64,000 nt of DNA, taken from NCBI GenBank assembly GCA_022787085.1, contig JALFVE010000047.1, positions 32,784-96,783 of the forward strand. The letters run 5' to 3'. Each line of letters opens with the position of its first letter. Positions within the stretch are counted from its first letter, which is position 1. The position numbers and the translations under genes were made by a program. Shown here piece after piece: positions 1 through 64,000 of the stretch. The notes beneath the pieces are model-generated. The model saw only the letters and a program-made list of their open reading frames with translations. It did not search any database and was not told the DNA's origin. The DNA is from Oscillospiraceae bacterium (lineage in GTDB: Bacteria; Bacillota; Clostridia; Oscillospirales; Ruminococcaceae).

Positions 1-2
1 CC

Positions 3-227
3 TTCGGGCTTGCCACCGTTGACAGAAAAACTGCAATGGAATCCCCCGAGATAAGAAAGCGGGTCAATGAGATACTCGACGAGGAACTGGAAAATTCCAT
101 CAGGCTGCTTAATGAAAACAAAGACCTTGCCGACGCACTTGTTGATGATCTTTTAAAGAAAAACCGACTCTCGGGACATGAGATTTCCGAGCTGCTGCAA
201 AATGTTCGCAGCACAGTAAAAACATAA
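3..227 (+). CDS. C-terminal end of an FtsH/M41-type ATP-dependent metallopeptidase (partial)
   Basis: The reading frame is open from base 3, so the gene begins outside the window; an ATG at 36 is only an internal Met. The visible 74 residues match the helical tail of the M41 peptidase domain of FtsH-like proteins: alternating acidic and hydrophobic helices, an ILDEELENSIRLL segment, and an LSGHEISELL motif that resembles the usual 'L.G.EI..LL' close of that family. The AAA ATPase core and HExxH zinc site lie upstream and cannot be checked. FtsH proteins degrade membrane and short-lived cytosolic proteins. The gene ends just before a strong terminator, so it is not co-transcribed with the next gene. 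Confidence 0.6.
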   Translation, partial: FGLATVDRKTAMESPEIRKRVNEILDEELENSIRLLNENKDLADALVDDLLKKNRLSGHEISELLQNVRSTVKT

Positions 228-232
228 GCTTG

Positions 233-265
233 AGAGGACGCCCGCAAATGGGCGTCCTCTTTTTG
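233..265 (+). terminator. Rho-independent terminator after the FtsH-like gene
   Basis: An 11-bp perfect stem (233-243 with 250-260) with a 6-nt loop is followed by five T residues. Confidence 0.9.
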
Positions 266-292
266 TAAATGTATATATTTTGTGAAAAATCA

Positions 293-321
293 TTGCAATT
301 TGTCTTTATTTGTTATATAAT
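293..321 (+). promoter_or_regulatory. Sigma-A promoter of the KAP-DUF1848-helicase operon
   Basis: TTGCAA at 293-298 and TATAAT at 316-321 with a 17-nt spacer, about 40 bp upstream of the KAP gene start. The site is preceded by a terminator, so the operon has its own promoter. Confidence 0.7.
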
Positions 322-363
322 ATTATTGCAGATAAATCATACAAAAATCAAGGGGGATAAAAA

Positions 364-2250
364 ATGACAAAAGGCTTTGCGGATAAGGCTCAGAAATTCG
401 ACTCTCTGGGAATGGACGACAAATACGAAGGTATCGCACGATTCATGACCTGCTGCGAAACGCCCATGACCATTGCAATAAACGGTGACTGGGGTTCGGG
501 AAAATCCTCTGCCATGAATATTATTCAGGAAAAACTGAAAAAGAAATATGATTTTGGGGATAAATCGGGCATTGACATCGAAAGCCTGATAATCAACTTC
601 AACACATGGGAATTTTCCATTTTCGGAGAAAATGACAAGCTGGTGCTTGAGCTTATGAAAACCCTCAACGACCGCCTTGACAGGATATGCAGCAAGGAGA
701 ACATTGACAGCAGGAAAATCAATATTGAAGGAATCAAATCCGCTCTTATGTATCTTCTGAAAAAAGTACCGTCGGGAGTTGTCAGAATGGGAGTTGATAT
801 GTTTGAGGACCTTGACGGAGTTAAGAGCATTATAAGCATGGTAAACGGAATGGCCCGGGGCGGCGAAAATAACGATATTCCCGCAGACACAGCCGCCGCA
901 TTATCATGCAGCAATACGGATATTGCCCGTGCAGTCAAGGAGAATATTGATAAAAAAATAAAATTGATCCTGGAAAATATTGATTCAAGGCTGCCCAAAA
1001 GGCTGTATATTTTCATTGACGACCTTGACCGCCTGGAGCCTCGTGTTGCGCTGGAGCTTATTGAGGGAATGAAAAATTTTGTTACATACGAAAACTGCGT
1101 ATTTGTTCTTGCAGTAGATCAGAAGGTGATCGAAAGAGGACTGAAAAGCAAGTACGGAAATGACTTCAATGATGAAATGACCACAAACTTTTTTGATAAG
1201 ATCATTCAGGTGCCCTTCAAGCTGCCTACGGACAGATATGATATCAAGGAATATATTTATACCCTGTTTACGGGAAAAAACGGCGCAGACTCCTCCGAAG
1301 GCAGCCCCGAAGCAAGTATGCTTGAAGAGCAGGCTGATAAATTCGCAAAGCTTTTATACACCTTCGGCGAAAATAATCCCCGAACAATAAAGCGCAGCCT
1401 GAACCTCCTCCAGCTTTATAGGTGCTTTTCGGATAATGACGGCAATCCCGAAAGCGATATTCCCGATATAAAGGCATATTCCATCAGGCTCCTGATGCTC
1501 AAAAGCGAAAGCTCCTATCAGATGTTTCTGAATGTAGCGAAGATTTATGATCCCAAGGATGACGGTCAGTGCCTTAAAGCTATGGCAGATTTCAAGGAGC
1601 TGGAGGAGATGACTGACGATGAAAGCTCGGGAGAGGAAACCAATGCCGCAGGCTACAGAAGCGCCGTTCTGAACACCTTCTATTCGGATATAAGCGATCA
1701 GTATGAGCAGATCGAGGCGACCCGAATGCTTATCAGTATTCTTAATATCACCGCACCCGAGGCACCCGAGGCTAATGATAAATTTACCAAGGCAGGTATT
1801 GTTAACAGACTGTACAAAGCCACAGTTTCGGGCGGATATACAATGACGGGCAAGCTGAACGGAAATCAGCCCTTTGATATTGGCGGCAGCATAAGCTCAC
1901 TTTTAAAATGCAGCGGAAAAATATTTGCAGCTGCCGATTACGGCGATACTCAGAGCCTTGAGATACACTGGGATACAGCTTCTCAGTCATCCAAAAATTT
2001 CTATATTATCATTGATCTGAAAAATGATTCTCAGGTTATCGAATATATGGAGTCAGTCAAGGATGAAAATAATGCTCCCGTATTTAAAAAATACAATGCA
2101 GGGGAGCTTTCCCTGCCCGAGAATATCAATAATTATTTTTATATCAAAAACGAAAAAAGGGATAATATCGGCGTATATATGAATACCCATAAAAATTTAA
2201 AGTATATTTTCAATATCCTGAGAAATGCGGGAATAAATATCCTGCCATAA
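364..2250 (+). CDS. KAP family P-loop NTPase
   Basis: A 628-residue protein with a Walker A motif (GDWGSGKS, residues 41-48) and a Walker B of the KAP type (IDDLDR, about 217-222), followed by a sensor-like stretch around FVLAVDQKVIERGL. These are hallmarks of the KAP NTPases, a STAND/AAA-related group that often acts in phage exclusion or membrane-associated signalling. Many KAP proteins carry transmembrane helices between Walker A and B. This one shows none there, so it is probably cytosolic. The C-terminal 250 residues are not recognised. It starts with ATG after 'aagggggat' and is the first gene of a three-gene operon with a DUF1848 protein 33 nt downstream and an SF1 helicase. A defensive role is inferred from this company, not shown. 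Confidence 0.85.
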   Translation: MTKGFADKAQKFDSLGMDDKYEGIARFMTCCETPMTIAINGDWGSGKSSAMNIIQEKLKKKYDFGDKSGIDIESLIINFNTWEFSIFGENDKLVLELMKTLNDRLDRICSKENIDSRKINIEGIKSALMYLLKKVPSGVVRMGVDMFEDLDGVKSIISMVNGMARGGENNDIPADTAAALSCSNTDIARAVKENIDKKIKLILENIDSRLPKRLYIFIDDLDRLEPRVALELIEGMKNFVTYENCVFVLAVDQKVIERGLKSKYGNDFNDEMTTNFFDKIIQVPFKLPTDRYDIKEYIYTLFTGKNGADSSEGSPEASMLEEQADKFAKLLYTFGENNPRTIKRSLNLLQLYRCFSDNDGNPESDIPDIKAYSIRLLMLKSESSYQMFLNVAKIYDPKDDGQCLKAMADFKELEEMTDDESSGEETNAAGYRSAVLNTFYSDISDQYEQIEATRMLISILNITAPEAPEANDKFTKAGIVNRLYKATVSGGYTMTGKLNGNQPFDIGGSISSLLKCSGKIFAAADYGDTQSLEIHWDTASQSSKNFYIIIDLKNDSQVIEYMESVKDENNAPVFKKYNAGELSLPENINNYFYIKNEKRDNIGVYMNTHKNLKYIFNILRNAGINILP

Positions 2251-2283
2251 AAGCCCCTGCGGACTGAAAGGAATGATTAAAAT

Positions 2284-3285
2284 ATGATACTGAGCGTCAG
2301 CAGGCGGACCGATATCCCCGCATTTTATTCCGAATGGTTTCTGCGCCGTATCAGGGAGGGATATGTTTATGTCCGCAATCCCATGAATCCGCATCAGATA
2401 AGCAGCGTGAGCCTGTCTCCCGAAGCAGTTGACTGCATCGTTTTCTGGACAAAGGACCCGTCTCCCATGCTCTGCAGGCTGAATGAGCTTGACGGCTACA
2501 AATATTATTTTCAGTACACTCTGAATAATTACGGCAGGGAGATCGAGCCGAATATCCCTCCCTTGGAGGCAAGGCTTGAAGCCTTTGCCGAATTGTCGGA
2601 AAAAATCGGACGTGAACGTGTCATATGGCGATATGACCCGATACTTTTCACCGATCATTATACTGCTGGATATCACCTTGAAAGCTTTTCCCGCCTTGCC
2701 GACGAATTAAGCGGATATACGGAAAAATGCGTTTTCAGCTTTGTGGATATTTACCCTTCAAAAAACGGCGGAAGGCTTTCACGCATAGGCAGCAGACCTC
2801 TTTCCGAGGGAGAGCTTGACAGCTTTATCAAAGGGCTTTCGGAAATTGCCGCCGCCCATGACCTTACTCTTGCCTCCTGCGCCGAAAATATAAATGGCTC
2901 CGAATATGGGATAATTCCAAACAGCTGCATTGACAGGGAGCTTATCGAAAGGCTCATCGGAGCAGAGCTGAATATAAAGCCCGACGGTCAGCGTGCAAAC
3001 TGCCGCTGCGTCAAATGCGATGATATCGGTTCGTATGACACCTGCCCCCATGGGTGCATATATTGTTATGCGAATTACCGTCCCGAAAATACAAATAAAA
3101 GGCTCTGCCGCTATGATGCAGGCTCGCCGCTGCTTTGCGACAGCGTTGATGCCGCAGCGGATAGGATAACCGTCAGAGCGGTAAGCTCCTGCAAAAAGCC
3201 CAAGCCTGCTTTTTCGGAGGAAGCTTATACACAGCTTGACCTTTTTGATAACAGCCTGTCCGCAAATGGGGACAGCTCAGAATAA
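2284..3285 (+). CDS. DUF1848 family protein
   Basis: A 333-residue protein beginning with the family's characteristic ILSVSRRTDIPAFY start, followed by FWTKDPSPM and, at about residues 239-265, a cysteine cluster (NCRCVKC, then CPHGCIYCYANY). The CxxxCxxC spacing suggests an iron-sulfur or zinc site, and the family is thought to be radical-SAM-like, although the classical cluster position near the N-terminus is absent. Its reaction is unknown. It lies 33 nt after the KAP gene and 20 nt before the helicase gene, so the three are probably one transcript. The upstream 'gaaaggaatg' supplies the ribosome site. Confidence 0.85.
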   Translation: MILSVSRRTDIPAFYSEWFLRRIREGYVYVRNPMNPHQISSVSLSPEAVDCIVFWTKDPSPMLCRLNELDGYKYYFQYTLNNYGREIEPNIPPLEARLEAFAELSEKIGRERVIWRYDPILFTDHYTAGYHLESFSRLADELSGYTEKCVFSFVDIYPSKNGGRLSRIGSRPLSEGELDSFIKGLSEIAAAHDLTLASCAENINGSEYGIIPNSCIDRELIERLIGAELNIKPDGQRANCRCVKCDDIGSYDTCPHGCIYCYANYRPENTNKRLCRYDAGSPLLCDSVDAAADRITVRAVSSCKKPKPAFSEEAYTQLDLFDNSLSANGDSSE

Positions 3286-3305
3286 TTCGGAAAGGAAAAT
3301 AAAAA

Positions 3306-6300
3306 ATGATACAAAGGATATGGGAATATTACGGAGAATTAGCTCGGGTAACAGGAAGGAAATCCGATGGGACTCTGCGCCCCTATTCTCTGGAATCGGT
3401 TTTTTATAATGGCAGCAGGCTAAAGGACGCTGCGGCTCAGAATGAGCTTGTGCGGGCTTTTCTGGGGGATAAAACAGTACAGCTTGCCGCAGGTGCGGAG
3501 GATGTATCCGAGGAAAGGCTTGCACCGTTTCTCAGCAGTGTGACCCCACCCTATGCCGAACAGATAAGAGCAATACAGAATGCCCTGACAAATCCCATAT
3601 CCCTGATACAAGGTCCTCCGGGAACGGGAAAAACAGAAATGATACTGAACCTTATCTCAGCCATACGCAATATATATCCCGACAAAACAATCGCCGTTGT
3701 ATCCTGCAATGCCGAAGCCATCAGGAATATCATCGAAAAGATACAAGAGGGCAAGGATAAGGACAGTATGCTTGCGGATATCCATAAGCGATTTGCCGTG
3801 CTTGGCTCATCAAAGGTGCGGCTCGGCTGGAAGGGATATCTGGAAAGTACGGGCTTCAATACCGATGGGACTTTTGATGATTTCGGAAAAATAGACCCCT
3901 CTCACCTTGAAATGTTCCCCATCTTTTCAAGCACGATCCATTCGCTGAGAAGGATATTTTCAACCAAAAGCGGCTTTGACAATCAGTTTGATTATGTCAT
4001 AGCGGATGAATGTTCGCAGGTAAGCATCACGCTGGGACTTGCGGCAATGAGCTGCGCAAAAAATCTTGTACTGATAGGCGATACCAATCAGCTGCCGCCC
4101 ATCATACCCGATCATGCAAGGGAGCTTAACAGGGAATATGATGACATTCCCGATGTTTACAAGGAAACCGACGGGAAAAGCTTTCTCAGCGCCTGCGAGG
4201 AGGTTTTCGGGGACAGGATAAGCTCTGTAATGCTTGATATGCATTACCGCTGCCATCCCTCAATAATCGGCTTCTGCAATGAATATGTTTACGACGGCAG
4301 GCTGAAGATAATGTCACGGGATGACGGCGAATTTCGTATCCGTGCGGTATGGTACGAGGGCGAATACTGCGAAAATATCAAGACCCCCGAGCAGGGTGAC
4401 ATTGACGGCAAGCGGAATATGCGCCAGATAGAGATATTCATGCGTGAGGAATTGCCCCGAATAAAAGAAGCCCTGCTGGGTGAGCCGCAGCTCAGCGTAT
4501 GCGTGATCTCGCCATTCAGAGTGCAGCTGGCAATACTACAGAAAAAGCTTCTTGAAGCAGGCTTAGAAGCGCAGCTTGAGCAAAGCGACCCCGATGATAA
4601 TAAAACGGAGCATATATTAAAGCTGACTGCCCACAGATCTCAGGGAAAGGGCTTTGATATGGTGTATATGTTCACCGTTGAGGATTATGTCTCAAGCCCG
4701 AAGCCGTGGTGTCAGCAGAAGCGGCTGGTGAATGTGGCGGTATCGAGATCGAAGAAGGAATTTTGCATAATAACCTCTGCCCAGTGGCTTCCCGAAAGAC
4801 TTCAGCAGGAGCTTTCGGGATATATCCTGCCTGTTCCCGCATCCGCCGAAAATGACAAGGACGAAATGTTCTATTGCAAAATGCTCAGATATATTTCCGA
4901 GCATTGCCCCGAGCCTCGGGGAGAATTTGGTCTGCATAAAGCGTCAATGACCTCCGTTTTTGACAAGATCCCTTTTTACAGGCAGCTATGTTCAACAGGC
5001 AGGGACTGCAAAGATGTAAATTCTGCCCCATCCCATTGTATGCGTGACGCACTGAGAAAAAAATACGGAGATACCTATTCCATATTATACGAAGTGCCCC
5101 TTAAATTCATTGAGCAGACGGAAACTGCAGGCTGTACCGACGAAGCCCTGCTTGATTTCAGGGAAAGCTCCGCTCTTGACATTGTGCTGTGCATGGGAAA
5201 AGAGATCAGAGCAATTATCGAGGTCGACGGCGCATATCATCGCTTGAATGAATACCGGAAGAAATGTGATGAAAAAAAGGACAGATGGCTGAGAGATATC
5301 CTGAAAGCCGACAGCATATATCTTCGTTTTCCCACCGACGGCACCTCCGATTCGGAAATGGATATCATCGAAAGAGCGCTGAATAGCCCCGATGATATCA
5401 CACTGACCATAAAAGACGAGGCTGTGGACTTCTGCCGCACAATGACCGAAGCCATCAACAGAAAGGAGCTTCTGTTGCAGGAGCTTCACAGTACCGTTTC
5501 AAAATGTCTGGAAGGAGTAAAGAAAAAAACAGAGGGCAGCATATCGGAGGAAACCGAAAAAGAACTCGGCAAAATGAATTATCGGAACGCAGACGAAATT
5601 TCCTATGATGAGGAGCTTGGAAAGCAGTTTTATCTGTGCCGCTATGGCATAGCCTATGCCTTTGAATATGCGCTGATGTATGAGCTTGTAATGCGCTCCT
5701 ATATGAAAAATGGCAGAGAAGCCCATGATCTGGGCGTGTTTTCCTTCGGCAGCGGAGCCCTGCCCGACGCATGGGCAATGGCGTATTCCAAGGCACGTCT
5801 CACAGCGGAGGATATATCCATGGGAGATTGCAGGCTGTATTATAAGGGCATTGATATCGCTTCATGGAACGATAGCTTCATTTCTGAGGAAATCGGCGCA
5901 GAGCTGTTTAAAAATTTTAAGCTTTTTAATGATGATATAAATGAATTTATAGACCGCAGGCTTAAAAGGAATGTATATCATAATATACTCATGTTCCCGA
6001 AAATCCTCAATGAGCTGAGCGATGACTATATTGAAAAAATGACCCAAAAGCTCAGGAGCTGCAATTATTCTCTTGATGAATACTATGTCTGCATAAGCCA
6101 CAGTCGAAGTCATTTTGCAAACGGCGGCGCAGAAGCGGCTGAGAAGATAGTCGGGGCAATAAATCACAGCAATGAATTTGAAGTGTGCAGCAATATATAT
6201 GAAATGACAGGTGAAAGCACCCTGTCCGCACTGAAAACATGGAACATTTCCCCGGAGGATGAGCCTATTGATATCACCTCACCCGAAAATCGGGAGCAGT

Positions 6301-6524
6301 TTGGGGGAATAAACACACATCTCAGCTGCTATGTATTCAGAAGCAGCCTTGCAGGCAGCGGCATAGATGCGGCGGAAATATCCGAAATAAATCCCGATTT
6401 TACCCATCAAAGCACGGAAAAATACATGAAAGCCCTTGCCCTGAGGCTTCCCGAGGTCAGAGCACATCAGAATGTCAGGGTCAGTCAGATGGTATTCCAG
6501 ATCATCAGACTGAGAAGGAAATAA
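3306..6524 (+). CDS. SF1 (UPF1-like) helicase with embedded PD-(D/E)XK-like nuclease domain
   Basis: A 1072-residue protein. Helicase motifs occur in order: Walker A QGPPGTGKT (102-110), DECSQ Walker B (about 235), GDTNQLPP, HYRCHPS (about 312), AHRSQGKG (about 441) and VAVSRSKKEF (about 477). This is the UPF1/DNA2-like arrangement. From about residue 560 a second domain resembles DUF2726 and other restriction-endonuclease folds: DIVL, then AIIEVDGAYH (about 625-645) followed by a lysine-rich DEKKDRWLRD helix, giving plausible D...ExD catalytic residues. The last 350 residues are not recognised. The helicase plus nuclease layout fits nucleic-acid degradation in a defence or repair system. It is the last gene of the KAP operon, and its stop codon abuts a MITE. 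Confidence 0.85.
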   Translation: MIQRIWEYYGELARVTGRKSDGTLRPYSLESVFYNGSRLKDAAAQNELVRAFLGDKTVQLAAGAEDVSEERLAPFLSSVTPPYAEQIRAIQNALTNPISLIQGPPGTGKTEMILNLISAIRNIYPDKTIAVVSCNAEAIRNIIEKIQEGKDKDSMLADIHKRFAVLGSSKVRLGWKGYLESTGFNTDGTFDDFGKIDPSHLEMFPIFSSTIHSLRRIFSTKSGFDNQFDYVIADECSQVSITLGLAAMSCAKNLVLIGDTNQLPPIIPDHARELNREYDDIPDVYKETDGKSFLSACEEVFGDRISSVMLDMHYRCHPSIIGFCNEYVYDGRLKIMSRDDGEFRIRAVWYEGEYCENIKTPEQGDIDGKRNMRQIEIFMREELPRIKEALLGEPQLSVCVISPFRVQLAILQKKLLEAGLEAQLEQSDPDDNKTEHILKLTAHRSQGKGFDMVYMFTVEDYVSSPKPWCQQKRLVNVAVSRSKKEFCIITSAQWLPERLQQELSGYILPVPASAENDKDEMFYCKMLRYISEHCPEPRGEFGLHKASMTSVFDKIPFYRQLCSTGRDCKDVNSAPSHCMRDALRKKYGDTYSILYEVPLKFIEQTETAGCTDEALLDFRESSALDIVLCMGKEIRAIIEVDGAYHRLNEYRKKCDEKKDRWLRDILKADSIYLRFPTDGTSDSEMDIIERALNSPDDITLTIKDEAVDFCRTMTEAINRKELLLQELHSTVSKCLEGVKKKTEGSISEETEKELGKMNYRNADEISYDEELGKQFYLCRYGIAYAFEYALMYELVMRSYMKNGREAHDLGVFSFGSGALPDAWAMAYSKARLTAEDISMGDCRLYYKGIDIASWNDSFISEEIGAELFKNFKLFNDDINEFIDRRLKRNVYHNILMFPKILNELSDDYIEKMTQKLRSCNYSLDEYYVCISHSRSHFANGGAEAAEKIVGAINHSNEFEVCSNIYEMTGESTLSALKTWNISPEDEPIDITSPENREQFGGINTHLSCYVFRSSLAGSGIDAAEISEINPDFTHQSTEKYMKALALRLPEVRAHQNVRVSQMVFQIIRLRRK

Positions 6525-6683
6525 TACTAATAACCATTTAACCTATGGACAAAATACGGTGTCTATAATACGCCCACTCGTCGTCAAGCTCCCTTGCCGG
6601 GCGACAGCCCGCCTGCGGTCGCTTTCCTAGATTGGGCGCATTATATCCACCGTCTTTATCCATAGAACAAATGGTTATTAGTA
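6525..6683 (+). mobile_element. 159-bp MITE of the IS630/TA-target type
   Basis: The element begins TACTAATAACCATTT and ends with its inverse AAATGGTTATTAGTA. The inverted similarity continues imperfectly for about 50 bp on each side (for example CTATGGA and TATAAT.CGCCCA). The outermost TA dinucleotides match the target duplication used by IS630-type elements, and the TACTAA terminus resembles that of the complete IS630 at 8232-9360. No coding capacity. It starts directly after the helicase stop codon. Confidence 0.75.
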
Positions 6684-6689
6684 TAAAAA

Positions 6690-6729
6690 ACGCAGCCGTT
6701 ATTGACATGATTAGTCAATAACGGCTGCG
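6690..6729 (-). terminator. Terminator of the chemoreceptor gene
   Basis: A 16-bp perfect stem (691-706 with 714-729 of this kilobase) followed on the minus strand by six T residues, immediately downstream of the chemoreceptor stop codon. Confidence 0.9.
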
Positions 6730-6746
6730 AATATTATGTAAATATG

Positions 6747-8114
6747 TTATTTGAATTTTTTCACAATATCGTTCATTCTCTTGACCTCGTCGGTAACGGA
6801 GCGGGCAGTGTCTGCGCTTCTTTCGGAGGTCCGTGAGATCTGCGCCACCACCTCGGAGATCTGTTCCATCTTGATCTTCACAGCCTCGGCGGAAGCGGAC
6901 TGGCTGTCTGCAAGGCGCTTTATCTCCTCGGACTGCCTTGCACTCTCCTCGGAAATTCGTATAGCGTCGTTCATCTTGTCGGCAATTCCCTCTGCAAGAA
7001 CGGTACCTTTGTTAACAGCCTCAATGCTTGTAACAATGAGGGAAGAGGTGTTCTTGGCAGCCTCGGCGGACTTGTTTGCGAGATTCCTTACCTCGTCGGC
7101 AACCACCGCAAAGCCCTTGCCTGCGTCACCCGCACGAGCCGCCTCAACAGCGGCGTTCAGCGCCAGTATATTTGTCTGGAAAGCAATGTCCTCGATGGTT
7201 TTGATAATGCTCTCAATCTCTCTCGAAGCCTTAGCGATGTCCTCCATGGCGCTGACCATATGACGGACCTCTTCGTTGCTGGAGCAAAGAGTCTCATTGC
7301 TCTTTTTTGCGGATTCCGAAGCGCTTTCGGACTCTCTGAGACTGAGATGAGCCTGCTCGGTGATGTTGCCGATATCGGCAGCGATATTGCCGATAGTGGC
7401 CTCCTGCTCCTCGGCGTCGGCGCTGAGCGAGGAGGATATCTGCTCCATAAGTGAAGCGGTGCTGTTAAGGCTGGAGGAGATCTCTGCAATGCGTGCAACC
7501 ACATCACCCTGCTTCTGCATAAGCTCTTTGTTGCCGTTCACCTGTTCGTTCATCTGCTCGAGAATACCCGAAGCCTCCTGCTCGGCAGCCCTCGACTGAC
7601 CGATATACTTTAAGCTCTGATTGATAAAATAAATTATCAGCGTGGCGCAGATGTTCATTCCGAGAATGCCCTTGATAAGAAATTCCAGCCCAGCGCCCTG
7701 ATAGAAAAAGTCTTTGAAAAATATTGCTCCGATAACGGCAATATCCATTATCACCCAGTGTATCTTCAGATTAAGAATATTGTAATAAATGGAGGCGATG
7801 GTCATAGAAGCCAGCATCAGCGGGAACATACCGTGCATTTCGTGCTTTGAAGCGGAAATGAGGATAATAGCCAATAATTGCCCCTGAGAGAGTATCATTC
7901 CCCTGACCGAATTGCTGACCTTACCATTAAGAATCATCACAGCCCCCGGAATGATAATTCCGATCGCAATAGTCACGATTCCGACCGCCGCAGCTCCCGC
8001 AATAAGATTTACGATACCGAAAATAAGGCACACGCCCGCAATAAATATCATATGCATTTTGATCATTTTTTCGGATATGGTAATAAGCTCGTTGGTTTCG
8101 TTTTTTTCGGTCAT
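6747..8114 (-). CDS. Methyl-accepting chemotaxis protein with multi-pass membrane N-terminus
   Basis: A 455-residue protein. Roughly the first 165 residues contain about six hydrophobic segments and no obvious periplasmic sensor domain. The rest is a long helical signalling domain with the conserved hairpin tip ([18 protein letters not shown], about 311-330, then [15 protein letters not shown]). The tip contacts CheA and CheW in chemoreceptor arrays. The lack of a ligand domain between membrane helices suggests it senses something within the membrane or a cytoplasmic signal (inference). A stand-alone gene with its own promoter upstream and terminator downstream; no che genes are nearby. Confidence 0.93.
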
Positions 8115-8162
8115 ATATATCCCACCCTTTTCGGTAATTTTTATGGAAAAAATTTCATTTTG

Positions 8163-8191
8163 ATTATACCATAATACGGCATCAAAGTCAA
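8163..8191 (-). promoter_or_regulatory. Sigma-A promoter of the chemoreceptor gene
   Basis: On the minus strand TTGACT (8191-8186), a 17-nt spacer and TATAAT (8168-8163), about 50 bp ahead of the ATG. Confidence 0.75.
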
Positions 8192-8244
8192 GCAGGAAAT
8201 ATCAGGCTATTGTTATTGCTTTTTTGTTTCATACTAAACACCAT

Positions 8245-8811
8245 TTAAAAACAGGATAAAATCCAATCTCTACCTGTAATGCTTTTGATAGTTTCTTTAG
8301 ACAATGAGCAGATAGTATCGCAAAGCCTGTCAACAACCTTTTGAAGTGTTTGAAACACTTCGTTTTTAAAACCACGTTTTCGAATCTCTTTCCATATCTG
8401 CTCAATTGGGTTCATTTCCGGAGTATACGGCGGAATAAAAATCAGTTCAATATTTTCAGGTATTCTTAATGAACCTGATTTATGCCAAGCAGCTCCGTCA
8501 CACGCCAATATGATTTTATCTCTTGGAAATGTATTCGATAACTCTTCCAAAAACACATTCATACTTTCAGTATTGCAATATGGCATAACAACAAAACAGC
8601 TTTCACCTGTAAGCGGTTCAACTGCGCCATAGACATATCTATATTCTCTTATATGATGGCAAGGGACAGATGGTCTTTTCTTCTTTTCACACCAACAATA
8701 TTTCGGCTTATTTATCCTGCCAAAACCTGCTTCGTCCTGAAACATAAGACGGACATTCTCATATTTATCACAGTTTAAATCACTAAAGTTACCCTCTACT
8801 GTTGTTTTAAT
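8245..8811 (-). CDS. IS630 transposase, catalytic DDE part (ORF B, read by -1 frameshift)
   Basis: The catalytic half of the transposase. It shows the DDE triad in typical contexts: QDEAGFG, LACDGAAWH and PEMNPIEQIWKEIR. The frame is open upstream of its first Met (8745) to the A-run at 8811-8817, where it joins ORF A in the -1 frame. The join gives a continuous sequence through DLNCDKYENVRLMFQDEAGFG, which matches full-length IS630 transposases. It is therefore listed from the shift site, not from the internal Met. It ends 13 bp from the left inverted repeat. Confidence 0.88.
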   Translation of the reverse strand: MKTTVEGNFSDLNCDKYENVRLMFQDEAGFGRINKPKYCWCEKKKRPSVPCHHIREYRYVYGAVEPLTGESCFVVMPYCNTESMNVFLEELSNTFPRDKIILACDGAAWHKSGSLRIPENIELIFIPPYTPEMNPIEQIWKEIRKRGFKNEVFQTLQKVVDRLCDTICSLSKETIKSITGRDWILSCF

Positions 8812-9293
8812 TTTTTTGAGGCTTTTATGGCCTCGTCACTTGCTTTTTGTGGGTGTTTGCTTCTTGGCATTACTTTGCGCCAACCATGACGTTCTAACAT
8901 TCGATAAATCTGGCTTCCTCCAATGGAATGTCCAACTTTTTCAATGTATGCAGCTTTCATTTCGTTAAGATCTACGATTTGACCTGCTTCGGCTTGTTTG
9001 GTGTATGCTGAAAGGAATTCTTTTTCTTCTTCGAAACTAAGATTTCTATGCATTCCGATTCGCTCCTTGGGAAGAAGTGCTTTTATTCCGTCGTCGTTAA
9101 TATATGCGCTTACCCATTGACTTACCATTTTATCGGACGTATCTAATTTTTCAGCTATTTCGTGATTCGTTAATCCTTCTCCCCGAAGCTGTACTGCGTG
9201 CAAACGTCTATCAACTTTTTTGTCTGTTATTGTTTTTCTTATTTCTTTTATTTCAGCCGCATTTTCTGCACTGATTTTATATGTTTTAGGCAT
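8796..9293 (-). CDS. IS630 transposase, DNA-binding part (ORF A)
   Basis: A 165-residue protein with the N-terminal helix-turn-helix of IS630 transposases (LTNHEIAEKLDTSDKMVSQWV) and a second winged-helix region ending IYRMLERHGWRKVMPRSKHP. It ends shortly after a run of seven A residues on the coding strand (8817-8811). That run is an A AAA AAA heptamer in the correct phase for -1 slippage, followed 24 nt later by the ORF A stop. Slippage would fuse it to the DDE domain. Alone it would bind DNA without catalysing transposition. Confidence 0.88.
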   Translation of the reverse strand: MPKTYKISAENAAEIKEIRKTITDKKVDRRLHAVQLRGEGLTNHEIAEKLDTSDKMVSQWVSAYINDDGIKALLPKERIGMHRNLSFEEEKEFLSAYTKQAEAGQIVDLNEMKAAYIEKVGHSIGGSQIYRMLERHGWRKVMPRSKHPQKASDEAIKASKKLKQQ

Positions 9294-9367
9294 TTCTCAT
9301 CACCAAGTATATTATACCATATTTCTTCGATTTTGTCTATAGTTTAATTGGTGGTTAGTATCATATA

Positions 9368-9397
9368 TTGACAATAGACAACAAATTATGATATAAT
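9368..9397 (+). promoter_or_regulatory. Sigma-A promoter next to the IS630 right end
   Basis: TTGACA at 9368-9373, 18-nt spacer, TATAAT at 9392-9397. It starts 8 bp outside the IS right end and drives the zinc-ribbon/LRR gene. Confidence 0.75.
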
Positions 9398-9487
9398 TTT
9401 AACAGATTCCTGTTCGGCTTTGCAAATGGAATGATACGGTTATAAGCCGAATGGGTACAATTTGAATTTTAATGGGGGAAATGGATC

Positions 9488-11080
9488 ATGATATGCAATT
9501 CCTGCGGCAAAGAGCTTCCCGAGGGAAAAAAGTTCTGCATTTTCTGCGGAGCGAAGATAGTTTTGAAAAAGATATGTGCCGAATGTGGCTCCGAGCTTGA
9601 GCCTGATGCGGAGTTCTGCGGTGAATGCGGAACAAAATACAGCGGCGGGGCAGCTGCACCTGCTGCTAAAAAAACCGAAAGAAAGCCTGCTTCCGGGGGA
9701 AGAAAGGCTGCACCCGGGCGTCCCGCTCCCGATAAGTTCAAGGTGCCTGCCAATGCTGTAGTTATCCCTAAGAATATCGCCGAATCGGAGGACGAGGACG
9801 AAATAAAGGAATTTTTCAGCGGCTATTCGGGCAGGAAGGTGTTTACCTTTGCTTCCGATGTTTCCTTTGCTGCCGAGAACCTTTTCTGTAATGCAGGAGA
9901 TATTTCCGCTGAGAGCATTTATGTACCCGACAATGTTAAGGTAGTTAAGTGGCATGCCCTCGATTGTGAATCCATAAAGAATGTATATTTTGCTGAGGGT
10001 GTAAGATATATTGATCATAATTTCGATGGCAATATTGAGCATATTATGCTGTATGAGAGTACAAAGTCAGAAGAGAGCTTAGATAAATATAACATCAAGA
10101 TCGATTACAGAGCGAGAACAAACTTTGAGCCTCCTGCCGATGCGGTAACAATACCGAGGGCATTTGTTGAAGGGGACGTTGAATGCGGAGAAATCTCAAA
10201 AAGCATTCGCCTTATTACAGAGAATCCCGACTGTTATGATTTTGTTATTGAGCCGGGCACTAAAAGGATAGGGAGGGGTACATGTTCCGGAAATAACTGG
10301 GAATGTAGGGATATATGGGGAGGAATCGTTCTTTATCTTCCGGATTCGGTCGAAGAGATCGCCGACTCAGCTTTCTATGACAATATAGTTACTTCCATAA
10401 ACTTTCCTGCTTCTCTGAAAAGAATCGGAAAGTGTACGATGGACGATCTGAAAATGAGGAAGGTATTTTTTCCTTATGGAGTTGAGGAAATAAGCTCCTG
10501 CCCCGAAGCTGCCGAGGAAGTAGTAATTCCCGATTCTGTAAAGATAATTGGCGCGGGTACATTCAGCAGATGCCCAAAGCTTAAAAAGCTTGAGCTGCCA
10601 AATTCCGTTGAAAAAATCAACTCCGGTGCATTTCCGAGTAGTGGTCTGAAAATGGAATCGCTGGTATCGCTTACAATGCCGGAACAAGCTGTTATTACCG
10701 ATGATTACGGCAATACCGGCAGTCTCACTCTGAAAGACCTTCCGAAGCTTAATATGCTGAAGCTTCCGGAAACAATAAAAGGATTTGGATATTTATATGT
10801 TAATGGCGAGTATTATCATGGCGTGTGTTTTGAAAACCTGCCCTCTCTGAGAAGCCTTACCATTCCTCAGGGTACAGAATGGGTCGAATATAAGGCATTT
10901 GAAGGCTGTAATGCACTGGAAGCATTAATGGTGCCATACGGAACAAAGCTATATGAAGAGCACGGTCGCTCAGGAATTGCTGATACAGTTGAAAAAGCAG
11001 ATGATGATTTTCGTATATTACTTCGTTCTCCAACTTATTCACCCGAAGAGACCAAAAAAATTCAGATAATCAGATATTGA
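9488..11080 (+). CDS. Double zinc-ribbon, leucine-rich-repeat (BspA-like) protein
   Basis: A 530-residue protein. The N-terminus has two zinc ribbons (CNSCG...CIFCG at 3-22 and CAECG...CGECG at about 34-53). After an Ala/Lys/Pro-rich linker, residues 80-520 form irregular leucine-rich repeats of the BspA/LRR_5 type, seen as recurring 'VVIPDSVKIIGAGTFSRCPKL'-like units. There is no signal peptide, so it is probably cytosolic, unlike the secreted BspA adhesins. Zinc-ribbon plus LRR_5 proteins are common and uncharacterised in gut Clostridia. It is a single gene with its own promoter and a shared terminator. Confidence 0.8.
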   Translation: MICNSCGKELPEGKKFCIFCGAKIVLKKICAECGSELEPDAEFCGECGTKYSGGAAAPAAKKTERKPASGGRKAAPGRPAPDKFKVPANAVVIPKNIAESEDEDEIKEFFSGYSGRKVFTFASDVSFAAENLFCNAGDISAESIYVPDNVKVVKWHALDCESIKNVYFAEGVRYIDHNFDGNIEHIMLYESTKSEESLDKYNIKIDYRARTNFEPPADAVTIPRAFVEGDVECGEISKSIRLITENPDCYDFVIEPGTKRIGRGTCSGNNWECRDIWGGIVLYLPDSVEEIADSAFYDNIVTSINFPASLKRIGKCTMDDLKMRKVFFPYGVEEISSCPEAAEEVVIPDSVKIIGAGTFSRCPKLKKLELPNSVEKINSGAFPSSGLKMESLVSLTMPEQAVITDDYGNTGSLTLKDLPKLNMLKLPETIKGFGYLYVNGEYYHGVCFENLPSLRSLTIPQGTEWVEYKAFEGCNALEALMVPYGTKLYEEHGRSGIADTVEKADDDFRILLRSPTYSPEETKKIQIIRY

Positions 11081-11083
11081 TAC

Positions 11084-11130
11084 AAAAAAAGTGACGGGAA
11101 CGCTGAAAAATGCGTTCCCGTCACTTTTTT
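11084..11130 (+). terminator. Bidirectional terminator between the LRR and GH16 genes
   Basis: A 19-bp inverted repeat (11084-11102 with 11112-11130) with A-run and T-run on opposite sides serves both convergent genes. Confidence 0.92.
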
Positions 11131-11142
11131 GTTTATATTGGG

Positions 11143-11925
11143 TCATTCCTCAAAAGGCACAAAGGAAATTCTCTCATATTCGGCAGTAAGGGGCAATGTG
11201 CTGTCATCAAAGGCATTGAGCCAACTGTCAACACCCGTTCCGCACCATGCGTTCATCATAATTTTTCCGTTGGTGGAGGGGATATTGCTGTCAGCGGAAT
11301 AAACCTCGATTCCGTCAACAAACCAGACTATCTTATCCTTGTGCCATTCAAAGGCATAGTCGTGAAAATCCTCCGAAGCGTCAAAGCCCAGGTCGTGCAG
11401 ATATTCGTGATCACCCTTGCCGTCGGTGAAATAATTGAACTGGACCTTTGTGGTGTCCTTGCCAAGTATCTCAATATCTATCTCGTCCCATGGATTATTA
11501 TCCGAGGGACCCGTGTAGGTAAAAAACGAGGAAACCACGCCGTCGTTTCTGATAGCCTTCATTCTGACCTCGTAACGTCCGTAGCCGTAAAACTCCTTTG
11601 AGCGGTATTCGCCTCCCGAATAGGGCACCGAGCCGTCCATTTTGTCCTTGTCAATGATAAGCTGCATTCTGCCGTTTTCAAAGGTGCAGTTGTCCTTTCT
11701 CCAGGTGACGTTGAACATACTTCCGTTGCACCAGCCGTCCGCAGGCTCAAAAAGCTCCGAGGCGCCATTTGAGAAATTCACCGAGGAAATGTCTGCAGGG
11801 GTCGTGACAGCTTCGATGTCTGCCGCAGGGATATCCGTATGTTCCGTCTTGCCGCCGCAGGAGCAGAACAGCATCGAGCAGGAAAGCAAAACCGAGGCAA
11901 GCTTTAAAATCAGATTTTTATTCAT
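11143..11925 (-). CDS. GH16 beta-glucanase (licheninase-like) lipoprotein
   Basis: A 260-residue protein with a lipoprotein signal peptide (hydrophobic stretch, then LFCSC near residue 22) and a GH16 fold. The catalytic motif EIDIE (about 147-151) carries the nucleophile and acid/base glutamates in the spacing found in beta-1,3-1,4-glucanases, preceded by EVRMKA and followed by the typical DFHDYAFEWHKDKIVWFVDG segment. It would be anchored outside the cell and cut mixed-linkage glucan or a similar substrate. A divergently placed AraC regulator, solute-binding lipoprotein and GH5 follow, so it is probably the extracellular step of a beta-glucan locus. Confidence 0.9.
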   Translation of the reverse strand: MNKNLILKLASVLLSCSMLFCSCGGKTEHTDIPAADIEAVTTPADISSVNFSNGASELFEPADGWCNGSMFNVTWRKDNCTFENGRMQLIIDKDKMDGSVPYSGGEYRSKEFYGYGRYEVRMKAIRNDGVVSSFFTYTGPSDNNPWDEIDIEILGKDTTKVQFNYFTDGKGDHEYLHDLGFDASEDFHDYAFEWHKDKIVWFVDGIEVYSADSNIPSTNGKIMMNAWCGTGVDSWLNAFDDSTLPLTAEYERISFVPFEE

Positions 11926-12013
11926 AATGATCCACCGTCCTTCCGACTATTATCATAGCATATCCTGCAAGCAGATAATATCATATTTTTGATATGAATA
12001 TCAAAATTTTGCA

Positions 12014-12760
12014 CTATTTTTTATCTCCCCAGTTGGAACGGTAATATTTTTTCCGAAATTCATTGGGAGTCATGCCCGTGTATTTTTTAAAGGTGCTGAT
12101 AAAATGACTGTGGGAGGAAAAAGCCAGATAATTACCGATATCCAGTGGGGAAAAATCCGAATATTTCAGCATATTCTGAGCGGTCTCCACCCGTTTTACG
12201 GCAATATAAGCCGTTATCGTGACCCCCACCTCCTTGCGGAAAAGCCTTGACAGATATGCGGGAGAAAGTGAGGCATATTCTGCAATATCCTCCTCGGAAA
12301 TTTTAGAATGAAGATGGTCGTAAATATAGTCCATAGCCATAATGATCGGCTTTGAATAAATATCTCCTCTGGCAATTTTGTTCATCCGGTCTGTAAAATC
12401 CAGCACCGCCTCCCTGTGCAGGGAATGGATATCCTCCGGGCATGAGCATTTGTCCGCCTTTGAGATGTACAGGTCGCTGAGTGTGTACGCCGATTCCATC
12501 TCCATGCCGCCCTCAACGCAGAAGCGAGTTATAAGCGCCACAGTAATAATAAAATGATATTTCAGATTTCGCAGAGGATCGTTGGAAAGCTCCCCCGCAC
12601 CGCTTCCGCCCAGAGGAGTCATATGGCGCTTAACGCCCTCCGTATCGCCGTTTTTAACGCAGTCGTAAAATTCAAATTCCTTTTCAAAGGGGGAATGCTT
12701 GAAGGCATATTCCCTGTTAAGAAATGCCTTGTAGGTAAGCTCTTTTTCCGATTGAGGCAT
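12014..12760 (-). CDS. AraC family transcriptional regulator
   Basis: The C-terminal 100 residues carry the double helix-turn-helix of AraC/XylS proteins (ISEEDIAEYASLSPAYLSRL, then FSPLDIGNYLAFSSHSHFIS and the signature MTPNEFRKKYY). The N-terminal part has no cupin that I can see. An upstream in-frame GTG exists at 12790, but AAAGGA lies at the right distance from the ATG at 12760, so I chose that start (248 residues). It sits between the GH16 gene and the divergent solute-binding lipoprotein gene, whose expression it probably controls in response to a beta-glucan oligosaccharide (inference). Confidence 0.88.
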   Translation of the reverse strand: MPQSEKELTYKAFLNREYAFKHSPFEKEFEFYDCVKNGDTEGVKRHMTPLGGSGAGELSNDPLRNLKYHFIITVALITRFCVEGGMEMESAYTLSDLYISKADKCSCPEDIHSLHREAVLDFTDRMNKIARGDIYSKPIIMAMDYIYDHLHSKISEEDIAEYASLSPAYLSRLFRKEVGVTITAYIAVKRVETAQNMLKYSDFSPLDIGNYLAFSSHSHFISTFKKYTGMTPNEFRKKYYRSNWGDKK

Positions 12761-12924
12761 AAGATCACGTCCTTTGAAACAATTATACACTAATTTGCGG
12801 AAAAAAGCAACAAAATTCTGATATATAAATCAAAACTATGATATCTGAAACCGAAAAAACTATGTAAAATAAAAGCATAAAGCAACGGAACAGAAAACAT
12901 CAACAATAAAGGAGAGAAATGATT

Positions 12925-14346
12925 ATGAAAAATTCAAAGAAAGCAATGGCATTTCTGACCGCAGTAATATCTCTGGCAGGAGTAATGACAGCCTGCTCGG
13001 ACAGCAATGAGAGCGGGGCTTCAACACAGGAAAGCACCTCTGTAACCACCGAAACGACCCCCGCCAAGGAGCTTAACGAGGAGGACGCACAGATCGTAGG
13101 GGAGATCGACACAGGCGATTCCGAGAAGCTGGAAAACGGCACAGTAAAGTGGCTTTCCTTCTGGGATCTGAATCCTGCAAACGGCAAGCCCAAGTCGGTA
13201 GAGCTTGAGCTTTTTGAAACAAAATACGGCGGCAAGATCGAGTATGTCCCCACAACATATGAGACCCGTTACAGCGACCTTTCAACTCAGGTTCTGGGCG
13301 GCACATCACCCGACCTTTTCCCCGCAGCAGACCTGGACACCTTCCCGGGAAAGGCAGTAGCGGGAATGTTCGAGCCCTTTGACGATTACCTTGACTTTGA
13401 CAGCGACCTCTGGAGCACAGGTGCAAAGAAGCTTTCCGACGCACACACATTGGGCGGCAAGCATTATGTGGCAGTGGTATCCACAGACGCAGGCTGCGTG
13501 TGCATTTACAATAAGCGCACAATGGAGGAAAACGGCTTTACCGACCCCGCAGAGCTTCTTGAGGAGGGCAAATGGGACTGGAATGCCTTCAAGGATATGT
13601 GCATGGAATTTTCCGACAGGGAAAATAATAAATTCGGATTTGACGGCTGGTGGTTTGAGATAAATCTCCTTCTCACCACAGGAAAGCCTGTAGTAGGAAT
13701 GGAAAACGGAGTAATAACAAGCAATCTTCTCAGCCCCGAAATGGAGCGTGCGGAGAACTTCATGCTGGATATGAACAAGAACGACCTTCCTCTTCCCAAG
13801 GCAGAATTCAGCTGGGTAGAGCAGCCCCAGCGCATATCCGAGGGAACCACCCTGTTCTATCCCTGCGGAATCTGGGCGCTTTACGAGGCAGATCTTTCCA
13901 AATTCGGCAAGGAGGGCGAGATAATGTTCGTGCCCATGCCCAAGGATCCCGACGCAGATGAATATTACCTGCCCTCAGGCGTAGACGCATACGCCCTCTG
14001 CAAATCCGCACCCAATCCCGAGGGAGCAGCAGCATTTATGAAGTGCAAGCTTCTTGCAGTAGGCGATGAAAAGGCGCAGGCAATTGCAGAGAAGCAGTAT
14101 CGTGAGGATTACGGCTGGACAGACGAAATGATAGATATGTGGTACAAGACCAAGGAGCTTACAAACGAAAATCCCGTAGTAGATTTCTATGCAGGCGTGT
14201 CCTCGGACCTTTACGACCTTGTGCATAATCCCATCAAGGACGCTTCCTACAACGGCAAGGACTGGTCAACCACAAGAGATGAGATAAGTGCCCCCGCACA
14301 GAATCTTATCGACGAAATGAACAAGAAGATCGAAGAAAATTTCTGA
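12925..14346 (+). CDS. Carbohydrate ABC transporter solute-binding lipoprotein
   Basis: A 473-residue lipoprotein: signal peptide ending at a lipobox (GVMTAC), a Ser/Thr-rich linker, then a family 1 extracellular binding fold (VKWLSFWDLNPANG, and GGTSPDLFPAADLDTFPG near the domain start). The ATG at 12925 is 8 nt from the AAGGAGAG ribosome site and is preferred over the ATG at 12919. It probably captures beta-glucan oligosaccharides released by the neighbouring GH16. No permease genes are adjacent, so it must share a transporter encoded elsewhere or act as a sensor or capture protein. Confidence 0.88.
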   Translation: MKNSKKAMAFLTAVISLAGVMTACSDSNESGASTQESTSVTTETTPAKELNEEDAQIVGEIDTGDSEKLENGTVKWLSFWDLNPANGKPKSVELELFETKYGGKIEYVPTTYETRYSDLSTQVLGGTSPDLFPAADLDTFPGKAVAGMFEPFDDYLDFDSDLWSTGAKKLSDAHTLGGKHYVAVVSTDAGCVCIYNKRTMEENGFTDPAELLEEGKWDWNAFKDMCMEFSDRENNKFGFDGWWFEINLLLTTGKPVVGMENGVITSNLLSPEMERAENFMLDMNKNDLPLPKAEFSWVEQPQRISEGTTLFYPCGIWALYEADLSKFGKEGEIMFVPMPKDPDADEYYLPSGVDAYALCKSAPNPEGAAAFMKCKLLAVGDEKAQAIAEKQYREDYGWTDEMIDMWYKTKELTNENPVVDFYAGVSSDLYDLVHNPIKDASYNGKDWSTTRDEISAPAQNLIDEMNKKIEENF

Positions 14347-14368
14347 AAATAAATCGAGGTAATGGCAT

Positions 14369-15319
14369 ATGAAAAATCTTACAGGCTATAAAAAGGGAGT
14401 AAACCTTGGCGGCTGGCTCTCCCAGTGCTGCCACACCGCAGAGCATTATGATACATTCATAAGCGCAGAGGATATCGAAAAAATCGCATCATGGGGAGCA
14501 GACCATGTCCGCCTGCCCATAGACTATAACCTTGTGGAAAACGAGGACGGAAGCGAAAAGGAAAGCGGCTATGCATATATAGACAAGGCGGTAAAATGGT
14601 GCAGGCTATTCGGTCTTGATCTTATCCTCGACCTTCATAAGACCTCAGGCTTCTCCTTTGATAAGGGAGAGAATGAATCGGGATTTTTTGAGAGCGGGGA
14701 ATTGCAGGAAAGATTCATAAAACTCTGGGAACGTCTTGCAAAGCGCTATGCGGTAAATGACGGCAGCATTGCCTTTGAGCTTCTGAACGAGGTCACAGAG
14801 CAGAGCTATGCCGCAAAATGGAACAGCATAGTCCGCAGCTGTATCGAAAGGATACGAAATATTGCCCCCGAAACGATAATACTTGTGGGCGGCTATTGGC
14901 AGAACAGCCCCGACGCAGTGCCCGACCTTGAAGCTCCCTATGACGATAAGGTAGTCTATAATTTCCACTGCTATGACCCCATGGATTTCACCCATCAGGG
15001 CGCATACTGGGTGGAGGATATGGACCCTGCCTTCAGAAAGTCCTTTGACAGCGCAGAAATAACCCCCGAATTTTTCATGGGACGCTTTGAGCGTGCCGCA
15101 GAAGCCGCAAAGAAAAACGGAACAGTCCTCTACTGCGGAGAATACGGCGTGATCGACAATGCCACTCCCGAGGATACAGTAAAATGGTTCAAAGCCATAA
15201 ACGCAGCCTTTGAAAAAATGGGGATCTGCCGTGCCGCATGGAGCTATAAGCAAATGGATTTCGGACTGTCCGATGAAAGGATGTCAGGCGTGATCGACGA
15301 GCTGAAAAGCTATCTGTAA
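14369..15319 (+). CDS. Cytoplasmic GH5 family glycoside hydrolase
   Basis: A 316-residue family 5 glycosidase. The fold is recognisable from NLGGWLSQ near the N-terminus, HVRLPIDY, the acid/base motif ELLNEVTE (Glu about 140), YNFHCYDP and the nucleophile motif CGEYGVI (Glu about 258). There is no signal peptide, so it would act on oligosaccharides after import. It follows the solute-binding protein gene by 22 nt with an 'atcgaggtaa' ribosome site and is probably co-transcribed. The exact substrate (beta-1,3/1,4- or beta-1,4-glucan oligomers) cannot be told from the sequence. Confidence 0.9.
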   Translation: MKNLTGYKKGVNLGGWLSQCCHTAEHYDTFISAEDIEKIASWGADHVRLPIDYNLVENEDGSEKESGYAYIDKAVKWCRLFGLDLILDLHKTSGFSFDKGENESGFFESGELQERFIKLWERLAKRYAVNDGSIAFELLNEVTEQSYAAKWNSIVRSCIERIRNIAPETIILVGGYWQNSPDAVPDLEAPYDDKVVYNFHCYDPMDFTHQGAYWVEDMDPAFRKSFDSAEITPEFFMGRFERAAEAAKKNGTVLYCGEYGVIDNATPEDTVKWFKAINAAFEKMGICRAAWSYKQMDFGLSDERMSGVIDELKSYL

Positions 15320-15346
15320 AAATCATCTTCCTCTTTAAAAAATACA

Positions 15347-15387
15347 TATCCCGCAGATGTTTAAAACGCCTGCGGGATAATTTTTTT
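15347..15387. terminator. Bidirectional terminator between GH5 and DUF2828 genes
   Basis: A 10-bp stem (15347-15356 with 15370-15379) with a T-run on the plus side and an A/T-rich tail on the other; it separates convergent operons. Confidence 0.85.
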
Positions 15388-16861
15388 ATGAAGCAACAGC
15401 GCTGTATCTTTCCCGTCCGATTATCTCATCCATAACAGCCATGGGGGAGATATTGCCCGACTTCACCATGTCAAATATAGCAGGAGAGAAGCCCGAAACC
15501 AGAGCAGCGCCCGTCCGTGAAAGGGTAACGGGAATCGCCGAGCCTCTGCTGCAAAGATTCCAGAAAACAATTTCGGGAAGCTCGTAGCCATATAAGGCAT
15601 ATCTCTTCTTCATAATATTGAAGAGGGGCTGACTGTTTCCGCCCTCAACGCACATATCGAACTGCATATCCGAAAGGATGTACAGTCTTTTTGGCATATC
15701 GCTTTTGGGGACCTTGTTTGAAACGGCAGTTTTCAGAATAAGATGGAAAACCGCCTCAAGGTTGGTGTTTGCGCACTCATTGAAGGAAGCGCAGTACTGA
15801 GCCTTTTCGGAAATGTCACCGCCCTTGACTTCAACGAGGCGGGGCTTTTCGGAAAAGGTGATGAAATGACCGCTGAAAGCTCCCTTGTTATGCTCGGCAA
15901 AGTAAATGCCAAGGGAAAGCGCAGCGTCAATGGGACGGGGATTATTGCCCCATGTCATTGAGCCCGAGCCGTCAATTACCGCAATGGCATTTTCGGTGGA
16001 AGCGCCATGGTCGGGCAGACTGTTCCATGTAACGTCCAGAGCCTTTTTCTCCTCTGCCGAAAGCGTATCGGTAAGCACCCTGCGGATTATTTCATAGGGA
16101 TAAAGGGTGTCTGCATGAAGCACAGCCTTGCCCGAGCTTACATTTTGGAGATATTCGCTGTACCGCTCGCCGTCGTTTCGGATAAAAGCCTTTTTGTACT
16201 TGAACATAGCACCCGAGGGCTGCTTCTCGTAGTCAAAGGTGTAATCCATGACTCTGAGGCGGTTTTCGGTAATGTCGGTGTATTTTCTCAGAGCGGAAAG
16301 GGACTTGCGGTAATTCTTCTCGCTCATGCCCATATTATCGCAGAGTCTTTTTGCATTTCTGACAGTTTCCTCAGAGGAAGCGTTCACCGAGGGAAGCCAT
16401 TTGGCAAGGAGAGAAACGGGCTTGCCCTCCGCCATTCCCGCAATATCCTCATCGAGCTGAGCCTTGATGAGCTTAACGGCTTCATCCTCGCAGGGGGTGT
16501 CCAGAAGAGTGCAGAGATCGTCAAATCTGCCGTATTCCGCAAAAAGGGGAATGTTCCTGATAACGCTTTCGGGAGCGGAAAAAGCAAGGTGCTTTACCGC
16601 AATGCGGAAAAAGCGTCTTTCCCCCAGACCGCCTCTGACATCTCTTGCAAAGAAGATGATCTTCATGGTCTTTTCGGGATCTTCGGCATATGCCCTGAGA
16701 ACAGCCTTGCCGATCTCCTCCTCGGAGGAATTTCTCATAGCCCCCGCCTTGAAAAACAGGTCGAGGCAATCGGAATGGGTGGATATGTAAGCCCTTCCGC
16801 CGTTTTCGGTAAAGGTTTCGTTAGAAGTTTCCTTCATAGCATTTAAAAAATCAAACATCAT
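15386..16861 (-). CDS. DUF2828 (TROVE/Ro60-like repeats plus vWA) protein
   Basis: A 491-residue protein. The N-terminal 270 residues are helical repeats with family landmarks (FFARDVRGGLGERRFFR, PLFAEYGRFDDL, LLAKWLPSVNAS). From about residue 285 comes a von Willebrand A domain with an intact MIDAS (IDGSGSM, about 294-300). DUF2828 is related in architecture to Ro60/TROVE proteins, which bind Y RNAs and misfolded RNAs through a ring of helical repeats closed by a vWA domain. It starts with ATG after GGAG at 16871-16868. The gene lies downstream of rtcB on the same strand, separated only by the structured RNA array. I infer that it is the protein partner of those RNAs. Confidence 0.85.
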   Translation of the reverse strand: MMFDFLNAMKETSNETFTENGGRAYISTHSDCLDLFFKAGAMRNSSEEEIGKAVLRAYAEDPEKTMKIIFFARDVRGGLGERRFFRIAVKHLAFSAPESVIRNIPLFAEYGRFDDLCTLLDTPCEDEAVKLIKAQLDEDIAGMAEGKPVSLLAKWLPSVNASSEETVRNAKRLCDNMGMSEKNYRKSLSALRKYTDITENRLRVMDYTFDYEKQPSGAMFKYKKAFIRNDGERYSEYLQNVSSGKAVLHADTLYPYEIIRRVLTDTLSAEEKKALDVTWNSLPDHGASTENAIAVIDGSGSMTWGNNPRPIDAALSLGIYFAEHNKGAFSGHFITFSEKPRLVEVKGGDISEKAQYCASFNECANTNLEAVFHLILKTAVSNKVPKSDMPKRLYILSDMQFDMCVEGGNSQPLFNIMKKRYALYGYELPEIVFWNLCSRGSAIPVTLSRTGAALVSGFSPAIFDMVKSGNISPMAVMDEIIGRERYSAVAS

Positions 16862-16878
16862 AAAACACTCCTTTTCAC

Positions 16879-17070
16879 AAGACAGGATTTTATACTAAAC
16901 ACCTATTGAATTATGGGAATCTCTCGCCGCAAAATCCATATATGCAAGCTTTTGCGGCGATTTCTTCTCCATAATTCTAATGGTGTTTAGTATTACCGAT
17001 AAAATCGGGCAGGATTTGAACCTGCATTAACCAATTAAAAAATGCTGTGACTGTCTTAAAATTTTTGCTG
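16879..17070 (-). ncRNA. Array module 6: T-arm-containing Y-RNA-like module, split by a MITE
   Basis: Minus-strand module. A CAGCAA motif (17070-17065) is followed by a 7-bp helix AAGACAG (17057-17051) pairing with CTGTCTT (16885-16879), and a second, variant motif CACAGCATT (17049-17041). Inside are a perfect tRNA T-arm, GCAGG-UUCAAAU-CCUGC (17025-17009), and directly abutting it a capped acceptor-like hairpin CCGAU-UUU-AUCGG (17008-16996). The closing strand is separated from the rest by the 100-bp MITE at 16893-16992, inserted at a TA 3 nt beyond the acceptor hairpin. Without the MITE the helix closes across 12 nt. Whether the interrupted module still works is unknown. Confidence 0.65.
16893..16992. 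mobile_element. 100-bp IS630-type MITE (copy 1), inserted in array module 6
   Basis: It begins TACTAAACACC and ends GGTGTTTAGTA, with terminal similarity extending about 27 bp (GAATTATGG on both sides) and an inner palindrome (CGCCGCAAAA / TTTTGCGGCG). It is identical to 63639-63738 except at one base. Termini match the IS630 at 8232-9360 (TACTAAACACC), which could supply the transposase. Confidence 0.9.
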
Positions 17071-17072
17071 AC

Positions 17073-17143
17073 AAGGCTCATTTCCTCGCAGCGCCCGAAA
17101 TGAGCAGACTGCGTCCCATCGGAAAAATTGCTGATCGAGCCTT
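17073..17143 (-). ncRNA. Array module 5: CAGCAA stem-loop with alternative pairing
   Basis: The outer helix AAGGCTC (17143-17137) pairs with GAGCCTT (17079-17073), followed after 3 nt by CAGCAA (17133-17128). Inside, CGCAG (17113-17109) can pair with CTGCG (17091-17087). A competing 9-bp hairpin, GCTCATTTC (17105-17097) with GAAATGAGC (17084-17076), would open the outer helix, so the module could switch. No T-arm is present. Confidence 0.65.
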
Positions 17144-17159
17144 TAAAAGAGGGAATTAC

Positions 17160-17283
17160 ACGGCTCATAAATTATTTTTTGCTATTCCCCTTTGAAAGGG
17201 TCTGTGATTCGAACACAGTACAAGCGAAGAGCCTGTTATAGCAGCCATGAAAATAAGTTTCTTTGAATTGCTGTTTGAGCCGT
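17160..17283 (-). ncRNA. Array module 4: Y-RNA-like module with T-arm and arm-like hairpin
   Basis: The outer helix ACGGCTCA (17283-17276) pairs with TGAGCCGT (17167-17160); CAGCAA follows at 17273-17268. After an A/T-rich stretch, an inner helix GCUAU/AUAGC (17242-17238 with 17185-17181) encloses three hairpins in series: ACAGGC-loop-GCUUGU (17236-17220), a perfect tRNA T-arm CUGUG-UUCGAAU-CACAG (17218-17202) and a capped acceptor-like hairpin CCCUU-UCA-AAGGG (17200-17188). The first hairpin is in the position of a long variable arm, and there is no D-arm. No protein-coding frame covers it. Confidence 0.8.
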
Positions 17284-17306
17284 AAATTAAAGAAAAATAT
17301 TTAAAC

Positions 17307-17360
17307 AAGGCACTGTAATTTCACGTGGCAGGTGAATCAGAATTTTGCTGTATGTGCCTT
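17307..17360 (-). ncRNA. Array module 3: short CAGCAA stem-loop
   Basis: The outer helix AAGGCAC (17360-17354) pairs with GTGCCTT (17313-17307); CAGCAA is at 17350-17345. An inner hairpin TTCAC-loop-GTGAA caps the module. The outer helix differs from those of the neighbouring modules by paired changes. Confidence 0.7.
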
Positions 17361-17373
17361 TAAGAATTTTTTC

Positions 17374-17422
17374 AAGGCGCATAAATCTTTAAATAATCAA
17401 TAAAAATTGCTGTCTGCGCCTT
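17374..17422 (-). ncRNA. Array module 2: short CAGCAA stem-loop
   Basis: The outer helix AAGGCGCA (17422-17415) pairs perfectly with TGCGCCTT (17381-17374). CAGCAA is at 17412-17407, in the same position relative to the helix as in the other modules. The loop is A/T-rich with only a weak inner hairpin. Confidence 0.7.
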
Positions 17423-17436
17423 ATATTAAATTTTTC

Positions 17437-17543
17437 TCGGTGCATTTTGATGTTTTCTTGTTGCTCTGCCCACTGAGCTACGGGTCGCCCCGACAGGAAT
17501 CGAACCTGTGACACGCAAGGACAAGATTTGCTGTTAGCACCGC
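17437..17543 (-). ncRNA. Array module 1: circularly permuted tRNA mimic (bacterial Y-RNA-like)
   Basis: Minus strand, starting 7 nt after the rtcB stop codon. The outer helix CGGUGC (17542-17537) pairs with GCACCG (17443-17438), and CAGCAA follows at 17533-17528. An inner helix UCUUGU/ACAAGA (17526-17521 with 17461-17456) stands where the anticodon stem would be. Then, in order: T-arm ACAGG-UUCGAUU-CCUGU (17509-17493), acceptor stem CGGG capped by a GCGA tetraloop and closed by CCCG (17492-17481), the conserved UA of tRNA positions 8-9, a D-arm GCUC-AGUGGGCA-GAGC with its GG pair, and A26. This is a tRNA elbow opened at the anticodon and closed at the acceptor end. That topology is known for the tRNA-like domain of YrlA Y RNAs. 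Confidence 0.85.
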
Positions 17544-17550
17544 ATAAAAA

Positions 17551-18795
17551 TTAACCTTTAACTACCCCCACCGTAAACAGCTTTTTGACAGCTTCGGTAA
17601 GGTCACGCTGATTATCCATCACCGTGTCAATGTCCTTGTAAGCGAATCGGGATTCCTCCGCAACATCCGCCTTCTTGTTTTTGCCAAGAACAACATTGTT
17701 AGCCTTGAGGTCGTTAATAACCGTATCGACGGCGAATTTCTGCATAGCCGCAGTACGGGAATAAAGCCTGCCCGCCCCGTGGGAGGAGGACATAAAGCTG
17801 TCGGGATCGCCCTTTCCCCTGACAATGTAGCTGTAAGAGCCCATTGAACCCGGGATAATGCCCATCTCGCCCTCTCTTGCGCTTATGGCACCCTTTCGGT
17901 GAACGAAAACGTCCTTGCCGAAGTGATTTTCAAGAGCGGCGTAATTGTGATGGCAGTTGATCTCACCCGAGAAATGCGCCTCAAGCCCCGTGTATTTAAG
18001 CACATATTTAGAGAATATATCCCTGACCTTACTTAGCATTGCAGCACGGTTTTCGTAAGCGAAATCCATGGAGAGCCGCATCCAGTCAAGGTATCGCTTA
18101 CCCTCGGGGGAATCCGCAGGGAGAAAGGGGAGCCGCCATTCGGGGGGAACAGAACTGTGCCATTTCTCATTAAGCTTCGCCGCAATGCCGCCGAAATGCT
18201 CGCATACCCTGTATCCGAAATTTCTGCTGCCCGAGTGGAGCATGATGGTGCAAAGCCCCTTTTCGTCCTCCTGCAGCTCAATGAAATGGTTGCCGCCGCC
18301 CAGAGTACCCACCTGAAAATAGCCGTCCTCAATGTTATTTATAAGCTCGGGGTCGCTTTCATATTTTGAAAGCTCCTCCTTCGCCCTGTCAAGAACAGCC
18401 GAAGTCTGCGGCGTCTTGTAATGCGCAAAGTCCGTGGGAATGTTTCTGAGGATATCGCCGACGATCGCCTGCAAAAGAGTGCCGCTGCCCGTAACAGTCT
18501 CACGGAGCGCCGAAACGGGGATATCCGTCTGGAGAAAAGCCATTCCGCAGCCGATGTCCACACCCACCGCATTGGGAATAACAGCGCCGTCGCAGGCAAT
18601 CACCCCGCCTATGGGCATCCCCTTTCCTGTGTGAGTGTCGGGCATAAGTGCCGCCCATTTATATGTAAAGGGAAGCTGAGCGATGTGCTCTGCCTGCTCA
18701 AGGCAGCTTTCCTCGATAGTGCCCTTCTGTGCCCATATCTTGATGGGGAATCTGCCGTTAACATTATGTACGAACAATCTGCTCAGTCCTTTCAT
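17551..18795 (-). CDS. rtcB: RtcB RNA ligase
   Basis: RtcB joins 2',3'-cyclic-phosphate (3'-phosphate) RNA ends to 5'-OH ends using GTP and Mn, in tRNA repair and splicing. The protein shows the family's metal and guanylate sites: MPDTHTGKGMPIGGV, GVDIGCGMAF (metal Cys), GGGNHFIEL, LHSGSRNFG, INCHHNYA, and SSHGAGR with the histidine that becomes guanylylated. Length is normal. An upstream in-frame TTG at 18825 would add ten residues, but a TATAAT lies across it, so I prefer the ATG at 18795. The leader would then be only about 11 nt with no clear ribosome site. It heads an apparent operon with the CAGCAA RNA array and DUF2828, and is divergent from two WYL genes. Confidence 0.95.
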   Translation of the reverse strand: MKGLSRLFVHNVNGRFPIKIWAQKGTIEESCLEQAEHIAQLPFTYKWAALMPDTHTGKGMPIGGVIACDGAVIPNAVGVDIGCGMAFLQTDIPVSALRETVTGSGTLLQAIVGDILRNIPTDFAHYKTPQTSAVLDRAKEELSKYESDPELINNIEDGYFQVGTLGGGNHFIELQEDEKGLCTIMLHSGSRNFGYRVCEHFGGIAAKLNEKWHSSVPPEWRLPFLPADSPEGKRYLDWMRLSMDFAYENRAAMLSKVRDIFSKYVLKYTGLEAHFSGEINCHHNYAALENHFGKDVFVHRKGAISAREGEMGIIPGSMGSYSYIVRGKGDPDSFMSSSHGAGRLYSRTAAMQKFAVDTVINDLKANNVVLGKNKKADVAEESRFAYKDIDTVMDNQRDLTEAVKKLFTVGVVKG

Positions 18796-18813
18796 GTCGC
18801 TTTCGATGTTTCC

Positions 18814-18842
18814 ATTATAAACCAAAAAAACTCATTCGTCAT
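18814..18842 (-). promoter_or_regulatory. Promoter of the rtcB-array-DUF2828 operon
   Basis: On the minus strand ATGACG (18842-18837), 17-nt spacer, TATAAT (18819-18814). The -10 overlaps the upstream TTG of the rtcB frame, which argues for the ATG start at 18795. Confidence 0.6.
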
Positions 18843-18873
18843 TTAAAAAAGTCTGCGAACACTCTGATGCGTA

Positions 18874-18902
18874 TTGATTTGATTTTCAAAATGTGATATT
18901 AT
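18874..18902 (+). promoter_or_regulatory. Promoter of the WYL gene pair
   Basis: TTGATT at 18874-18879, 17-nt spacer, TATTAT at 18897-18902, about 40 bp ahead of the WYL gene start. It lies back to back with the rtcB promoter, so one regulator could control both. Confidence 0.6.
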
Positions 18903-18943
18903 GGAAATACAATAAAATAATTTATAAGAACGAAGGTGAGAAC

Positions 18944-20182
18944 ATGAGCGGTTTTTCTGAGCTTATCAAAAATTTCGACAAAACGAGAGATTATATCAGA
19001 GACTTTTTTATATACGGCTTCAAGGTGCGAAACGAGTTTACGGGCAAAAGCAGCCGCACCTATGATGATGAAAAAAGGAGAGCGGAAAGCTGGCTTGGGG
19101 ATATATTCAGATATGACAATACCCGACGGGGGAAGCAGGTGTCCATCACCGTAGACAGCGGGCATATAGCCGAAAATCCGCTTTACAGCGCCTATTATTC
19201 AAAAAGCTTCACCGACAATGATATAAAGCTTCATTTCATGCTCATGGATATCCTTGACGGCAGAAGCCTTAACGTACATGAGATAACCGAAGCCCTGAAC
19301 AGCGCATATGAGCAGCTTTTTGACGAGCAGACCGTCAGAAACAAGCTCAAGGAATATGTGACCGAAGGGATATTCATATGCGAAAAAAAGGGACGAGCGG
19401 ATATATTCACCCTTTCCGCCGATACCGCCGAAAGCTTTTTCACAGAGTATGAGGGGCTTGAGGACGCCGTAAAATTCTTTTCCGAATCCCCCGAGTTTGG
19501 CGTGGTGGGCAACAGCATTTTGAGGACCGCAGGGATAAAAAACGATATTTTTCTGAATAAGCATAATTATATCGTCCATACCCTTGAGGACACCATTCTG
19601 CTTGACCTGCTTAAAATAATGGAGGAAAAGCGCCTTGCCGCAATAACCAATTTCGGCAGAGGAGGAAAAGCCTCGGAGAATGAGGGCGTGCCGCTGAAAA
19701 TATTCTCATCGTCCCAAACGGGACGGCGGTATGCGGTCATGTATCTTCCCAAATATAAGCGCTATAATTCCTTCAGGCTCGACTACATAAAAAACGTAAC
19801 CCCTCTTGGAATATGCGGAGAATATGATGACTATGCCGAAAAGCTCAGCCGCTGCGAGGAAAAATGCTTCGGCGTGTCCTTCGGGGAGAGAAGCGGCGAG
19901 GGAGCGGGAGGGATATTCCGCATGGTGCTGAGCATAAATGAGGAAAGCGAGGGCTTTGTCCTTGACAGACTCAGCAGGGAAAAGCGCTGCGGAAATATCC
20001 GCAGGATAGACGAAAATCTGTTTGAATATACCGCCGAGGTCTTTGACGTAAATGAAATGATGTCGTGGGTCAAGACCTTTATCGGCAGGATAGTGTCCGC
20101 CGAAAGCACCAATAAGCAGGTAACGGATAAGCTGTATCGGGATATAGCCCGTATGAAGCGTATCTACCGCAGAAAGGAGTAA
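18944..20182 (+). CDS. WYL-domain protein with winged helix (first of pair)
   Basis: A 412-residue protein starting at an ATG preceded by GAAGGTGAG; the longer frame from 18893 lacks a ribosome site. Residues about 95-160 look like a winged helix (LNVHEITEALNSAYEQLFDEQTVRNKL in two turns). A WYL-type domain follows around residues 230-290, with the conserved arginine-containing segments SSQTGRRYAVMYLPKYKRYNSF and LDYIKNVTPLG. WYL proteins are transcription regulators believed to sense nucleic-acid ligands, and they recur beside RNA- and DNA-damage systems. Placement opposite rtcB suggests it senses damaged RNA and controls the repair operon (inference). Confidence 0.8.
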   Translation: MSGFSELIKNFDKTRDYIRDFFIYGFKVRNEFTGKSSRTYDDEKRRAESWLGDIFRYDNTRRGKQVSITVDSGHIAENPLYSAYYSKSFTDNDIKLHFMLMDILDGRSLNVHEITEALNSAYEQLFDEQTVRNKLKEYVTEGIFICEKKGRADIFTLSADTAESFFTEYEGLEDAVKFFSESPEFGVVGNSILRTAGIKNDIFLNKHNYIVHTLEDTILLDLLKIMEEKRLAAITNFGRGGKASENEGVPLKIFSSSQTGRRYAVMYLPKYKRYNSFRLDYIKNVTPLGICGEYDDYAEKLSRCEEKCFGVSFGERSGEGAGGIFRMVLSINEESEGFVLDRLSREKRCGNIRRIDENLFEYTAEVFDVNEMMSWVKTFIGRIVSAESTNKQVTDKLYRDIARMKRIYRRKE

Positions 20183-20188
20183 TAAGGC

Positions 20189-21205
20189 ATGAAGCTTTTT
20201 TCAGAAATATACGGAGCCTATTTCCGCTGTACGGAAGCAATACTGTCCGAGGGGAAGCTTAGCGAAAAAAGGCTTCGGGAGATAGTAAGCGAAAAAGCGT
20301 TCAGGGATTCGCAGCTGTTCATCCCCGAAAAGCTCATACCCGATAAAAGCGGAAATTCCCCATGGGGACTTCTGAAGCGGGATGAAAAGGGCAGGCTCTG
20401 CTCCGTCCTTGAACAGTCTCCTCCGAGGATAATCACAGCTCTGCAAAAAAGCCGTATCAAAGCCATGCTGTCCGACCCGAGGATAAGGCTGTTTCTTTCC
20501 GATGAGGATATATCCGCCCTGTCCGAACGCCTAAAAGACGTGAAGCCCCTGTATAATCGGGAATATTTCCGTGAATTTGACCGCTTCACCGACGGAGATG
20601 ATTATGAAGACCCCCATTACAGAGAGGTGTTCGGCATAATATTAAAAGCAGTGCGTGAGCGGGAGATTTTGACCATAGAGCTTGTTTCCCGCCGGGGAAT
20701 ACGAATGACCAAAAATGTTCTTCCCGTAAAAATCGAATATTCACGGAAGAACGATAAATTCCGTGTCTACTGCATAACCGCCCCGCAAAAGGAGGAATAT
20801 CTTTTCAATATTTGCAGGATAGAAAGAGCGATGCCCACAGGAAAGCATGAAAGCTTTGCCCCCGATATGGAGGAATTTTTCAGCAGGAGGCGGTGTGAAA
20901 AGCCCGTAACAGTGGAAGTAAGCAGCGAGCGGAATGCAGTGGAGCGGTTCATGATGGAGTTTGCAGCCTATGAAAAGCGAAGCGAGCTTGATCTTGAAAC
21001 GGGGAAATGCCATGCCTCGATATACTATGACAAGCAGGACGAAACGGAGCTTCTCATCATGCTTCTGGGCTTCGGACCCGTGCTGAAAATAACAGGGCCC
21101 GAGGAATTTCTTGAAAAGGCAAGGGAGCGGGTGGAAAGGCAGTATGAGCTGTTTTATCCGAAGGGAGAAGATATTGCGGCAGAGGGAGAGCAGGCGACGG
21201 TATAA
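20189..21205 (+). CDS. WYL-domain protein (second of pair)
   Basis: A 338-residue protein, 6 nt after the first WYL gene and sharing its AAAGGAG ribosome site region. The N-terminal 130 residues are helical and not clearly recognised. A WYL domain follows at about 150-215 (LTIELVSRRGIRMTKNVLPV, KFRVYCITAPQKEEYLFN) and then a C-terminal extension typical of the family (ERNAVERFMMEFAAYEKRSEL). Paired WYL regulators of this kind act as hetero-oligomers in systems such as PafBC. The strict pairing opposite rtcB suggests joint regulation of RNA repair (inference). Confidence 0.8.
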   Translation: MKLFSEIYGAYFRCTEAILSEGKLSEKRLREIVSEKAFRDSQLFIPEKLIPDKSGNSPWGLLKRDEKGRLCSVLEQSPPRIITALQKSRIKAMLSDPRIRLFLSDEDISALSERLKDVKPLYNREYFREFDRFTDGDDYEDPHYREVFGIILKAVREREILTIELVSRRGIRMTKNVLPVKIEYSRKNDKFRVYCITAPQKEEYLFNICRIERAMPTGKHESFAPDMEEFFSRRRCEKPVTVEVSSERNAVERFMMEFAAYEKRSELDLETGKCHASIYYDKQDETELLIMLLGFGPVLKITGPEEFLEKARERVERQYELFYPKGEDIAAEGEQATV

Positions 21206-21263
21206 ATATTATAGTACATCTGTTCGGAACTTGTCAAGATAAATCAGAAAGAGTGTTTCGCAA

Positions 21264-21304
21264 AAATTCAGAGCGCTGATTAATAAGATCGGCGCTCTGA
21301 ATTT
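21264..21304 (+). terminator. Probable terminator of the WYL operon
   Basis: A 13-bp perfect inverted repeat (21264-21276 with 21292-21304). The T-run after it is short. The rest of 21206-21467 is A/T-rich, with a weak promoter (TATAAT at 21416-21421) before the Nudix gene. Confidence 0.6.
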
Positions 21305-21467
21305 CTATATGTGAATCTCTATAAAATCAGCAAATAATTTTTGTGCAAATATTACTTATAAACAAATTTTTTGTGTTTTTTTATAAAAACAGGAGACAAA
21401 ACCATTTTTTTATGTTATAATTATACTAATTCCAATTACTATATCCGAAAGGGAGTGTGCAGAATAT

Positions 21468-21875
21468 ATGACCTTTGAAAAATCCTGCGGTGCGATCGTT
21501 TACCGCAAGCATCACGGGAATACGGAGATATTGCTCATAAAGCATATCAACAGCGGGCACTGGTCCTTTCCCAAGGGGCACATGGAGCAGGGGGAAAGCG
21601 AGACGGAGACCGCCCTTCGTGAGATAAAGGAGGAAACGGGGCTTGACGTTCTTCTCGATCCCACATTCAGGGAAAGCGTGACCTACTTTCCACGGAAGGA
21701 CACCCAGAAGGTGGTGGTCTATTTCATCGCCAAGGCAAAGACCTATGACTATACCCCGCAGGAGGACGAGATCGCAGAGATACGCTGGGTGGATATCGGT
21801 CATGCCGTAACCATGCTCACCTATGAAAACGATAAGACCATTGTGAACAAAGCAAGGTCGGCAATTTGTCTGTAA
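21468..21875 (+). CDS. Nudix hydrolase (Ap4A hydrolase-like)
   Basis: A 135-residue protein with an intact Nudix box, from GHMEQGESETETALREIKEE through TGL (about residues 37-59), preceded by HWSFPKG as in bacterial and eukaryotic diadenosine tetraphosphate hydrolases. Such enzymes hydrolyse nucleoside diphosphate-linked compounds, for example Ap4A or alarmones, in the cytosol with Mg or Mn. It is a single gene with its own terminator. The exact substrate cannot be assigned by eye. Confidence 0.92.
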   Translation: MTFEKSCGAIVYRKHHGNTEILLIKHINSGHWSFPKGHMEQGESETETALREIKEETGLDVLLDPTFRESVTYFPRKDTQKVVVYFIAKAKTYDYTPQEDEIAEIRWVDIGHAVTMLTYENDKTIVNKARSAICL

Positions 21876-21877
21876 TG

Positions 21878-21912
21878 AAAAAACGTCGGAAAGCTCTCCG
21901 ACGTTTTTTAAA
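21878..21912 (+). terminator. Terminator after the Nudix gene
   Basis: A 13-bp stem (21878-21890 with 21897-21909) rich in A on one side and T on the other, directly after the stop codon. Confidence 0.9.
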
Positions 21913-21971
21913 TCAATATGTTTCCGATATGTTATGATATTCTGCAAATAAAATTAACAAGGGGGCAGGGA

Positions 21972-22091
21972 ATGAAATCAAAAAAGAAGCTGAGCGGGAC
22001 AAAGATCGCTCAGATAGTCTGTCCGGCGTTATCGGCGGTATTATGGGGATACCGGATAATTGACCGCATTATTGATAAGTGCGGGCGGTAA
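21972..22091 (+). CDS. Small 39-residue hydrophobic protein (putative)
   Basis: A short frame beginning at ATG after a GGGGGCAGGGA ribosome-like site. It encodes a basic N-terminus (MKSKKKLSGTK) followed by a hydrophobic segment (IAQIVCPALSAVLWGYRII) that could span the membrane. The stop codon lies inside the following terminator hairpin. I recognise no family. The good ribosome site and terminator favour a real small gene, but no promoter is obvious. Confidence 0.4.
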   Translation: MKSKKKLSGTKIAQIVCPALSAVLWGYRIIDRIIDKCGR

Positions 22092-22116
22092 TAAAATCGC
22101 CCGCACATTTATTTTT
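22079..22116. terminator. Bidirectional terminator
   Basis: A 9-bp stem GTGCGGGCG/CGCCCGCAC (22079-22087 with 22098-22106) with a T-rich tail, between the small plus-strand frame and the end of the dikinase-like gene. Confidence 0.8.
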
Positions 22117-24418
22117 CCACCCGAACAACTCCTCTCGCCCCGTCCACCGTAACCATATCACCCGTTTTAAGAACCGTGGTGGCATTCCCGCAGCCAACCA
22201 CCGCAGGAATACCGAATTCCCTTGCCACAATAGCCGCATGGGAAAGGGGAGCGCCGATATCGGTAATAATCGCCGCAGCTCTTGGGAATACCACCGTCCA
22301 GCCGATGTTCGTAGCGGGAGCCACAAGAATTTCGCCCTCCCGAAGCTCTTCTGCACGGTCTGCGGTGAAGATGACCCTCACCCGTCCCGTAACCGTGCCC
22401 GCCGCACCGGGAAAGCCCTTTATATCTGCGGAAACAGGACATTCAAAATCCTCCTCCGAGTAAAAATCATGTCGGGGAGAGTCCTCCGAGAGCCATTTAT
22501 CGGGGTCGAACCTGCCGTAAATAAGATTCGGGAACGGGGGATAGGAAAGATATTTTTCATAGCTTACCCGCCTTTTGGGAATATTCTCCAAAGCGCTTTT
22601 GTCCCCGTTCAGAAGCCCCATGGCTTCGGAGAAATACAAAAGGAAAATATCATCTCCAATGCTGTTCAGCTCACCTGCCCGCAGAAGAAATTCCCTCATC
22701 ATGCAGAAAAGCTTAACGCCCTTGCTTCTGACCTCTTCACGTCCTCTGTTTGCCTCCTTGAAGCTGTGCAGAGTCCTGTCGAGCCATTTTGCTTTGCGGG
22801 GATACAGCTCCTTGAAACGCTTTACAGATCCATTGAAACGGCTTTCCTGTTCCTCTCTCATCCTGTGGATATTTGCTCCCGACTTTCTGTGTTCCTCAAT
22901 TAAATTATCGGGGAAATCGGGACTTTCATAGGGATAGGGAGCGGAAAGCTCCATCTCGTTCACGCTTCTGTGACCGCAGAGCTTTATGTATTCCTCCTTT
23001 GAAAGACTGCCGTTTATAACGTCCTCAAGCAGAAGCAGCGGCTTCATGCTGTCAAGAACGCCCGCACCGCCCGAGCAAAGCTCATTGGCAAGCTCCTCGC
23101 CGCAGATGTCTGAGAGCTTCTTTTTGGTGCCGAAAAGGGGAAAGATATTGACCCCTCGGATTATTGTTCCAAGGGACGAGGACATAAATCCCATGCCCTT
23201 TGTTACCCAGAAATCATAAAGGGAGCGGTTGTCGGGGAGCTGCCTTATTTCGCTGATAAGCCCGTCGGCAATATCACCCATATTCTCGGAAAATTCCTTC
23301 TTTTCCCTTCGGCTCATTTTATTTTTGCTGCCCGAGAAGAAAAGCTTTCTCATTCTCCGTTTGAAATTTTTAATATCAAATGGAAACATGGGAACTTGAA
23401 CTCCCTGAGGAAGCTCGCCCGCAATATCCTTTATCTTTCCGAAAACTGTCTTTTCCGAAGCGCCCATCGCCACCATCAAAGAGCATATCACGCTGAGATT
23501 TGCATAGGGCTGACCGCACACATTGTCGATAAAGCAGGGCATACCCATGGCTTCGCAGATTATTTCCAGAACGCTGTAGGTCATGGGGGAAACGGGGCGC
23601 ATGAATATCTCGCCCACATTGGTTTTGGACAGCAGATATTTACCCGCAAGACTGCCGTTAACAGTGAAGCTGTCCCTGTCAATGCGCTTTAGTGAGGTAA
23701 TGGGACGAGCCTGTAAAATATAGACCTTGCCGTCCGATACCGCCCATTCGATATCCATGGGGCGTCCGTATTCGTTTCTTATCTGAGAGCAGTATTTATA
23801 AAGCCTTTTGGCGTATTTCTCAAATTCCCCGCTGCCCGAATATGCGTACTTCATGGCATTAAAGGAAAATTCCTCGGCGTTTTTCTCCCCCGAAACAAGC
23901 GCCTCGCCCTCGCCTCTAACATAGTTTCCCGTCATAACCCCCGAGCTGCCGCTAATGGGGTCGGCGGTGAATACAACACCCGCAAACTGAGGTTTGACAA
24001 ACCGCTGAATAACTGCTCCGATGCCGCTGTTATCGGCACCCGAGCTTTCCGCATATCGCTTTACCCGAATACTGTCCGCAGACATGGCGACCTTGTTTGC
24101 CGCAGAAATGATATCCTCTCTTTTAACGTCCGTCATAGTTTCATACGCCCCCGCAAAGGAAGCGTTCTCTCCGTCCTCGGAAAGTGCGGAGGAGCGAACC
24201 GCATAGGTGTGCTTCGGAGACAGCCCCGATATCAGCTCCTCAAGCTCCCTTTCAGCCGATTTCTTTAATCCGCCATTTTCAAAGGCAGCTGCATCAATAG
24301 CATATCCCTCGGGAACGGGCAGCCCCATTTCGGTAAGCCTTGCAAGGGAAGCGCCCTTCCCGCCGAAGCGTGCGGGATCGTCTCCCGAAATTTCCTTAAA
24401 TGAATAAATGTATCTCAT
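22109..24418 (-). CDS. Rifampicin-phosphotransferase-like PEP-synthase-family dikinase
   Basis: A 769-residue protein. Residues 1-250 form the ATP-grasp PEP/pyruvate-binding domain (FGGKGASLARLTEMGLPVPEGY, AVRSSALSEDGENASFAGAYET, VVFTADPISG, DIEWA). A 400-residue middle domain is poorly conserved. The swivelling phosphohistidine domain is at the very C-terminus (SHAAIVAREFGIPAVVG, catalytic His). PEP synthase and pyruvate phosphate dikinase have a TIM-barrel PEP domain after the His domain; this one does not. The order ATP-grasp, substrate domain, His domain is that of rifampicin phosphotransferase. The substrate could be a rifamycin or another small molecule. It overlaps the TetR gene by 4 bp, so a ligand-induced two-gene operon is likely. 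Confidence 0.8.
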   Translation of the reverse strand: MRYIYSFKEISGDDPARFGGKGASLARLTEMGLPVPEGYAIDAAAFENGGLKKSAERELEELISGLSPKHTYAVRSSALSEDGENASFAGAYETMTDVKREDIISAANKVAMSADSIRVKRYAESSGADNSGIGAVIQRFVKPQFAGVVFTADPISGSSGVMTGNYVRGEGEALVSGEKNAEEFSFNAMKYAYSGSGEFEKYAKRLYKYCSQIRNEYGRPMDIEWAVSDGKVYILQARPITSLKRIDRDSFTVNGSLAGKYLLSKTNVGEIFMRPVSPMTYSVLEIICEAMGMPCFIDNVCGQPYANLSVICSLMVAMGASEKTVFGKIKDIAGELPQGVQVPMFPFDIKNFKRRMRKLFFSGSKNKMSRREKKEFSENMGDIADGLISEIRQLPDNRSLYDFWVTKGMGFMSSSLGTIIRGVNIFPLFGTKKKLSDICGEELANELCSGGAGVLDSMKPLLLLEDVINGSLSKEEYIKLCGHRSVNEMELSAPYPYESPDFPDNLIEEHRKSGANIHRMREEQESRFNGSVKRFKELYPRKAKWLDRTLHSFKEANRGREEVRSKGVKLFCMMREFLLRAGELNSIGDDIFLLYFSEAMGLLNGDKSALENIPKRRVSYEKYLSYPPFPNLIYGRFDPDKWLSEDSPRHDFYSEEDFECPVSADIKGFPGAAGTVTGRVRVIFTADRAEELREGEILVAPATNIGWTVVFPRAAAIITDIGAPLSHAAIVAREFGIPAVVGCGNATTVLKTGDMVTVDGARGVVRVEK

Positions 24419-24999
24419 ATTTCATCCCCCAGAAGCATATCTATCCTCATATCAATATAGCCCTTGAGCTGTTCCCTGTCCCGCAGGTCAAGCCCCGAAA
24501 ATTCCTTAATATCCTCCAGCCTGTAAATTGCCAGCTGCATCATGCTTGAAAGCTCATAGGCAATGAGCCTGCATTCGCTTTCCGACCGCCTGCCGCCGTA
24601 ATGAGCCATAACAAAGGGGAGGCTTGCCTGCTCTCTTGAAAGGTCACGGTGCAGGAGCACATAACCCGTTATGGCTTTTGTAAATTTGTAACGGCTGATG
24701 AGAAATTCCGCAGCGGCAAGATGGAGCCTTTTAAGCTTTTCCTTTGGAGAAATATCCGATGAAATAATTCCTTGGAGCCGGGGGCTTTCTCTGTAAGCCT
24801 TTTCATTTCGGGAAAAAGCCTCAAACAGCATGGCTTCTTTTGAGCCGAAGCAGTAATTTATCATGGACAGCCTGACACCTGCCCTTTCCGCAACAGCTCT
24901 CGAAGTGACCTCCGAGCCGTCGGAGCAGCTCTGCATAAGCTCCGACGCCGCATTTATGAGCTTTTCCTTGGTCACGGCAAGCTTTTCGTCCTTTTTCAT
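24415..24999 (-). CDS. TetR family regulator of the dikinase gene
   Basis: A 194-residue protein with the TetR helix-turn-helix near the N-terminus (TSRAVAERAGVRLSMINYCFGSKEAML) and a helical ligand-binding remainder. It is translationally coupled (ATGA overlap) to the dikinase gene downstream. A perfect palindrome in its promoter region (25018-25033) is the probable operator, giving autoregulation. Confidence 0.9.
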   Translation of the reverse strand: MKKDEKLAVTKEKLINAASELMQSCSDGSEVTSRAVAERAGVRLSMINYCFGSKEAMLFEAFSRNEKAYRESPRLQGIISSDISPKEKLKRLHLAAAEFLISRYKFTKAITGYVLLHRDLSREQASLPFVMAHYGGRRSESECRLIAYELSSMMQLAIYRLEDIKEFSGLDLRDREQLKGYIDMRIDMLLGDEI

Positions 25000-25017
25000 A
25001 ATTCCGCCCTTTCAATT

Positions 25018-25033
25018 ATTGAACACGTTCAAT
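25018..25033. promoter_or_regulatory. Palindromic operator, probably for the TetR protein
   Basis: ATTGAAC-AC-GTTCAAT, two perfect 7-bp arms, 19 bp upstream of the TetR start codon. Confidence 0.65.
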
Positions 25034-25103
25034 TTTTAACAATTATAGCATATAAAATAAACACTGTCAAGTACAAAGGGAAATTTTTCGGGAATAGAAA
25101 TGC

Positions 25104-25132
25104 TTGACATTATAAAAATCTTATGCTATAAT
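25104..25132 (+). promoter_or_regulatory. Sigma-A promoter of the DUF3592-like gene
   Basis: TTGACA at 25104-25109, 17-nt spacer, TATAAT at 25127-25132. Confidence 0.8.
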
Positions 25133-25211
25133 TTTTCTATAGGAGAAAAGAAGTGCGGAGAACGCTTGTCTGCACATGAACATTAGAATATTGACGGGAG
25201 GATGTTTTTTT

Positions 25212-25907
25212 ATGAAACTGAAAAAGCGTTATATCGTAGCCTGCGTGCTGCTTTGTATAGCTGCGCTGGCATTATGCGTAGGAGTATTCAACATTGAAAT
25301 GGGTCTTGCAAGGTATGCAAAGCTCAATAAGGTAACGAGCCAGACGTGGAAGGCGACCTCCGCCAGCGAGGTGGGAAACCGGGTTAATTCAGATCTGCTT
25401 ATCACCAATGTTATAAAGAAGGGCGATGAGAGTTTTCCGGATGATGAGTTTCCTTATATCGGCGAGCAGTGCTATGTAAAGGGAAAGTATGTCGCATACG
25501 GTCAGGACGCATGGGGCGGCGGTGTTCTTCTTAACGGCAAGAATCCCGATACAGGCGAATCCTACAAGCTGGGCGATAAGGTATCCATTTACTATAAGCC
25601 CGATAATCCGAAGCTTACATATGCCACAACCAATTATACAATATATATTATCCTTCTTGTGGCACTGTTTGTTGCTGCAATTGCGCTGATAATTGTCTGC
25701 CGTATCGTAAACAAGAGCATGAAGGACAATACCTTCAGCGATGCAGCCGTAACTATCATGGATATCCCCATGGCAGTAATCGTAGCAGGCTTTATCCTCA
25801 CCTTCTTTGCAGGAATGCTCATGGGCAATATCCAGGTAGATTCCACCTACACCGCTATCAACGATGCCGTAGCAGCAGGAATTGAAGCAGGCGAGATCGC
25901 ATTCTGA
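25212..25907 (+). CDS. DUF3592-like membrane protein
   Basis: A 231-residue protein with three hydrophobic segments: an N-terminal anchor (about 7-28) and two near the C-terminus (about 148-170 and 190-215). Between them lies an extracytoplasmic region ending in VSIYYKPDNPKLTYATTN, which resembles the 'V.V.Y.P.NP' end of DUF3592 domains. The start at 25212 follows GGAGG with an 8-9 nt spacer and is preferred over 25176. Function unknown. It has its own promoter and a strong terminator. Confidence 0.6.
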   Translation: MKLKKRYIVACVLLCIAALALCVGVFNIEMGLARYAKLNKVTSQTWKATSASEVGNRVNSDLLITNVIKKGDESFPDDEFPYIGEQCYVKGKYVAYGQDAWGGGVLLNGKNPDTGESYKLGDKVSIYYKPDNPKLTYATTNYTIYIILLVALFVAAIALIIVCRIVNKSMKDNTFSDAAVTIMDIPMAVIVAGFILTFFAGMLMGNIQVDSTYTAINDAVAAGIEAGEIAF

Positions 25908-25926
25908 GTCTTACATAAAAAATTTC

Positions 25927-25960
25927 AAGGGTATGCGCAGGGTCTGCGGGTACCCTTTTT
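25927..25960 (+). terminator. Terminator after the DUF3592-like gene
   Basis: A 7-bp outer stem (25927-25933 with 25951-25957) plus inner CGCAG/CTGCG pairing, then a T-run. Confidence 0.85.
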
Positions 25961-25974
25961 GATTGGGAGGAAAA

Positions 25975-26388
25975 ATGGTCAGAGAAATATTAATGGGCGA
26001 GGAGCTGTTTTCCGAAAAGGCTGAGGAGGCAAAAAGAGGAGATCTGAAAACCGCAAAGGATCTTCTGGATACCCTCAAAGCAAATTCCGACCGCTGCGTG
26101 GGCATGGCGGCAAATATGATAGGCGTAAACAAAAGAATAGCGGCAATATCCGCAGGGAAAAGCTTTCTTGTGCTGATAAATCCCGTAATTACCGCACATT
26201 CGGCGGGATGCTATACCGCAGAGGAGGGCTGCCTCTCCCTTTCGGGAAAGCGGAAAACCGAGAGATATGAATGGATAACAGTTCGGTATCATGATGTGAA
26301 TTTCAGAAGCAGGGAGCAGCGGTTTACGGGCTTTACGGCTCAGATAATCCAGCATGAGATGGACCATTTCGATGGGAAAATTATCTGA
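25975..26388 (+). CDS. Peptide deformylase-like protein
   Basis: A 137-residue protein with the three deformylase motifs: GMAANMIG (motif I), EEGCLSLSG (motif II, metal Cys) and QHEMDHFDG (motif III, HExxH). Peptide deformylase removes the formyl group from nascent proteins. Motif I differs from the canonical GLAAPQIG: the catalytic Gln is Met here and Pro is Asn. This short Firmicutes form may be a secondary deformylase or act on other substrates. The ATG at 25975, 5 nt after GGGAGG, is chosen over the upstream TTG at 25963. It is followed by trmO after 14 nt. Confidence 0.85.
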   Translation: MVREILMGEELFSEKAEEAKRGDLKTAKDLLDTLKANSDRCVGMAANMIGVNKRIAAISAGKSFLVLINPVITAHSAGCYTAEEGCLSLSGKRKTERYEWITVRYHDVNFRSREQRFTGFTAQIIQHEMDHFDGKII

Positions 26389-26402
26389 CAGGCGGTGGGG
26401 AT

Positions 26403-27077
26403 ATGGAGCTTAAAACAATTGCATGGATAGAAAATGACTTTACCGAAAAATTCGGCGTTCCGAGACAAAGCGGACTGACGGAAATGACCTCAAAAATAGT
26501 CTTTGCCCCCGAATACCGTGTCCCCGAGGCAATAAGAGGGCTTGAGGGCTTTACGCATATATGGCTTTTGTGGCAGTTTTCCGAGGCAGTGAGGGAAAAA
26601 TGGTCGCCCACCGTCCGTCCCCCAAGGCTGGGCGGGAATACCAGAATGGGAGTATTTGCAACCCGTTCGCCGTTCAGACCCAATTCCATCGGGCTGTCCT
26701 CCGTCAGACTTCAAAGGATAGAGCCTGACAGCCCCGAAGGGCCGGTGCTTTATGTTTCGGGGGCAGATCTTATGAACAAAACTCCCATAATTGATATAAA
26801 GCCCTATCTTGCCTATACCGATTCCCATCCCGAGGCGTCGGGAGGCTTTGCCCTTACCGAAAGGGAGGGGCGGCTCAGGGTGGATATTGCTCCCGGGCTG
26901 GCAGAAAGGCTACCCGAAGAAAAGCTGCCGTCCCTTATTGAAATACTTTCGCAGGACCCCCGCCCCCAGTATCAGTCAGACCCCGAAAGGATATATACCA
27001 TGAGCTTCGGCGGCTTTGAGATATCCTTTACCGTGAGTGAAAATGACCTCACCGTAACGGATATCCGCAAAAGCTGA
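26403..27077 (+). CDS. trmO: tRNA (N6-threonylcarbamoyladenosine(37)-N6)-methyltransferase TrmO
   Basis: A 224-residue protein of the TrmO/TsaA/UPF0066 family, recognisable from GLEGFTHIWLLWQF, RPPRLGGNTRMGVFATRSP and RPNSIGLSSVRL, which line the SAM site of its beta-barrel. It methylates t6A37 in some tRNAs to m6t6A. The C-terminal segment (IYTMSFGGFEISF) is typical of the longer bacterial form. It is probably co-transcribed with the deformylase gene 14 nt upstream, linking tRNA modification and protein maturation. The t6A genes tsaB and tsaE are also in the window. Confidence 0.93.
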   Translation: MELKTIAWIENDFTEKFGVPRQSGLTEMTSKIVFAPEYRVPEAIRGLEGFTHIWLLWQFSEAVREKWSPTVRPPRLGGNTRMGVFATRSPFRPNSIGLSSVRLQRIEPDSPEGPVLYVSGADLMNKTPIIDIKPYLAYTDSHPEASGGFALTEREGRLRVDIAPGLAERLPEEKLPSLIEILSQDPRPQYQSDPERIYTMSFGGFEISFTVSENDLTVTDIRKS

Positions 27078-27149
27078 CAGACCTTTTGTCTATATGCAAT
27101 AAGAGATAATTTCTTTTTGTATAATATACACAGAAAATGGTTTTTGGTG

Positions 27150-27178
27150 TTGCCAAAAGCTGTATATTGTAGTATAAT
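27150..27178 (+). promoter_or_regulatory. Sigma-A promoter of the DUF342 gene
   Basis: TTGCCA at 27150-27155, 17-nt spacer, TATAAT at 27173-27178. Confidence 0.75.
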
Positions 27179-27269
27179 TATAATACATAGAAATACACAG
27201 ATAAAGCAGGAATTACATTAATCGACAGAATATTCCCGCAAAATATAAAGGAAAGGACTGATAACAGCA

Positions 27270-28658
27270 ATGGCAGTACAGAATAACGGAGGCAATCCCG
27301 TTGACGGAGAGGTCATAATCAATGTTCTTCCGAATTATTCGGTTGCGTATATGTCAATTTATCCGCCTCGCAACGGCGGAAAAGAGGTCACTTATGACAG
27401 CGTGATCGCAGCTCTTAAAGTTAAGGGAGTAAAGCATAATATCAATACCGAGCTTATCCGCTCTCTCATCGACAGCAAGGATTTCGACAGAGAGATCAAG
27501 GCGGCTGAGGCAGATATGCCTGTTGACGGAAAAAACGGTACAATTACATACAATTACGACAAGGAGCAGGTCATCGCCCCCCAGGAGGACGAAAACGGCT
27601 TTGTGGACTATAAAAATCTGGGACTTATCAGAAATATCCATGAAAATGATGTCATAGCCGTTATAACTCCCCCCGAGGACGGCACGGACGGCGTGGATGT
27701 GCGGGGAGTGGTAATGAAGGCGGCTCCCGGCAAGCCTGCGCCCTATTCTGTGGGAAAGGGAACAAGGCTCACCGATGACGGGCTTTCCATTGTTGCCGCT
27801 ATTGACGGTCATGTCTGCTACAGGGACAAGGGATTCTGCGTGGAGCCTGTTGTTACTATCAAGGGCGACGTGGACGCTTCTGTGGGAAATATCGACTTTC
27901 TGGGCGATGTTGTCATCAAGGGCGAGATAATGGAGGGCTTTTCCGTAACTGCGGGCAAGGATATCACCGTGGGCGGAAATGTCACAAATGCAAAGCTTAC
28001 CGCAGGCGGCTCCATCACCATAAAGAAGGGTGCTATCAATTCCAAGCTTACAGCTCATGGAAATATCACCTGCCAGTTCTGCGAATATTCCGAAATATCC
28101 ACCGATTCCGACCTTAATGCGCAGAATTTCGTTATCTGCACCGTTTACTGCGGAGGAGATCTCACCGCCAAGGGTGTGAACGGCGGAAAATACACCGTTC
28201 TCGGAAATACCGAGGTCACATATTTGGGTACGAAGAATTATGCCGCCACCGAAATAACCGCAGGCGACAACGCAATGCTCTCTCAGGAGAAAAACGAATG
28301 TCTCAAGAAGATATCCGAGCTTGAATCCACCATTGACAGGTGCAATCAGATAGCCGAGTTTCTCACCGCCAAGCGCAAGGAATTAAAAAAGCTTCCCGAG
28401 GACAAGGAGGAGCTGTTAGGTTCAGCCATCAAGACGAAATTCTCAAGTCAGAATGAAATCAAGCAGATTCGCAAAAGGATCGCCAACATTGACGAGAGCC
28501 TGAATGAGATACAGCAGTGCTATGTTTCGGTGAAGGGAATCGCATATCCCGGTTCCAAGGTCATTATTAATGAGGCCATGAAGAAATTCGAGTCGGAGAC
28601 TCCCAGAGTCAAGATATACCTTGACGAAAACGGTTTGCTGACAACGGGCACAGTATAA
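27270..28658 (+). CDS. FapA/DUF342 family polymer-forming protein
   Basis: A 462-residue protein. The N-terminal 120 residues match the FapA N-terminal domain. A right-handed beta-helix follows, seen as repeats such as VKGDVDASVGNIDFLGDVVI, EGFSVTAGKDITVGGNV and KLTAGGSITI. A coiled coil at about 345-420 closes the protein. DUF342 proteins assemble into surface or cytoskeletal structures; 'flagellar assembly protein A' is a historical name and no flagellar gene is nearby. Single gene with its own promoter and terminator. Confidence 0.88.
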   Translation: MAVQNNGGNPVDGEVIINVLPNYSVAYMSIYPPRNGGKEVTYDSVIAALKVKGVKHNINTELIRSLIDSKDFDREIKAAEADMPVDGKNGTITYNYDKEQVIAPQEDENGFVDYKNLGLIRNIHENDVIAVITPPEDGTDGVDVRGVVMKAAPGKPAPYSVGKGTRLTDDGLSIVAAIDGHVCYRDKGFCVEPVVTIKGDVDASVGNIDFLGDVVIKGEIMEGFSVTAGKDITVGGNVTNAKLTAGGSITIKKGAINSKLTAHGNITCQFCEYSEISTDSDLNAQNFVICTVYCGGDLTAKGVNGGKYTVLGNTEVTYLGTKNYAATEITAGDNAMLSQEKNECLKKISELESTIDRCNQIAEFLTAKRKELKKLPEDKEELLGSAIKTKFSSQNEIKQIRKRIANIDESLNEIQQCYVSVKGIAYPGSKVIINEAMKKFESETPRVKIYLDENGLLTTGTV

Positions 28659-28679
28659 AATATATCAAGCATAATAATT

Positions 28680-28717
28680 GCCTCTCCCCGAGGGAAAACG
28701 GGGAGAGGCGGATTTTT
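28680..28717 (+). terminator. Terminator after the DUF342 gene
   Basis: An 11-bp G/C-rich stem (28680-28690 with 28699-28709) followed by a T-run. Confidence 0.92.
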
Positions 28718-28739
28718 CTCATTGCATCGGAGGGATCAT

Positions 28740-29441
28740 ATGACGGACAAGGCAAGGCATAGACTGAAAAAGCTGCTTAAAATATTTATTATCCTCGTTA
28801 TCATAGGGATAGTCATGCTCTGCACCGCCCTTGGGATAAGCGAATATGTGAAGCGCTCCGTTTCGGACAGGCTGCTCACTCCCGAAAAGGCGGCGGAGCT
28901 TTCGGATATCGACTGCATAATCGTCCTCGGCTGCCGTGTGAACGGGGAAACTCCCAGCCCCATGCTAAGCGACAGGCTTCTTCGGGGGATCGAGCTTTAC
29001 AAAATGGAGGCTGCTCCCAAGCTTCTTATGTCGGGGGACCACGGGCAGATAAAATATGACGAGGTGAATGCCATGAAGCAGTTTGCCATTGACAGGGACG
29101 TTCCCTCGGAGGATGTTTTCATGGATCACGCAGGCTTTTCGACCTATGAAACTATGTATCGGGCAAGAGATGTATTTGCCGCAAAACGTGTGATAATAGT
29201 AACCCAGAGCTATCATCTTTACAGAGCAGTATATATTGCAAATGCGCTGGGACTTGAGGCATGGGGAGTGGATTCCGACCTGCAAAGCTATATCAGGCAG
29301 CCATATTACGATATGCGGGAGATCCTTGCAAGGGACAAGGATTTTGTAAAGGTTATTTTCAAGCCCGAGCCTACCTATTTAGGCGAAGTGATTCCCATAA
29401 GCGGCAGCGGAGACCTGACTAACGACAAGGAGTTTACCTGA
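28740..29441 (+). CDS. YdcF/SanA family (DUF218) membrane protein
   Basis: A 233-residue protein with one N-terminal membrane helix (about 15-35) and a DUF218 domain marked by CIIVLGCRVNGETPSPMLSDRLLRGIELY and IIVTQSYHLYRAVYIANALG. SanA/ElyC/YdcF proteins influence cell envelope permeability and lipid-carrier use, but their reaction is unclear. The ATG at 28740 follows GGAGGG. The stop codon overlaps the next ATG (TGATG), so it is translationally coupled to the StiP gene, which puts an envelope protein in the Ter-associated operon. Confidence 0.85.
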   Translation: MTDKARHRLKKLLKIFIILVIIGIVMLCTALGISEYVKRSVSDRLLTPEKAAELSDIDCIIVLGCRVNGETPSPMLSDRLLRGIELYKMEAAPKLLMSGDHGQIKYDEVNAMKQFAIDRDVPSEDVFMDHAGFSTYETMYRARDVFAAKRVIIVTQSYHLYRAVYIANALGLEAWGVDSDLQSYIRQPYYDMREILARDKDFVKVIFKPEPTYLGEVIPISGSGDLTNDKEFT

Positions 29442-30505
29442 TGGAAAAATTTATGCGCTCAAGCTATGACCCCAAGGATGTGACCGTTCTTCTGAAGGAT
29501 ATCACAGGGCTTGTAAAGCCATTGCCTGCGGAAAAAAGAGAGCCGCTTATTCAGAGCGGGGTGCATTACTGCGAGATGCTCCCTCTGGAATACGACCCCT
29601 CTCCCGCATATATCAGAGAATATGAAAATGCTCTCAGACGCTTTTCGGGGATAACCGCAGAGTGCATTGCGGAGGTTTCGGAGAGGATAATCGCAGACAA
29701 AAATGCTCCCGTTCTCGTTTCCCTTGCAAGGGCAGGTCTGCCTGCGGGGATAATGATAAAGCATTATCTTGAGAAGAAATACGGCGCCGAAATTCCCCAT
29801 TATGCCATATCCATCATCAGGGGACGGGGAATTGACAAAAACGCCATGAAATATATCCTGAGCCGCCACAGCCCCGACAGGCTGCAATTCGTTGACGGCT
29901 GGACGGGCAAGGGAGCAATTCAGGATCAGGTGACTGAGGCAATGAAGGATTTCGAGTGCGTTGACTCCAGAATAGCCGTTATTTCCGACCCTGCCTATAT
30001 CACCCCCTTCTGCGGCACCCATGAGGATTTTCTTATTGCAAGCTCCTGCCTTAATTCCGTAGTTTCGGGGCTTATGAGCCGAACCTTTCTCCGCAGCGAT
30101 ATCATAGGTGAAGCGGATTTCCATGGAGCTGCGTATTACGGGGAGCTTGAGGGCTGCGACCGTTCCTATGAATATATAAACGCCGTGGAAGCCTGCATGA
30201 AATATGAGGATATCCACCTTTCGGAGGTGCCATTTGAATACGGTGCGGGACGCTCGGAAACAGCAGAGGTGGCAAAGACCTTCGGGATATCGGACATCAA
30301 CCTTGTGAAGCCGGGAATCGGCGAGACAACAAGGGTGCTTCTCAGACGTGTCCCGAACATGGTGCTGATCGCCGAGGACGCACCGACCGAATATGTGGCG
30401 CATATTCTGGAGCTTGCGGGGGAAAAGGGCGTGCCCGTTGGGAAATATCCCTTAAAATGCTATCGTGCCTGCGGCATTATCAAGAATATGCCGGGAGATA
30501 TGTGA
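29441..30505 (+). CDS. StiP-like protein with C-terminal PELOTA-type domain (Ter-associated)
   Basis: A 354-residue protein. The N-terminal three quarters resemble the StiP/phosphoribosyltransferase-like family of tellurite-resistance loci (PVLVSLARAGLPAGIMIKHYL, ISIIRGRGIDKNAMKYIL, FVDGWTGKGAIQDQV). The C-terminal 90 residues look like the PELOTA RNA-binding domain of these proteins (VLLRRVPNMVLIAEDAPTEY, then GKYPLKCYRACGII). In Ter stress systems this protein is part of a module proposed to make a nucleoside-like metabolite. The HAD phosphatase follows 9 nt later. Other module genes (phosphoribosyltransferase, CitE-like lyase) lie 13 kb away at 43.7-45.7 kb. Confidence 0.82.
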   Translation: MEKFMRSSYDPKDVTVLLKDITGLVKPLPAEKREPLIQSGVHYCEMLPLEYDPSPAYIREYENALRRFSGITAECIAEVSERIIADKNAPVLVSLARAGLPAGIMIKHYLEKKYGAEIPHYAISIIRGRGIDKNAMKYILSRHSPDRLQFVDGWTGKGAIQDQVTEAMKDFECVDSRIAVISDPAYITPFCGTHEDFLIASSCLNSVVSGLMSRTFLRSDIIGEADFHGAAYYGELEGCDRSYEYINAVEACMKYEDIHLSEVPFEYGAGRSETAEVAKTFGISDINLVKPGIGETTRVLLRRVPNMVLIAEDAPTEYVAHILELAGEKGVPVGKYPLKCYRACGIIKNMPGDM

Positions 30506-30514
30506 GGTGACGCC

Positions 30515-31273
30515 ATGCTTTTTTTGTCAGACCTTGACAGGACCCTGATATTTTCCTACAAGCGCCTCACCGAGGATAATATCTGCGTGGAGGAAAAGGA
30601 GGGCAAAAAGCTTTCCTATATGACGCCCTTTTCCGCCAAGCTTCTGTGCCTCATTGCCGAGAGGGTGACATTTATCCCCGTTACCACCCGTTCCATCGAG
30701 CAGTATGAGCGGATAAAATTCCCCTGCGGAAGACCATGCTTTGCAGTCTGCGACAACGGCGGTAATTTGCTTGTAAACGGCGTTCCCGACCCTGTCTGGC
30801 GAAAGCGTGCGGAGGCGCATATCCTGCCCGCAGCGGCTGAGATGGAAAGGATAAAAAGCTATTGGGAGAGCCTTGCGGAAACCTATTTTGAGGTTAGACT
30901 TGTGGACGGCACATTCATATTCACAAAAAGCCGCACCCCTCTTGAAACGCTGCAAAAAACATCAGAGAGGCTTTGCCCCGAAAAAGTGGAGCTTTTTGAC
31001 AACGGGGACAAAATTTATGCCGTTCCCAAAGGGATAAACAAGGGAGCTGCCGCAGCGTGGCTCAGGGAGCGCCTTGGCGGTATGATAATAGCCGCAGGAG
31101 ACAGCCTTTTTGACAGGGAAATGCTCCAAAATGCCGATATTGCGGTGATAAAGCAGGGTGAGCTTTCGGGCGGAAAAATATCCCCCCTTCAATATTCCGA
31201 AGAGGGAGACGATCCCGATTTTACGCTTCTGACTGTTAAAAAAATACTCGATGAAAGGGAGAATGTAACATGA
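30515..31273 (+). CDS. HAD family hydrolase (Ter-associated)
   Basis: A 252-residue protein with the HAD nucleophile motif LSDLDRTL at residues 4-11, a conserved lysine in GINKGAAAAWL and the C-terminal acidic motif AAGDSLFDREML. This is the Cof/HAD-IIB-like layout. HAD phosphatases of this type are regular members of Ter metabolite-biosynthesis modules. Its gene overlaps the GH26 gene by the ATGA sequence and follows the StiP gene by 9 nt. Confidence 0.85.
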   Translation: MLFLSDLDRTLIFSYKRLTEDNICVEEKEGKKLSYMTPFSAKLLCLIAERVTFIPVTTRSIEQYERIKFPCGRPCFAVCDNGGNLLVNGVPDPVWRKRAEAHILPAAAEMERIKSYWESLAETYFEVRLVDGTFIFTKSRTPLETLQKTSERLCPEKVELFDNGDKIYAVPKGINKGAAAAWLRERLGGMIIAAGDSLFDREMLQNADIAVIKQGELSGGKISPLQYSEEGDDPDFTLLTVKKILDERENVT

Positions 31274-32292
31274 TAAGAAGACTGCTTGCATTTTTAATAG
31301 CAGCAGCCGTTGCGACGGCATCATCAGCCTGCGGTGCGGGGGATAACAAAGCAAAAGAGAACGTAACTATTTCCCAAAGCTCCGAGCTTTCTCTGTCAAA
31401 TCCCAAGGCAAGCAAGGAAGCAAAGGCTCTTTACGAATACATTTGCAGTGTTAACCGAAAGGGGATAATTTCGGGTCAGCAGGAATCCACATGGATGGGC
31501 AGCGAGCAGTATGAGTTTGAATATATTTACGAAAAAACGGGGAAATATCCCGCCATACGGGGACTTGACTACATGAACGACGATTTTGACGGCGTGAACA
31601 GGCGTGCGGCTGAATGGCATGAAAGAGGCGGCATTGTTACCATCTGCTGGCACTGCGGTTCTGATTTCAGTCACAGCTGGGACGAATGTATGAAAACCGA
31701 GATAACCGACTGGGACAAGGCTCTCACCGAGGGGACCGATGAACACAACAAGCTTATCGCAGGCATGGACAAGGGAGCAAAGGCACTCTGCGAGCTTCGG
31801 GACAAAAATATCCCCGTTCTGTGGAGACCCTTTCACGAATTTGACGGCGGCTGGTTCTGGTGGGGAAAGGGCGGCAGTGAAAATTTCAAGAAGCTGTGGC
31901 GGATAATGTACGACAGATATACCAATCACTGGGGACTTGACAATCTTATCTGGGTGCTTGGATATTCGGGCAACGGCAAGGGCTATGACAAGTGGTACCC
32001 GGGAGATGAATATGTTGACATTATGGGAGCGGATTCCTACAAGGACGGCGCAAACGAAAAGCTGTACAAAAAGGTTACGGATATTGCAGGAAGCAGCGCA
32101 CCTGTGGCTTTCCACGAGTGCGGACGGATACCCACAGTTTCTCAGCTTGAAAAGGCTGACGCAGGCTGGACATGGTTCATGACATGGCACACCGAATATA
32201 TTACGGATAAAAACGACCCCGATGATCTGAAAGCGATTTACAATGATGATTATGTGATTACCCTTGACGAGCTTCCGGAATTATATAAGTAA
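31270..32292 (+). CDS. GH26 family beta-mannanase-like lipoprotein
   Basis: A 340-residue lipoprotein: signal peptide with a SSAC lipobox at about residue 20, then a GH26 domain. Landmarks are GIISGQQES, VTICWHCGSDFSH, the acid/base motif WRPFHEFDGGWFWWG (Glu about 199) and the nucleophile motif AFHECGRIP. GH26 enzymes mainly cut beta-mannan and some beta-glucans or xylans, here at the outer face of the membrane. Its start codon is coupled (ATGA) to the stop of the HAD gene of a Ter-type operon, an unexpected partner for a polysaccharide hydrolase. Confidence 0.9.
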   Translation: MIRRLLAFLIAAAVATASSACGAGDNKAKENVTISQSSELSLSNPKASKEAKALYEYICSVNRKGIISGQQESTWMGSEQYEFEYIYEKTGKYPAIRGLDYMNDDFDGVNRRAAEWHERGGIVTICWHCGSDFSHSWDECMKTEITDWDKALTEGTDEHNKLIAGMDKGAKALCELRDKNIPVLWRPFHEFDGGWFWWGKGGSENFKKLWRIMYDRYTNHWGLDNLIWVLGYSGNGKGYDKWYPGDEYVDIMGADSYKDGANEKLYKKVTDIAGSSAPVAFHECGRIPTVSQLEKADAGWTWFMTWHTEYITDKNDPDDLKAIYNDDYVITLDELPELYK

Positions 32293-32293
32293 T

Positions 32294-32338
32294 AATGAGC
32301 CGTGAATCAAAGCGATTCACGGCTCATTGTTGATTTTA
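32294..32338. terminator. Bidirectional terminator between GH26 and tsaB
   Basis: A 15-bp perfect stem (32294-32308 with 32314-32328) with a T-rich flank on the plus side. Confidence 0.88.
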
Positions 32339-33040
32339 TTTGTTTTTGTCAATAAGATCCTTTTCCGCCTTGGTAATCTGCAGATAATCGGCATTAAGCT
32401 CGTCGGGAGCGGAAAAGCCTGAGTCCATTGCGGCAAAGCAGAGGCTTGAGGCAAGGGGCGCTCTCAGCAGGGGAGGTGCAAGTGAAATATGGGGGCAGCT
32501 GTCCTTCAGCTCGTTATAGAGCGTTTCGGCGTAGTCTCCCGTCAGAATAACATTGCGTGTATCTCCCGAAAGCTCTTCCGAAAGCTGACTTACAGAAGCA
32601 ATGCCGTCCTGCCGCTCACGGATAATATTTCCGTTGCCGCATTTGAAAGCGGCATTGTAAACAAGGTTCAGGCGGGCGTGCATTACGGGCAGGATAATAC
32701 ATTCGGGGCTTCCGAGGGGGGCGATTCCCTTGAAATTATATGCAAGGGACATAAGCGAGGAAATACCCGCGCATTTCTTGTCAAGCCCGAAGCAAAGCCC
32801 CTTTACGGCGGCAATGCCTATTCTGAGTCCCGTATATGAGCCGGGACCGCTTACGGCAGCGAAGCCGTCCACATCGGAAAGAGTCCTGCCCGCATCGGCA
32901 AGCATTTTCTTTACCATGGGCATAATCACCTGAGAATGGGTGAGCTTTGTGACAAAGGTGTTCTGCGCAAGAACTGCGTCCTCTGTGCAGAGGGCGCAGG
33001 AAGCGGTTTTTCCCGATGTATCAATTCCAAGTGCCAGCAA
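32336..33040 (-). CDS. tsaB: tRNA t6A biosynthesis protein TsaB
   Basis: A 234-residue ASKHA-fold protein with the TsaB start (LALGIDTSGKTASCAL), the FAAVSGPGSYTGLRIG loop and GLCFGLDKKCAGISSL. TsaB is the scaffold partner of TsaD in making the threonylcarbamoyl modification at A37 of ANN-decoding tRNAs. It begins with TTG, supported by GGGAGG 7 nt upstream, and overlaps the end of tsaE by 20 bp. tsaD is not in the window. Confidence 0.93.
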   Translation of the reverse strand: MLALGIDTSGKTASCALCTEDAVLAQNTFVTKLTHSQVIMPMVKKMLADAGRTLSDVDGFAAVSGPGSYTGLRIGIAAVKGLCFGLDKKCAGISSLMSLAYNFKGIAPLGSPECIILPVMHARLNLVYNAAFKCGNGNIIRERQDGIASVSQLSEELSGDTRNVILTGDYAETLYNELKDSCPHISLAPPLLRAPLASSLCFAAMDSGFSAPDELNADYLQITKAEKDLIDKNK

Positions 33041-33485
33041 ATTTATTTCCTCCCTTCGGGTCGGTGAGGGTTATCCTTCTGCCGCCGTTTTCCAAAGGCT
33101 CGAGAGTGACGGTTATGGTGCTGCCGTCAAGCTCGTCTTCAATATTCTCCGACCATTCCGCAGCTATGACCGAATCCTCGGACATATAGTCGAAAAAGCC
33201 CGTTGTTTCAAGGGCTTCTCCACCGTTTATGCGGTACATATCGAAATGATAAAGGGACAAATTATCCCCGTGATATTCATTCACAATTGCAAAGGTAGGG
33301 GAGGAAACATTGTCCTCAAGCCCCATTCCCATGGCAAGACCTCGGGTAAAGGTAGTCTTGCCCGCACCGAGACCGCCCTTGTAGGCAATGACCTCGCCTC
33401 CCGTAAGGCGGCTGCCAAGCTTCTTCCCCGCCTCGATAGTCTCCTCGGGAGAGCTTGTAATCACAGTTTCCGAATATGAGTTCAC
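33021..33485 (-). CDS. tsaE: tRNA t6A biosynthesis ATPase TsaE
   Basis: A 154-residue P-loop protein with GGLGAGKTTFTRG (Walker A), SSPTFAIVNEY and LYHFDMYRI, the standard TsaE signature. It powers turnover of the TsaB-TsaD complex. A longer frame from a TTG at 33500 exists, but AAAGGAG lies 5 nt ahead of the GTG at 33485, which I take as the start. It is followed by tsaB and preceded by a long acetyltransferase gene, an arrangement where rimI is often found. Confidence 0.93.
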   Translation of the reverse strand: MNSYSETVITSSPEETIEAGKKLGSRLTGGEVIAYKGGLGAGKTTFTRGLAMGMGLEDNVSSPTFAIVNEYHGDNLSLYHFDMYRINGGEALETTGFFDYMSEDSVIAAEWSENIEDELDGSTITVTLEPLENGGRRITLTDPKGGNKFAGTWN

Positions 33486-33496
33486 AGCTGCTCCTT

Positions 33497-34510
33497 TCAA
33501 ATGCTGCCAATGTCCTTGAGCAGCTCGTCAATGTCCGAAGCGGCGGAAAGCAGGTTTTTGAGCTTTTCGCTGAGATCCTCCGAACCGATCTCATGGGGTG
33601 CCTCGGTGTGGGAGGCGTCATATTCCGCCTCCGCTTCCTCCGCCCCCGTCATCAGGCGGGAAATGCTCTCCACGTTCCTTTCGGGCGACGCAAGATTAAC
33701 GCTGTTTTCGGGACGGATAACGTTCATGATGCGGAATTTCTCGCAGAAAAAGCTGATATCATCATCCTCAAGGGAGCGTATCTTGTAGCGCTTTTTCTCG
33801 GCATAGCCGTATTTTTCGGTGCAGATTATATCAAAGCCGAAAAGAGGCGTTCTCACTCCGAGGCAGCCTATTTCAAACTCGCTGACATTTTCAAAAATAA
33901 GCTCTGCGCTGAATTTCACAGGCTCGTTGGAGTACAGGATCATTCGGATAAAGGGAACCTTCATCCCCTCGCTTCCTCTGCCGCTGTAATAGCTGAAATC
34001 CCCGAAGGAATCGAAATTATACCAGTAAAAATCCTCGGATATCTCGGTGATCTGCTCAATTCCGTAAATATCCCCGAAATTCTTTTTCAGAGCGCTGCGC
34101 TCCTCGCAGAGAGGCATAGCCTTTCTCATTCCCACGGGCATTTTCTCAAAGCCCATGCCCTCGTACCATGGGATAAGGCTGTCCTCGCAGAAAAGCTGGA
34201 CGCTTAGCTTATAGATACCCGACTGGCAGTATTCCACAATTCTTTTGACGATCTCTGCACCTATTCCCTGCCTGCGGTAATCGTTGCGAACGCAGATACC
34301 GCTCATAATGGCGGCAATAAGCCCGTCGGAAGCCACACGCCCAAGCCCTACCAGAGTATCGCCGTCATAGGCATAGCAGGAATAAAAGCTGGCGTTAGCC
34401 TTTTCGATATCCTCATCGGTGTAGCCGCTGAGCTGATACCATTCGAGAGCTTTGTAAAGATCAATTGTATCTGTGGGCTTTTTCAGCTCGGAGACATATT
34501 CAATATTCAC
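33497..34510 (-). CDS. GNAT acetyltransferase with long C-terminal extension
   Basis: A 337-residue protein. Residues about 15-135 form a GNAT domain with the acetyl-CoA loop VRNDYRRQGIGAEIVKRI and the closing WYEGMGFEKM. The remaining 200 residues form an unrecognised domain rich in aromatic and acidic residues (FYWYNFDSFGDFSYYSG, LGVRTPLFGFDII), ending in a Glu-rich helical tail. It starts with GTG after GAGGGGG. It lies 12 nt upstream of tsaE in the same operon, in the place where RimI often sits. RimI, however, is about 150 residues, so this is not a plain RimI. Confidence 0.8.
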   Translation of the reverse strand: MNIEYVSELKKPTDTIDLYKALEWYQLSGYTDEDIEKANASFYSCYAYDGDTLVGLGRVASDGLIAAIMSGICVRNDYRRQGIGAEIVKRIVEYCQSGIYKLSVQLFCEDSLIPWYEGMGFEKMPVGMRKAMPLCEERSALKKNFGDIYGIEQITEISEDFYWYNFDSFGDFSYYSGRGSEGMKVPFIRMILYSNEPVKFSAELIFENVSEFEIGCLGVRTPLFGFDIICTEKYGYAEKKRYKIRSLEDDDISFFCEKFRIMNVIRPENSVNLASPERNVESISRLMTGAEEAEAEYDASHTEAPHEIGSEDLSEKLKNLLSAASDIDELLKDIGSI

Positions 34511-34608
34511 AAAAATCCCCCTCTGCCTGCTATATGTTTACACCTAACTAACATTTTAGCACAACAGAGAGGAAAGGTCAAGCTATATTTTGTAAATAGT
34601 TTTGAGTA

Positions 34609-35040
34609 TCATTTATTCATTTTTTTCATATTAAGCTTTTGGTTCATTTTCTCGGCTTCCCTGCAGTCGGAGAGATAGCCTGCGAGGTAAACTCCTCCGA
34701 ATACGGCAATGATGCTTATTTCCATGGCAGCGATCATCCTCGGGTCGGAATCCACGATCCAATCAAAGGCAAAGGCGCAGGTGAGTACAACGGCATTTTC
34801 ATACAGGAAGCAGAGAATAGTCTGAAGGAGCATTTTCTTTTTAGACGGCTCCTTTTTGCCGTCTGGGAAAAAAAATCCTATCAGTGAGCAGAGAGCCGAG
34901 GCGCCCAGTATCTGCCACAGGACCATAATGCTGATATCCGTTTCCGCTCCCCAGAAAAAGGTGATGTATGCTGCCGCAACAAGCAGCACTCCCGACGATA
35001 TCATTGTAAAAAGCCTTGCGATAATGCGCATTTTATCCAT
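34609..35040 (-). CDS. DUF3021 membrane protein
   Basis: A 143-residue protein with four hydrophobic segments and the FFPDGKKEPSKKKML loop of DUF3021. These proteins almost always sit beside LytTR regulators, as here. The ATG at 35040, 8 nt from AAGGAGG, is chosen over an upstream TTG. It is the last gene of the ABC exporter-LytTR operon and may modulate the LytTR protein at the membrane (inference). Confidence 0.85.
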   Translation of the reverse strand: MDKMRIIARLFTMISSGVLLVAAAYITFFWGAETDISIMVLWQILGASALCSLIGFFFPDGKKEPSKKKMLLQTILCFLYENAVVLTCAFAFDWIVDSDPRMIAAMEISIIAVFGGVYLAGYLSDCREAEKMNQKLNMKKMNK

Positions 35041-35053
35041 ATCCAAATCCTCC

Positions 35054-35491
35054 TTACAGCCCGAGCCTGCGTTTAAGCTCGGGGACGTACTGCCTTGAAA
35101 TTATCACCTTTTCCCCGTTTGAAAGCAGCGCCTCGAAGCGCCCTCCGAAGGCGGGGGCAAGGCTTTTTATCTTTTCAAGGCATAGCACGGAGGATTTCGA
35201 GGAGCGCATAAAATCGTGACAGGGCAAAAGCTCCTCCAGCTCATAAAGCTTAGATCCGATCTCATAGACCTCTTTTTCGCAGTAAACGAAAACCTTGTCG
35301 TCCACCGATTCAAAGTAAAAAATTTCCTTGGGGGGGATGAAAAATATCTTTCCGTCCTTTCTGCATTTGAGCCTGCCGTCGCTGCCGCCGTATTCACGGA
35401 GCATACGGATAAGCCCATCATCAATGTGACGGCATTTAATGATGATCTCGTCCTCCTCCTCGGGAGACGGGTCAAGAATGGTTATTTTCAT
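35054..35491 (-). CDS. LytTR DNA-binding regulator
   Basis: A 145-residue protein. The C-terminal 100 residues are a LytTR domain (FIPPKEIFYFESVDDKVFVY, HDFMRSSKSSVLCLEKI, ISRQYVPELKRRLG), which binds direct repeats through beta strands. No receiver domain is present, so the signal comes another way, perhaps through DUF3021. The gene overlaps the ABC permease gene by 4 bp and is 13 nt ahead of the DUF3021 gene. Confidence 0.9.
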   Translation of the reverse strand: MKITILDPSPEEEDEIIIKCRHIDDGLIRMLREYGGSDGRLKCRKDGKIFFIPPKEIFYFESVDDKVFVYCEKEVYEIGSKLYELEELLPCHDFMRSSKSSVLCLEKIKSLAPAFGGRFEALLSNGEKVIISRQYVPELKRRLGL

Positions 35492-36402
35492 CTGTCGGAG
35501 GCTCTCCTTTTTCTTGATATCAGAAGAATGGCGATAAGGGAAACAAGCCCGAACAGGCAGATAAACATTATCTGAGACACATCCGAGAGAACATTGTCCC
35601 CTATCTTAACTGTGATACCCATATAATCTTCATAGCCCTCGAGAACCCCCTCAGGCAGACCCTCAAAGGTCTTTTGCATTATCTCCCCGCAGAAGGAGCG
35701 GCGGAGCAGGGATGTTCCGTGGAGAATGGGAATGAATTTCAGCACAGCAGCCGCACCCTCCGCAAGGCTGCCCATGGGAAGATATATAGCACCCGCAAAG
35801 CCTGCCAGCGTTCCCACAACAGTGCCGATCCCCGACCATACGCCCGTGCTGCGCACAAACATTGCCGCAAGGTACATGATAAGGGAGAATATCAGCACCG
35901 TCATAAGGGTGTACAGCGCCGCAGATATGAGATCTGACGCAGGAGGTATGCTGCCGCCTATTGCGGTGATGTAGGCGATATAAGCAGCCGCAACTGTCAG
36001 ACACATAAGGGTGCCTATAATAACAGAGGCGGTAATATATGAAAGTGCGATGATCCCCTTGCTGACGGGGGCGCAGTAAAAGCTTGCAAGGCGGTTTTCG
36101 GAATTGTCGCTTATCATCTGACCCATAACGGTGAGGGACGCCATGACGGCATTCACAACGGTTATACCCGAGAGCGTCCAGTAATGGACAAGTATCTTTG
36201 CATTTAAAAGGTCTGCCTCCTCGTCTCTCATGCCGCCGTATTTTTTAAGCAGATCGGTAATTTCCCCCACGTTCATATCCCCGAGGAAAACGCCCATCAG
36301 CATAAGAACAATCGCCATTGAAAGCATTGACATGATAACAGCGCCCTTGTCCCTCAGAAAAACAAGGCAGTTTCTTTTTGTAAGACTTAAATATGCGCTC
36401 AT
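35488..36402 (-). CDS. ABC-2 type transporter permease
   Basis: A 304-residue protein with six predicted membrane helices in the ABC-2 pattern, including GTVVGTLAGFAGAIYLPMG and PILHGTSLLRR before the last helices. It pairs with the ATPase gene (4-bp overlap) and forms an exporter of an unknown substrate, such as a drug, lipid or peptide. Controlled with the LytTR gene. Confidence 0.9.
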   Translation of the reverse strand: MSAYLSLTKRNCLVFLRDKGAVIMSMLSMAIVLMLMGVFLGDMNVGEITDLLKKYGGMRDEEADLLNAKILVHYWTLSGITVVNAVMASLTVMGQMISDNSENRLASFYCAPVSKGIIALSYITASVIIGTLMCLTVAAAYIAYITAIGGSIPPASDLISAALYTLMTVLIFSLIMYLAAMFVRSTGVWSGIGTVVGTLAGFAGAIYLPMGSLAEGAAAVLKFIPILHGTSLLRRSFCGEIMQKTFEGLPEGVLEGYEDYMGITVKIGDNVLSDVSQIMFICLFGLVSLIAILLISRKRRASDR

Positions 36403-37298
36403 ACCGCACCTCCCGTAACACTGAGAAAAACATCGTCCAGCGTGCCCTGAACAACCTCGAAGCCGCTTATAATATCCTGTATTTTATTAAGCAGCGGCAG
36501 AGCCGACATGGTGTCGGGAATATCTATCACAGCCTTGTCCCCCGATATGGAATATTCGCAGCCCATTGCCGAAAGCAGCCTTTCCGAGCCGCCTCCCTTT
36601 AATGTGACCACAAGCCTGTCTCGGGCGTATTTCTCCTTTAATTCAAAGGGCGTTCCGAAGCGGGTAAGATGACCCTTGTCCATGATTGCAATATGCTCTG
36701 CCTGAGCCGCCTCCTCCATGTAATGGGTGGTGAGAAAAACGGTCATTCCCGTTTCTTTGCGAAGCCCGCTTATGGTTTCCCACACGTTTTTTCTTGCGGC
36801 TGGGTCAAGACCCGTGGTAGGTTCATCCAGAAACAGGATATCGGGTGAATGAAGCAGTGCGGCGGCTATTTCGCAGCGGCGCTTCTGTCCTCCCGAAAGC
36901 TTTCCGTAGGGACGTTTAAGTATTTCGCCCAGCTCCAGTATGGCGCTAACTCTTTCGATGCTTCTCAGAAGCTGCTTTCTGTCATTTTCATAAAGGCTGC
37001 CTCTTGTGAGAAGATTTTCCTTTACCGTCAGCAGCTTGTCGAGGCAGTTATTCTGATAAACAACGCCGATATGCCGCTTTATCTCATTATCCTCCCTGCC
37101 AAGCTCCCTGCCGCAGACCCTCACGCTGCCCGAGGTGGGGGCGAGGAGAGTGCAGAGGATATTGATGGTGGTGGATTTTCCAGCTCCGTTAACTCCGAGG
37201 AAGCCGAAAAGCTCCCCCTCCTTTACGGAAAAGCTCACATCATCCACTGCTTTTACGTCTCCGAAATATTTTTTCAGATGCTCTGCTTCTATTACCAT
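36399..37298 (-). CDS. ABC exporter ATP-binding protein
   Basis: A 299-residue ATPase with Walker A (GVNGAGKST), Q-loop VVYQNNC, signature LSGGQKRR, Walker B DILFLDEPTTGLDP and H-loop TTHYMEEA. The C-terminal extension is the DUF4162-type tail of ABC-2 exporters. I use the ATG at 37298 after AAAAGGGG; the longer frame to 37406 has no ribosome site and an unlike sequence. First gene of the exporter-LytTR-DUF3021 operon. Confidence 0.93.
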   Translation of the reverse strand: MVIEAEHLKKYFGDVKAVDDVSFSVKEGELFGFLGVNGAGKSTTINILCTLLAPTSGSVRVCGRELGREDNEIKRHIGVVYQNNCLDKLLTVKENLLTRGSLYENDRKQLLRSIERVSAILELGEILKRPYGKLSGGQKRRCEIAAALLHSPDILFLDEPTTGLDPAARKNVWETISGLRKETGMTVFLTTHYMEEAAQAEHIAIMDKGHLTRFGTPFELKEKYARDRLVVTLKGGGSERLLSAMGCEYSISGDKAVIDIPDTMSALPLLNKIQDIISGFEVVQGTLDDVFLSVTGGAV

Positions 37299-37410
37299 AA
37301 TTCGATTCCCCTTTTGTATCGGTCTATGGTTATAATTATACATGATCGGGAATGAATAGCAATAGCCATAAGGGTAAGCTGTAATTTTTCGGAGGGTAAA
37401 ATGCATAATA

Positions 37411-37441
37411 AGGCGTCCGCCCCGCAGCGGAACGGACGCCT
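37411..37441 (-). terminator. Terminator after the kinase gene
   Basis: A 9-bp stem (37411-37419 with 37433-37441) immediately after the stop codon of the kinase on the minus strand, with a modest T content downstream. Confidence 0.7.
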
Positions 37442-37445
37442 GTAA

Positions 37446-38387
37446 TCAGTATTTCAGCTCGCTGCCTCCGATAAATTCTCTTATCATTGAAGCGGTGGGA
37501 ACATATTCGGGAGCAACGGGGTCAAGCTCCTGTAAAAATTTCAGTATCTCCTGGCAGGCGGGGAAACGGGCAAGCTCCGAATCCTTCTGAGCGGAAAGCT
37601 CATCAAGGAGGAAATTTCTGTAGACCGATGCCTCGTATGCGATAAATGTGTCGATATCGAAATCCGCACGGGGCTTGTAGGGAGTAATGTAAAGGTCCTC
37701 CCCTCTGGAAACGCTGGAAAACATCTTGAAGCTTTCCTCATACCGTCTCTTTCTGAAAAGCTTGTCACGGCAGAGACGGCGCATTAGCCTGATATGCCTC
37801 GGGTGGAGCAGGCTGCCGTCAGCGGCTTTGAGCCTTGTGCGGACGGAAACGTACATACACATGGCAAATTTATGGGTATCTCCCGTAACGGTGGGATTAA
37901 GGGCGTGTATTCCCTCGATAATAACAGTCTCGTTCTTTTTTCGTGCCATTTTCACCGAGCCGCTTCTTGACTGGGTTGTGAAATCGAAGCGGGGCATATC
38001 AAATTCCTCTCCCGCCGCCAGCAATCGGAGATGCTCCGAAAACAGCGGGATATCAAGGCGCAATGGCGATTCAAGGTCAATATTTCCCTCCTCGTCACGG
38101 GGAAGCTCCTTTGCGCTTTCCTCGTCAATGGGGAGAAAATAGTTATCCATGGAAAGGGTGTGAGCCGCTCTGCCCTGCTCCTTGAGGCATTTTTCGAGCC
38201 TTAATGCTGCGGAGGTCTTTCCCGAGCCTGAGGGACCCGACAGCAGGATTATGGGCTTGTCGGAAAGAATCGCCCTCTGAGCCGCCTCTGCGATATATGC
38301 GGAATAGTTATCCTCGGAAAGCTTTATGAGCCTTTCGGGGTCATTGGCTTCACGGTTTATGGAAGCTATTGATGCAAATTTAACCAT
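37446..38387 (-). CDS. Uridine kinase-like nucleoside kinase
   Basis: A 313-residue protein with a P-loop LSGPSGSGKTSAAL at about 49-62, a substrate loop SMDNYFLP, PRFDF, and VIIEGIHALNP. This is the uridine kinase/phosphoribulokinase fold. C-terminal residues (YKPRADFDIDTFIAYEASVYRN) are typical of the long Firmicutes form, which in other genomes is fused to an N-terminal TGS-like part; that part is absent here. The substrate is probably a nucleoside. It lies 26 nt downstream of the PHP phosphatase gene and is probably co-transcribed with it. Confidence 0.82.
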   Translation of the reverse strand: MVKFASIASINREANDPERLIKLSEDNYSAYIAEAAQRAILSDKPIILLSGPSGSGKTSAALRLEKCLKEQGRAAHTLSMDNYFLPIDEESAKELPRDEEGNIDLESPLRLDIPLFSEHLRLLAAGEEFDMPRFDFTTQSRSGSVKMARKKNETVIIEGIHALNPTVTGDTHKFAMCMYVSVRTRLKAADGSLLHPRHIRLMRRLCRDKLFRKRRYEESFKMFSSVSRGEDLYITPYKPRADFDIDTFIAYEASVYRNFLLDELSAQKDSELARFPACQEILKFLQELDPVAPEYVPTASMIREFIGGSELKY

Positions 38388-38413
38388 GTTCGTACCTCCG
38401 TTTCGTGTAATTA

Positions 38414-39145
38414 TTATATTTCCTTATTTGAAAGAATTGCCTCGGAGGATGCCATTAAGCCGCCGAATACCGATGCGCCCAGCTTTCTCGAAAGCTTCTT
38501 TCTCGCTTCGGAAAATACGGGAGCACGGGAGGACATATTGTGGCAATCGCTGCCTATTGCTGCCACACGTCCGCTTTTGAGAAGCCTTGCCGCAAGACGG
38601 CAGGCGGGAACGGAAAGAATGGATTCGCAGTTCATCTGTGCGGGAGCAATTCCGAGAAGCTCAAAAAGAGTCTCCTCATCCGCATAGGCGGCGTATCTTT
38701 CGAGATGGGCGAGGATGGGCTTGACCCGTCCGCAGGCGGCAAATTCACGGAAGCTGTCGGTAATGCCTTTTGTCAGGCGGGTATAGGGCAGCTCTATGAG
38801 GATATAACTTGTGCTTCCGATGCAGAGCCTTTCAAGGTCGGGCTCGTTTATCAGCTCGTCTGTGAAATACACCTCCGCTCCGAGAATTATCTCGGGAACA
38901 TGGGTCATCCGCTCGGCGGCAAGATAGGTGCAAAGCTCGTTGTATGCCTTATCTCTTCGCTTGATAAATTCCTCTGCGCTTTCTTCAAATTTATAGAAAT
39001 GAGAGGAAGCCACAGCATGGGTCACACCCTGCTCGTACAGCTTTACAAGCATCTGCGAGGCGGTGCGGCAGTCAGCGGGACCGTCGTCAAGGGCAGGCAG
39101 AATGTGTGTATGAAAATCTATGATACTGTCGGGCAGGTTATGCAT
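38414..39145 (-). CDS. PHP-type protein tyrosine phosphatase (CpsB/YwqE-like)
   Basis: A 243-residue PHP-domain protein: DFHTHILPALDDGP near the N-terminus (metal His and Asp), GAEVYFTDEL, ILAHLERYAAY and IGSDCHNMSSRAP. This is the pattern of the Mn-dependent tyrosine phosphatases CpsB and YwqE, which dephosphorylate capsule-synthesis kinases. No capsule genes lie alongside. The ATG at 39145, 8 nt from AAAGGAG, is chosen over a TTG at 39151. Confidence 0.88.
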   Translation of the reverse strand: MHNLPDSIIDFHTHILPALDDGPADCRTASQMLVKLYEQGVTHAVASSHFYKFEESAEEFIKRRDKAYNELCTYLAAERMTHVPEIILGAEVYFTDELINEPDLERLCIGSTSYILIELPYTRLTKGITDSFREFAACGRVKPILAHLERYAAYADEETLFELLGIAPAQMNCESILSVPACRLAARLLKSGRVAAIGSDCHNMSSRAPVFSEARKKLSRKLGASVFGGLMASSEAILSNKEI

Positions 39146-39255
39146 TGTCAAGGCTCCTTTCAGGGCATTATGCTTATACTATATAATATTATACACGATT
39201 ATTTTTGATATTTTTTGGATTGTCAACAAATCTTCTGTAAATTTCTCGGATATAT

Positions 39256-39284
39256 TTGACATTTCCGATAAAAAGGGGTATAAT
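39256..39284 (+). promoter_or_regulatory. Sigma-A promoter of the mrp gene
   Basis: TTGACA at 39256-39261, 17-nt spacer, TATAAT at 39279-39284. Confidence 0.85.
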
Positions 39285-39323
39285 ATAATTATGTATTATT
39301 ACCCGAAAGGAATGTTATCAAAA

Positions 39324-40166
39324 ATGAGCGAATGTTCACACAACTGCTCCTCCTGCGGCTCGGACTGCGCCGAGAGAAGATCTCCTCAGAGCTTTATCGA
39401 AAAGCTGGGCGAGGGCAGCAGCGTTAAAAAGGTCATTGGTATCGTCAGCGGCAAGGGCGGCGTGGGCAAATCCCTTGTTACGGGTCTTATGGCTTCGGAA
39501 TTTGCAAAAAAGGGGCTTCGCACCGCTGTGCTTGACGCCGATATCACAGGTCCCTCCATCCCTAAGATGTTCGGCGTTTCCGAAAGAGCCACAGGCAGCG
39601 AAAAGGGGCTTATCCCCGTTCGCAGCAAGGGCGGCGTTGATATAATGAGCATAAATCTCCTGCTTGAAAACCCCTCCGACCCCGTTATCTGGAGAGGGCC
39701 TGTTATTGCGGGAGTGGTAAAGCAGTTCTGGAATGAGGTCATCTGGAAGGACGTGGACTATATGTTCGTGGATATGCCTCCCGGAACAGGCGATGTTCCT
39801 CTTACGGTTTTCCAGTCCATTCCCCTTGACGGCGTTATTATCGTCACCTCCCCTCAGGACCTTGTTTCCATGATCGTGGGCAAGGCTGTGGGAATGGCTA
39901 ATATGATGAATATCCCGATTCTCGGAATTGTGGAAAATATGAGCTATGCCCTCTGCCCCGACTGCGGAAAGAAGCTTTATCTCTACGGCGAGAGCCATAT
40001 TGAGGAGGTCGCCTCGGAATACGGTCTGAAGGTCCTGGGCAGACTTCCCATCGACCCCGCCATCTCCGCAAGCTGCGACAGAGGCGAGATCGAGATGGTT
40101 GAGGATAAATGGCTTTCCGAGGCGGTCACAGCCGTGGAAAACGCCCCCGCTTCCAATAAAGAATGA
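39324..40166 (+). CDS. mrp: Mrp/NBP35 family iron-sulfur carrier ATPase
   Basis: A 280-residue protein with a Cys-rich N-terminus (MSECSHNCSSCGSDC), the deviant Walker A GKGGVGKS, VLDADITGPSIPKMFG, FVDMPPGTGDVP and a CPDCG pair near residue 218. These proteins assemble and deliver Fe-S clusters. The N-terminal CxxxCxxC cluster is the NBP35-type site. The start at 39324 is chosen because the promoter at 39256-39284 would put earlier Met codons at or before the transcript start, apart from 39312, which remains possible. Confidence 0.93.
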   Translation: MSECSHNCSSCGSDCAERRSPQSFIEKLGEGSSVKKVIGIVSGKGGVGKSLVTGLMASEFAKKGLRTAVLDADITGPSIPKMFGVSERATGSEKGLIPVRSKGGVDIMSINLLLENPSDPVIWRGPVIAGVVKQFWNEVIWKDVDYMFVDMPPGTGDVPLTVFQSIPLDGVIIVTSPQDLVSMIVGKAVGMANMMNIPILGIVENMSYALCPDCGKKLYLYGESHIEEVASEYGLKVLGRLPIDPAISASCDRGEIEMVEDKWLSEAVTAVENAPASNKE

Positions 40167-40174
40167 TACCGTCT

Positions 40175-40237
40175 CCCGCTGTCATGCCTATACAAATATT
40201 TAACATTTGTATATATCAAAATGGGCTTGACAGCGGG
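40175..40237. repeat. Long interrupted inverted repeat overlapping the pckG promoter
   Basis: CCCGCTGTCA (40175-40184) is exactly inverted at 40228-40237, with a second inverted pair inside (TATACAAAT at 40190-40198, ATTTGTATA at 40205-40213). The right arm covers the -35 box. It could be an operator for looping, or an mrp terminator, although no T-run follows. Confidence 0.6.
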
Positions 40238-40256
40238 GGGGGTTATGGGTTATAAT
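40227..40256 (+). promoter_or_regulatory. Consensus promoter of the PEP carboxykinase gene
   Basis: TTGACA at 40227-40232, 18-nt G-rich spacer, TATAAT at 40251-40256. The transcript would have a leader of about 190 nt (to 40452) in which I recognise no riboswitch. Confidence 0.8.
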
Positions 40257-40452
40257 AATATCATGGAATAATTTTTTGACAGGAACAGCGTGTTCTAAAA
40301 GAATAACGGCGCAGCGCTCATATCCTGCGTGATGTGCTTGAAATGACAGTGAATATTGTTTTTTTTAAGCTGATTTTGCAAGATATCCTGTGCAATTATT
40401 CATTTTGCTCTGTTTTGTTAAAAATATCATTAAAATAAAGGAGTTTTGAAGT

Positions 40453-42285
40453 ATGGCACTTACAAAGAATCCCAACGTACTCAAGTGGGTCGACGAGATG
40501 ATCGCTCTCACTAAGCCCGAAAAGGTTGTATGGATCGACGGTTCCAAGGAGCAGCTCGACGCTCTCACCGACGAGGTTTGCGCTCTTCCCGAGGGCAACA
40601 GAGACAAGATGTACAGACTCAATCAGGAAAAGCTTCCTGGCTGCCTGTATCACAGAACTCTTCCCAACGACGTTGCCCGTGTTGAGGACAGGACCTTCAT
40701 CTGCACACCCACCAAGGAAGAGGCAGGTCCTACCAACAACTGGTGCGATCCCACTGAGATGTACGCTAAGCTCTCCAAGCTCTATGACGGCGTTATGAAG
40801 GGCAGAACAATGTACGTTATCCCCTATTCCATGGGTCCTATCGGTTCTCCTCTCGCTAAGGTTGGCGTTGAGATCACCGACTCCATCTACGTTGTTCTCA
40901 ACATGAACATCATGACAAGAATGGGCGCACAGGCATTTGAGAACCTTGGCGACGAGTCCAACGACTTCGTAAGAGGTCTCCACTCCAAGGCTGATGTTGA
41001 CCCCGAGAACAGATATATCGTTCAGTTCCCTCAGGACAACACAATCTGGTCCATCAACTCCGCTTACGGCGGAAACGTTCTCCTCGGCAAGAAGTGCTTC
41101 GCTCTCAGAATCGCTTCCTATCAGGGCAAGAACGAGGGCTGGATGGCTGAGCATATGCTCATTCTGGGCGTTAAGAAGCCCGACGGCGAGATGAAGTATA
41201 TCACCGCTGCATTCCCCTCTGCCTGCGGCAAGACCAACCTTGCAATGCTCATTCCCCCCAAGGCTTACAAGGATAAGGGCTATGAGGTGTTCACAGTAGG
41301 CGACGATATCGCATGGATGAAGCCCGGCGAGGACGGCAGACTTTACGCTATCAACCCCGAGAACGGCTTCTTCGGCGTTGCTCCCGGTACAAATGCAAAG
41401 TCCAACTACAATGCTCTTGCTTCCACAATGAAGGATACCATCTTCACAAACGTTGCTCTTAACAACGCTGACAACACCGTTTGGTGGGAAGGCCTCGACA
41501 AGAATCCTCCCGAGGATGCTACCGAGTGGAAGGGCGCAAAGGTTAACGGCAAGGAGTTCACTTCTGTTATGGGCGCTGACGGCAAGCCTCAGAAGCTCGC
41601 TCACCCCAACTCCAGATTCACAGCTCCCGCTATCAACTGCCCCTGCGTATCTCCCGAGTTCAACAACCCCAAGGGCGTTCCCGTTTCCGCAATTATCTTC
41701 GGCGGCAGACGTGCTTCCACAACTCCTCTTGTATATCAGTCCTTTGACTGGGTTCACGGCACATATATGGGCTCCGCTGTTTCCTCCGAGACAACTGCTG
41801 CTGCAACAGGCGCAGTAGGCGTTCTCCGTCACGATCCTATGGCTATGAAGCCCTTCATCGGCTACAATGTAGGCGATTACTGGGCACACTGGTTGGAGAT
41901 GGGCGAGAAGCTGGGCGACAAGGCTCCCAAGATCTTCAATGTTAACTGGTTCAAGCAGGATGAGAACGGCAACTTCATGTGGCCCGGCTTTGGTGATAAC
42001 ATGAGAGTTCTCGACTGGATCATCAAGCGCTGCGAGGGCACCATCGACGCTGAGGAGACTGCTATCGGCTACCTTCCCAAGAAGGGCGATATCAACCTTG
42101 AGGGCATCGAGGACGAGGTTACTCCCGAGATCATGGACAAGCTTCTTGCTGTTGATAAGGATCTCTGGAAGAAGGAAATTGCCGAGATGAGAAGATATTA
42201 TGACGAGGACATCTCCGCTAAGGGCGGTCACGTTCCCGCTGAACTCTATGCTCAGCTCGACAAGATCGAAGCAAGACTGGGCTGA
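40453..42285 (+). CDS. pckG: Phosphoenolpyruvate carboxykinase (GTP)
   Basis: A 610-residue enzyme of the GTP-dependent class: FPSACGKTNLAML (P-loop variant), GDDIAWMKPGEDGRLYAINPE (metal site), NSRFTAPAINCPCVSPEF and FGGRRASTTPLVY. It interconverts oxaloacetate and PEP in the cytosol. In rumen-type anaerobes it usually fixes CO2 on PEP on the way to succinate (knowledge of the group, not seen here). Codon use is strongly biased (GTT, CTC, AAG, AAC), unlike its neighbours, which suggests very high expression. Own promoter with long leader; own terminator. Confidence 0.97.
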   Translation: MALTKNPNVLKWVDEMIALTKPEKVVWIDGSKEQLDALTDEVCALPEGNRDKMYRLNQEKLPGCLYHRTLPNDVARVEDRTFICTPTKEEAGPTNNWCDPTEMYAKLSKLYDGVMKGRTMYVIPYSMGPIGSPLAKVGVEITDSIYVVLNMNIMTRMGAQAFENLGDESNDFVRGLHSKADVDPENRYIVQFPQDNTIWSINSAYGGNVLLGKKCFALRIASYQGKNEGWMAEHMLILGVKKPDGEMKYITAAFPSACGKTNLAMLIPPKAYKDKGYEVFTVGDDIAWMKPGEDGRLYAINPENGFFGVAPGTNAKSNYNALASTMKDTIFTNVALNNADNTVWWEGLDKNPPEDATEWKGAKVNGKEFTSVMGADGKPQKLAHPNSRFTAPAINCPCVSPEFNNPKGVPVSAIIFGGRRASTTPLVYQSFDWVHGTYMGSAVSSETTAAATGAVGVLRHDPMAMKPFIGYNVGDYWAHWLEMGEKLGDKAPKIFNVNWFKQDENGNFMWPGFGDNMRVLDWIIKRCEGTIDAEETAIGYLPKKGDINLEGIEDEVTPEIMDKLLAVDKDLWKKEIAEMRRYYDEDISAKGGHVPAELYAQLDKIEARLG

Positions 42286-42317
42286 TCCCGAAAAGATAAA
42301 GCTTTGAGATAAAAATT

Positions 42318-42352
42318 ACGCTCCGAAGCCATTTGGTTTCGGAGCGTTTTTA
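42318..42352 (+). terminator. Terminator of pckG
   Basis: A 10-bp stem (42318-42327 with 42338-42347) followed by a T-run. Confidence 0.9.
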
Positions 42353-42360
42353 TAAAAAAA

Positions 42361-42385
42361 ATCCCCCCGCCAAGTGGCAGGGGAA
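42361..42385 (-). terminator. Terminator of the LppM-like gene
   Basis: On the minus strand a CCCCTGCC/GGCGGGGG stem with an ACTT loop, followed by a run of T residues. Confidence 0.8.
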
Positions 42386-42405
42386 AATAAATATACCGTT
42401 CTATA

Positions 42406-43005
42406 TTATAAATTTTTCTTCTTTGAAACAGCTGCGATAACTGCGATAATTACAAGCACCACGCCCAGTGCAATAAAAATGCTTGCGAAATTTATCTCGC
42501 TCGATTCAACGGAGAATGTACATTCCGAAGAGGGGTCAACGATAAAGCTGATGCTGCCGTCGTCGTTGATATTTCCTCCTTGGCAGTATTTAACGGTTCC
42601 GGGCATCCTGAGAGTAAAATCGACCGTGATCATGTCCGAAGCCATGCCTGCGTATTCGCCTGCGTCATCGCCCATGAGCGGAGGCATTACAGCGTCAAAG
42701 GTGTATTTCGAGGTGAAAAGACCTCCCTTTTTCTCAGCCTTTGCTGATGTGAAAAGAGCGGTGCCGTCCTCGCTGAGAGTGGTAAGCTCTGCACTCAGCT
42801 CCTCATAGCTTTGGTAATCCTCGGAAATCTCGTAGCCGATGTATTCCTTGCCGCCAACATTGAATCTCTTGATCTCATACTCGGAATCGGCAAAATCCTC
42901 TTCTGTGCAGTATTCAGATGACATTCCGTAGGAGGCAAAGACCGAGCCTGTGCCGTTGCTTCTGAGCTCAACCCCCACGCCTATGTACATACAGCCCGAA
43001 AGCAT
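42406..43005 (-). CDS. LppM/DUF3153-like membrane-anchored protein with damaged signal peptide
   Basis: The frame encodes an extracytoplasmic domain with a single C-terminal membrane helix (FIALGVVLVIIAVIAAV) and a basic tail, as in LppM-like proteins of Firmicutes. The first Met precedes a lipobox (MLSGC), but in frame upstream there are only nine more hydrophobic residues (LCGVIAAA and so on) before a stop codon, with no start codon among them. So the signal peptide lacks its N-terminal half and charged residues. A good promoter lies right against this point and no ribosome site exists. Either the gene lost its 5' end in a deletion or it is translated leaderless. Function unknown. Confidence 0.6.
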   Translation of the reverse strand: MLSGCMYIGVGVELRSNGTGSVFASYGMSSEYCTEEDFADSEYEIKRFNVGGKEYIGYEISEDYQSYEELSAELTTLSEDGTALFTSAKAEKKGGLFTSKYTFDAVMPPLMGDDAGEYAGMASDMITVDFTLRMPGTVKYCQGGNINDDGSISFIVDPSSECTFSVESSEINFASIFIALGVVLVIIAVIAAVSKKKNL

Positions 43006-43031
43006 TGCCGCAGCGATAACGCCGCAGAGCT

Positions 43032-43060
43032 ATTATATCATAAAAATAATAATATTGCAA
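43032..43060 (-). promoter_or_regulatory. Promoter abutting the truncated LppM-like gene
   Basis: On the minus strand TTGCAA (43060-43055), 17-nt spacer, TATAAT (43037-43032). Transcription would begin within about 20 nt of the first Met. Confidence 0.65.
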
Positions 43061-43101
43061 TATATTTTTAAAAATTTGACCTGATATTTCCAATGATCTT
43101 A

Positions 43102-43131
43102 TTGACAAGACCTGTACGCAGATAGTATAAT
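43102..43131 (+). promoter_or_regulatory. Sigma-A promoter of the acetyltransferase gene
   Basis: TTGACA at 43102-43107, 18-nt spacer, TATAAT at 43126-43131. Confidence 0.8.
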
Positions 43132-43161
43132 AGGCATATACCATAAACAGGAGATGTTCAA

Positions 43162-43659
43162 ATGATTATAAGAAAAGCCCTTGAAAGCGATGTCCCGAGG
43201 CTCCTTGAGATATACAATTACGAGGTGATAAACGGCGTATCCACCCTTGATATCACCCCGAAGGAATTGCCGGAGTGGCAGGAATGGTTTGAGCATCATC
43301 AGACCGCCCGTCATCCTCTTATCGTTGCGGAAAAGGACGGCATTGTGGCGGGCTATGCGTCCCTATCCCCTTACAGAGCAAAGGAAGCATATAAATCAAC
43401 AGCCGAACTGTCGGTCTATATCGCTCCCGAATATCGCAGGCAGGGAATTGCCTCGGCTCTGATGGAGGAGATAATGAGGCTTGCCTGCGAAAATACCGAG
43501 CTGCATCTGATCGTTTCGGTCATAACCTCGGGAAATGCCGCCAGCGAAGCGCTTCACAGAAAATTCGGCTTTTCCTTCTGCGGGACCATTCACGAAGCGG
43601 GCTTTAAGCATGGAAAATTTCAGAGCATTGACAATTTTGAGAATGTGCTGAGCCGATAA
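43162..43659 (+). CDS. GNAT acetyltransferase, phosphinothricin acetyltransferase-like
   Basis: A 165-residue protein resembling Pat/YncA amino-acid N-acetyltransferases: EIYNYEVINGVSTLDITP, GYASLSPYRAKEAYKSTAELSVYI, the CoA loop PEYRRQGIASALM, and LHRKFGFSFCGTIHEAGFKHGKF. Such enzymes acetylate methionine analogues or similar amino acids in the cytosol. Single gene with its own promoter; the stop codon is directly followed by the convergent Ter operon end. Confidence 0.9.
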   Translation: MIIRKALESDVPRLLEIYNYEVINGVSTLDITPKELPEWQEWFEHHQTARHPLIVAEKDGIVAGYASLSPYRAKEAYKSTAELSVYIAPEYRRQGIASALMEEIMRLACENTELHLIVSVITSGNAASEALHRKFGFSFCGTIHEAGFKHGKFQSIDNFENVLSR

Positions 43660-44706
43660 TTACCCGCTGACAATTATCCTGTGATCGCAGTCGTACAGGT
43701 TATAAATAAACGTGCTCCTGCCTTCCTCATAAACGCTCTTCACCCGATAGGCGGAAAAAAGCGGATAGCCCTCCTGCTTTGACGGCAGAATTGGGCTTCT
43801 TGTTGTGGCATGGCAGCGGACGTCATAGCCCTGCTTTTCAAAGTATTCTCCAAGCTTTATGGCAGGATACATACATTCCTCGGTGCCGATAACGTCAATG
43901 GTTTTTCCCGTGAGAATGGGCTTCATTTCTTCAAAAGCCGCTCTTGCCATTTCCTCGCAGTATTTTTCATATTCCCTTCCGCCGATCCCCATACGGGGGT
44001 CTTTATTTTTGTCTGTTTTAAGAAAAAGCCCGCCGGGAACAGAGAAAATGTCAAAATCCCCCTTCTCCTCGAGAGCGACTGAAATGCCCTCCTTCAGAGC
44101 TTCTGCGGAATTATCCAGCTTAACAAGATAATCAAGCCCCACCCCCATGGAACGGTATTTCAGAAGATTTTCCCCGCTCATTCCGTTAATAATGGACGCA
44201 GCCGAAAATCTGCAATTAACAATATTTTTCAGAGCGTCAATAAAATTCAGAATGGTCTTGCCCGTTGTCAGTTCGTCCTCGGCGAAAATTATCCGCTCTA
44301 TGCCCTTAAAAATGTCAAGCCCCCTGTCCGAATAAAGACACTGCTCGGTGGCATGACTGTGCTCCTCGCTGAAAAGGGCAAGCCGCATTTCTTCGGGATA
44401 TTTCTCCCTTGTGGTGTGGATATATGTACACTCGCATTTGTCCGACAGCCTTGCCGCCAGCTCCGCACCTATGGCGGTGGCAGTCTCCGCAAAGCCTATT
44501 ACCATGACCTTTTTCTCCGAAACGCCCTGCATGACCCTGTCCGCCAGCCTATCAAACAGCGAAAGCGTATCCGAGGGTCTGGCGGGAACGTGCTTTGCCT
44601 GCATATAATTCACGATAAGCCCGCCCCGCTTGGTGTTATTCTCCCTTGCGGCAAGGGCAAAGAGCCTTTCGGGAGCGACCCCCGAGTAATTTTCGGTAAT
44701 TATCAT
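43660..44706 (-). CDS. Phosphoribosyltransferase of the Ter-associated (TRSP) type
   Basis: A 348-residue protein. The PRPP loop motif IIFAEDELTTGKTILNFID lies at about residue 135-153, preceded by MVIGFAETATAIGAELAARL. The C-terminal part (ECMYPAIKLGEYFEKQGYDVRCHATTRSPI) matches the TRSP domain found in Ter loci. Together with the CitE-like lyase, HAD and StiP proteins it is thought to build a nucleoside-like metabolite. It overlaps the CitE-like gene by 4 bp and is the last gene of the Ter operon. Confidence 0.85.
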   Translation of the reverse strand: MIITENYSGVAPERLFALAARENNTKRGGLIVNYMQAKHVPARPSDTLSLFDRLADRVMQGVSEKKVMVIGFAETATAIGAELAARLSDKCECTYIHTTREKYPEEMRLALFSEEHSHATEQCLYSDRGLDIFKGIERIIFAEDELTTGKTILNFIDALKNIVNCRFSAASIINGMSGENLLKYRSMGVGLDYLVKLDNSAEALKEGISVALEEKGDFDIFSVPGGLFLKTDKNKDPRMGIGGREYEKYCEEMARAAFEEMKPILTGKTIDVIGTEECMYPAIKLGEYFEKQGYDVRCHATTRSPILPSKQEGYPLFSAYRVKSVYEEGRSTFIYNLYDCDHRIIVSG

Positions 44707-45701
44707 AGCTCTGTTTCCTCCGAAATGCCGTAAATCTCGGCAAGGGCAAGTATTCTTTCAGCCCAGCCCGAATGGATCTTGTTTTCATACATCCTGCCGC
44801 CGTCCGAGCTTTTTATGACCTGAACTTCGCCGCTGTTTTCCATAATAAGCCTTGCGTCGGCATAATCATTTCTTGAAACAGCCATTGCCTTGTTCACAGC
44901 CTCGATCTGGCTTGGATGGATAACAGTTTTGCCCACAAGCCCGATGGAGCGGTCTGTTTTCATTTCACGCTCCATGCCCTCTCTCCAACGGGGGTCGCCC
45001 CCTTTGAAATAATTCCACACAGGAGCGGAAACGGTAAATTCCCCCGCAAAAACAGCCGCAATATCCGAGATAAGCTGTCCCACGGGAAGGATATCATATA
45101 TTGTCTGAGTGATATCCCCGCAAAGCCCCAGCGCCCTGCAAAAATCATTTCCGCCGATACGGACATTGAGCACCCTGTCTCTCATAGCCATAAGCATATC
45201 AAAAAGCCGCTCCAGCTTATCATATCTGGTTGACAGCCGCAGAAATGAGGGATTCTCAATTATTGGCATGATGTAAAGGCTGCTTTTTTTCGCAAATACC
45301 TTTTCCAGATGGGGGATATATTCCCCGAAGGTGATGTCGTCAATTTTCGGGAGGATAAAGCCCGTAATAAGCTCAAAGGAAGACGAGGGCATTTCCGAGA
45401 GCCTGAGGAGCTGCTCACCGCTGCGGATCCTTATAAATATCATGGGGAGCTTTTCGGGGCGGTTTTCGGCAAGCAGGGAAAGCTGTGACAGCAGATTTTC
45501 CTCCGCCGCCTCCACCATATCATCCCTGATAGTGTCCTCAAGGCATATTGCCGCCGAGCGCAGACCCTCAAAGCCCGAGGACAGCTTTTCTGCGATATCC
45601 GTTCTGAGAGCGGGCATATAGAGAAGAGGTCCTACGGAATATTCAAGCCTGCGCCTTTCTGAAAAAGATGTTATGCTGTCGTTTTCTGCAATAATTTCCA
45701 T
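44703..45701 (-). CDS. HpcH/HpaI aldolase, CitE-like lyase (Ter-associated)
   Basis: A 332-residue TIM-barrel protein of the citrate lyase beta/HpcH group: LEDTIRDDMVEAAE, PMIFIRIRSGEQL, FILPKIDDI, IMPIIENPSFL, NVRIGGNDFC and GLVGKTVIHPSQIEAVN. A lyase of this kind is a regular member of Ter metabolite modules. A TTG frame to 45728 exists, but the ATG at 45701 is the likely start. It is placed 77 nt after the TerD gene and coupled to the phosphoribosyltransferase gene. Confidence 0.88.
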   Translation of the reverse strand: MEIIAENDSITSFSERRRLEYSVGPLLYMPALRTDIAEKLSSGFEGLRSAAICLEDTIRDDMVEAAEENLLSQLSLLAENRPEKLPMIFIRIRSGEQLLRLSEMPSSSFELITGFILPKIDDITFGEYIPHLEKVFAKKSSLYIMPIIENPSFLRLSTRYDKLERLFDMLMAMRDRVLNVRIGGNDFCRALGLCGDITQTIYDILPVGQLISDIAAVFAGEFTVSAPVWNYFKGGDPRWREGMEREMKTDRSIGLVGKTVIHPSQIEAVNKAMAVSRNDYADARLIMENSGEVQVIKSSDGGRMYENKIHSGWAERILALAEIYGISEETEL

Positions 45702-45778
45702 TTTGTCCCGATGTTTCCTTTCAAACAAATCGGAGCGCCGGTATTATAACGGCGCTCCGTAATGAATTGGCTGATAAA

Positions 45779-46378
45779 TCAGTTATATCTTCTGATAAGT
45801 GAGCCCAGACCGTCGTCGGAGGTAGCCTGTCCGATGGCGGAGAATTTCCATTCGCCGTTGTGACGGTATATCTCACCGAATATCATGGAGGTCATTCCGT
45901 TGTAATTTTCCGAAAGGTTATAGCGGCAAAGCTCCTGATTTGTGTCGGAATTAACGAGCCTGATAAATGCGTTCTTAATCATGCCGAAATCCTGCCTGCG
46001 GGCCTTTGCCTCATAGATATTAACCACGAAGATTATCTTGGAATAATCTGCGGGGAGCTTTGAAAGATCAACGAATAACTGCTCGTCATCGCCGTCGCCC
46101 GCACCTGTGAGATTATCGCCCATGTGCTTTACAGCGCCTGATTTATGGATGAGATTGCCGAAATAGATAAGGTCATTCTTTGTGGCAAGCTTGCCCGAGC
46201 TTTCGGTGATAAGTATAGCGGAAGCGTCGCAGTCAATGTCCTGTCCGCCGCCGAAAATGCCGCCGAGAAGACCTCCCTTCTTGACCTCGTCCCAGCCAAG
46301 ACCTACCATAACGTGCTTGAGACCGGGATTGCTTTTTGTAAGGTCGATTTTCTGACCCTTCTGAAGATTTACTGCCAT
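45779..46378 (-). CDS. TerD family protein (second TerD of the operon)
   Basis: A 199-residue TerD-domain protein: NLQKGQKIDLTKSNPGLKHV at the start, GLGWD, DIDCDASAIL, the acidic Ca-binding stretch GDNLTGAGDGDDEQ, and the C-terminal [14 protein letters not shown]. TerD proteins bind calcium and take part in metal and phage stress responses. An insertion after GLGWDEVKKGGLLGG distinguishes it from the other TerD here. A 36-nt gap separates it from the AIM24-like gene. Confidence 0.95.
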   Translation of the reverse strand: MAVNLQKGQKIDLTKSNPGLKHVMVGLGWDEVKKGGLLGGIFGGGQDIDCDASAILITESSGKLATKNDLIYFGNLIHKSGAVKHMGDNLTGAGDGDDEQLFVDLSKLPADYSKIIFVVNIYEAKARRQDFGMIKNAFIRLVNSDTNQELCRYNLSENYNGMTSMIFGEIYRHNGEWKFSAIGQATSDDGLGSLIRRYN

Positions 46379-46416
46379 TGTTTTTTACCGTCCTTTCAGA
46401 ATAATTACAATTGGAT

Positions 46417-47241
46417 TTATGTAGAGCTTACGGCGGTAACTGTTCCGTAAGCAGAGCCAAGCATTGATTCATATACCTTTATGGTAGGAGCAAGCCATAC
46501 CTGACCTGTTCCCCTGTAAACATTCACAAGACCCTCGCCGCTGACCGCAGAGCCGATAAGAGTCTTTGCGGAGCGCTCAACGGTGAAGTCGATGCCGCCG
46601 GTTCTGAGCACTGCGAAATTGCCGTCAACCTTTAAGGTGTCGTTCTCAAGGTCGATGATGTCTATCTCGCACATGGGAACGGCGCACTCGAGAATAACAA
46701 GTCCGGGACCCTTGATGGAGGTCTGGAAAATTCCCTCGCCGCCCAGAGACGCAGAGGAAATATTCCTCTGCATATATGCGCTGACATTTGCGCTGCCCTG
46801 TGCCGCAAAGAACATTCCCTTGTCAACGATTATTTCCTCTCCCGCCTGAAGCTCAAGGGTGAGAAGATGCTTGAAGGTAGGCTCCAGAACCACCATTCCC
46901 GTTCCTCTGTATTCGGGCTGAGCGGCAGCCTCGCCCGTTACCGCACCCGTAAACATTCTGCCAAGGAGATTTCCCGGGGTAACGCCCGAGACCATTTCAA
47001 GATTGCCCTTGAAATAGCTCATTGCCCCGGGCTCCACCTTAACGGAGTCATTTGTGAGATATATCGCCGCCTGACGGACCTTCATATTCTGCTTTTCCAT
47101 GTAATACATCATTTCCGCAGAATAGGGATTCTTGCCGCCAAGAAGCTTCTGATACTCAAGTATCTCAATTTTCATATTTTTGTTGACGCTTGTGTCGATG
47201 ATCTTGATATTTTCCCTTGTGCCCACCGCACTCATATTCAT
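46417..47241 (-). CDS. AIM24/TIGR00266-like protein
   Basis: A 274-residue beta-rich protein of the AIM24 type: glycine-rich repeats such as GNLEMVSGVTPGNLLGRMFTG, GTGMVVLEPTFKHL, GEGIFQTSIKGPGLVILE and VNVYRGTGQVWLAPT. These proteins form trimeric beta-structures and occur next to TerD genes; their function is unclear. The start follows GGAGG, and the gene overlaps the end of the P-type ATPase gene by 4 bp. Confidence 0.88.
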   Translation of the reverse strand: MNMSAVGTRENIKIIDTSVNKNMKIEILEYQKLLGGKNPYSAEMMYYMEKQNMKVRQAAIYLTNDSVKVEPGAMSYFKGNLEMVSGVTPGNLLGRMFTGAVTGEAAAQPEYRGTGMVVLEPTFKHLLTLELQAGEEIIVDKGMFFAAQGSANVSAYMQRNISSASLGGEGIFQTSIKGPGLVILECAVPMCEIDIIDLENDTLKVDGNFAVLRTGGIDFTVERSAKTLIGSAVSGEGLVNVYRGTGQVWLAPTIKVYESMLGSAYGTVTAVSST

Positions 47242-49946
47242 AGACTGCGCCTCCTGTTATTTTGTTTTATGATAAGCTTTCTGATAATATCCACGGGAAT
47301 AACGGACAGCGCCATTACAAGGATAACTGCCCATTCTCTCAGGTCAAGCCCATAGCAGCCGAGAACACTGCCGCCAAGATAGGTCATTATCACCTGCACA
47401 GCGGCGATTATTCCCATGACTTTAAGAAAGCCTCTGTTTTTTCCGATATTGTCAAATAGATTTAATTCTTCCGTTCTTGCATTGAAGGCGTTTGCCACCG
47501 CCGCAAAGATGAAGAAGCTGAAATAGCCTGTGAAGAGATACATTGTATCTCTGAAATATCTGCCGATAAAGCCGTGTTCCTTAATAGTGCCGCTTGCTGT
47601 ATCAAGCCCCGTGAGGAGAAAGACAAGGCTCAGAATGACCACCCATGCCGCTCCTGTGATTATCTCGGTTTTCATATAGGTGTTCACAATAGGCTCTCTG
47701 CGGGATTTGGGCTTCTCCCTCATATAACGGGAAAGGGCAGGCTCGCTGCCGAATGCCAGCGCCGCAAGGGTGTCCATGACCAGATTTACCCATAATATCT
47801 GCGTTATAGACAAGGGATTATCCATTCCCAGCAATGGGGCGATGAAGGAAATAACCACCGCCGAAACGTTTATCGTCAGCTGAAAAATAATAAATTTGCG
47901 TATGGAATTGAATATAGTCCTGCCGTAAAGCACAGCCTTGCCGATGGAGCTGAAATTATCGTCAAGTATAACGATGTCCGAGGCTTCCTTGGCAACCTCG
48001 GTGCCGCTGCCCATGGCAAAGCCCACATCCGCTTTTTTCAGGGCGGGGGAGTCGTTCACGCCGTCCCCTGTCATTCCCGCCACAAGGTCAAGCTCCGCCG
48101 CAATGCGGACAAGCCTTGATTTGTCTGAGGGAAGCGCTCTTGCAATAACTCGGATATCTTTAAGCTTGCCGCTCAGCTCCTTGTCCGAAAGCTTTGCGAG
48201 CTCGGCGGAGGTTAGGGTAAGCTCTTTTTCGCAGCCTGTCAGCAGACCCGATTCCTTTGCAATGGCAGAGGCGGTATCAATGCGGTCGCCTGTTATCATG
48301 ACCACCTGAACTCCTGCGTTAATGACCTCGCTGATGGCTGCGGCGGATTCGGGACGGACCTCGTCTCTTATGCCGAGAATACCGCAAAGAACATATTCCC
48401 CTGCGGGAAGTCCCTCGCTTTCCTCCGTCAGAACGCTGTCACAAACGGCAAGAGCTATAACTCTTATCGCCCGTTCCGCAAGGCTGTTTATCAGCTCATC
48501 AATAACGGCGCTTTGAAACGGCACTCTTTTTCCATCCCTGTCATAGGAATATTTGCAGAGGGGAAGAAGCTTCTCGGGTGCGCCCTTCACAAGAGTTCCC
48601 CGAAATGCCATATCCTCCGAAGCGGATACCTCCACGGAGGAGGCGGAATATTTATTATCGCTGTTAAAGGGCAGGGTATAGAGCTTTTTAACGTCAATCT
48701 TGGGGATATGTTCACCGAGAAAGCTAAGCACGGCACGTTCGGTGGCATTTCCGCCCACCGCCCTGCCGCCGCTCATTACAGCGGTGGAATTTTCATAGAT
48801 GCAGAGGGAAAGAAGCCTTGAAAGCCCATGGGGTATATCCTCCATGCTTCTGTACTCATTGCCGTTTCCGTCCGCAAATATCACCGCTTCAAGCATCCCC
48901 TTTGTGATGGTGCCTGTTTTGTCGGAAAAGAGAATATTAAGGCTGCCTGCGGTCTCAATGCCCGATATTTTGCGGACAAGAACGTTATCCGCAAGCATTT
49001 TCCGCATATTCATGGCTGAAACTATTGCTATCATCAGGGGCAGTCCCTCGGGAACTGCCATGACGATGATTATTACCGCCAGAATAAGTGCGTCCAGAAG
49101 GTCGGTGATTATTGCCGCCGCTCCTCCCGCAAAATATGCCCCGAAGCTGCCTGCCATGACTATTTTATGGATTAGCAGGGCTGCCGCAATGGCAACTCCG
49201 CCTATATAACCGAATTTAGAAATGCTTTCTGCAAGACGGGTGAGCTTTAATTTAAGCGGAGAATCCCTGTCGTCATCCTGCCTCAGCTCTCCTGCTATCT
49301 CGCCGTAAAGGGTCTTGTCGCCCACAGTCTCGGCTATCATAACGGCATTGCCCGAGCAGACCACCGTTCCTCGGAATACTCTGTATTCGCTCAGGAGATC
49401 GTTTTTGTCCGAAGGGGGCTCATTTCCCTTTTTGGGACGCTTTGAAGCCTCCTTGGATTCGCCGTTTAAGACCGACTGATCTGTTTTAATGCTGCCTTCA
49501 TAAATAACGCCGTCTGCCGGAATCCTGTCACCTGCGCCCAGCATGATATAGTCTCCCGAAACGATATCATCAATGGGGATCTCCCTGATCTCACCGTTTC
49601 TGTAAGCCTTGCAGAGTATCTTTGAAGCCTCCTCCTGCAATGCACGGAAGGCATTTTCATTTCTGTATTCTGAAAATGTGGATACCAGCGCTGCAATGGC
49701 AATTGCAGCGGCAATTCCCACAGGCTCGTACCATTCGGTCTCGGTGTTCACGATCCCTGTCAGTCCGAGGAAATATATGATAACGTTTATTAGAAGCGCC
49801 GCAGAGAGAATTTTTATCATGGGGTCGCTGAGATTTTCTCTGAGCTTATCAAAGAAGCTTTCGCTTTCCGCTTCTGAAAGCCTGTTGCTGCCGAATTTCT
49901 CCCTTGCTTCATGCACTTCGCTGTCGGTAAGACCCAATATTTTCAT
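47238..49946 (-). CDS. Calcium-translocating P-type ATPase
   Basis: A 902-residue P2-type ATPase: TGES-like motif NGESKEASK, the membrane ion-binding motif VPEGLP, the phosphorylation motif SDKTGTITKG, KGAPEKLLPL, MITGDR, TGDGVNDSPALKKADVGFAMG and about ten membrane helices. The PMCA/SERCA-like sequence and the company of two calcium-binding TerD proteins point to Ca2+ export. A cation pump of this type is common in Ter operons. Confidence 0.94.
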   Translation of the reverse strand: MKILGLTDSEVHEAREKFGSNRLSEAESESFFDKLRENLSDPMIKILSAALLINVIIYFLGLTGIVNTETEWYEPVGIAAAIAIAALVSTFSEYRNENAFRALQEEASKILCKAYRNGEIREIPIDDIVSGDYIMLGAGDRIPADGVIYEGSIKTDQSVLNGESKEASKRPKKGNEPPSDKNDLLSEYRVFRGTVVCSGNAVMIAETVGDKTLYGEIAGELRQDDDRDSPLKLKLTRLAESISKFGYIGGVAIAAALLIHKIVMAGSFGAYFAGGAAAIITDLLDALILAVIIIVMAVPEGLPLMIAIVSAMNMRKMLADNVLVRKISGIETAGSLNILFSDKTGTITKGMLEAVIFADGNGNEYRSMEDIPHGLSRLLSLCIYENSTAVMSGGRAVGGNATERAVLSFLGEHIPKIDVKKLYTLPFNSDNKYSASSVEVSASEDMAFRGTLVKGAPEKLLPLCKYSYDRDGKRVPFQSAVIDELINSLAERAIRVIALAVCDSVLTEESEGLPAGEYVLCGILGIRDEVRPESAAAISEVINAGVQVVMITGDRIDTASAIAKESGLLTGCEKELTLTSAELAKLSDKELSGKLKDIRVIARALPSDKSRLVRIAAELDLVAGMTGDGVNDSPALKKADVGFAMGSGTEVAKEASDIVILDDNFSSIGKAVLYGRTIFNSIRKFIIFQLTINVSAVVISFIAPLLGMDNPLSITQILWVNLVMDTLAALAFGSEPALSRYMREKPKSRREPIVNTYMKTEIITGAAWVVILSLVFLLTGLDTASGTIKEHGFIGRYFRDTMYLFTGYFSFFIFAAVANAFNARTEELNLFDNIGKNRGFLKVMGIIAAVQVIMTYLGGSVLGCYGLDLREWAVILVMALSVIPVDIIRKLIIKQNNRRRSL

Positions 49947-50119
49947 AGCTCTTATTTCCTTTCCGTATTATGCCGCTGTCTGCGGATACATAATTATTAT
50001 GCACACTTTCTTTCATGATAACAATTATGTACCGCTAAAAAAGCAGGAGTTTCCCGATTCAGCGGAAATTCCTGCTTCGCATTACGGTCAAATATCGGGA
50101 TAAGAGCTATAAGGAATAA

Positions 50120-50698
50120 TTACACGTTTACTCCGTACTGACGGCAAAGAGCGGCAAGACCGCCGTTGAAGCCGCTGCCGATTGCATTGAACTTCCATTC
50201 GCCGTTATGTCTGTAAAGCTCGCCCACAACAACAGCTGTTTCAATGGAGAAATCCTCGCCCAGATCGTATCTGATGACTTCATTGCCTGTGACATCGTCC
50301 ACTATTCTGATGAATGAGTTGGAGACCTGACCGAAATTCTGTCTGCGCTCCTCAGCCTCGTAAATTGTAACGGTAAAGGCGATTTTTGAAACGCCTGCGG
50401 GAACCTTGGAAAGATCAACGAGTATCTGCTCGTCGTCGCCCTCGCCCTCGCCTGTGAGATTATCGCCCTGATGGATAACAGATTCGCTGCTGTGGGAAAG
50501 ATTTCCGTAGAAAATGAAATCGCTGTCGGAAGCGACCTTTCCGTTATCCGCAAGCAGAAATGCGCTGGCGTCAAGGTCAAAATCCGCACCGTTATCATAC
50601 TGATTAACGTCCCAGCCCAGACCTACCATGATTTTTTTCAGACCGGGATTACCCTTTGTCAGATCAACCTTCTGACCCTTCTGTAAGCTTACAGGCAT
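50120..50698 (-). CDS. TerD family protein (first gene of Ter operon)
   Basis: A 192-residue TerD-domain protein: [45 protein letters not shown] (calcium ligands) and [16 protein letters not shown]. The ATG at 50698 follows GGAGG by 8 nt; the longer frame to 50824 covers the promoter and is rejected. It heads a six-gene minus-strand run: TerD, Ca ATPase, AIM24-like, TerD, CitE-like, phosphoribosyltransferase. A 174-nt gap follows before the ATPase gene. Confidence 0.95.
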
Positions 50699-50764
50699 AT
50701 CAAAAACCTCCGTAATTTTTAATTTACAAGGGATTTGAATAAAAATCCCCCATTCGGTACTATA

Positions 50765-50793
50765 ATCATAACACTTTATCTGCATTTTGTCAA
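50765..50793 (-). promoter_or_regulatory. Promoter of the Ter operon
   Basis: On the minus strand TTGACA (50793-50788), 17-nt spacer, TATGAT (50770-50765), upstream of the first TerD gene. Confidence 0.8.
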
Positions 50794-50976
50794 CGGCTTT
50801 TTGTATAAAACGGCAATATTTCATTCTATTTTAATCTGATTTTAAGCTGATGAAAAAATACCTCCCGCCAAATTTTTTTATTATCGTATAAAGAGCCCAA
50901 AACAGGCAAAAATAGCTAAAGAGGCAAATCAAGAGCTTCCAATAATAAAACAAAAAAGCGAAAGGATTGGGTAAAT

Positions 50977-51732
50977 ATGAAAAACTTTTTTAAGGGACGG
51001 CTTTCGGGTAAAAGCACGGCGGCGATAATCTGCTTCTGTCTTGCGGCGGTGGCGGCTCTGGGGATATTCTCCTACAACAAGGCGTCCGAGGAGCTGACGG
51101 GAGAGCTTTCGGGCGTTAAGGACGGTACATCCCAGACGCTTCCCGTATCGGAGACAGAGGCTGCTCAAGAGGCAAATATCCCTGCGGAAAATATCCCCAT
51201 GGAGCCTTCCGAGCAGGCTGCGGCAGCGGAGGAAACCATGATTCTTGAGCAGGACGCCTTCGGAATGGACGGTGAAGGCTCTCCCGAAGCAGAGCCTGTT
51301 TCCGAGAGCTTTACGGGTGCGTCGGTGAGACCTGTCAGCGGAAATATCCTCACCGATTATTCAGACGGCGAGCTTGTGAAATCCAAGACTCTCAGCGTAT
51401 GGAAGACCCATGACGGCATTGACATTGCCGCAGAAACGGGTTCGGCTGTGAAATCCGCCGCAGCAGGCGTTGTGACCTCCGTTTCAAGGGATCCGCTCAT
51501 GGGCGTTACCGTAATTATCGACCATGGCAGCGGATATGAGGGCTATTACTGCAATCTTGCCAATGAGGTCCCCGTTTCCGAGGGGGATAAGGTAAGTGCG
51601 GGCACTGTTATCGGCGAGGTGGGAAGCACTGCCGAGGCGGAAATTTCCGAGGAGCCTCATCTTCATTTCGGACTGAAAAAGAACGGCTCATGGACCGATC
51701 CTGCCGATATGCTTTCGGGCGAGGGGTCATAA
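50977..51732 (+). CDS. M23 family peptidase, SpoIIQ-like
   Basis: A 251-residue protein with one N-terminal membrane helix (about 14-33), a long acidic low-complexity linker and a C-terminal M23/LytM domain (HDGIDIAAETGSAVKSAAAG, VIIDHGSGYEGYYCNL, HLHFGLKKNG). The zinc ligands HxxxD and HxH are present. It therefore could cut peptidoglycan cross-bridges outside the cell or, as a SpoIIQ-like protein, act in spore engulfment; the size and layout fit SpoIIQ. The family alone cannot decide. Confidence 0.85.
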   Translation: MKNFFKGRLSGKSTAAIICFCLAAVAALGIFSYNKASEELTGELSGVKDGTSQTLPVSETEAAQEANIPAENIPMEPSEQAAAAEETMILEQDAFGMDGEGSPEAEPVSESFTGASVRPVSGNILTDYSDGELVKSKTLSVWKTHDGIDIAAETGSAVKSAAAGVVTSVSRDPLMGVTVIIDHGSGYEGYYCNLANEVPVSEGDKVSAGTVIGEVGSTAEAEISEEPHLHFGLKKNGSWTDPADMLSGEGS

Positions 51733-51748
51733 TATTTTGTAAATAAAC

Positions 51749-51788
51749 AGGGCAGCTTCGGCGAAAAATCCGAAGCTGCCCTTATTTC
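51749..51788. terminator. Bidirectional terminator
   Basis: A 13-bp stem (51749-51761 with 51770-51782) between the convergent M23 and DUF3795 genes. Confidence 0.9.
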
Positions 51789-52140
51789 ATTTCAATAATT
51801 CCTTGCAGGCATTGTGCATTTCCTCAAGCCTGAAGCGCTGTTCGCTGCCCTCTGGAGAATATTCGTTTATCTTCTCACAGGGGAAATTTTTACATTCGGC
51901 ACAGAGCATAACGTGCCGCTCCTTGCAGCATTTCCTGATATTGCAGCCCTTGCCGAACTTGTTGCAGTCGGCGGATACGGTGCGGCAGCCGCAGCAGGAG
52001 ATATCCTTGGGATAAAATTTCCTCTCCTCGGTGGAATATTCGTGAGCGAGATATTTTCTCATGGTGTCATCATCCCGCTCCGTTGCGATATAAACGGGAC
52101 ATTCATTGCACATTATCCCGCAGCATGAAACTGTTTCCAT
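51787..52140 (-). CDS. DUF3795 cysteine-rich protein
   Basis: A 117-residue protein with about 14 cysteines in the DUF3795 pattern: CCGIMCNECPVY at the start, ISCCGCRT, CNIRKCC and CAECKNFPCEKI. It probably binds zinc or an Fe-S cluster in the cytosol. Function unknown. It is a single gene. Confidence 0.85.
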   Translation of the reverse strand: METVSCCGIMCNECPVYIATERDDDTMRKYLAHEYSTEERKFYPKDISCCGCRTVSADCNKFGKGCNIRKCCKERHVMLCAECKNFPCEKINEYSPEGSEQRFRLEEMHNACKELLK

Positions 52141-52221
52141 AAAATTTATCCTTTCAAAAGCTGGGGACCGAGATCCCCTGAATATTTATATTTTATCACA
52201 TCCGAAGGCTTTCGTCAACCG

Positions 52222-53727
52222 TTAAAATCTCTCTCTGATAAGCTCCTGTACCTCCCTGATGGGCAGGCTTCTCACCCTGTGGCTTCCGATATGCTCCGAG
52301 CTTGTGAATATATGCACATCGCAGGACTTGTTCATTCGCTGAAATATAGTCTGGGTTATCCGTATCTGGGAAACTCTTTCCAGCGGGACGGTGACGGTGT
52401 GAAAATCGTAAATATTGCAGTATTTTGCACATATGCTGTCCGAGGTGATGTTGATGCCGTTTGTGCAGTAGGCGCACGCCTTTGCAAATAAAAGCCATAC
52501 CGACGGTATCTCGCAGAGGACGGTCATGAATGTGATAAGCTCTCTCCAATTCGGAAATACCATCAGCGCACCCAGCCCCGCAAGCTGCACTGCAAAAATA
52601 AGCACCGCAGGTGGTCCTATAAATCTCATAATATAGCTGAGCCTTGGATTTATATATGTCTCGCTTCGGGAAAAGCCCGGAAGGAGCCTGTCCATAACGC
52701 TGTCAAGACCCTTGACGCCGCCGCTTCCCGCCGCTCTGACCGAGCATATGGGAACGAATACGGGCAGCTCGTTTTTTCGCTTGCCGTAGCCTGTGCAGTT
52801 AACATGAACGGAGGTCACGCCGAAGAGCTTCATCAGAAGATTCTGCCGCATATCTGAAATGTTTATCTTCCTGCTGTTTATGCAGTACATACGCCTGACT
52901 ATCATCCCGCCGGTGATGATAATGCATTTGCCCCGTCTGCTCACCGTAAAATTCAGATGCCGCAGAACGTTTGCCGCAAAGGATATCACAAAGCCCAGAC
53001 CGATTATCACCGATATGGCAATGCCTGCGGGGGATATTCCCGAAATGAGCCTTCCCGCAAGGGTGGAAACTGCATCGGAAACGTCGTTTACCGCCTTGAA
53101 AAAATCCTTCTCCAGCCTGTCCCCGATAATGTCGGTGCTTCCCGAAAGAGCTGTCATCAGCAGCACCACCCCCGACAATGCGGAGGAAAAAAGCAGGGAA
53201 AAGGCGATAAGGCTCTTTGAGGACGCCTTATAGGTAAAGCTCATGCCCTCATTCTTCGCTTTTTTGTCTCCCTTGTTCACGGGGCTGCGGAATACCTTTG
53301 AAAGAATATTGAAAAGCCTTGCCCTGTCGGATTTATACATCATCAGGCTCAGGTCTGCGGAGGTCTTTCCTCCCGAGGCGGAGTCTGTGTCGATATATAC
53401 CTTCACCGCTCCCAGACGGACAAGCACGGGATTTTCCTCGCTTGTTACCGCACTGACGTTCAGACAGGGGATATTGGTTTCGCTCCTGAATATCATTCCC
53501 TTTTTAACGCTGATGCCGCTTTCGTCTATCTCGTAAAAGGTGAAATACCACCTGACTGCCGCAATTGCTATCATTGCCGTCACCGCAAGAATGTCCCAGC
53601 CTGCGCCCTTCGTCCATGTGTAAAGATCGAAGCGAAGCGCCCACAGTCCCCGCACAAGAGGAATGAGCAGCAGCCAGAAATTCTTTGTGGTATAGCCAAG
53701 CAGAGCGGCGGGGTGCTGTCGTCTCAC
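52222..53727 (-). CDS. Bacterial PH-domain membrane protein (YdbT-like)
   Basis: A 501-residue protein with alternating pairs of membrane helices and bacterial PH (bPH_2) domains: GISVKKGMIFRSETNIPCLNVS, GKCIIITGGMIVRRMYCINSRKINI and VTVPLERVSQIRITQTIFQRM. This is the YdbT layout. It starts with GTG after GAGAGG and overlaps the shorter PH protein gene by 4 bp. In Bacillus the YdbS/YdbT pair affects sensitivity to antimicrobial peptides; here the role is inferred only. Confidence 0.85.
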   Translation of the reverse strand: MRRQHPAALLGYTTKNFWLLLIPLVRGLWALRFDLYTWTKGAGWDILAVTAMIAIAAVRWYFTFYEIDESGISVKKGMIFRSETNIPCLNVSAVTSEENPVLVRLGAVKVYIDTDSASGGKTSADLSLMMYKSDRARLFNILSKVFRSPVNKGDKKAKNEGMSFTYKASSKSLIAFSLLFSSALSGVVLLMTALSGSTDIIGDRLEKDFFKAVNDVSDAVSTLAGRLISGISPAGIAISVIIGLGFVISFAANVLRHLNFTVSRRGKCIIITGGMIVRRMYCINSRKINISDMRQNLLMKLFGVTSVHVNCTGYGKRKNELPVFVPICSVRAAGSGGVKGLDSVMDRLLPGFSRSETYINPRLSYIMRFIGPPAVLIFAVQLAGLGALMVFPNWRELITFMTVLCEIPSVWLLFAKACAYCTNGINITSDSICAKYCNIYDFHTVTVPLERVSQIRITQTIFQRMNKSCDVHIFTSSEHIGSHRVRSLPIREVQELIRERF

Positions 53728-54422
53728 TGCTTCCTCTCATCCTTTCCGCTTTCCATATCGTTAAAGCTAAGCTGCTCGGATGAAAGCTCGTCAAAGCTCA
53801 GCTGCCTTACGCTGCCGAAATCCTCCGCAATGTCGCTTATCTCCTCCGAGCTGAATATCTCTGAGCTGTCGGTGTAAACATATCCGCTGTCCTCGGGGGA
53901 ATATTCCACGAAATATTTTCCTCTCTCGGGAGCGGGCTTTGCCTCGCAGCGTTCTCTGAAAAGCTCCAGTATCTCCCCGCAGTCCTTGTCGGAGAGGAAT
54001 AATATGGGCATATTTCCGCCCAGAGCCTTCAGGATTATGAAATTAAAGCCCGTATATCCCGAAAGGGGAGCGGATATCCTCACTGCGTGCTGAACGGAGC
54101 TTATTTTCATTATCCGATAGGTTCGGGAAAATATCCCCGAATAGGATATTATCTCCCGCTCGTTTATCACATATCTGAGGGATTTGTACCACATGGGCAG
54201 GAGTATTACGATAAACACCACATATATTGCTGCTGCGGCGATCATCAGTGCGCTTATGACCCTGACGGGCAGGGCGGGGGTGTCGGGCATATACTGAGGG
54301 AATTTATCCTTTGCATACAGCCTCAGAATATTTAAAAGCACAAGCAGCAGTATGGTGATAACAAAGGCTGCCAGAGATATGAACCTCCTTCCCTTGGGGT
54401 CGGAGCTGAAATTCCTGCTCAT
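53724..54422 (-). CDS. Bacterial PH-domain membrane protein (YdbS-like)
   Basis: A 232-residue protein with two N-terminal membrane helices (about 14-32 and 52-74), then one bacterial PH domain (VINEREIISYSGIFSRTYRIM, ISSVQHAVRIS, GYTGFNFIILKALGG) and an acidic C-terminal tail with repeated 'LSF' elements. It is coupled to the YdbT-like gene and probably forms a complex with it at the membrane. Confidence 0.85.
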   Translation of the reverse strand: MSRNFSSDPKGRRFISLAAFVITILLLVLLNILRLYAKDKFPQYMPDTPALPVRVISALMIAAAAIYVVFIVILLPMWYKSLRYVINEREIISYSGIFSRTYRIMKISSVQHAVRISAPLSGYTGFNFIILKALGGNMPILFLSDKDCGEILELFRERCEAKPAPERGKYFVEYSPEDSGYVYTDSSEIFSSEEISDIAEDFGSVRQLSFDELSSEQLSFNDMESGKDERKQ

Positions 54423-54546
54423 TTTATGAAAACTCCTTTAAATGATTATACCTGTATTATACCATATTTTTCCCTGCTCTGCAAGGGATATGGCAAAAGT
54501 TCGTCACAGCTTCGGTGAATACATTTCATAAATTATCGAGAAATAC

Positions 54547-54575
54547 TTGAAAAATATGTAAATGTGGTGTATAAT
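54547..54575 (+). promoter_or_regulatory. Promoter of the binding protein and GGDEF-EAL genes
   Basis: TTGAAA at 54547-54552, 17-nt spacer, TATAAT at 54570-54575, about 85 bp ahead of the ATG. Confidence 0.75.
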
Positions 54576-54659
54576 GAATATAAACACTGCGTTAACTGAT
54601 TTTTATCCATTCACTTTATTACAGCACTATATCAAAATAGAATGAATCGAGGAACAGCT

Positions 54660-56117
54660 ATGAAAAGAAACAGATCGATCGCTCTTATCATTGCCGCCGT
54701 ATCCGCTCCGGGCATATTCTGCGGCTGCGCACAGGGAAATGACAGGCTTCTTGATAAAAACGATCCCGTTACGGTAACTGTCTGGCATTATTACAACGGT
54801 GTACAGCAGTCCATGTTCGACGAGATGGTCAGCGAATTTAACCGCACCGAGGGCATGGAAAAGGGAATTATCGTGGAGGCTTTTTCAAAAAATTCCGTTT
54901 CGGAGCTGTATGAAGCTGTTATCGTTTCGGTAAATGACGATGTGGGAGCGGAGGAGCTTCCCGACATTTTTGCGGCATATGCGGAAACGGCATATCTTGC
55001 GGACAAGGCGGGCAAGCTTGCGGACATCGGGCAGTATTTCACCGATGAGGAGCTTTCCGGATACATTCCGGGCTACATAAGGGAGGGCGAATTTTCGGGG
55101 GACGGCAGCCTGAAAATATTCCCAATTGCAAAAAGCACCGAGATAATGATACTCAATAAGACCGACTGGGATAAATTCGCCGCCGCAACAGGCACCTCGG
55201 AGACTGAGCTTTCCACATGGGAGGGGCTTGCGGAGGTATCCGAAAGGTATTACGAATACACCGACGCTCTCACCCCCGACACGCCCTATGACGGCAAGGC
55301 GTTTTTCGGCAGGGATTCCATGGCGAATTACATGATAATCGGCGCAAAGCAGCTGGGCGGTGCCTTCGAGGCTGCGGACGGAAGCGGCGCTGTTTCTCCG
55401 TCAAGTGACAAGGAGACTGTCAGGAGGCTCTGGGAAAATTATTACATTCCCTATCTGAAGGGCTGCTTTGCCGCAAACAGCCGATTCTGCTCCGACGATG
55501 CAAAAACAGGTGATATCATCGCTCTTATCTGCTCCACAACGGGAGCTGCCTATTTCCCCTCGGAGGTCACTATTGATGATGACAACAGCTATCCCATTGA
55601 GAAAATGGTGCTTCCCGTTCCCGATTTCGAGGGTACGCCATCCTTTGTGGTCCAGCAGGGCGCAGGAATGTGCGTTGCAAAGTCGGAGAAGAAAAATGAA
55701 TACGCCTGCGCTGTTTTTCTCAAATGGTTCACCGAGGAGGAGCGGAATATCAGATATGCCGTAAACTCGGGCTATCTCCCCGTTAAGAAGGCGGCAAACG
55801 ATTTTGACAGGATAACCGCTGCCGCTGAGGACGGCTCCATCAGCGAAATAATGCAGGACACCATCAGGACAGCCATTGAAGAGGTCAATTCCCGTGAGCT
55901 TTACACCGCTCCTCCCTTTGATAATTCCAACCTGATAAGAGATTTTCTCGGCGATTACATCAGCGAGACCGCTTCTGCGGACAGAGCGGCGGCTGAGGCG
56001 AGGATCGCAGACGGCGAGGACCGCCTGACCGTTATTGCCTCCTATACCGATGACGCTGCCTTTGAAAAATGGTACGAGGGCTTTTCGGCAGGCTTTGACT
56101 CGGCGGCGGGAAAATAA
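54660..56117 (+). CDS. Extracellular solute-binding lipoprotein
   Basis: A 485-residue lipoprotein (lipobox IFCGC at about residue 20) with a family 1 binding fold: VTVTVWHYYNGVQQSMFDEMV, LPDIFAAYAETAYLADKAGKL, ADIGQYF. The ATG at 54660 follows GAGG and is chosen over the ATG at 54642. It has no permease beside it. The next gene, 39 nt away, is a membrane c-di-GMP enzyme with an extracytoplasmic sensor region. The binding protein may present its ligand to that sensor rather than feed a transporter (inference). Confidence 0.87.
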   Translation: MKRNRSIALIIAAVSAPGIFCGCAQGNDRLLDKNDPVTVTVWHYYNGVQQSMFDEMVSEFNRTEGMEKGIIVEAFSKNSVSELYEAVIVSVNDDVGAEELPDIFAAYAETAYLADKAGKLADIGQYFTDEELSGYIPGYIREGEFSGDGSLKIFPIAKSTEIMILNKTDWDKFAAATGTSETELSTWEGLAEVSERYYEYTDALTPDTPYDGKAFFGRDSMANYMIIGAKQLGGAFEAADGSGAVSPSSDKETVRRLWENYYIPYLKGCFAANSRFCSDDAKTGDIIALICSTTGAAYFPSEVTIDDDNSYPIEKMVLPVPDFEGTPSFVVQQGAGMCVAKSEKKNEYACAVFLKWFTEEERNIRYAVNSGYLPVKKAANDFDRITAAAEDGSISEIMQDTIRTAIEEVNSRELYTAPPFDNSNLIRDFLGDYISETASADRAAAEARIADGEDRLTVIASYTDDAAFEKWYEGFSAGFDSAAGK

Positions 56118-56156
56118 TGTGCTTCATCATAAAAGGATGCAAGGAGGGTCGGAGAT

Positions 56157-59100
56157 TTGAGTAAAAATGTTCCGGAATCCCAAAAGAAAAAGAGGGTCAG
56201 CTCCCCCTTATCATACAAGCTGTTTGTACCTATGATACTGCTTTCGCTGCTCCAGATGGGTGCGTTTTTCCTTGTTCTTGCCGCAAGCGGAGAGTTTTCC
56301 TACATCAAGCGCTATGCTTACGATATGTTCAGCGAAAAGACCGAGAACAGGAAGAATTACGTTGAGCATATGCTCACAGGAAATGTGACTCCCTTGTATG
56401 ACGCAGCGGAGGACATAAATTCCATGACCGAAGCATTCCTTGAGGAGAAGGGCTGCTCTGCCGCTGATATCTCCTCCGACAAGGCGGTGAACAAGGATAT
56501 TATCAGGCTGTCCTCCAAAAGGCTTGTGGAGCTGCTCAGAAAGACCTCCGTAAACGACGTCTGCATAATTCTCGATTCGGGTGAGCTGTACTGCAAGGAC
56601 GGTCTTGTAAAGAAAAGCGGGCTGTATCTCAGGGATATGGACACCTCCTCCGATGACAGAACGGGAAATTCAGATCTGCTTATGGAAATAGGCAGCTCGG
56701 ACATTGCCGAGGACATGGGGATAACTCTGGACTCGGAATGGTCGGCTCATTTAGAGGTCAGCAAGGTGTCCGAGGAGGATATGGATTTCTTTTTTGAAAC
56801 AATGGAGACTGCCCGTGATAATCCCGATATCCCCGTGACCTCTCTCGGACATTGGACGGGCTTTTCGGCTATCACTCCCATGGGACAGCCCAGCATGAAA
56901 TACTCCGTTCCCCTGAGAGCCTCCGACGGAACGGTTTACGGCGTTATAAGCGCGGGAATACTGGAAAAGACCTTCCTCAGCACCATTCCCTCCAATGATT
57001 TCTTTAATGAAAGCGCCTGCTACATTCTCGGAGAGGACAGCGGCGGCACAGGCATATATACCCCCGTTATCCATTCGGGAGCCATCTACAGCCGCCTTGT
57101 GACAGGCAGTACTGTTATCAGCGAGAGAAATAAGCTTTCTCCCGGGATTTATGATTTCAATGCGGACTCCGATATTGATTCCATCGGCTGCATCCTTCCC
57201 ATGAAGCTCTACAGCGCAGGCTCGCCCTATATAAAAGAGAAATGGGCGCTTATTTCCGTGGCGGACAGGGACAGGATACTGAGTATTTACAATACCATTA
57301 TTTCAATGCTGCTGCTGTCCACCATAATTTCCGCGGTGTTCAGTATTATCTGCGCAGTAATGATAAGCAGGGCGATCACCACTCCCGTTGAGAAGATCGC
57401 CGCTTTGCTGGATGAAAAAAAGAGCGACGGCGGGATCATCAGCTTTGCCCCCTCGGGCATCACCGAGATAGACAGGCTCTCAGGCTCCATCACCGAGCTT
57501 CAGATAGCTGTCAGGGAGCAGGCTTCAAGGGTCTCGAAAATCATCAGCATGGCGGATATGGGCATAGGCGTTTTCATGTACGAGCCGAGAGACCGCAGCG
57601 TTTTTATGGGGGAAAGCCTTATCAAGCTTTTGAATATCGGCTCTCTGCCGGTTGAGGATACGGTGGTGGGAGCGGATGATTTCTTAAACATGGTCAGCGA
57701 GATCGACGACGGCGGCGAGCTGACCTCAAGCGGCTTTATCACCAGAATGATAAATGTTCACGATGAATCCGAATCCATTGAGTTTTACAGCGGTGCGCTG
57801 AACAGGTGGTTCAGATGCAGGGTGATGTCGGGGCAGAATAATATTATCGGGCTTGTAATGGACGTTACGGGCAGCGTTATCGAGAAAAAGAAGATAGAAT
57901 ATGAGCGTGATTATGACGTTACCACAGGGCTTCTTAACAGGCGGGCGTATCTTAACAAGGTGGGCGGGCTGTTTGCCGCTCCCGATAAGCTGAAAACCGC
58001 CGCCTTTATCATGTGGGATATGGATAACCTCAAGTATGTGAACGACACCTACGGTCATGATTTCGGCGATGATTACATCAAGACAGCTGCCAATGTTTTC
58101 AAGCTGTTCCGTGATTACGGAGGCGTTGTTTCAAGGCTCTCGGGAGACGAATTCAACGTTTTCCTCTACGGCTATGACAGCAAGGACGAAATACGCAGCA
58201 TAATAAACATCGTTCGGGACAAGCTTAACGAAAGCTACTGCACCCTTGCGGACGGAACTCATTTCAGGCTGAGAGCCAGCGGCGGCGTATCATGGTATCC
58301 CGATGATTCAACCTCCTTTGAAACGCTTATCAAATATGCGGATTTTGCCATGTACACCATTAAACATTCCACCAAGGGCAGGCTTGCGGAATTTGACCTT
58401 TCCTCCTACAACAAGGATTCCATTCTCATTACGGGCGTGGAGGAGATGAACAGGATAATCGAAGAGGAAAGCGTTAAATATGCCTTCCAGAGCATCATTT
58501 CCGCAAAAACGGGAGAAATATTCGGCTATGAAGCTCTTATGCGTCCTCAGTCGGAGCTTTTCAGATCGCCGCTTGAGCTTATCCGAATCGCCAAAACAGG
58601 CGCAAAGCTTTACGATATCGAGCGGCTCACATGGAAAATTGCCCTCAGGAGCTTCAGAAAGCTGCGTGAAGCGGGCTCTGTGGACAAAAATGCAAGAGTA
58701 TTTATAAATTCCCTGTCCGACTGCAAAATGAAGCCCGAGGATATAAAGCTTATTGAGTCGGAAAACGGCGATATCCTTGACAGGGTCGTTATGGAGATAC
58801 TTGAGGGCGAGCAGGCAAATGAAGAATTTATGAAGGCAAAGCAGAAGCGTATCGAAAAGTGGAACGGACTTGCGGCGCTGGATGATTTCGGCTGCGGCTA
58901 TAACAGCGAGTATGCTCTTATTACTCTGAACCCCGATCTTATTAAGATAGACCGCTCCATTATAAGCGGCTGCGACAGCGATATAAGCAGGCAGAATATC
59001 ATTATGAGCCTTGTATCTCATGCGAAGCTCAGGAATATTCTTGTGCTGGCGGAGGGCGTTGAGACGGGCGGCGAGCTGAAAACCGTCATTGAATGTGGTG

Positions 59101-59210
59101 TTGACCTTATTCAGGGCTATTATGTTGACCGTCCTCTCTTTGAACCTATGCCCGTTCCCGACAGAATAAAAAATGAGATAATCGGCTGTCAGCCTAAGAT
59201 CGCTATTTGA
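56157..59210 (+). CDS. Cache-like sensor GGDEF-EAL protein
   Basis: A 1017-residue membrane protein: a first membrane helix at about 20-42, an extracytoplasmic double-Cache-like sensor to about residue 375, a second helix (LLLSTIISAVFSIICAVMIS), a HAMP-like stretch, a PAS-like region, a GGDEF domain (DYDVTTGLLNRRAYL, RLSGDEFN at about 665) and an EAL domain (FGYEALMRP, ALDDFGCGYNS, LIKIDRSII). The GGDEF signature reads SGDEF, and the EAL catalytic residues appear present (EAL, DDFG), so cyclase activity is uncertain while phosphodiesterase activity is plausible. It starts with TTG, 8-9 nt after AAGGAGGG, and is co-transcribed with the binding protein. Confidence 0.9.
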   Translation: MSKNVPESQKKKRVSSPLSYKLFVPMILLSLLQMGAFFLVLAASGEFSYIKRYAYDMFSEKTENRKNYVEHMLTGNVTPLYDAAEDINSMTEAFLEEKGCSAADISSDKAVNKDIIRLSSKRLVELLRKTSVNDVCIILDSGELYCKDGLVKKSGLYLRDMDTSSDDRTGNSDLLMEIGSSDIAEDMGITLDSEWSAHLEVSKVSEEDMDFFFETMETARDNPDIPVTSLGHWTGFSAITPMGQPSMKYSVPLRASDGTVYGVISAGILEKTFLSTIPSNDFFNESACYILGEDSGGTGIYTPVIHSGAIYSRLVTGSTVISERNKLSPGIYDFNADSDIDSIGCILPMKLYSAGSPYIKEKWALISVADRDRILSIYNTIISMLLLSTIISAVFSIICAVMISRAITTPVEKIAALLDEKKSDGGIISFAPSGITEIDRLSGSITELQIAVREQASRVSKIISMADMGIGVFMYEPRDRSVFMGESLIKLLNIGSLPVEDTVVGADDFLNMVSEIDDGGELTSSGFITRMINVHDESESIEFYSGALNRWFRCRVMSGQNNIIGLVMDVTGSVIEKKKIEYERDYDVTTGLLNRRAYLNKVGGLFAAPDKLKTAAFIMWDMDNLKYVNDTYGHDFGDDYIKTAANVFKLFRDYGGVVSRLSGDEFNVFLYGYDSKDEIRSIINIVRDKLNESYCTLADGTHFRLRASGGVSWYPDDSTSFETLIKYADFAMYTIKHSTKGRLAEFDLSSYNKDSILITGVEEMNRIIEEESVKYAFQSIISAKTGEIFGYEALMRPQSELFRSPLELIRIAKTGAKLYDIERLTWKIALRSFRKLREAGSVDKNARVFINSLSDCKMKPEDIKLIESENGDILDRVVMEILEGEQANEEFMKAKQKRIEKWNGLAALDDFGCGYNSEYALITLNPDLIKIDRSIISGCDSDISRQNIIMSLVSHAKLRNILVLAEGVETGGELKTVIECGVDLIQGYYVDRPLFEPMPVPDRIKNEIIGCQPKIAI

Positions 59211-59233
59211 TAATTACAACAAAAAAATTTTTT

Positions 59234-59277
59234 AAACGGTTCCCGAAAGCAATTTCGGAGCCGTTTTGCCTTTTTTA
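59234..59277 (+). terminator. Terminator after the GGDEF-EAL gene
   Basis: AAACGG/CCGTTT (59234-59239 with 59261-59266) and CCGAAA/TTTCGG inside, then a T-rich stretch. Confidence 0.82.
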
Positions 59278-59344
59278 ATAAAAACTCAGGCGGGAAAAAT
59301 GTAAATTTATCGAAAATACCCGTAGAAATTCACGAAAAACAGAC

Positions 59345-59373
59345 TTGACAAAGCGGTGAAAAAATGGTACAAT
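59345..59373 (+). promoter_or_regulatory. Promoter of the threonine genes
   Basis: TTGACA at 59345-59350, 17-nt spacer, TACAAT at 59368-59373. Confidence 0.78.
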
Positions 59374-59432
59374 TGTAATTGTCTCAAATACATTTGTATT
59401 TCATACAAGGACTTATCAAGGAGCTGAACATC

Positions 59433-59906
59433 ATGTCAGAACCTAATATCGCAGGAGGGAGCGACGGCTCCGAAACCAGATACGCAGTTGTAAGCTGCGA
59501 CGTTCTCCCCGAGGTTTTTATCAAGGTTATGGAGGTCAAGCGGCTTCTTGCCTGCGGAGAAGAAAAAAGCTCCGCCTCTGCCTGCAAGCGTGCGGACATT
59601 TCACGCTCAGCTTTCTACAAATACCGCGACAGCGTTTATACCTATGAGGAAAAGCTCAAGGGGCGTATTGTCTCCCTTTATGCTGTTCTGAGAGATACCC
59701 CCGGGGTGCTTTCCTCGGTGCTTGCCTGTCTGCATCGCTGCGATGCCAACGTTCTCACCCTTAATCAGAGCGTTCCCATTGACGGGGCGGCGGCGGTGAC
59801 GGTCACGGTGAAGCTTTCGGGCAGACCCATGGACGGCTCCTCTCTCCGCAGAGAGGTCTGCGCTGTTGAGGGCGTTGTGGAGGTTCGGCTTATTTCCGAG
59901 GAATGA
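59433..59906 (+). CDS. ACT-domain protein (PheB/UPF0735-like)
   Basis: A 157-residue protein. The N-terminal half has a helix-turn-helix-like segment (ACKRADISRSAFYKYRDSVY), and the C-terminal half is an ACT domain (RIVSLYAVLRDTPGVLSSVL, VEGVVEVRLISEE). Members sit upstream of hom in many Firmicutes and are thought to sense an amino acid. The ATG at 59433 follows AAGGAG. The gene lies 42 nt ahead of hom, so it may regulate threonine or methionine synthesis. Confidence 0.85.
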   Translation: MSEPNIAGGSDGSETRYAVVSCDVLPEVFIKVMEVKRLLACGEEKSSASACKRADISRSAFYKYRDSVYTYEEKLKGRIVSLYAVLRDTPGVLSSVLACLHRCDANVLTLNQSVPIDGAAAVTVTVKLSGRPMDGSSLRREVCAVEGVVEVRLISEE

Positions 59907-59948
59907 GCGGATATCGCATTTATTATTTTATGATTGGAGTTAGACATT

Positions 59949-61175
59949 ATGGCAAAATTAGCAGTATTGGGTCACGGAGTCGTTGGCTCGGGAACGGTGG
60001 AGCTGTTTCTTAAAAATAAGGATAAGATAAATAAAAGAGCGGGCATTGATCTTGAGCTTGGCTATGTGCTCGATATCAGGGATTTCCCCGGGCTGCCCTA
60101 TTCCGATAAATTCACAAAGGATATTAACGATATCCTGAATGACGATGAGGTTACGGTGGTTGCCGAGGTAATGGGCGGCGTTCATCCCGCATTTGAGTTT
60201 GTTCTTTCCTGCCTGAACAAGGGCAAGAGCGTCTGCACATCTAACAAGGAGCTTGTTGCAAAGAAGGGCGCTGAGCTTCTTAAAGCCGCAAAGGATCATA
60301 ACTGCAACTTCATGTTCGAGGCTTCCACAGGCGGCGCTATCCCCATCATCAGACCCATTCACCGCTGCCTTGCCGCAAATGATATCACCGCCTGCGCAGG
60401 TATTCTGAACGGTACCACAAACTTTATCCTCACCAAGATGATTACCGAGAAAATGTCCTTCGAGGACGCTCTTAAAATGGCTCAGGAGCTGGGCTATGCT
60501 GAGAGAAATCCCGCTGCTGATGTTGAGGGAGACGACGCCTGCCGCAAGATATGCATACTCTCGTCCCTTATATTCGGCAAGCACGTTTATCCCGACTGGG
60601 TTCACTGCGAGGGTATCACAAAGCTCACTCTTGAGGATGTTGCATATGCAAAGAGCTGGGGCGGTGCGGTTAAGCTTATCGGCTCCGTTAAGCGCACCGA
60701 GGACGGAAAAATTCTCCCCATGGTGGCTCCCAGATTTGTCTGCGGCGGCTGCCAGCTTTCAAATATTGACGATGTTTTCAACGGCATCATGGTATTCGGA
60801 GACGGCTTTGACGAGGTAATGTTCTACGGCAGAGGCGCAGGTAAGCTGCCTACAGCCAGCGCTGTTCTGGGCGATGTTATCGAGTGCGCAAAGCATAATA
60901 TCACTATCCTTTCCCAGATGTGGGAGGACAGCGAGGACAACAGCTTCATTGCCGATTATAAGAATGAGCCTGTTTCAATGTATGTTCGTGTAAGCGGCGC
61001 AGAAAAGTCCGATATGGAAAAGCTTTTCGGTGACTGCGAATATATCACCCGTGAGGGTCAGCCCGACAGCGAGCTTGCATTTATCACTCCCGTTCTTCCC
61101 GAAAAGGAAATTGACGAGAAGCTTTCATCTCTCGGAGACAAGGTTCTCGGCAGGATAAGACTTCTTGATCTTTGA
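59949..61175 (+). CDS. hom: Homoserine dehydrogenase
   Basis: A 408-residue enzyme with an NAD(P)-binding start (LAVLGHGVVGSGTVELF), NKELVAKKGAELL, the homoserine dehydrogenase signature (ILNGTTNFILTKM, AQELGYAERNPAADVEGDDACRK) and a C-terminal ACT-like region. It reduces aspartate semialdehyde to homoserine, the branch point to threonine and methionine. The ATG at 59949 follows GGAG. thrB follows 431 bp downstream beyond a structured insert. Confidence 0.96.
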   Translation: MAKLAVLGHGVVGSGTVELFLKNKDKINKRAGIDLELGYVLDIRDFPGLPYSDKFTKDINDILNDDEVTVVAEVMGGVHPAFEFVLSCLNKGKSVCTSNKELVAKKGAELLKAAKDHNCNFMFEASTGGAIPIIRPIHRCLAANDITACAGILNGTTNFILTKMITEKMSFEDALKMAQELGYAERNPAADVEGDDACRKICILSSLIFGKHVYPDWVHCEGITKLTLEDVAYAKSWGGAVKLIGSVKRTEDGKILPMVAPRFVCGGCQLSNIDDVFNGIMVFGDGFDEVMFYGRGAGKLPTASAVLGDVIECAKHNITILSQMWEDSEDNSFIADYKNEPVSMYVRVSGAEKSDMEKLFGDCEYITREGQPDSELAFITPVLPEKEIDEKLSSLGDKVLGRIRLLDL

Positions 61176-61193
61176 TAAATTAAGCATGACATA

Positions 61194-61220
61194 AGACGCA
61201 GCATGAAATAAGCTGCGTCT
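61194..61220. repeat. 27-bp hairpin repeat, copy 1
   Basis: AGACGCAGC, a 9-nt loop ATGAAATAA and GCTGCGTCT. Identical to 61553-61579. With the following bases it could end transcription after hom. Confidence 0.85.
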
Positions 61221-61561
61221 CAGTCTGTCGAAAAAGAAATGACAATTGTATAATATGCACAAACCCAAACATAATTTGCTTTGTCAAAAACGTTCCACCG
61301 GAACGTTTTTGAGGGCTATTTAGCACAACCTTCTTTAAAGGGGAGGCGGTCTTGTACGCCTCCCCTCGAAATGCTGTCGCATTTCTCACCCCTTGCTCCG
61401 TTTTTTTGTATAAAAGGGGATTTCGCCCTCTGCGGAGGGCGACCAAAGGGCGCCGCCCTTTGGAAACCTGCCACCTTTGAAAAGGTGGACGAAACTTTTA
61501 GTGTGACCTTATTTGTGCAGATTTTTTATCTATACACTTTATCGACAAGCTGAGACGCAGC
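61212..61561. mobile_element. 350-bp structured insert with inverted ends and a 9-bp flanking repeat
   Basis: It starts GCTGCGTCTCAGTCTGTCGA and ends with a near-inverse (18 of 20). ATGAAATAA is present directly at both sides (61203-61211 and 61562-61570), as a 9-bp target duplication would be. Inside there is no gene but several hairpins: AACGTTCC/GGAACGTT near 61288, GGGGAGGCG/CGCCTCCCC near 61340, CGCCCTC/GAGGGCG near 61425, AAAGGGCG/CGCCCTTT near 61445 and CCACCTTT/AAAGGTGG near 61470. An alternative is unequal duplication of the hairpin around an unrelated sequence. Confidence 0.5.
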
Positions 61562-61579
61562 ATGAAATAAGCTGCGTCT
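61553..61579. repeat. 27-bp hairpin repeat, copy 2
   Basis: An exact copy of 61194-61220, 22 bp before the thrB ribosome site region. Confidence 0.85.
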
Positions 61580-61606
61580 TAAATTTTAAGAAAGGACGGG
61601 AAAAGG

Positions 61607-62494
61607 ATGATTGACCTGAGAATACCCGCCACCAGCGCAAATCTGGGTGCAGGCTTTGACGCTCTGGGACTTGCCCTCAGCTTTTATAATTATGTGAGCA
61701 TGGAGGAAAGCGACGGCTGCCACATCAGCTCCGCTGACGGCACTGAAATTCCCACTGACGAGAGCAATCTTATTTATCACACCGCAAAAACCGTTTATGA
61801 GATATGCGGCAGACCCTTCAAGGGGCTGTGCATAAAGCAGACCAACAATATCCCCATGGCAAGGGGGCTTGGCAGCTCAAGCGCCTGCATTATCGCAGGG
61901 CTGACGGGTGCAAACAAGCTGATGGGGGAGCCGCTTTCCCTTGACGAAATGGTAGATCTCTCCGCTCAGATCGAGGGGCACCCCGACAACACCGCTCCCG
62001 CTCTTTTAGGGGGCATTGTCACCGCCGTTTTTGACGGAAAAAAGGTGCACTGGGTAAAGCAGGAGGTTTTCACCACTCTGAAATTCATTGCGGTGATACC
62101 CGATTTCGAGCTGAAAACCGAAAAGGCGAGAGCCTGCCTGCCGAAGGAAATTTCCCACAAGGATGCAGTTTACAATCTTTCCAGAGCGGCGCTGTTTTCC
62201 GCATCTCTGCTGACGGGAAAATACGAAAATCTCCGCACAGCCGTTCATGACAGGCTCCATCAGCCCTACCGAATGGAGCTTATACCCCATGGACGGGATA
62301 TTTTCGATATTGCTTATACAAACGGTGCATATGCGGCGTATCTCAGCGGCGCAGGTCCCACACTTATGACCATCGTTGATTCGGAGAATAAATTCTTCGG
62401 CGGAAAAATGCGCTTCGCCCTTGACAACATGGGGCTTACGGGCTGGGAGGTTCGTGAGATGCACATTGACAATCAGGGAACCTGCGTAGAATAA
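61607..62494 (+). CDS. thrB: Homoserine kinase
   Basis: A 295-residue GHMP kinase: RIPATSANLGAGFDALGLAL near the start, the ATP motif PMARGLGSSSACIIAG and AYLSGAGPTLMTIV near the C-terminus. It phosphorylates homoserine for threonine synthesis. It follows hom in the same direction, and AAAGGACGGG lies ahead of the ATG. The structured insert upstream may reduce or separate its expression from hom. Confidence 0.95.
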   Translation: MIDLRIPATSANLGAGFDALGLALSFYNYVSMEESDGCHISSADGTEIPTDESNLIYHTAKTVYEICGRPFKGLCIKQTNNIPMARGLGSSSACIIAGLTGANKLMGEPLSLDEMVDLSAQIEGHPDNTAPALLGGIVTAVFDGKKVHWVKQEVFTTLKFIAVIPDFELKTEKARACLPKEISHKDAVYNLSRAALFSASLLTGKYENLRTAVHDRLHQPYRMELIPHGRDIFDIAYTNGAYAAYLSGAGPTLMTIVDSENKFFGGKMRFALDNMGLTGWEVREMHIDNQGTCVE

Positions 62495-62522
62495 GTATAA
62501 ATTTCCCGAAAGGAATGAAAAC

Positions 62523-63635
62523 ATGGAAAATCCTGCGCTTTATGCGGACAAGCTTGCGGTGGGCTACGGCTCGGAAATTCTTATCCGTGATATCGGACTA
62601 TCCCTATACAAGGGCAGGATAGTCACACTTATTGGTCCCAACGGCGCAGGAAAATCCACCATTCTGAAAACCCTTTCCCGTCAGCTTGAACCCATGGGGG
62701 GAGCGGTTTACATCGGAAAAGAGGAGCTTTCCCGCTTCAGGGGCGAGGAGCTTGCAAGGGAAATGTCCATCGTGATGACGGGGCGTGTGGCACCCGAGCT
62801 TATGACCTGCGCACAGGCGGTGGAAACGGGCAGATATCCATACACGGGTCGGCTGGGGCTGCTTTCCCCCGAGGATAAAAAAATTGCGGCAATGGCTATG
62901 GAAATGACCGACGTTTCATGCCTTGCTGACAGGGAGCTTTCCCGAATAAGCGACGGGCAGCGGCAGAGGGTAATGCTTGCCCGTGCCATCTGTCAGGAGC
63001 CGAAAATACTTATTTTAGATGAACCCACATCCTTTCTTGATATCCGTCACAAGCTGAAGCTTCTTGCCATACTGAGGCGGCTTGTCCGTGAAAAGGGACT
63101 TGCGGTGATAATGTCAATGCATGAGCTGGACATGGCTGAAAGAGTTTCAGACCATGTTATCTGCGTGGGCGACGAGGGGATATCCATGCAGGGAGAACCG
63201 AGGGAGATATTCACAAAGGATAATATCGGCAGGCTTTACGGCATAGATACAGGCTTATTTGAGGAACGGTTCTGCACAGCTGAGCTTCCGCCGCCCATCG
63301 GAGAGCCGAGGATATTCGTTATCGGCGGAAACGGCAGCGGTGCGGGGGTGTTCCGTAAGCTTCAAAGGCTTGATATTCCCTTTGCTGCGGGAGTTATCCA
63401 CGAAAATGACATTGATCATCCCATTGCCCTCGCTCTTGCTTCATGCGTCATATCAGAAATGCCCTTTGAGCCGATCTCCAGCGAAAAGGAGCAGGCGGCG
63501 AGGGAGCTTATTGATAAATGCGAGAGCGTTATCTGTCCTGTTGAGGGCTTCGGCTCCATGAATATTGCCAACGAGCGCTTGAAAAAATATGCCGCAGAGT
63601 GTTCAAAGCTTATTGATATTGAAAAGGTGCAGTAA
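62523..63635 (+). CDS. ABC ATPase of the iron-siderophore/cobalamin type with C-terminal extension
   Basis: A 370-residue protein. The first 255 residues are an FecE/BtuD-like ATPase: Walker A GPNGAGKST, signature RISDGQRQR, Walker B ILILDEPTSFLD, SMHELDMAERV. The last 110 residues (IFVIGGNGSGAGVFRKLQRL, then AAGVIHENDIDHPIALALA) form an extra Rossmann-like domain not found in BtuD. No permease or binding protein gene follows; only 25 nt separate it from thrB, so it may be co-transcribed with the threonine genes by proximity. The substrate is unknown. Confidence 0.85.
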   Translation: MENPALYADKLAVGYGSEILIRDIGLSLYKGRIVTLIGPNGAGKSTILKTLSRQLEPMGGAVYIGKEELSRFRGEELAREMSIVMTGRVAPELMTCAQAVETGRYPYTGRLGLLSPEDKKIAAMAMEMTDVSCLADRELSRISDGQRQRVMLARAICQEPKILILDEPTSFLDIRHKLKLLAILRRLVREKGLAVIMSMHELDMAERVSDHVICVGDEGISMQGEPREIFTKDNIGRLYGIDTGLFEERFCTAELPPPIGEPRIFVIGGNGSGAGVFRKLQRLDIPFAAGVIHENDIDHPIALALASCVISEMPFEPISSEKEQAARELIDKCESVICPVEGFGSMNIANERLKKYAAECSKLIDIEKVQ

Positions 63636-63638
63636 TTA

Positions 63639-63738
63639 TACTAAACACCTATTGAATTATGGGAATCTCTCGCCGCAAAATCCATATATGCAAGCTTTTG
63701 CGGCGATTTCTTCTCCGTAATTCTAATGGTGTTTAGTA
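63639..63738. mobile_element. 100-bp IS630-type MITE (copy 2)
   Basis: Differs from the copy at 16893-16992 at one base (G for A in the right arm). Bounded by TACTAAACACC and its inverse, inserted at TA, 3 bp after the ABC ATPase stop codon. Confidence 0.92.
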
Positions 63739-63860
63739 TTATTTCCTTCCTCATAACTACAAAACCGTTTCCGTCCGCTCTTTTGTATTATTTATCATTC
63801 CATTTCTTTAAATTGTAAAATATATTGTTGTGTCAACACAAAGCGCACGGCAGATCGTCC
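63739..63860. other. Non-coding stretch without recognisable features
   Basis: A/T-rich sequence between the MITE and the IS3-type end. No frame, hairpin or clear promoter was seen. Confidence 0.6.
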
Positions 63861-63920
63861 TGAAGTGCCCCCTGTCAAGTAGACATCTGAAAAAACAAAA
63901 GAATGTTTAGAATTAGTTCA

Positions 63921-63955
63921 AATCCACCCTGCTGCGCAGCAGGGTGGATTTTTTA
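63921..63955. terminator. Palindromic terminator inside the IS3-type end
   Basis: A perfect 15-bp inverted repeat (63921-63935 with 63936-63950) followed by T residues on the plus strand. Confidence 0.75.
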
Positions 63956-64000
63956 CGCCGCCGCTGCCGAGTGGAATTCCATAGGTGTCATACATTTCAA
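63953..64000 (-). CDS. C-terminal end of an IS3-type transposase (partial)
   Basis: The minus-strand frame reads LKCMTPMEFHSAAAA and then stops. This matches the 'L..MTP..Y/F' end of IS3-family integrase domains. The rest of the gene is beyond the window edge. Confidence 0.65.
   Translation of the reverse strand: MKCMTPMEFHSAAAA

Follow-up and report, generated by a model that had tools for sequence, protein, structure and literature searches.

What is the function of a DUF2828 gene that lies beside a gene for the RNA ligase RtcB, and what does the structured DNA between the two genes encode? These questions are raised by a locus in the window, i.e., the 64,000-nucleotide stretch of an Oscillospiraceae genome analysed here (contig JALFVE010000047.1, positions 32,784 to 96,783). 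An earlier note had read the locus as an RNA repair locus in which DUF2828 stands in for Ro60, WYL proteins for the regulator RtcR, and one multi-module RNA for the single Y RNA.

Organization of the locus

Coordinates and Pfam matches agree with the gene order proposed at the outset, all on the minus strand: rtcB (17551-18825; RNA 3'-phosphate/2',3'-cyclic-phosphate ligase family, PF01139, profile 1-426 of 426, E 7.2e-110), a gap of 689 nt (17550-16862), and the DUF2828 gene (15386-16861; PF11443, E 1.8e-36, and DUF7788 PF25043, E 2.7e-47). As for terminators, of which the earlier note saw none between the genes, terminator-like sites (3 vs. 4.7 expected) do not exceed chance; a single site falls on the minus strand, at 17025-17009, and it is a T-arm-like hairpin. 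On the plus strand lie WYL-type regulator 1 (18893-20182) and WYL-type regulator 2 (20189-21205), which had been described as divergent with back-to-back promoters; both point away from rtcB but not from one another, and back-to-back promoters are plausible, with promoter-like sites slightly above chance (8 vs. 4.7 +/- 2.3).

Neither plus-strand protein has a Pfam match at E 0.001, and the WYL identity of both comes from homologues. PF13280 occurs in 10 of 20 relatives of regulator 1, some of them chosen for carrying PF13280, and relatives of this protein bear the database name 'WYL domain-containing protein'; the WCX domain PF25583 occurs in 3 of 6 relatives of regulator 2, indicating a WCX-type C-terminus in some of them. 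Methyltransferases that appeared as PDB sequence matches to the WYL profile (E 0.02) were judged to be chance. No Pfam match to RtcR or RtcA was found in the eight neighbouring ORFs (12919-24418), two of which match nothing, and a substitution of the WYL genes for RtcR, as the earlier note suggested, would fit their adjacency.

Of 59 bacterial DUF2828 loci, 15 were dropped from the neighbour count for short flanks. In the 44 well-flanked loci, a WYL gene flanks DUF2828 in 36, RtcB in 28 with 16 lacking it, and neither is present in 6. In L084 and L087, a WYL gene lies beside DUF2828. RtcB is thus a common partner and not the core of the class.

A Ro60-like protein by predicted fold

The predicted DUF2828 structure (mean pLDDT 79) has a helical-repeat domain that precedes a vWA domain, as in Ro60/TROVE, and matches Ro60 across about 400 residues with Foldseek TM-scores of 0.40 to 0.58. 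The residues D297-G-S-G-S301, which we take to be a vWA MIDAS-type (DxSxS) motif, are invariant in the 38 sequences used for alignment, out of 120 homologues listed (7935 found). By sequence, only PF25043 and PF11443 match the protein at E 0.001, with no match to the TROVE profile PF05731, and a comparison with solved structures returned no match at E up to 1; the source genome likewise contains no TROVE match. The proposal that DUF2828 is Ro60-like gains backing from the predicted fold. DUF2828 may represent another family of Ro-like proteins, with a separate RNA handle that it would bind.

Six modules between rtcB and DUF2828

The gap plus one base folds with -203.9 kcal/mol (z -7.4, 0 of 20 shuffles as good). 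The view of these 690 nt as a single folded RNA was abandoned once module boundaries emerged. The gap is made up of six modules, each having a closing stem (consensus AAGGYRC/GYRCCTTG), the motif CAGCA(A) just inside the 5' arm and a variable insert. What the earlier note called a multi-module RNA is therefore retained as a tandem Y-RNA-like array, but not as a single RNA, because the units are separately clamped, share a common handle and carry exchangeable inserts. The gap DNA had no match among plasmid records.

All six modules lie on the minus strand. Module 1 (17438-17542; stem CGGTGC/GCACCG, TAACAGCAA) carries a T-arm followed by a D-arm, i.e., a permuted, YrlA-like tRNA arrangement with a tRNA match of 31.7 bits, and its fold, taken alone, is not more stable than those of shuffled sequences (z -1.0). 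The sole Rfam match in the window's array falls in this module, where YrlA aligns to 17517-17458 (E 1.3e-5); its 38.4 bits stay under the gathering score of 69, and the match covers model positions 23-86, which form the T-arm/D-arm tRNA-like domain; through this sub-threshold match the label 'Y-RNA-like' proves to have a real basis. Module 2 (17373-17423; stem TAAGGCGCA/TGCGCCTTG, GACAGCAA; fold z -3.9) has an A+T-rich insert without a recognisable tRNA piece. The insert of module 3 (17307-17360; stem AAGGCAC/GTGCCTT, ATACAGCAA; z -1.9) has anticodon-arm geometry, with a 5-bp stem and the 7-nt loop CUGCCAC, and its counterpart in L043 has the loop CUGUCAC, by reading the same as that of tRNA-Asp. 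Module 4 (17159-17284; stem TACGGCTCA/TGAGCCGTG, AACAGCAA; z -3.9, 0 of 200 shuffles as good) combines the T-arm CTGTGTTCGAATCACAG with more hairpins, and module 5 (17073-17143; stem AAGGCTCG/TGAGCCTT, ATCAGCAA; z -1.9) holds a G+C-rich hairpin in which no tRNA piece was recognised.

Module 6 (16879-17057; arms AAGACAG/CTGTCTT) contains the variant motif TCACAGCAT, also present in L044, and the T-arm-like hairpin GCAGGTTCAAATCCTGC. The scanner required CAGCAA and missed this module, which was found by reading against uninterrupted counterparts in L038, L041 and L043. The interruption is an inverted-repeat element at 16892-16993 (ends ATACTAAACACC / GGTGTTTAGTAT), which has 10 more copies in the genome at 98-100% identity and is missing from module 6 of these three relatives.

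The handle recurs at DUF2828 loci in bacteria and phages

Structure between the genes is retained at homologous loci, as the earlier note expected, in the form of a module array conserved in dozens of loci. In the 59 bacterial loci, 150 of 207 copies of CAGCAA close to the DUF2828 gene are stem-clamped, compared with 24 of 221 farther from it and 17 of 224 on the opposite strand, and permuted hexamers near DUF2828 show no such excess. Each position of the handle stem is occupied by four Watson-Crick types. Loci with any clamped CAGCAA module have one to seven, with inserts of 15 to 159 nt. L003 and L004 are duplicates of L038 and L041, identical modules were tallied once in one module count, and L089 (27% identity, no module) was included in the array-conservation survey and excluded from the clamp and neighbour counts.

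The CAGCA handle was not found at 7 TROVE-type Ro60 loci, two of them with short open frames (124 and 132 aa); this control contains four clamped sites, of which the one in L266 has an AGGTAC-type arm in the wrong register for the handle. Both bacterial and phage DUF2828 loci carry the handle, which is nearly restricted to them. The earlier note had suggested a search of rtcB-DUF2828 neighbours in Ruminococcaceae; the class is far wider, reaching phages of many hosts.

Among viral contigs (80 listed of 156, near-duplicates included), 57 of 80 show the handle signature beside DUF2828, as do 12 of 15 named phages, one of them doubtful; in the other 23 contigs, no CAGCAA module was found in the searched span, and none was found in phiAS5 or Munch. 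The module of Vibrio K567 overlaps the DUF2828 gene. Module-bearing phages infect Proteobacteria, Firmicutes, Actinobacteria and Fusobacteria, with hosts including E. coli, Bacillus, Mycobacterium, Listeria, Enterococcus, Staphylococcus and Klebsiella. A relative of the window's RtcB was detected in only 1 of the 80 listed contigs, a count that a divergent RtcB could escape. In several phages, the DUF2828 gene adjoins tRNA clusters.

tRNA pieces in the inserts

The inserts are enriched for tRNA pieces, namely T-arms, permuted T+D arms, anticodon arms and tRNA bodies minus the acceptor stem (one of these analyses took in 9 loci), and most inserts, e.g., those of modules 2 and 5, have no recognisable piece. 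Anticodon arms of many tRNA species are found; some triplets are unfit for an ordinary tRNA, including one stop-reading TTA. In the anticodon-arm count, in which similar inserts were tallied once, reverse complementation leaves the pattern nearly unchanged (45/89), and thus it alone is no proof of strand, which the T-loops and handles do prove.

Sub-threshold YrlA matches occur at the modules of phages LeBron and KP13-26. Across the class they occur in 45 of 147 genomes, with none above the cut-off; these were rejected as evidence, since the ten viewed by eye were mostly adjacent tRNA genes read as one YrlA, with only L226 and perhaps L227 apparently genuine.

Proposed function and alternatives

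We somewhat favor a model in which the modules give rise to Y-RNA-like RNAs that are held through the handle by the DUF2828 protein and act as mimics engaging tRNA-cleaving or tRNA-repairing enzymes. The modules would be transcribed and then released separately, and the Ro60-like protein would grip each one via the common stem and CAGCA. A docked module would present its tRNA-arm mimic to cleaving or repair enzymes instead of, or alongside, real tRNAs, serving as decoy or adaptor in tRNA damage. RtcB would mend cut tRNAs or cut decoys, and the WYL pair would control the locus on sensing a ligand, e.g., damaged RNA.

A more speculative extension, which we put forward tentatively, is that DUF2828 particles are renewable decoy libraries, i.e., Ro60-like rings with handle RNAs, each of which displays one part of a different tRNA (anticodon arm, T-arm or body). 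The tRNA nucleases of toxins, host anti-phage defence or rival phages would hit these mimics or be held by them, while RtcB would mend the cuts; bacteria and phages would swap and retune modules in a tRNA arms race, and some phages may import the protein with the virion. In Salmonella, YrlA fragments were reportedly not observed during anticodon nuclease action (PMC7790460), and thus a cleaved-bait model is unsupported there.

It is possible, though less probable than the favored model, that the modules are gate or scaffold RNAs of the Ro60 type, bound to DUF2828 by the handle, whose tRNA-like cargo recruits housekeeping enzymes (PNPase or tRNA-modifying or -processing enzymes), making the particle a decay or quality-control machine and not a decoy. 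This agrees with the YrlA resemblance of module 1 and with the role reported in Deinococcus, where Rsr and Y RNA act with PNPase as an RNA-decay machine (PMC7790460); however, it leaves unexplained the multiple cargos per locus, the anticodon arms of many tRNA species and the phages in which the gene sits beside tRNA clusters. The position of the array, whose last module ends 3 to 45 nt ahead of the DUF2828 start in 33 of 50 module-bearing bacterial loci, would suit a cis-acting leader controlling DUF2828 (and rtcB), e.g., by tRNA sensing or DUF2828 feedback. Such a leader is improbable given that, in five named phages, the gene has its modules on the 3' side, and that modules are interleaved with tRNA genes as far as 2 kb from it in one phage, and lie 1.4-1.8 kb upstream in L053 and L077, the array of the latter preceding rtcB.

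Decayed tRNA genes, recombination sites and mobile repeats usually contain tRNA-derived sequence and stems. The array likewise shows both, and its module 6 has been invaded by a repeat element, yet it is very improbable that the modules are such remnants with no RNA role, as motif, spacing and stem all recur at DUF2828 in bacteria and diverse phages and are scarce elsewhere across 61 genomes.

The preferred model of handle-held tRNA mimics joins an uncharacterized domain and the structured DNA next to its gene in a single testable particle, and tandem arrays with interchangeable tRNA pieces are recognised in Oscillospiraceae-type bacteria and phages. Such RNAs can be sought by sequence, with the handle as the rule. 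tRNA mimicry suggests a reason for a Ro-like gene next to tRNA clusters in several phages, and the tRNA resemblance of bacterial Y RNAs is now directly testable, since different modules display different tRNA parts.

Comparison with known Ro, Y RNA and RNA repair systems

A search of titles and abstracts found no description of DUF2828 together with RNA arrays; Burroughs and Aravind 2016, Chen 2014, Sim 2020 and Weinberg 2017 fell outside its scope. The mycobacteriophage 'Ro-like RNA binding protein' belongs to the same family, with LeBron and MsGreen at 38.8% and 37.1% identity, respectively, to the window's DUF2828 protein, and the same RNA modules adjoin its gene. In contrast to the window, these modules lie 3' of the gene, and no RtcB or WYL gene is annotated within 2.5 kb on each side. 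The available text of PMC12282133 cites Chen 2014 as the source for mycobacteriophage Y RNAs and describes very abundant candidate Y RNAs immediately upstream of an Rsr-like gene in Listeria phage CKA15. This Rsr-like gene is a DUF2828 gene, as in the window, whereas the RNAs are described in that text without handle or tRNA pieces, and the one region that it places, 26,236-26,727, fits ROOL RNA and not the array.

The Salmonella rsr-yrlBA-rtcBA RNA repair operon with RtcR, as presented in PMC7790460, similarly brings together RtcB, a Ro60-like protein and tRNA-like RNAs with a divergent control gene; the window differs in having WYL-type genes in place of RtcR, DUF2828 in place of Rsr, and no RtcA in the eight ORFs.

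In comparison with Ro60/Rsr and YrlA (RF02553), the window shares a Ro60-like predicted fold with a presumed MIDAS-type motif, RNA modules adjoining the protein gene, and one module with a T-arm and D-arm domain; a YrlA is expected to adjoin a Ro60 homologue, which is the case here if DUF2828 is counted as a homologue by predicted fold. The window differs in that its protein has no TROVE similarity, the handle of its modules is CAGCA, and its YrlA match stays below Rfam's threshold; DUF2828 loci with any clamped CAGCAA modules have one to seven of them, with several kinds of tRNA piece.

Gene Order and the Array in the Window

The gene order claimed in the earlier note is right: rtcB (18825-17551; Pfam RtcB, E 7.2e-110), a gap (17550-16862) and the DUF2828 gene (16861-15386; Pfam DUF2828, E 1.8e-36, and DUF7788, E 2.7e-47) lie on the minus strand, with two divergent genes (18893-20182 and 20189-21205) on the plus strand. 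These two genes of the window have no Pfam match themselves, and WYL or WCX domains are present in some of their relatives. The two closest named relatives are Oscillospiraceae metagenome assemblies. A weak Rfam L20_leader-like match at 21978-22118 on the plus strand (E 0.58) is probably an ordinary terminator hairpin.

The gap plus one base has a far more stable fold than 20 shuffles (z -7.4), and the gap holds a piece resembling the bacterial Y RNA family YrlA, below the Rfam threshold. Inspection by eye shows a single pattern recurring along the gap, here called a module: a stem of 6-9 pairs with the 5′ arm AAGGYRC or similar, CAGCAA (mostly ACAGCAA) 2-3 bases after this arm, a variable insert, the 3′ arm and usually a G. 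Five modules pass the scanner, all on the minus strand (17542-17438, 17423-17373, 17360-17307, 17284-17159 and 17143-17073), and a sixth (17057-16879, same strand), with CAGCAT and the arms AAGACAG/CTGTCTT, was read from the sequence. An inverted-repeat element about 100 bp long (16892-16993) interrupts the sixth; the genome has 98-100% identical copies of it at 10 other sites, and three relatives lack it in their sixth module. At two related loci (L041 and L043), the module at about -340 from DUF2828 carries an insert with short internal repeats around AGCTTTCAGCTTACC, which module 4 of the window lacks, indicating that inserts change by small duplications.

Association of the Handle with DUF2828

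Of 61 relatives, 14 carry DUF2828, as do 37 of the 396 genomes from the family and 21 of the 391 from the class (17 of the 21 over the Pfam cut-off), the three genome sets overlapping. For 60 DUF2828 genes, the 900 nt upstream contain 168 CAGCAA copies, of which 143 are clamped, i.e., enclosed by a closing stem, compared with 31/262 elsewhere on the DUF2828 strand, part of which are arrays farther upstream (e.g., at L053 and L077), and 17/227 on the other strand; 48 of the 60 loci have at least one clamped copy in these 900 nt. A wider test spanned -1500 to 900 nt past the gene, with four permuted hexamers as controls. Clamped CAGCAA then amounted to 150/207 near, 24/221 far and 17/224 on the opposite strand in bacteria, to 31/39, 5/16 and 2/30 in named phages, and to 140/302, 32/277 and 20/223 in IMG/VR contigs, the 80 of which include near-duplicates. 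The permuted hexamers near DUF2828 were clamped in 5/25, 3/21, 3/20 and 4/52 cases in bacteria, 2/34, 2/46, 5/55 and 3/53 in IMG/VR, and 0/3, 1/6, 0/8 and 0/11 in named phages. Over this span, at least one clamped CAGCAA occurs at 50/59 bacterial, 57/80 IMG/VR and 12/15 named-phage loci. Allowing CAGCAG and CAGCAT raises the bacterial loci to 54/59, but the background also rises, to 85/798 far.

The stem plus CAGCA motif is here called the handle; its pattern AAGRYRCNNACAGCAA occurs 24 times in the 61 relatives, and the reversed form twice. At DUF2828 loci, 11/11 occurrences are clamped modules, compared with 1/13 outside them, that one lying in frame within a 257-aa ORF. At seven loci of the phylum with TROVE-type Ro60, 4/68 sites over both strands are clamped, which is the background rate, and none of the four is in the handle register. 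Thus, the handle accompanies DUF2828; judging from these seven loci, it is not a general companion of Ro60.

When 253 modules are set in one register, each of the seven stem positions is 90-100% Watson–Crick, a percentage that is not independent evidence because the modules had been picked for pairing. All four Watson–Crick types occur at each position, and a G follows the seven pairs in 229/253. The independent evidence is the spread of pair types together with the controls described earlier.

Neighbouring Genes and Phages

Among 44 bacterial loci with enough flank, RtcB lies within 4 kb in 28 and a WYL gene within 6 kb in 36; both WYL genes are found in 29, RtcB plus WYL in 26 and neither in 6. 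At many other loci RtcB belongs to a divergent subgroup, 25-30% identical to that of the window, and the seven tested from this subgroup match PF01139.

By tblastn, DUF2828 relatives were found in 681 of 50,697 phage records, all below 60% identity, and many mycobacteriophage records among the matches listed carry the annotation "Ro-like RNA binding protein". Fifteen phage records were examined for modules. Three modules each lie before the DUF2828 gene in the Listeria phages cka11 and P100plus, and three each after it in LeBron, MsGreen and S-CoN_Ph9. Four follow it in E. coli phage momo, by a tRNA cluster, and four in Klebsiella phage KP13-26, one at a lower score of 16. Bacillus phage PJN02 has three, BcoS-136 six (most among tRNA genes), EFDG1 two and Fnu1 one; the gut contig MT837221 carries CAGCAG variants, and no modules were found in phiAS5 or Munch. 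The module of Vibrio K567, counted among the 12/15 named-phage loci, is doubtful because it overlaps the DUF2828 gene. In P100plus, an RNA ligase annotated RNA-2′,3′-PO4:RNA-5′-OH (RtcB type) lies 1.3 kb downstream, and a search with the window's RtcB found a relative in 1 of the 80 IMG/VR contigs.

Expression in Listeria Phage CKA15

Passages of a CKA15 study (PMC12282133) describe very high read numbers for three regions that seem to be non-coding, within 2 kb upstream of CKA15_055 and on the same strand, for which Y RNAs were suggested. CKA15_055 is the DUF2828 gene of OR088597, where we find three modules at 25,553-25,289 and a promoter-like site ahead of them at 25,603. The one region to which these passages assign coordinates, 26,236-26,727, is not named as ROOL in them. 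In P100plus, an Rfam ROOL match (L242 1971-2522; E 4e-16) adjoins tRNA genes; its 86 bits fall short of the gathering score (99.1), and this site corresponds by position to about 26,195-26,746 of OR088597. The region 26,236-26,727 fits the place of ROOL rather than the array, and we infer that the array would be one of the other two read peaks. According to the same passages, purified particles contain the CKA15_055 protein (20 peptides); a DUF2828 protein carried in this way would allow delivery at infection.

tRNA Pieces in the Inserts

Of 155 bacterial inserts, 25 reach at least 24 bits in a comparison with 30 distinct tRNA sequences from this genome (aragorn, 30 loci), compared with 1, 0, 0, 0 and 0 in five shuffled sets and 0 in the reversed and reverse-complemented sets. 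The tRNA-Phe anticodon-arm region is shared over 23 identical bases at L054 and 21 at L032; the L052 insert holds a tRNA body without the acceptor stem, and the Rfam tRNA model exceeds its gathering threshold at L052 and L055. With T-loops set aside, 209 non-redundant inserts contain 67 perfect hairpins of 5 bp and a 7-nt loop, 38 of which have U33 and a purine at 37 (shuffles 1.3, reversed 1/89); the reverse-complement control (45/89) cannot discriminate this pattern because it is almost symmetric. T-loops number 22, versus 0.08 in shuffles and 0 in the reverse complement. A range of triplets occupies the anticodon position: GTC, TTT, TGA and TGG occur four times each, GTT three times, six others twice each and seven once. 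One of these, TTA, would read a stop, so some may not be true copies. Most inserts contain no recognised tRNA part.

Proposed Role and Comparison with Known Systems

Ro60 grips its Y RNA via a helix. In the array, the common stem with its CAGCA motif is best read as the handle for binding, and the insert would be the cargo, serving either as a decoy or as an adaptor in repair or decay. Several different cargos per locus, with anticodon arms the clearest, combined with the presence of RtcB and of tRNA clusters, suggest a likely role in traffic around cut tRNAs.

On the stretches scanned, only YrlA and tRNA families of Rfam match modules. Of ten sub-threshold YrlA matches (L226-L236) inspected by eye, most are two adjacent tRNA genes, which calls for care when YrlA is annotated. 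Among the papers listed by literature searches, whose coverage of the key bacterial Y RNA papers is incomplete, none appeared on a DUF2828-specific handle, tandem arrays of different tRNA parts, a WYL-linked bacterial form or the unity of phage and bacterial arrays. Already known are particles of Ro with Y RNA, Y RNAs that mimic tRNA, the RtcB linkage and Ro-like phage proteins. According to passages of Hughes et al. (PMC7790460), Deinococcus Rsr is tethered to PNPase by Y RNA, and YrlA has a tRNA-like domain; these authors considered that this domain may act as a competitive inhibitor of the anticodon nuclease, and they observed no YrlA fragments. The array would extend this competitive-inhibition idea to many tRNAs.
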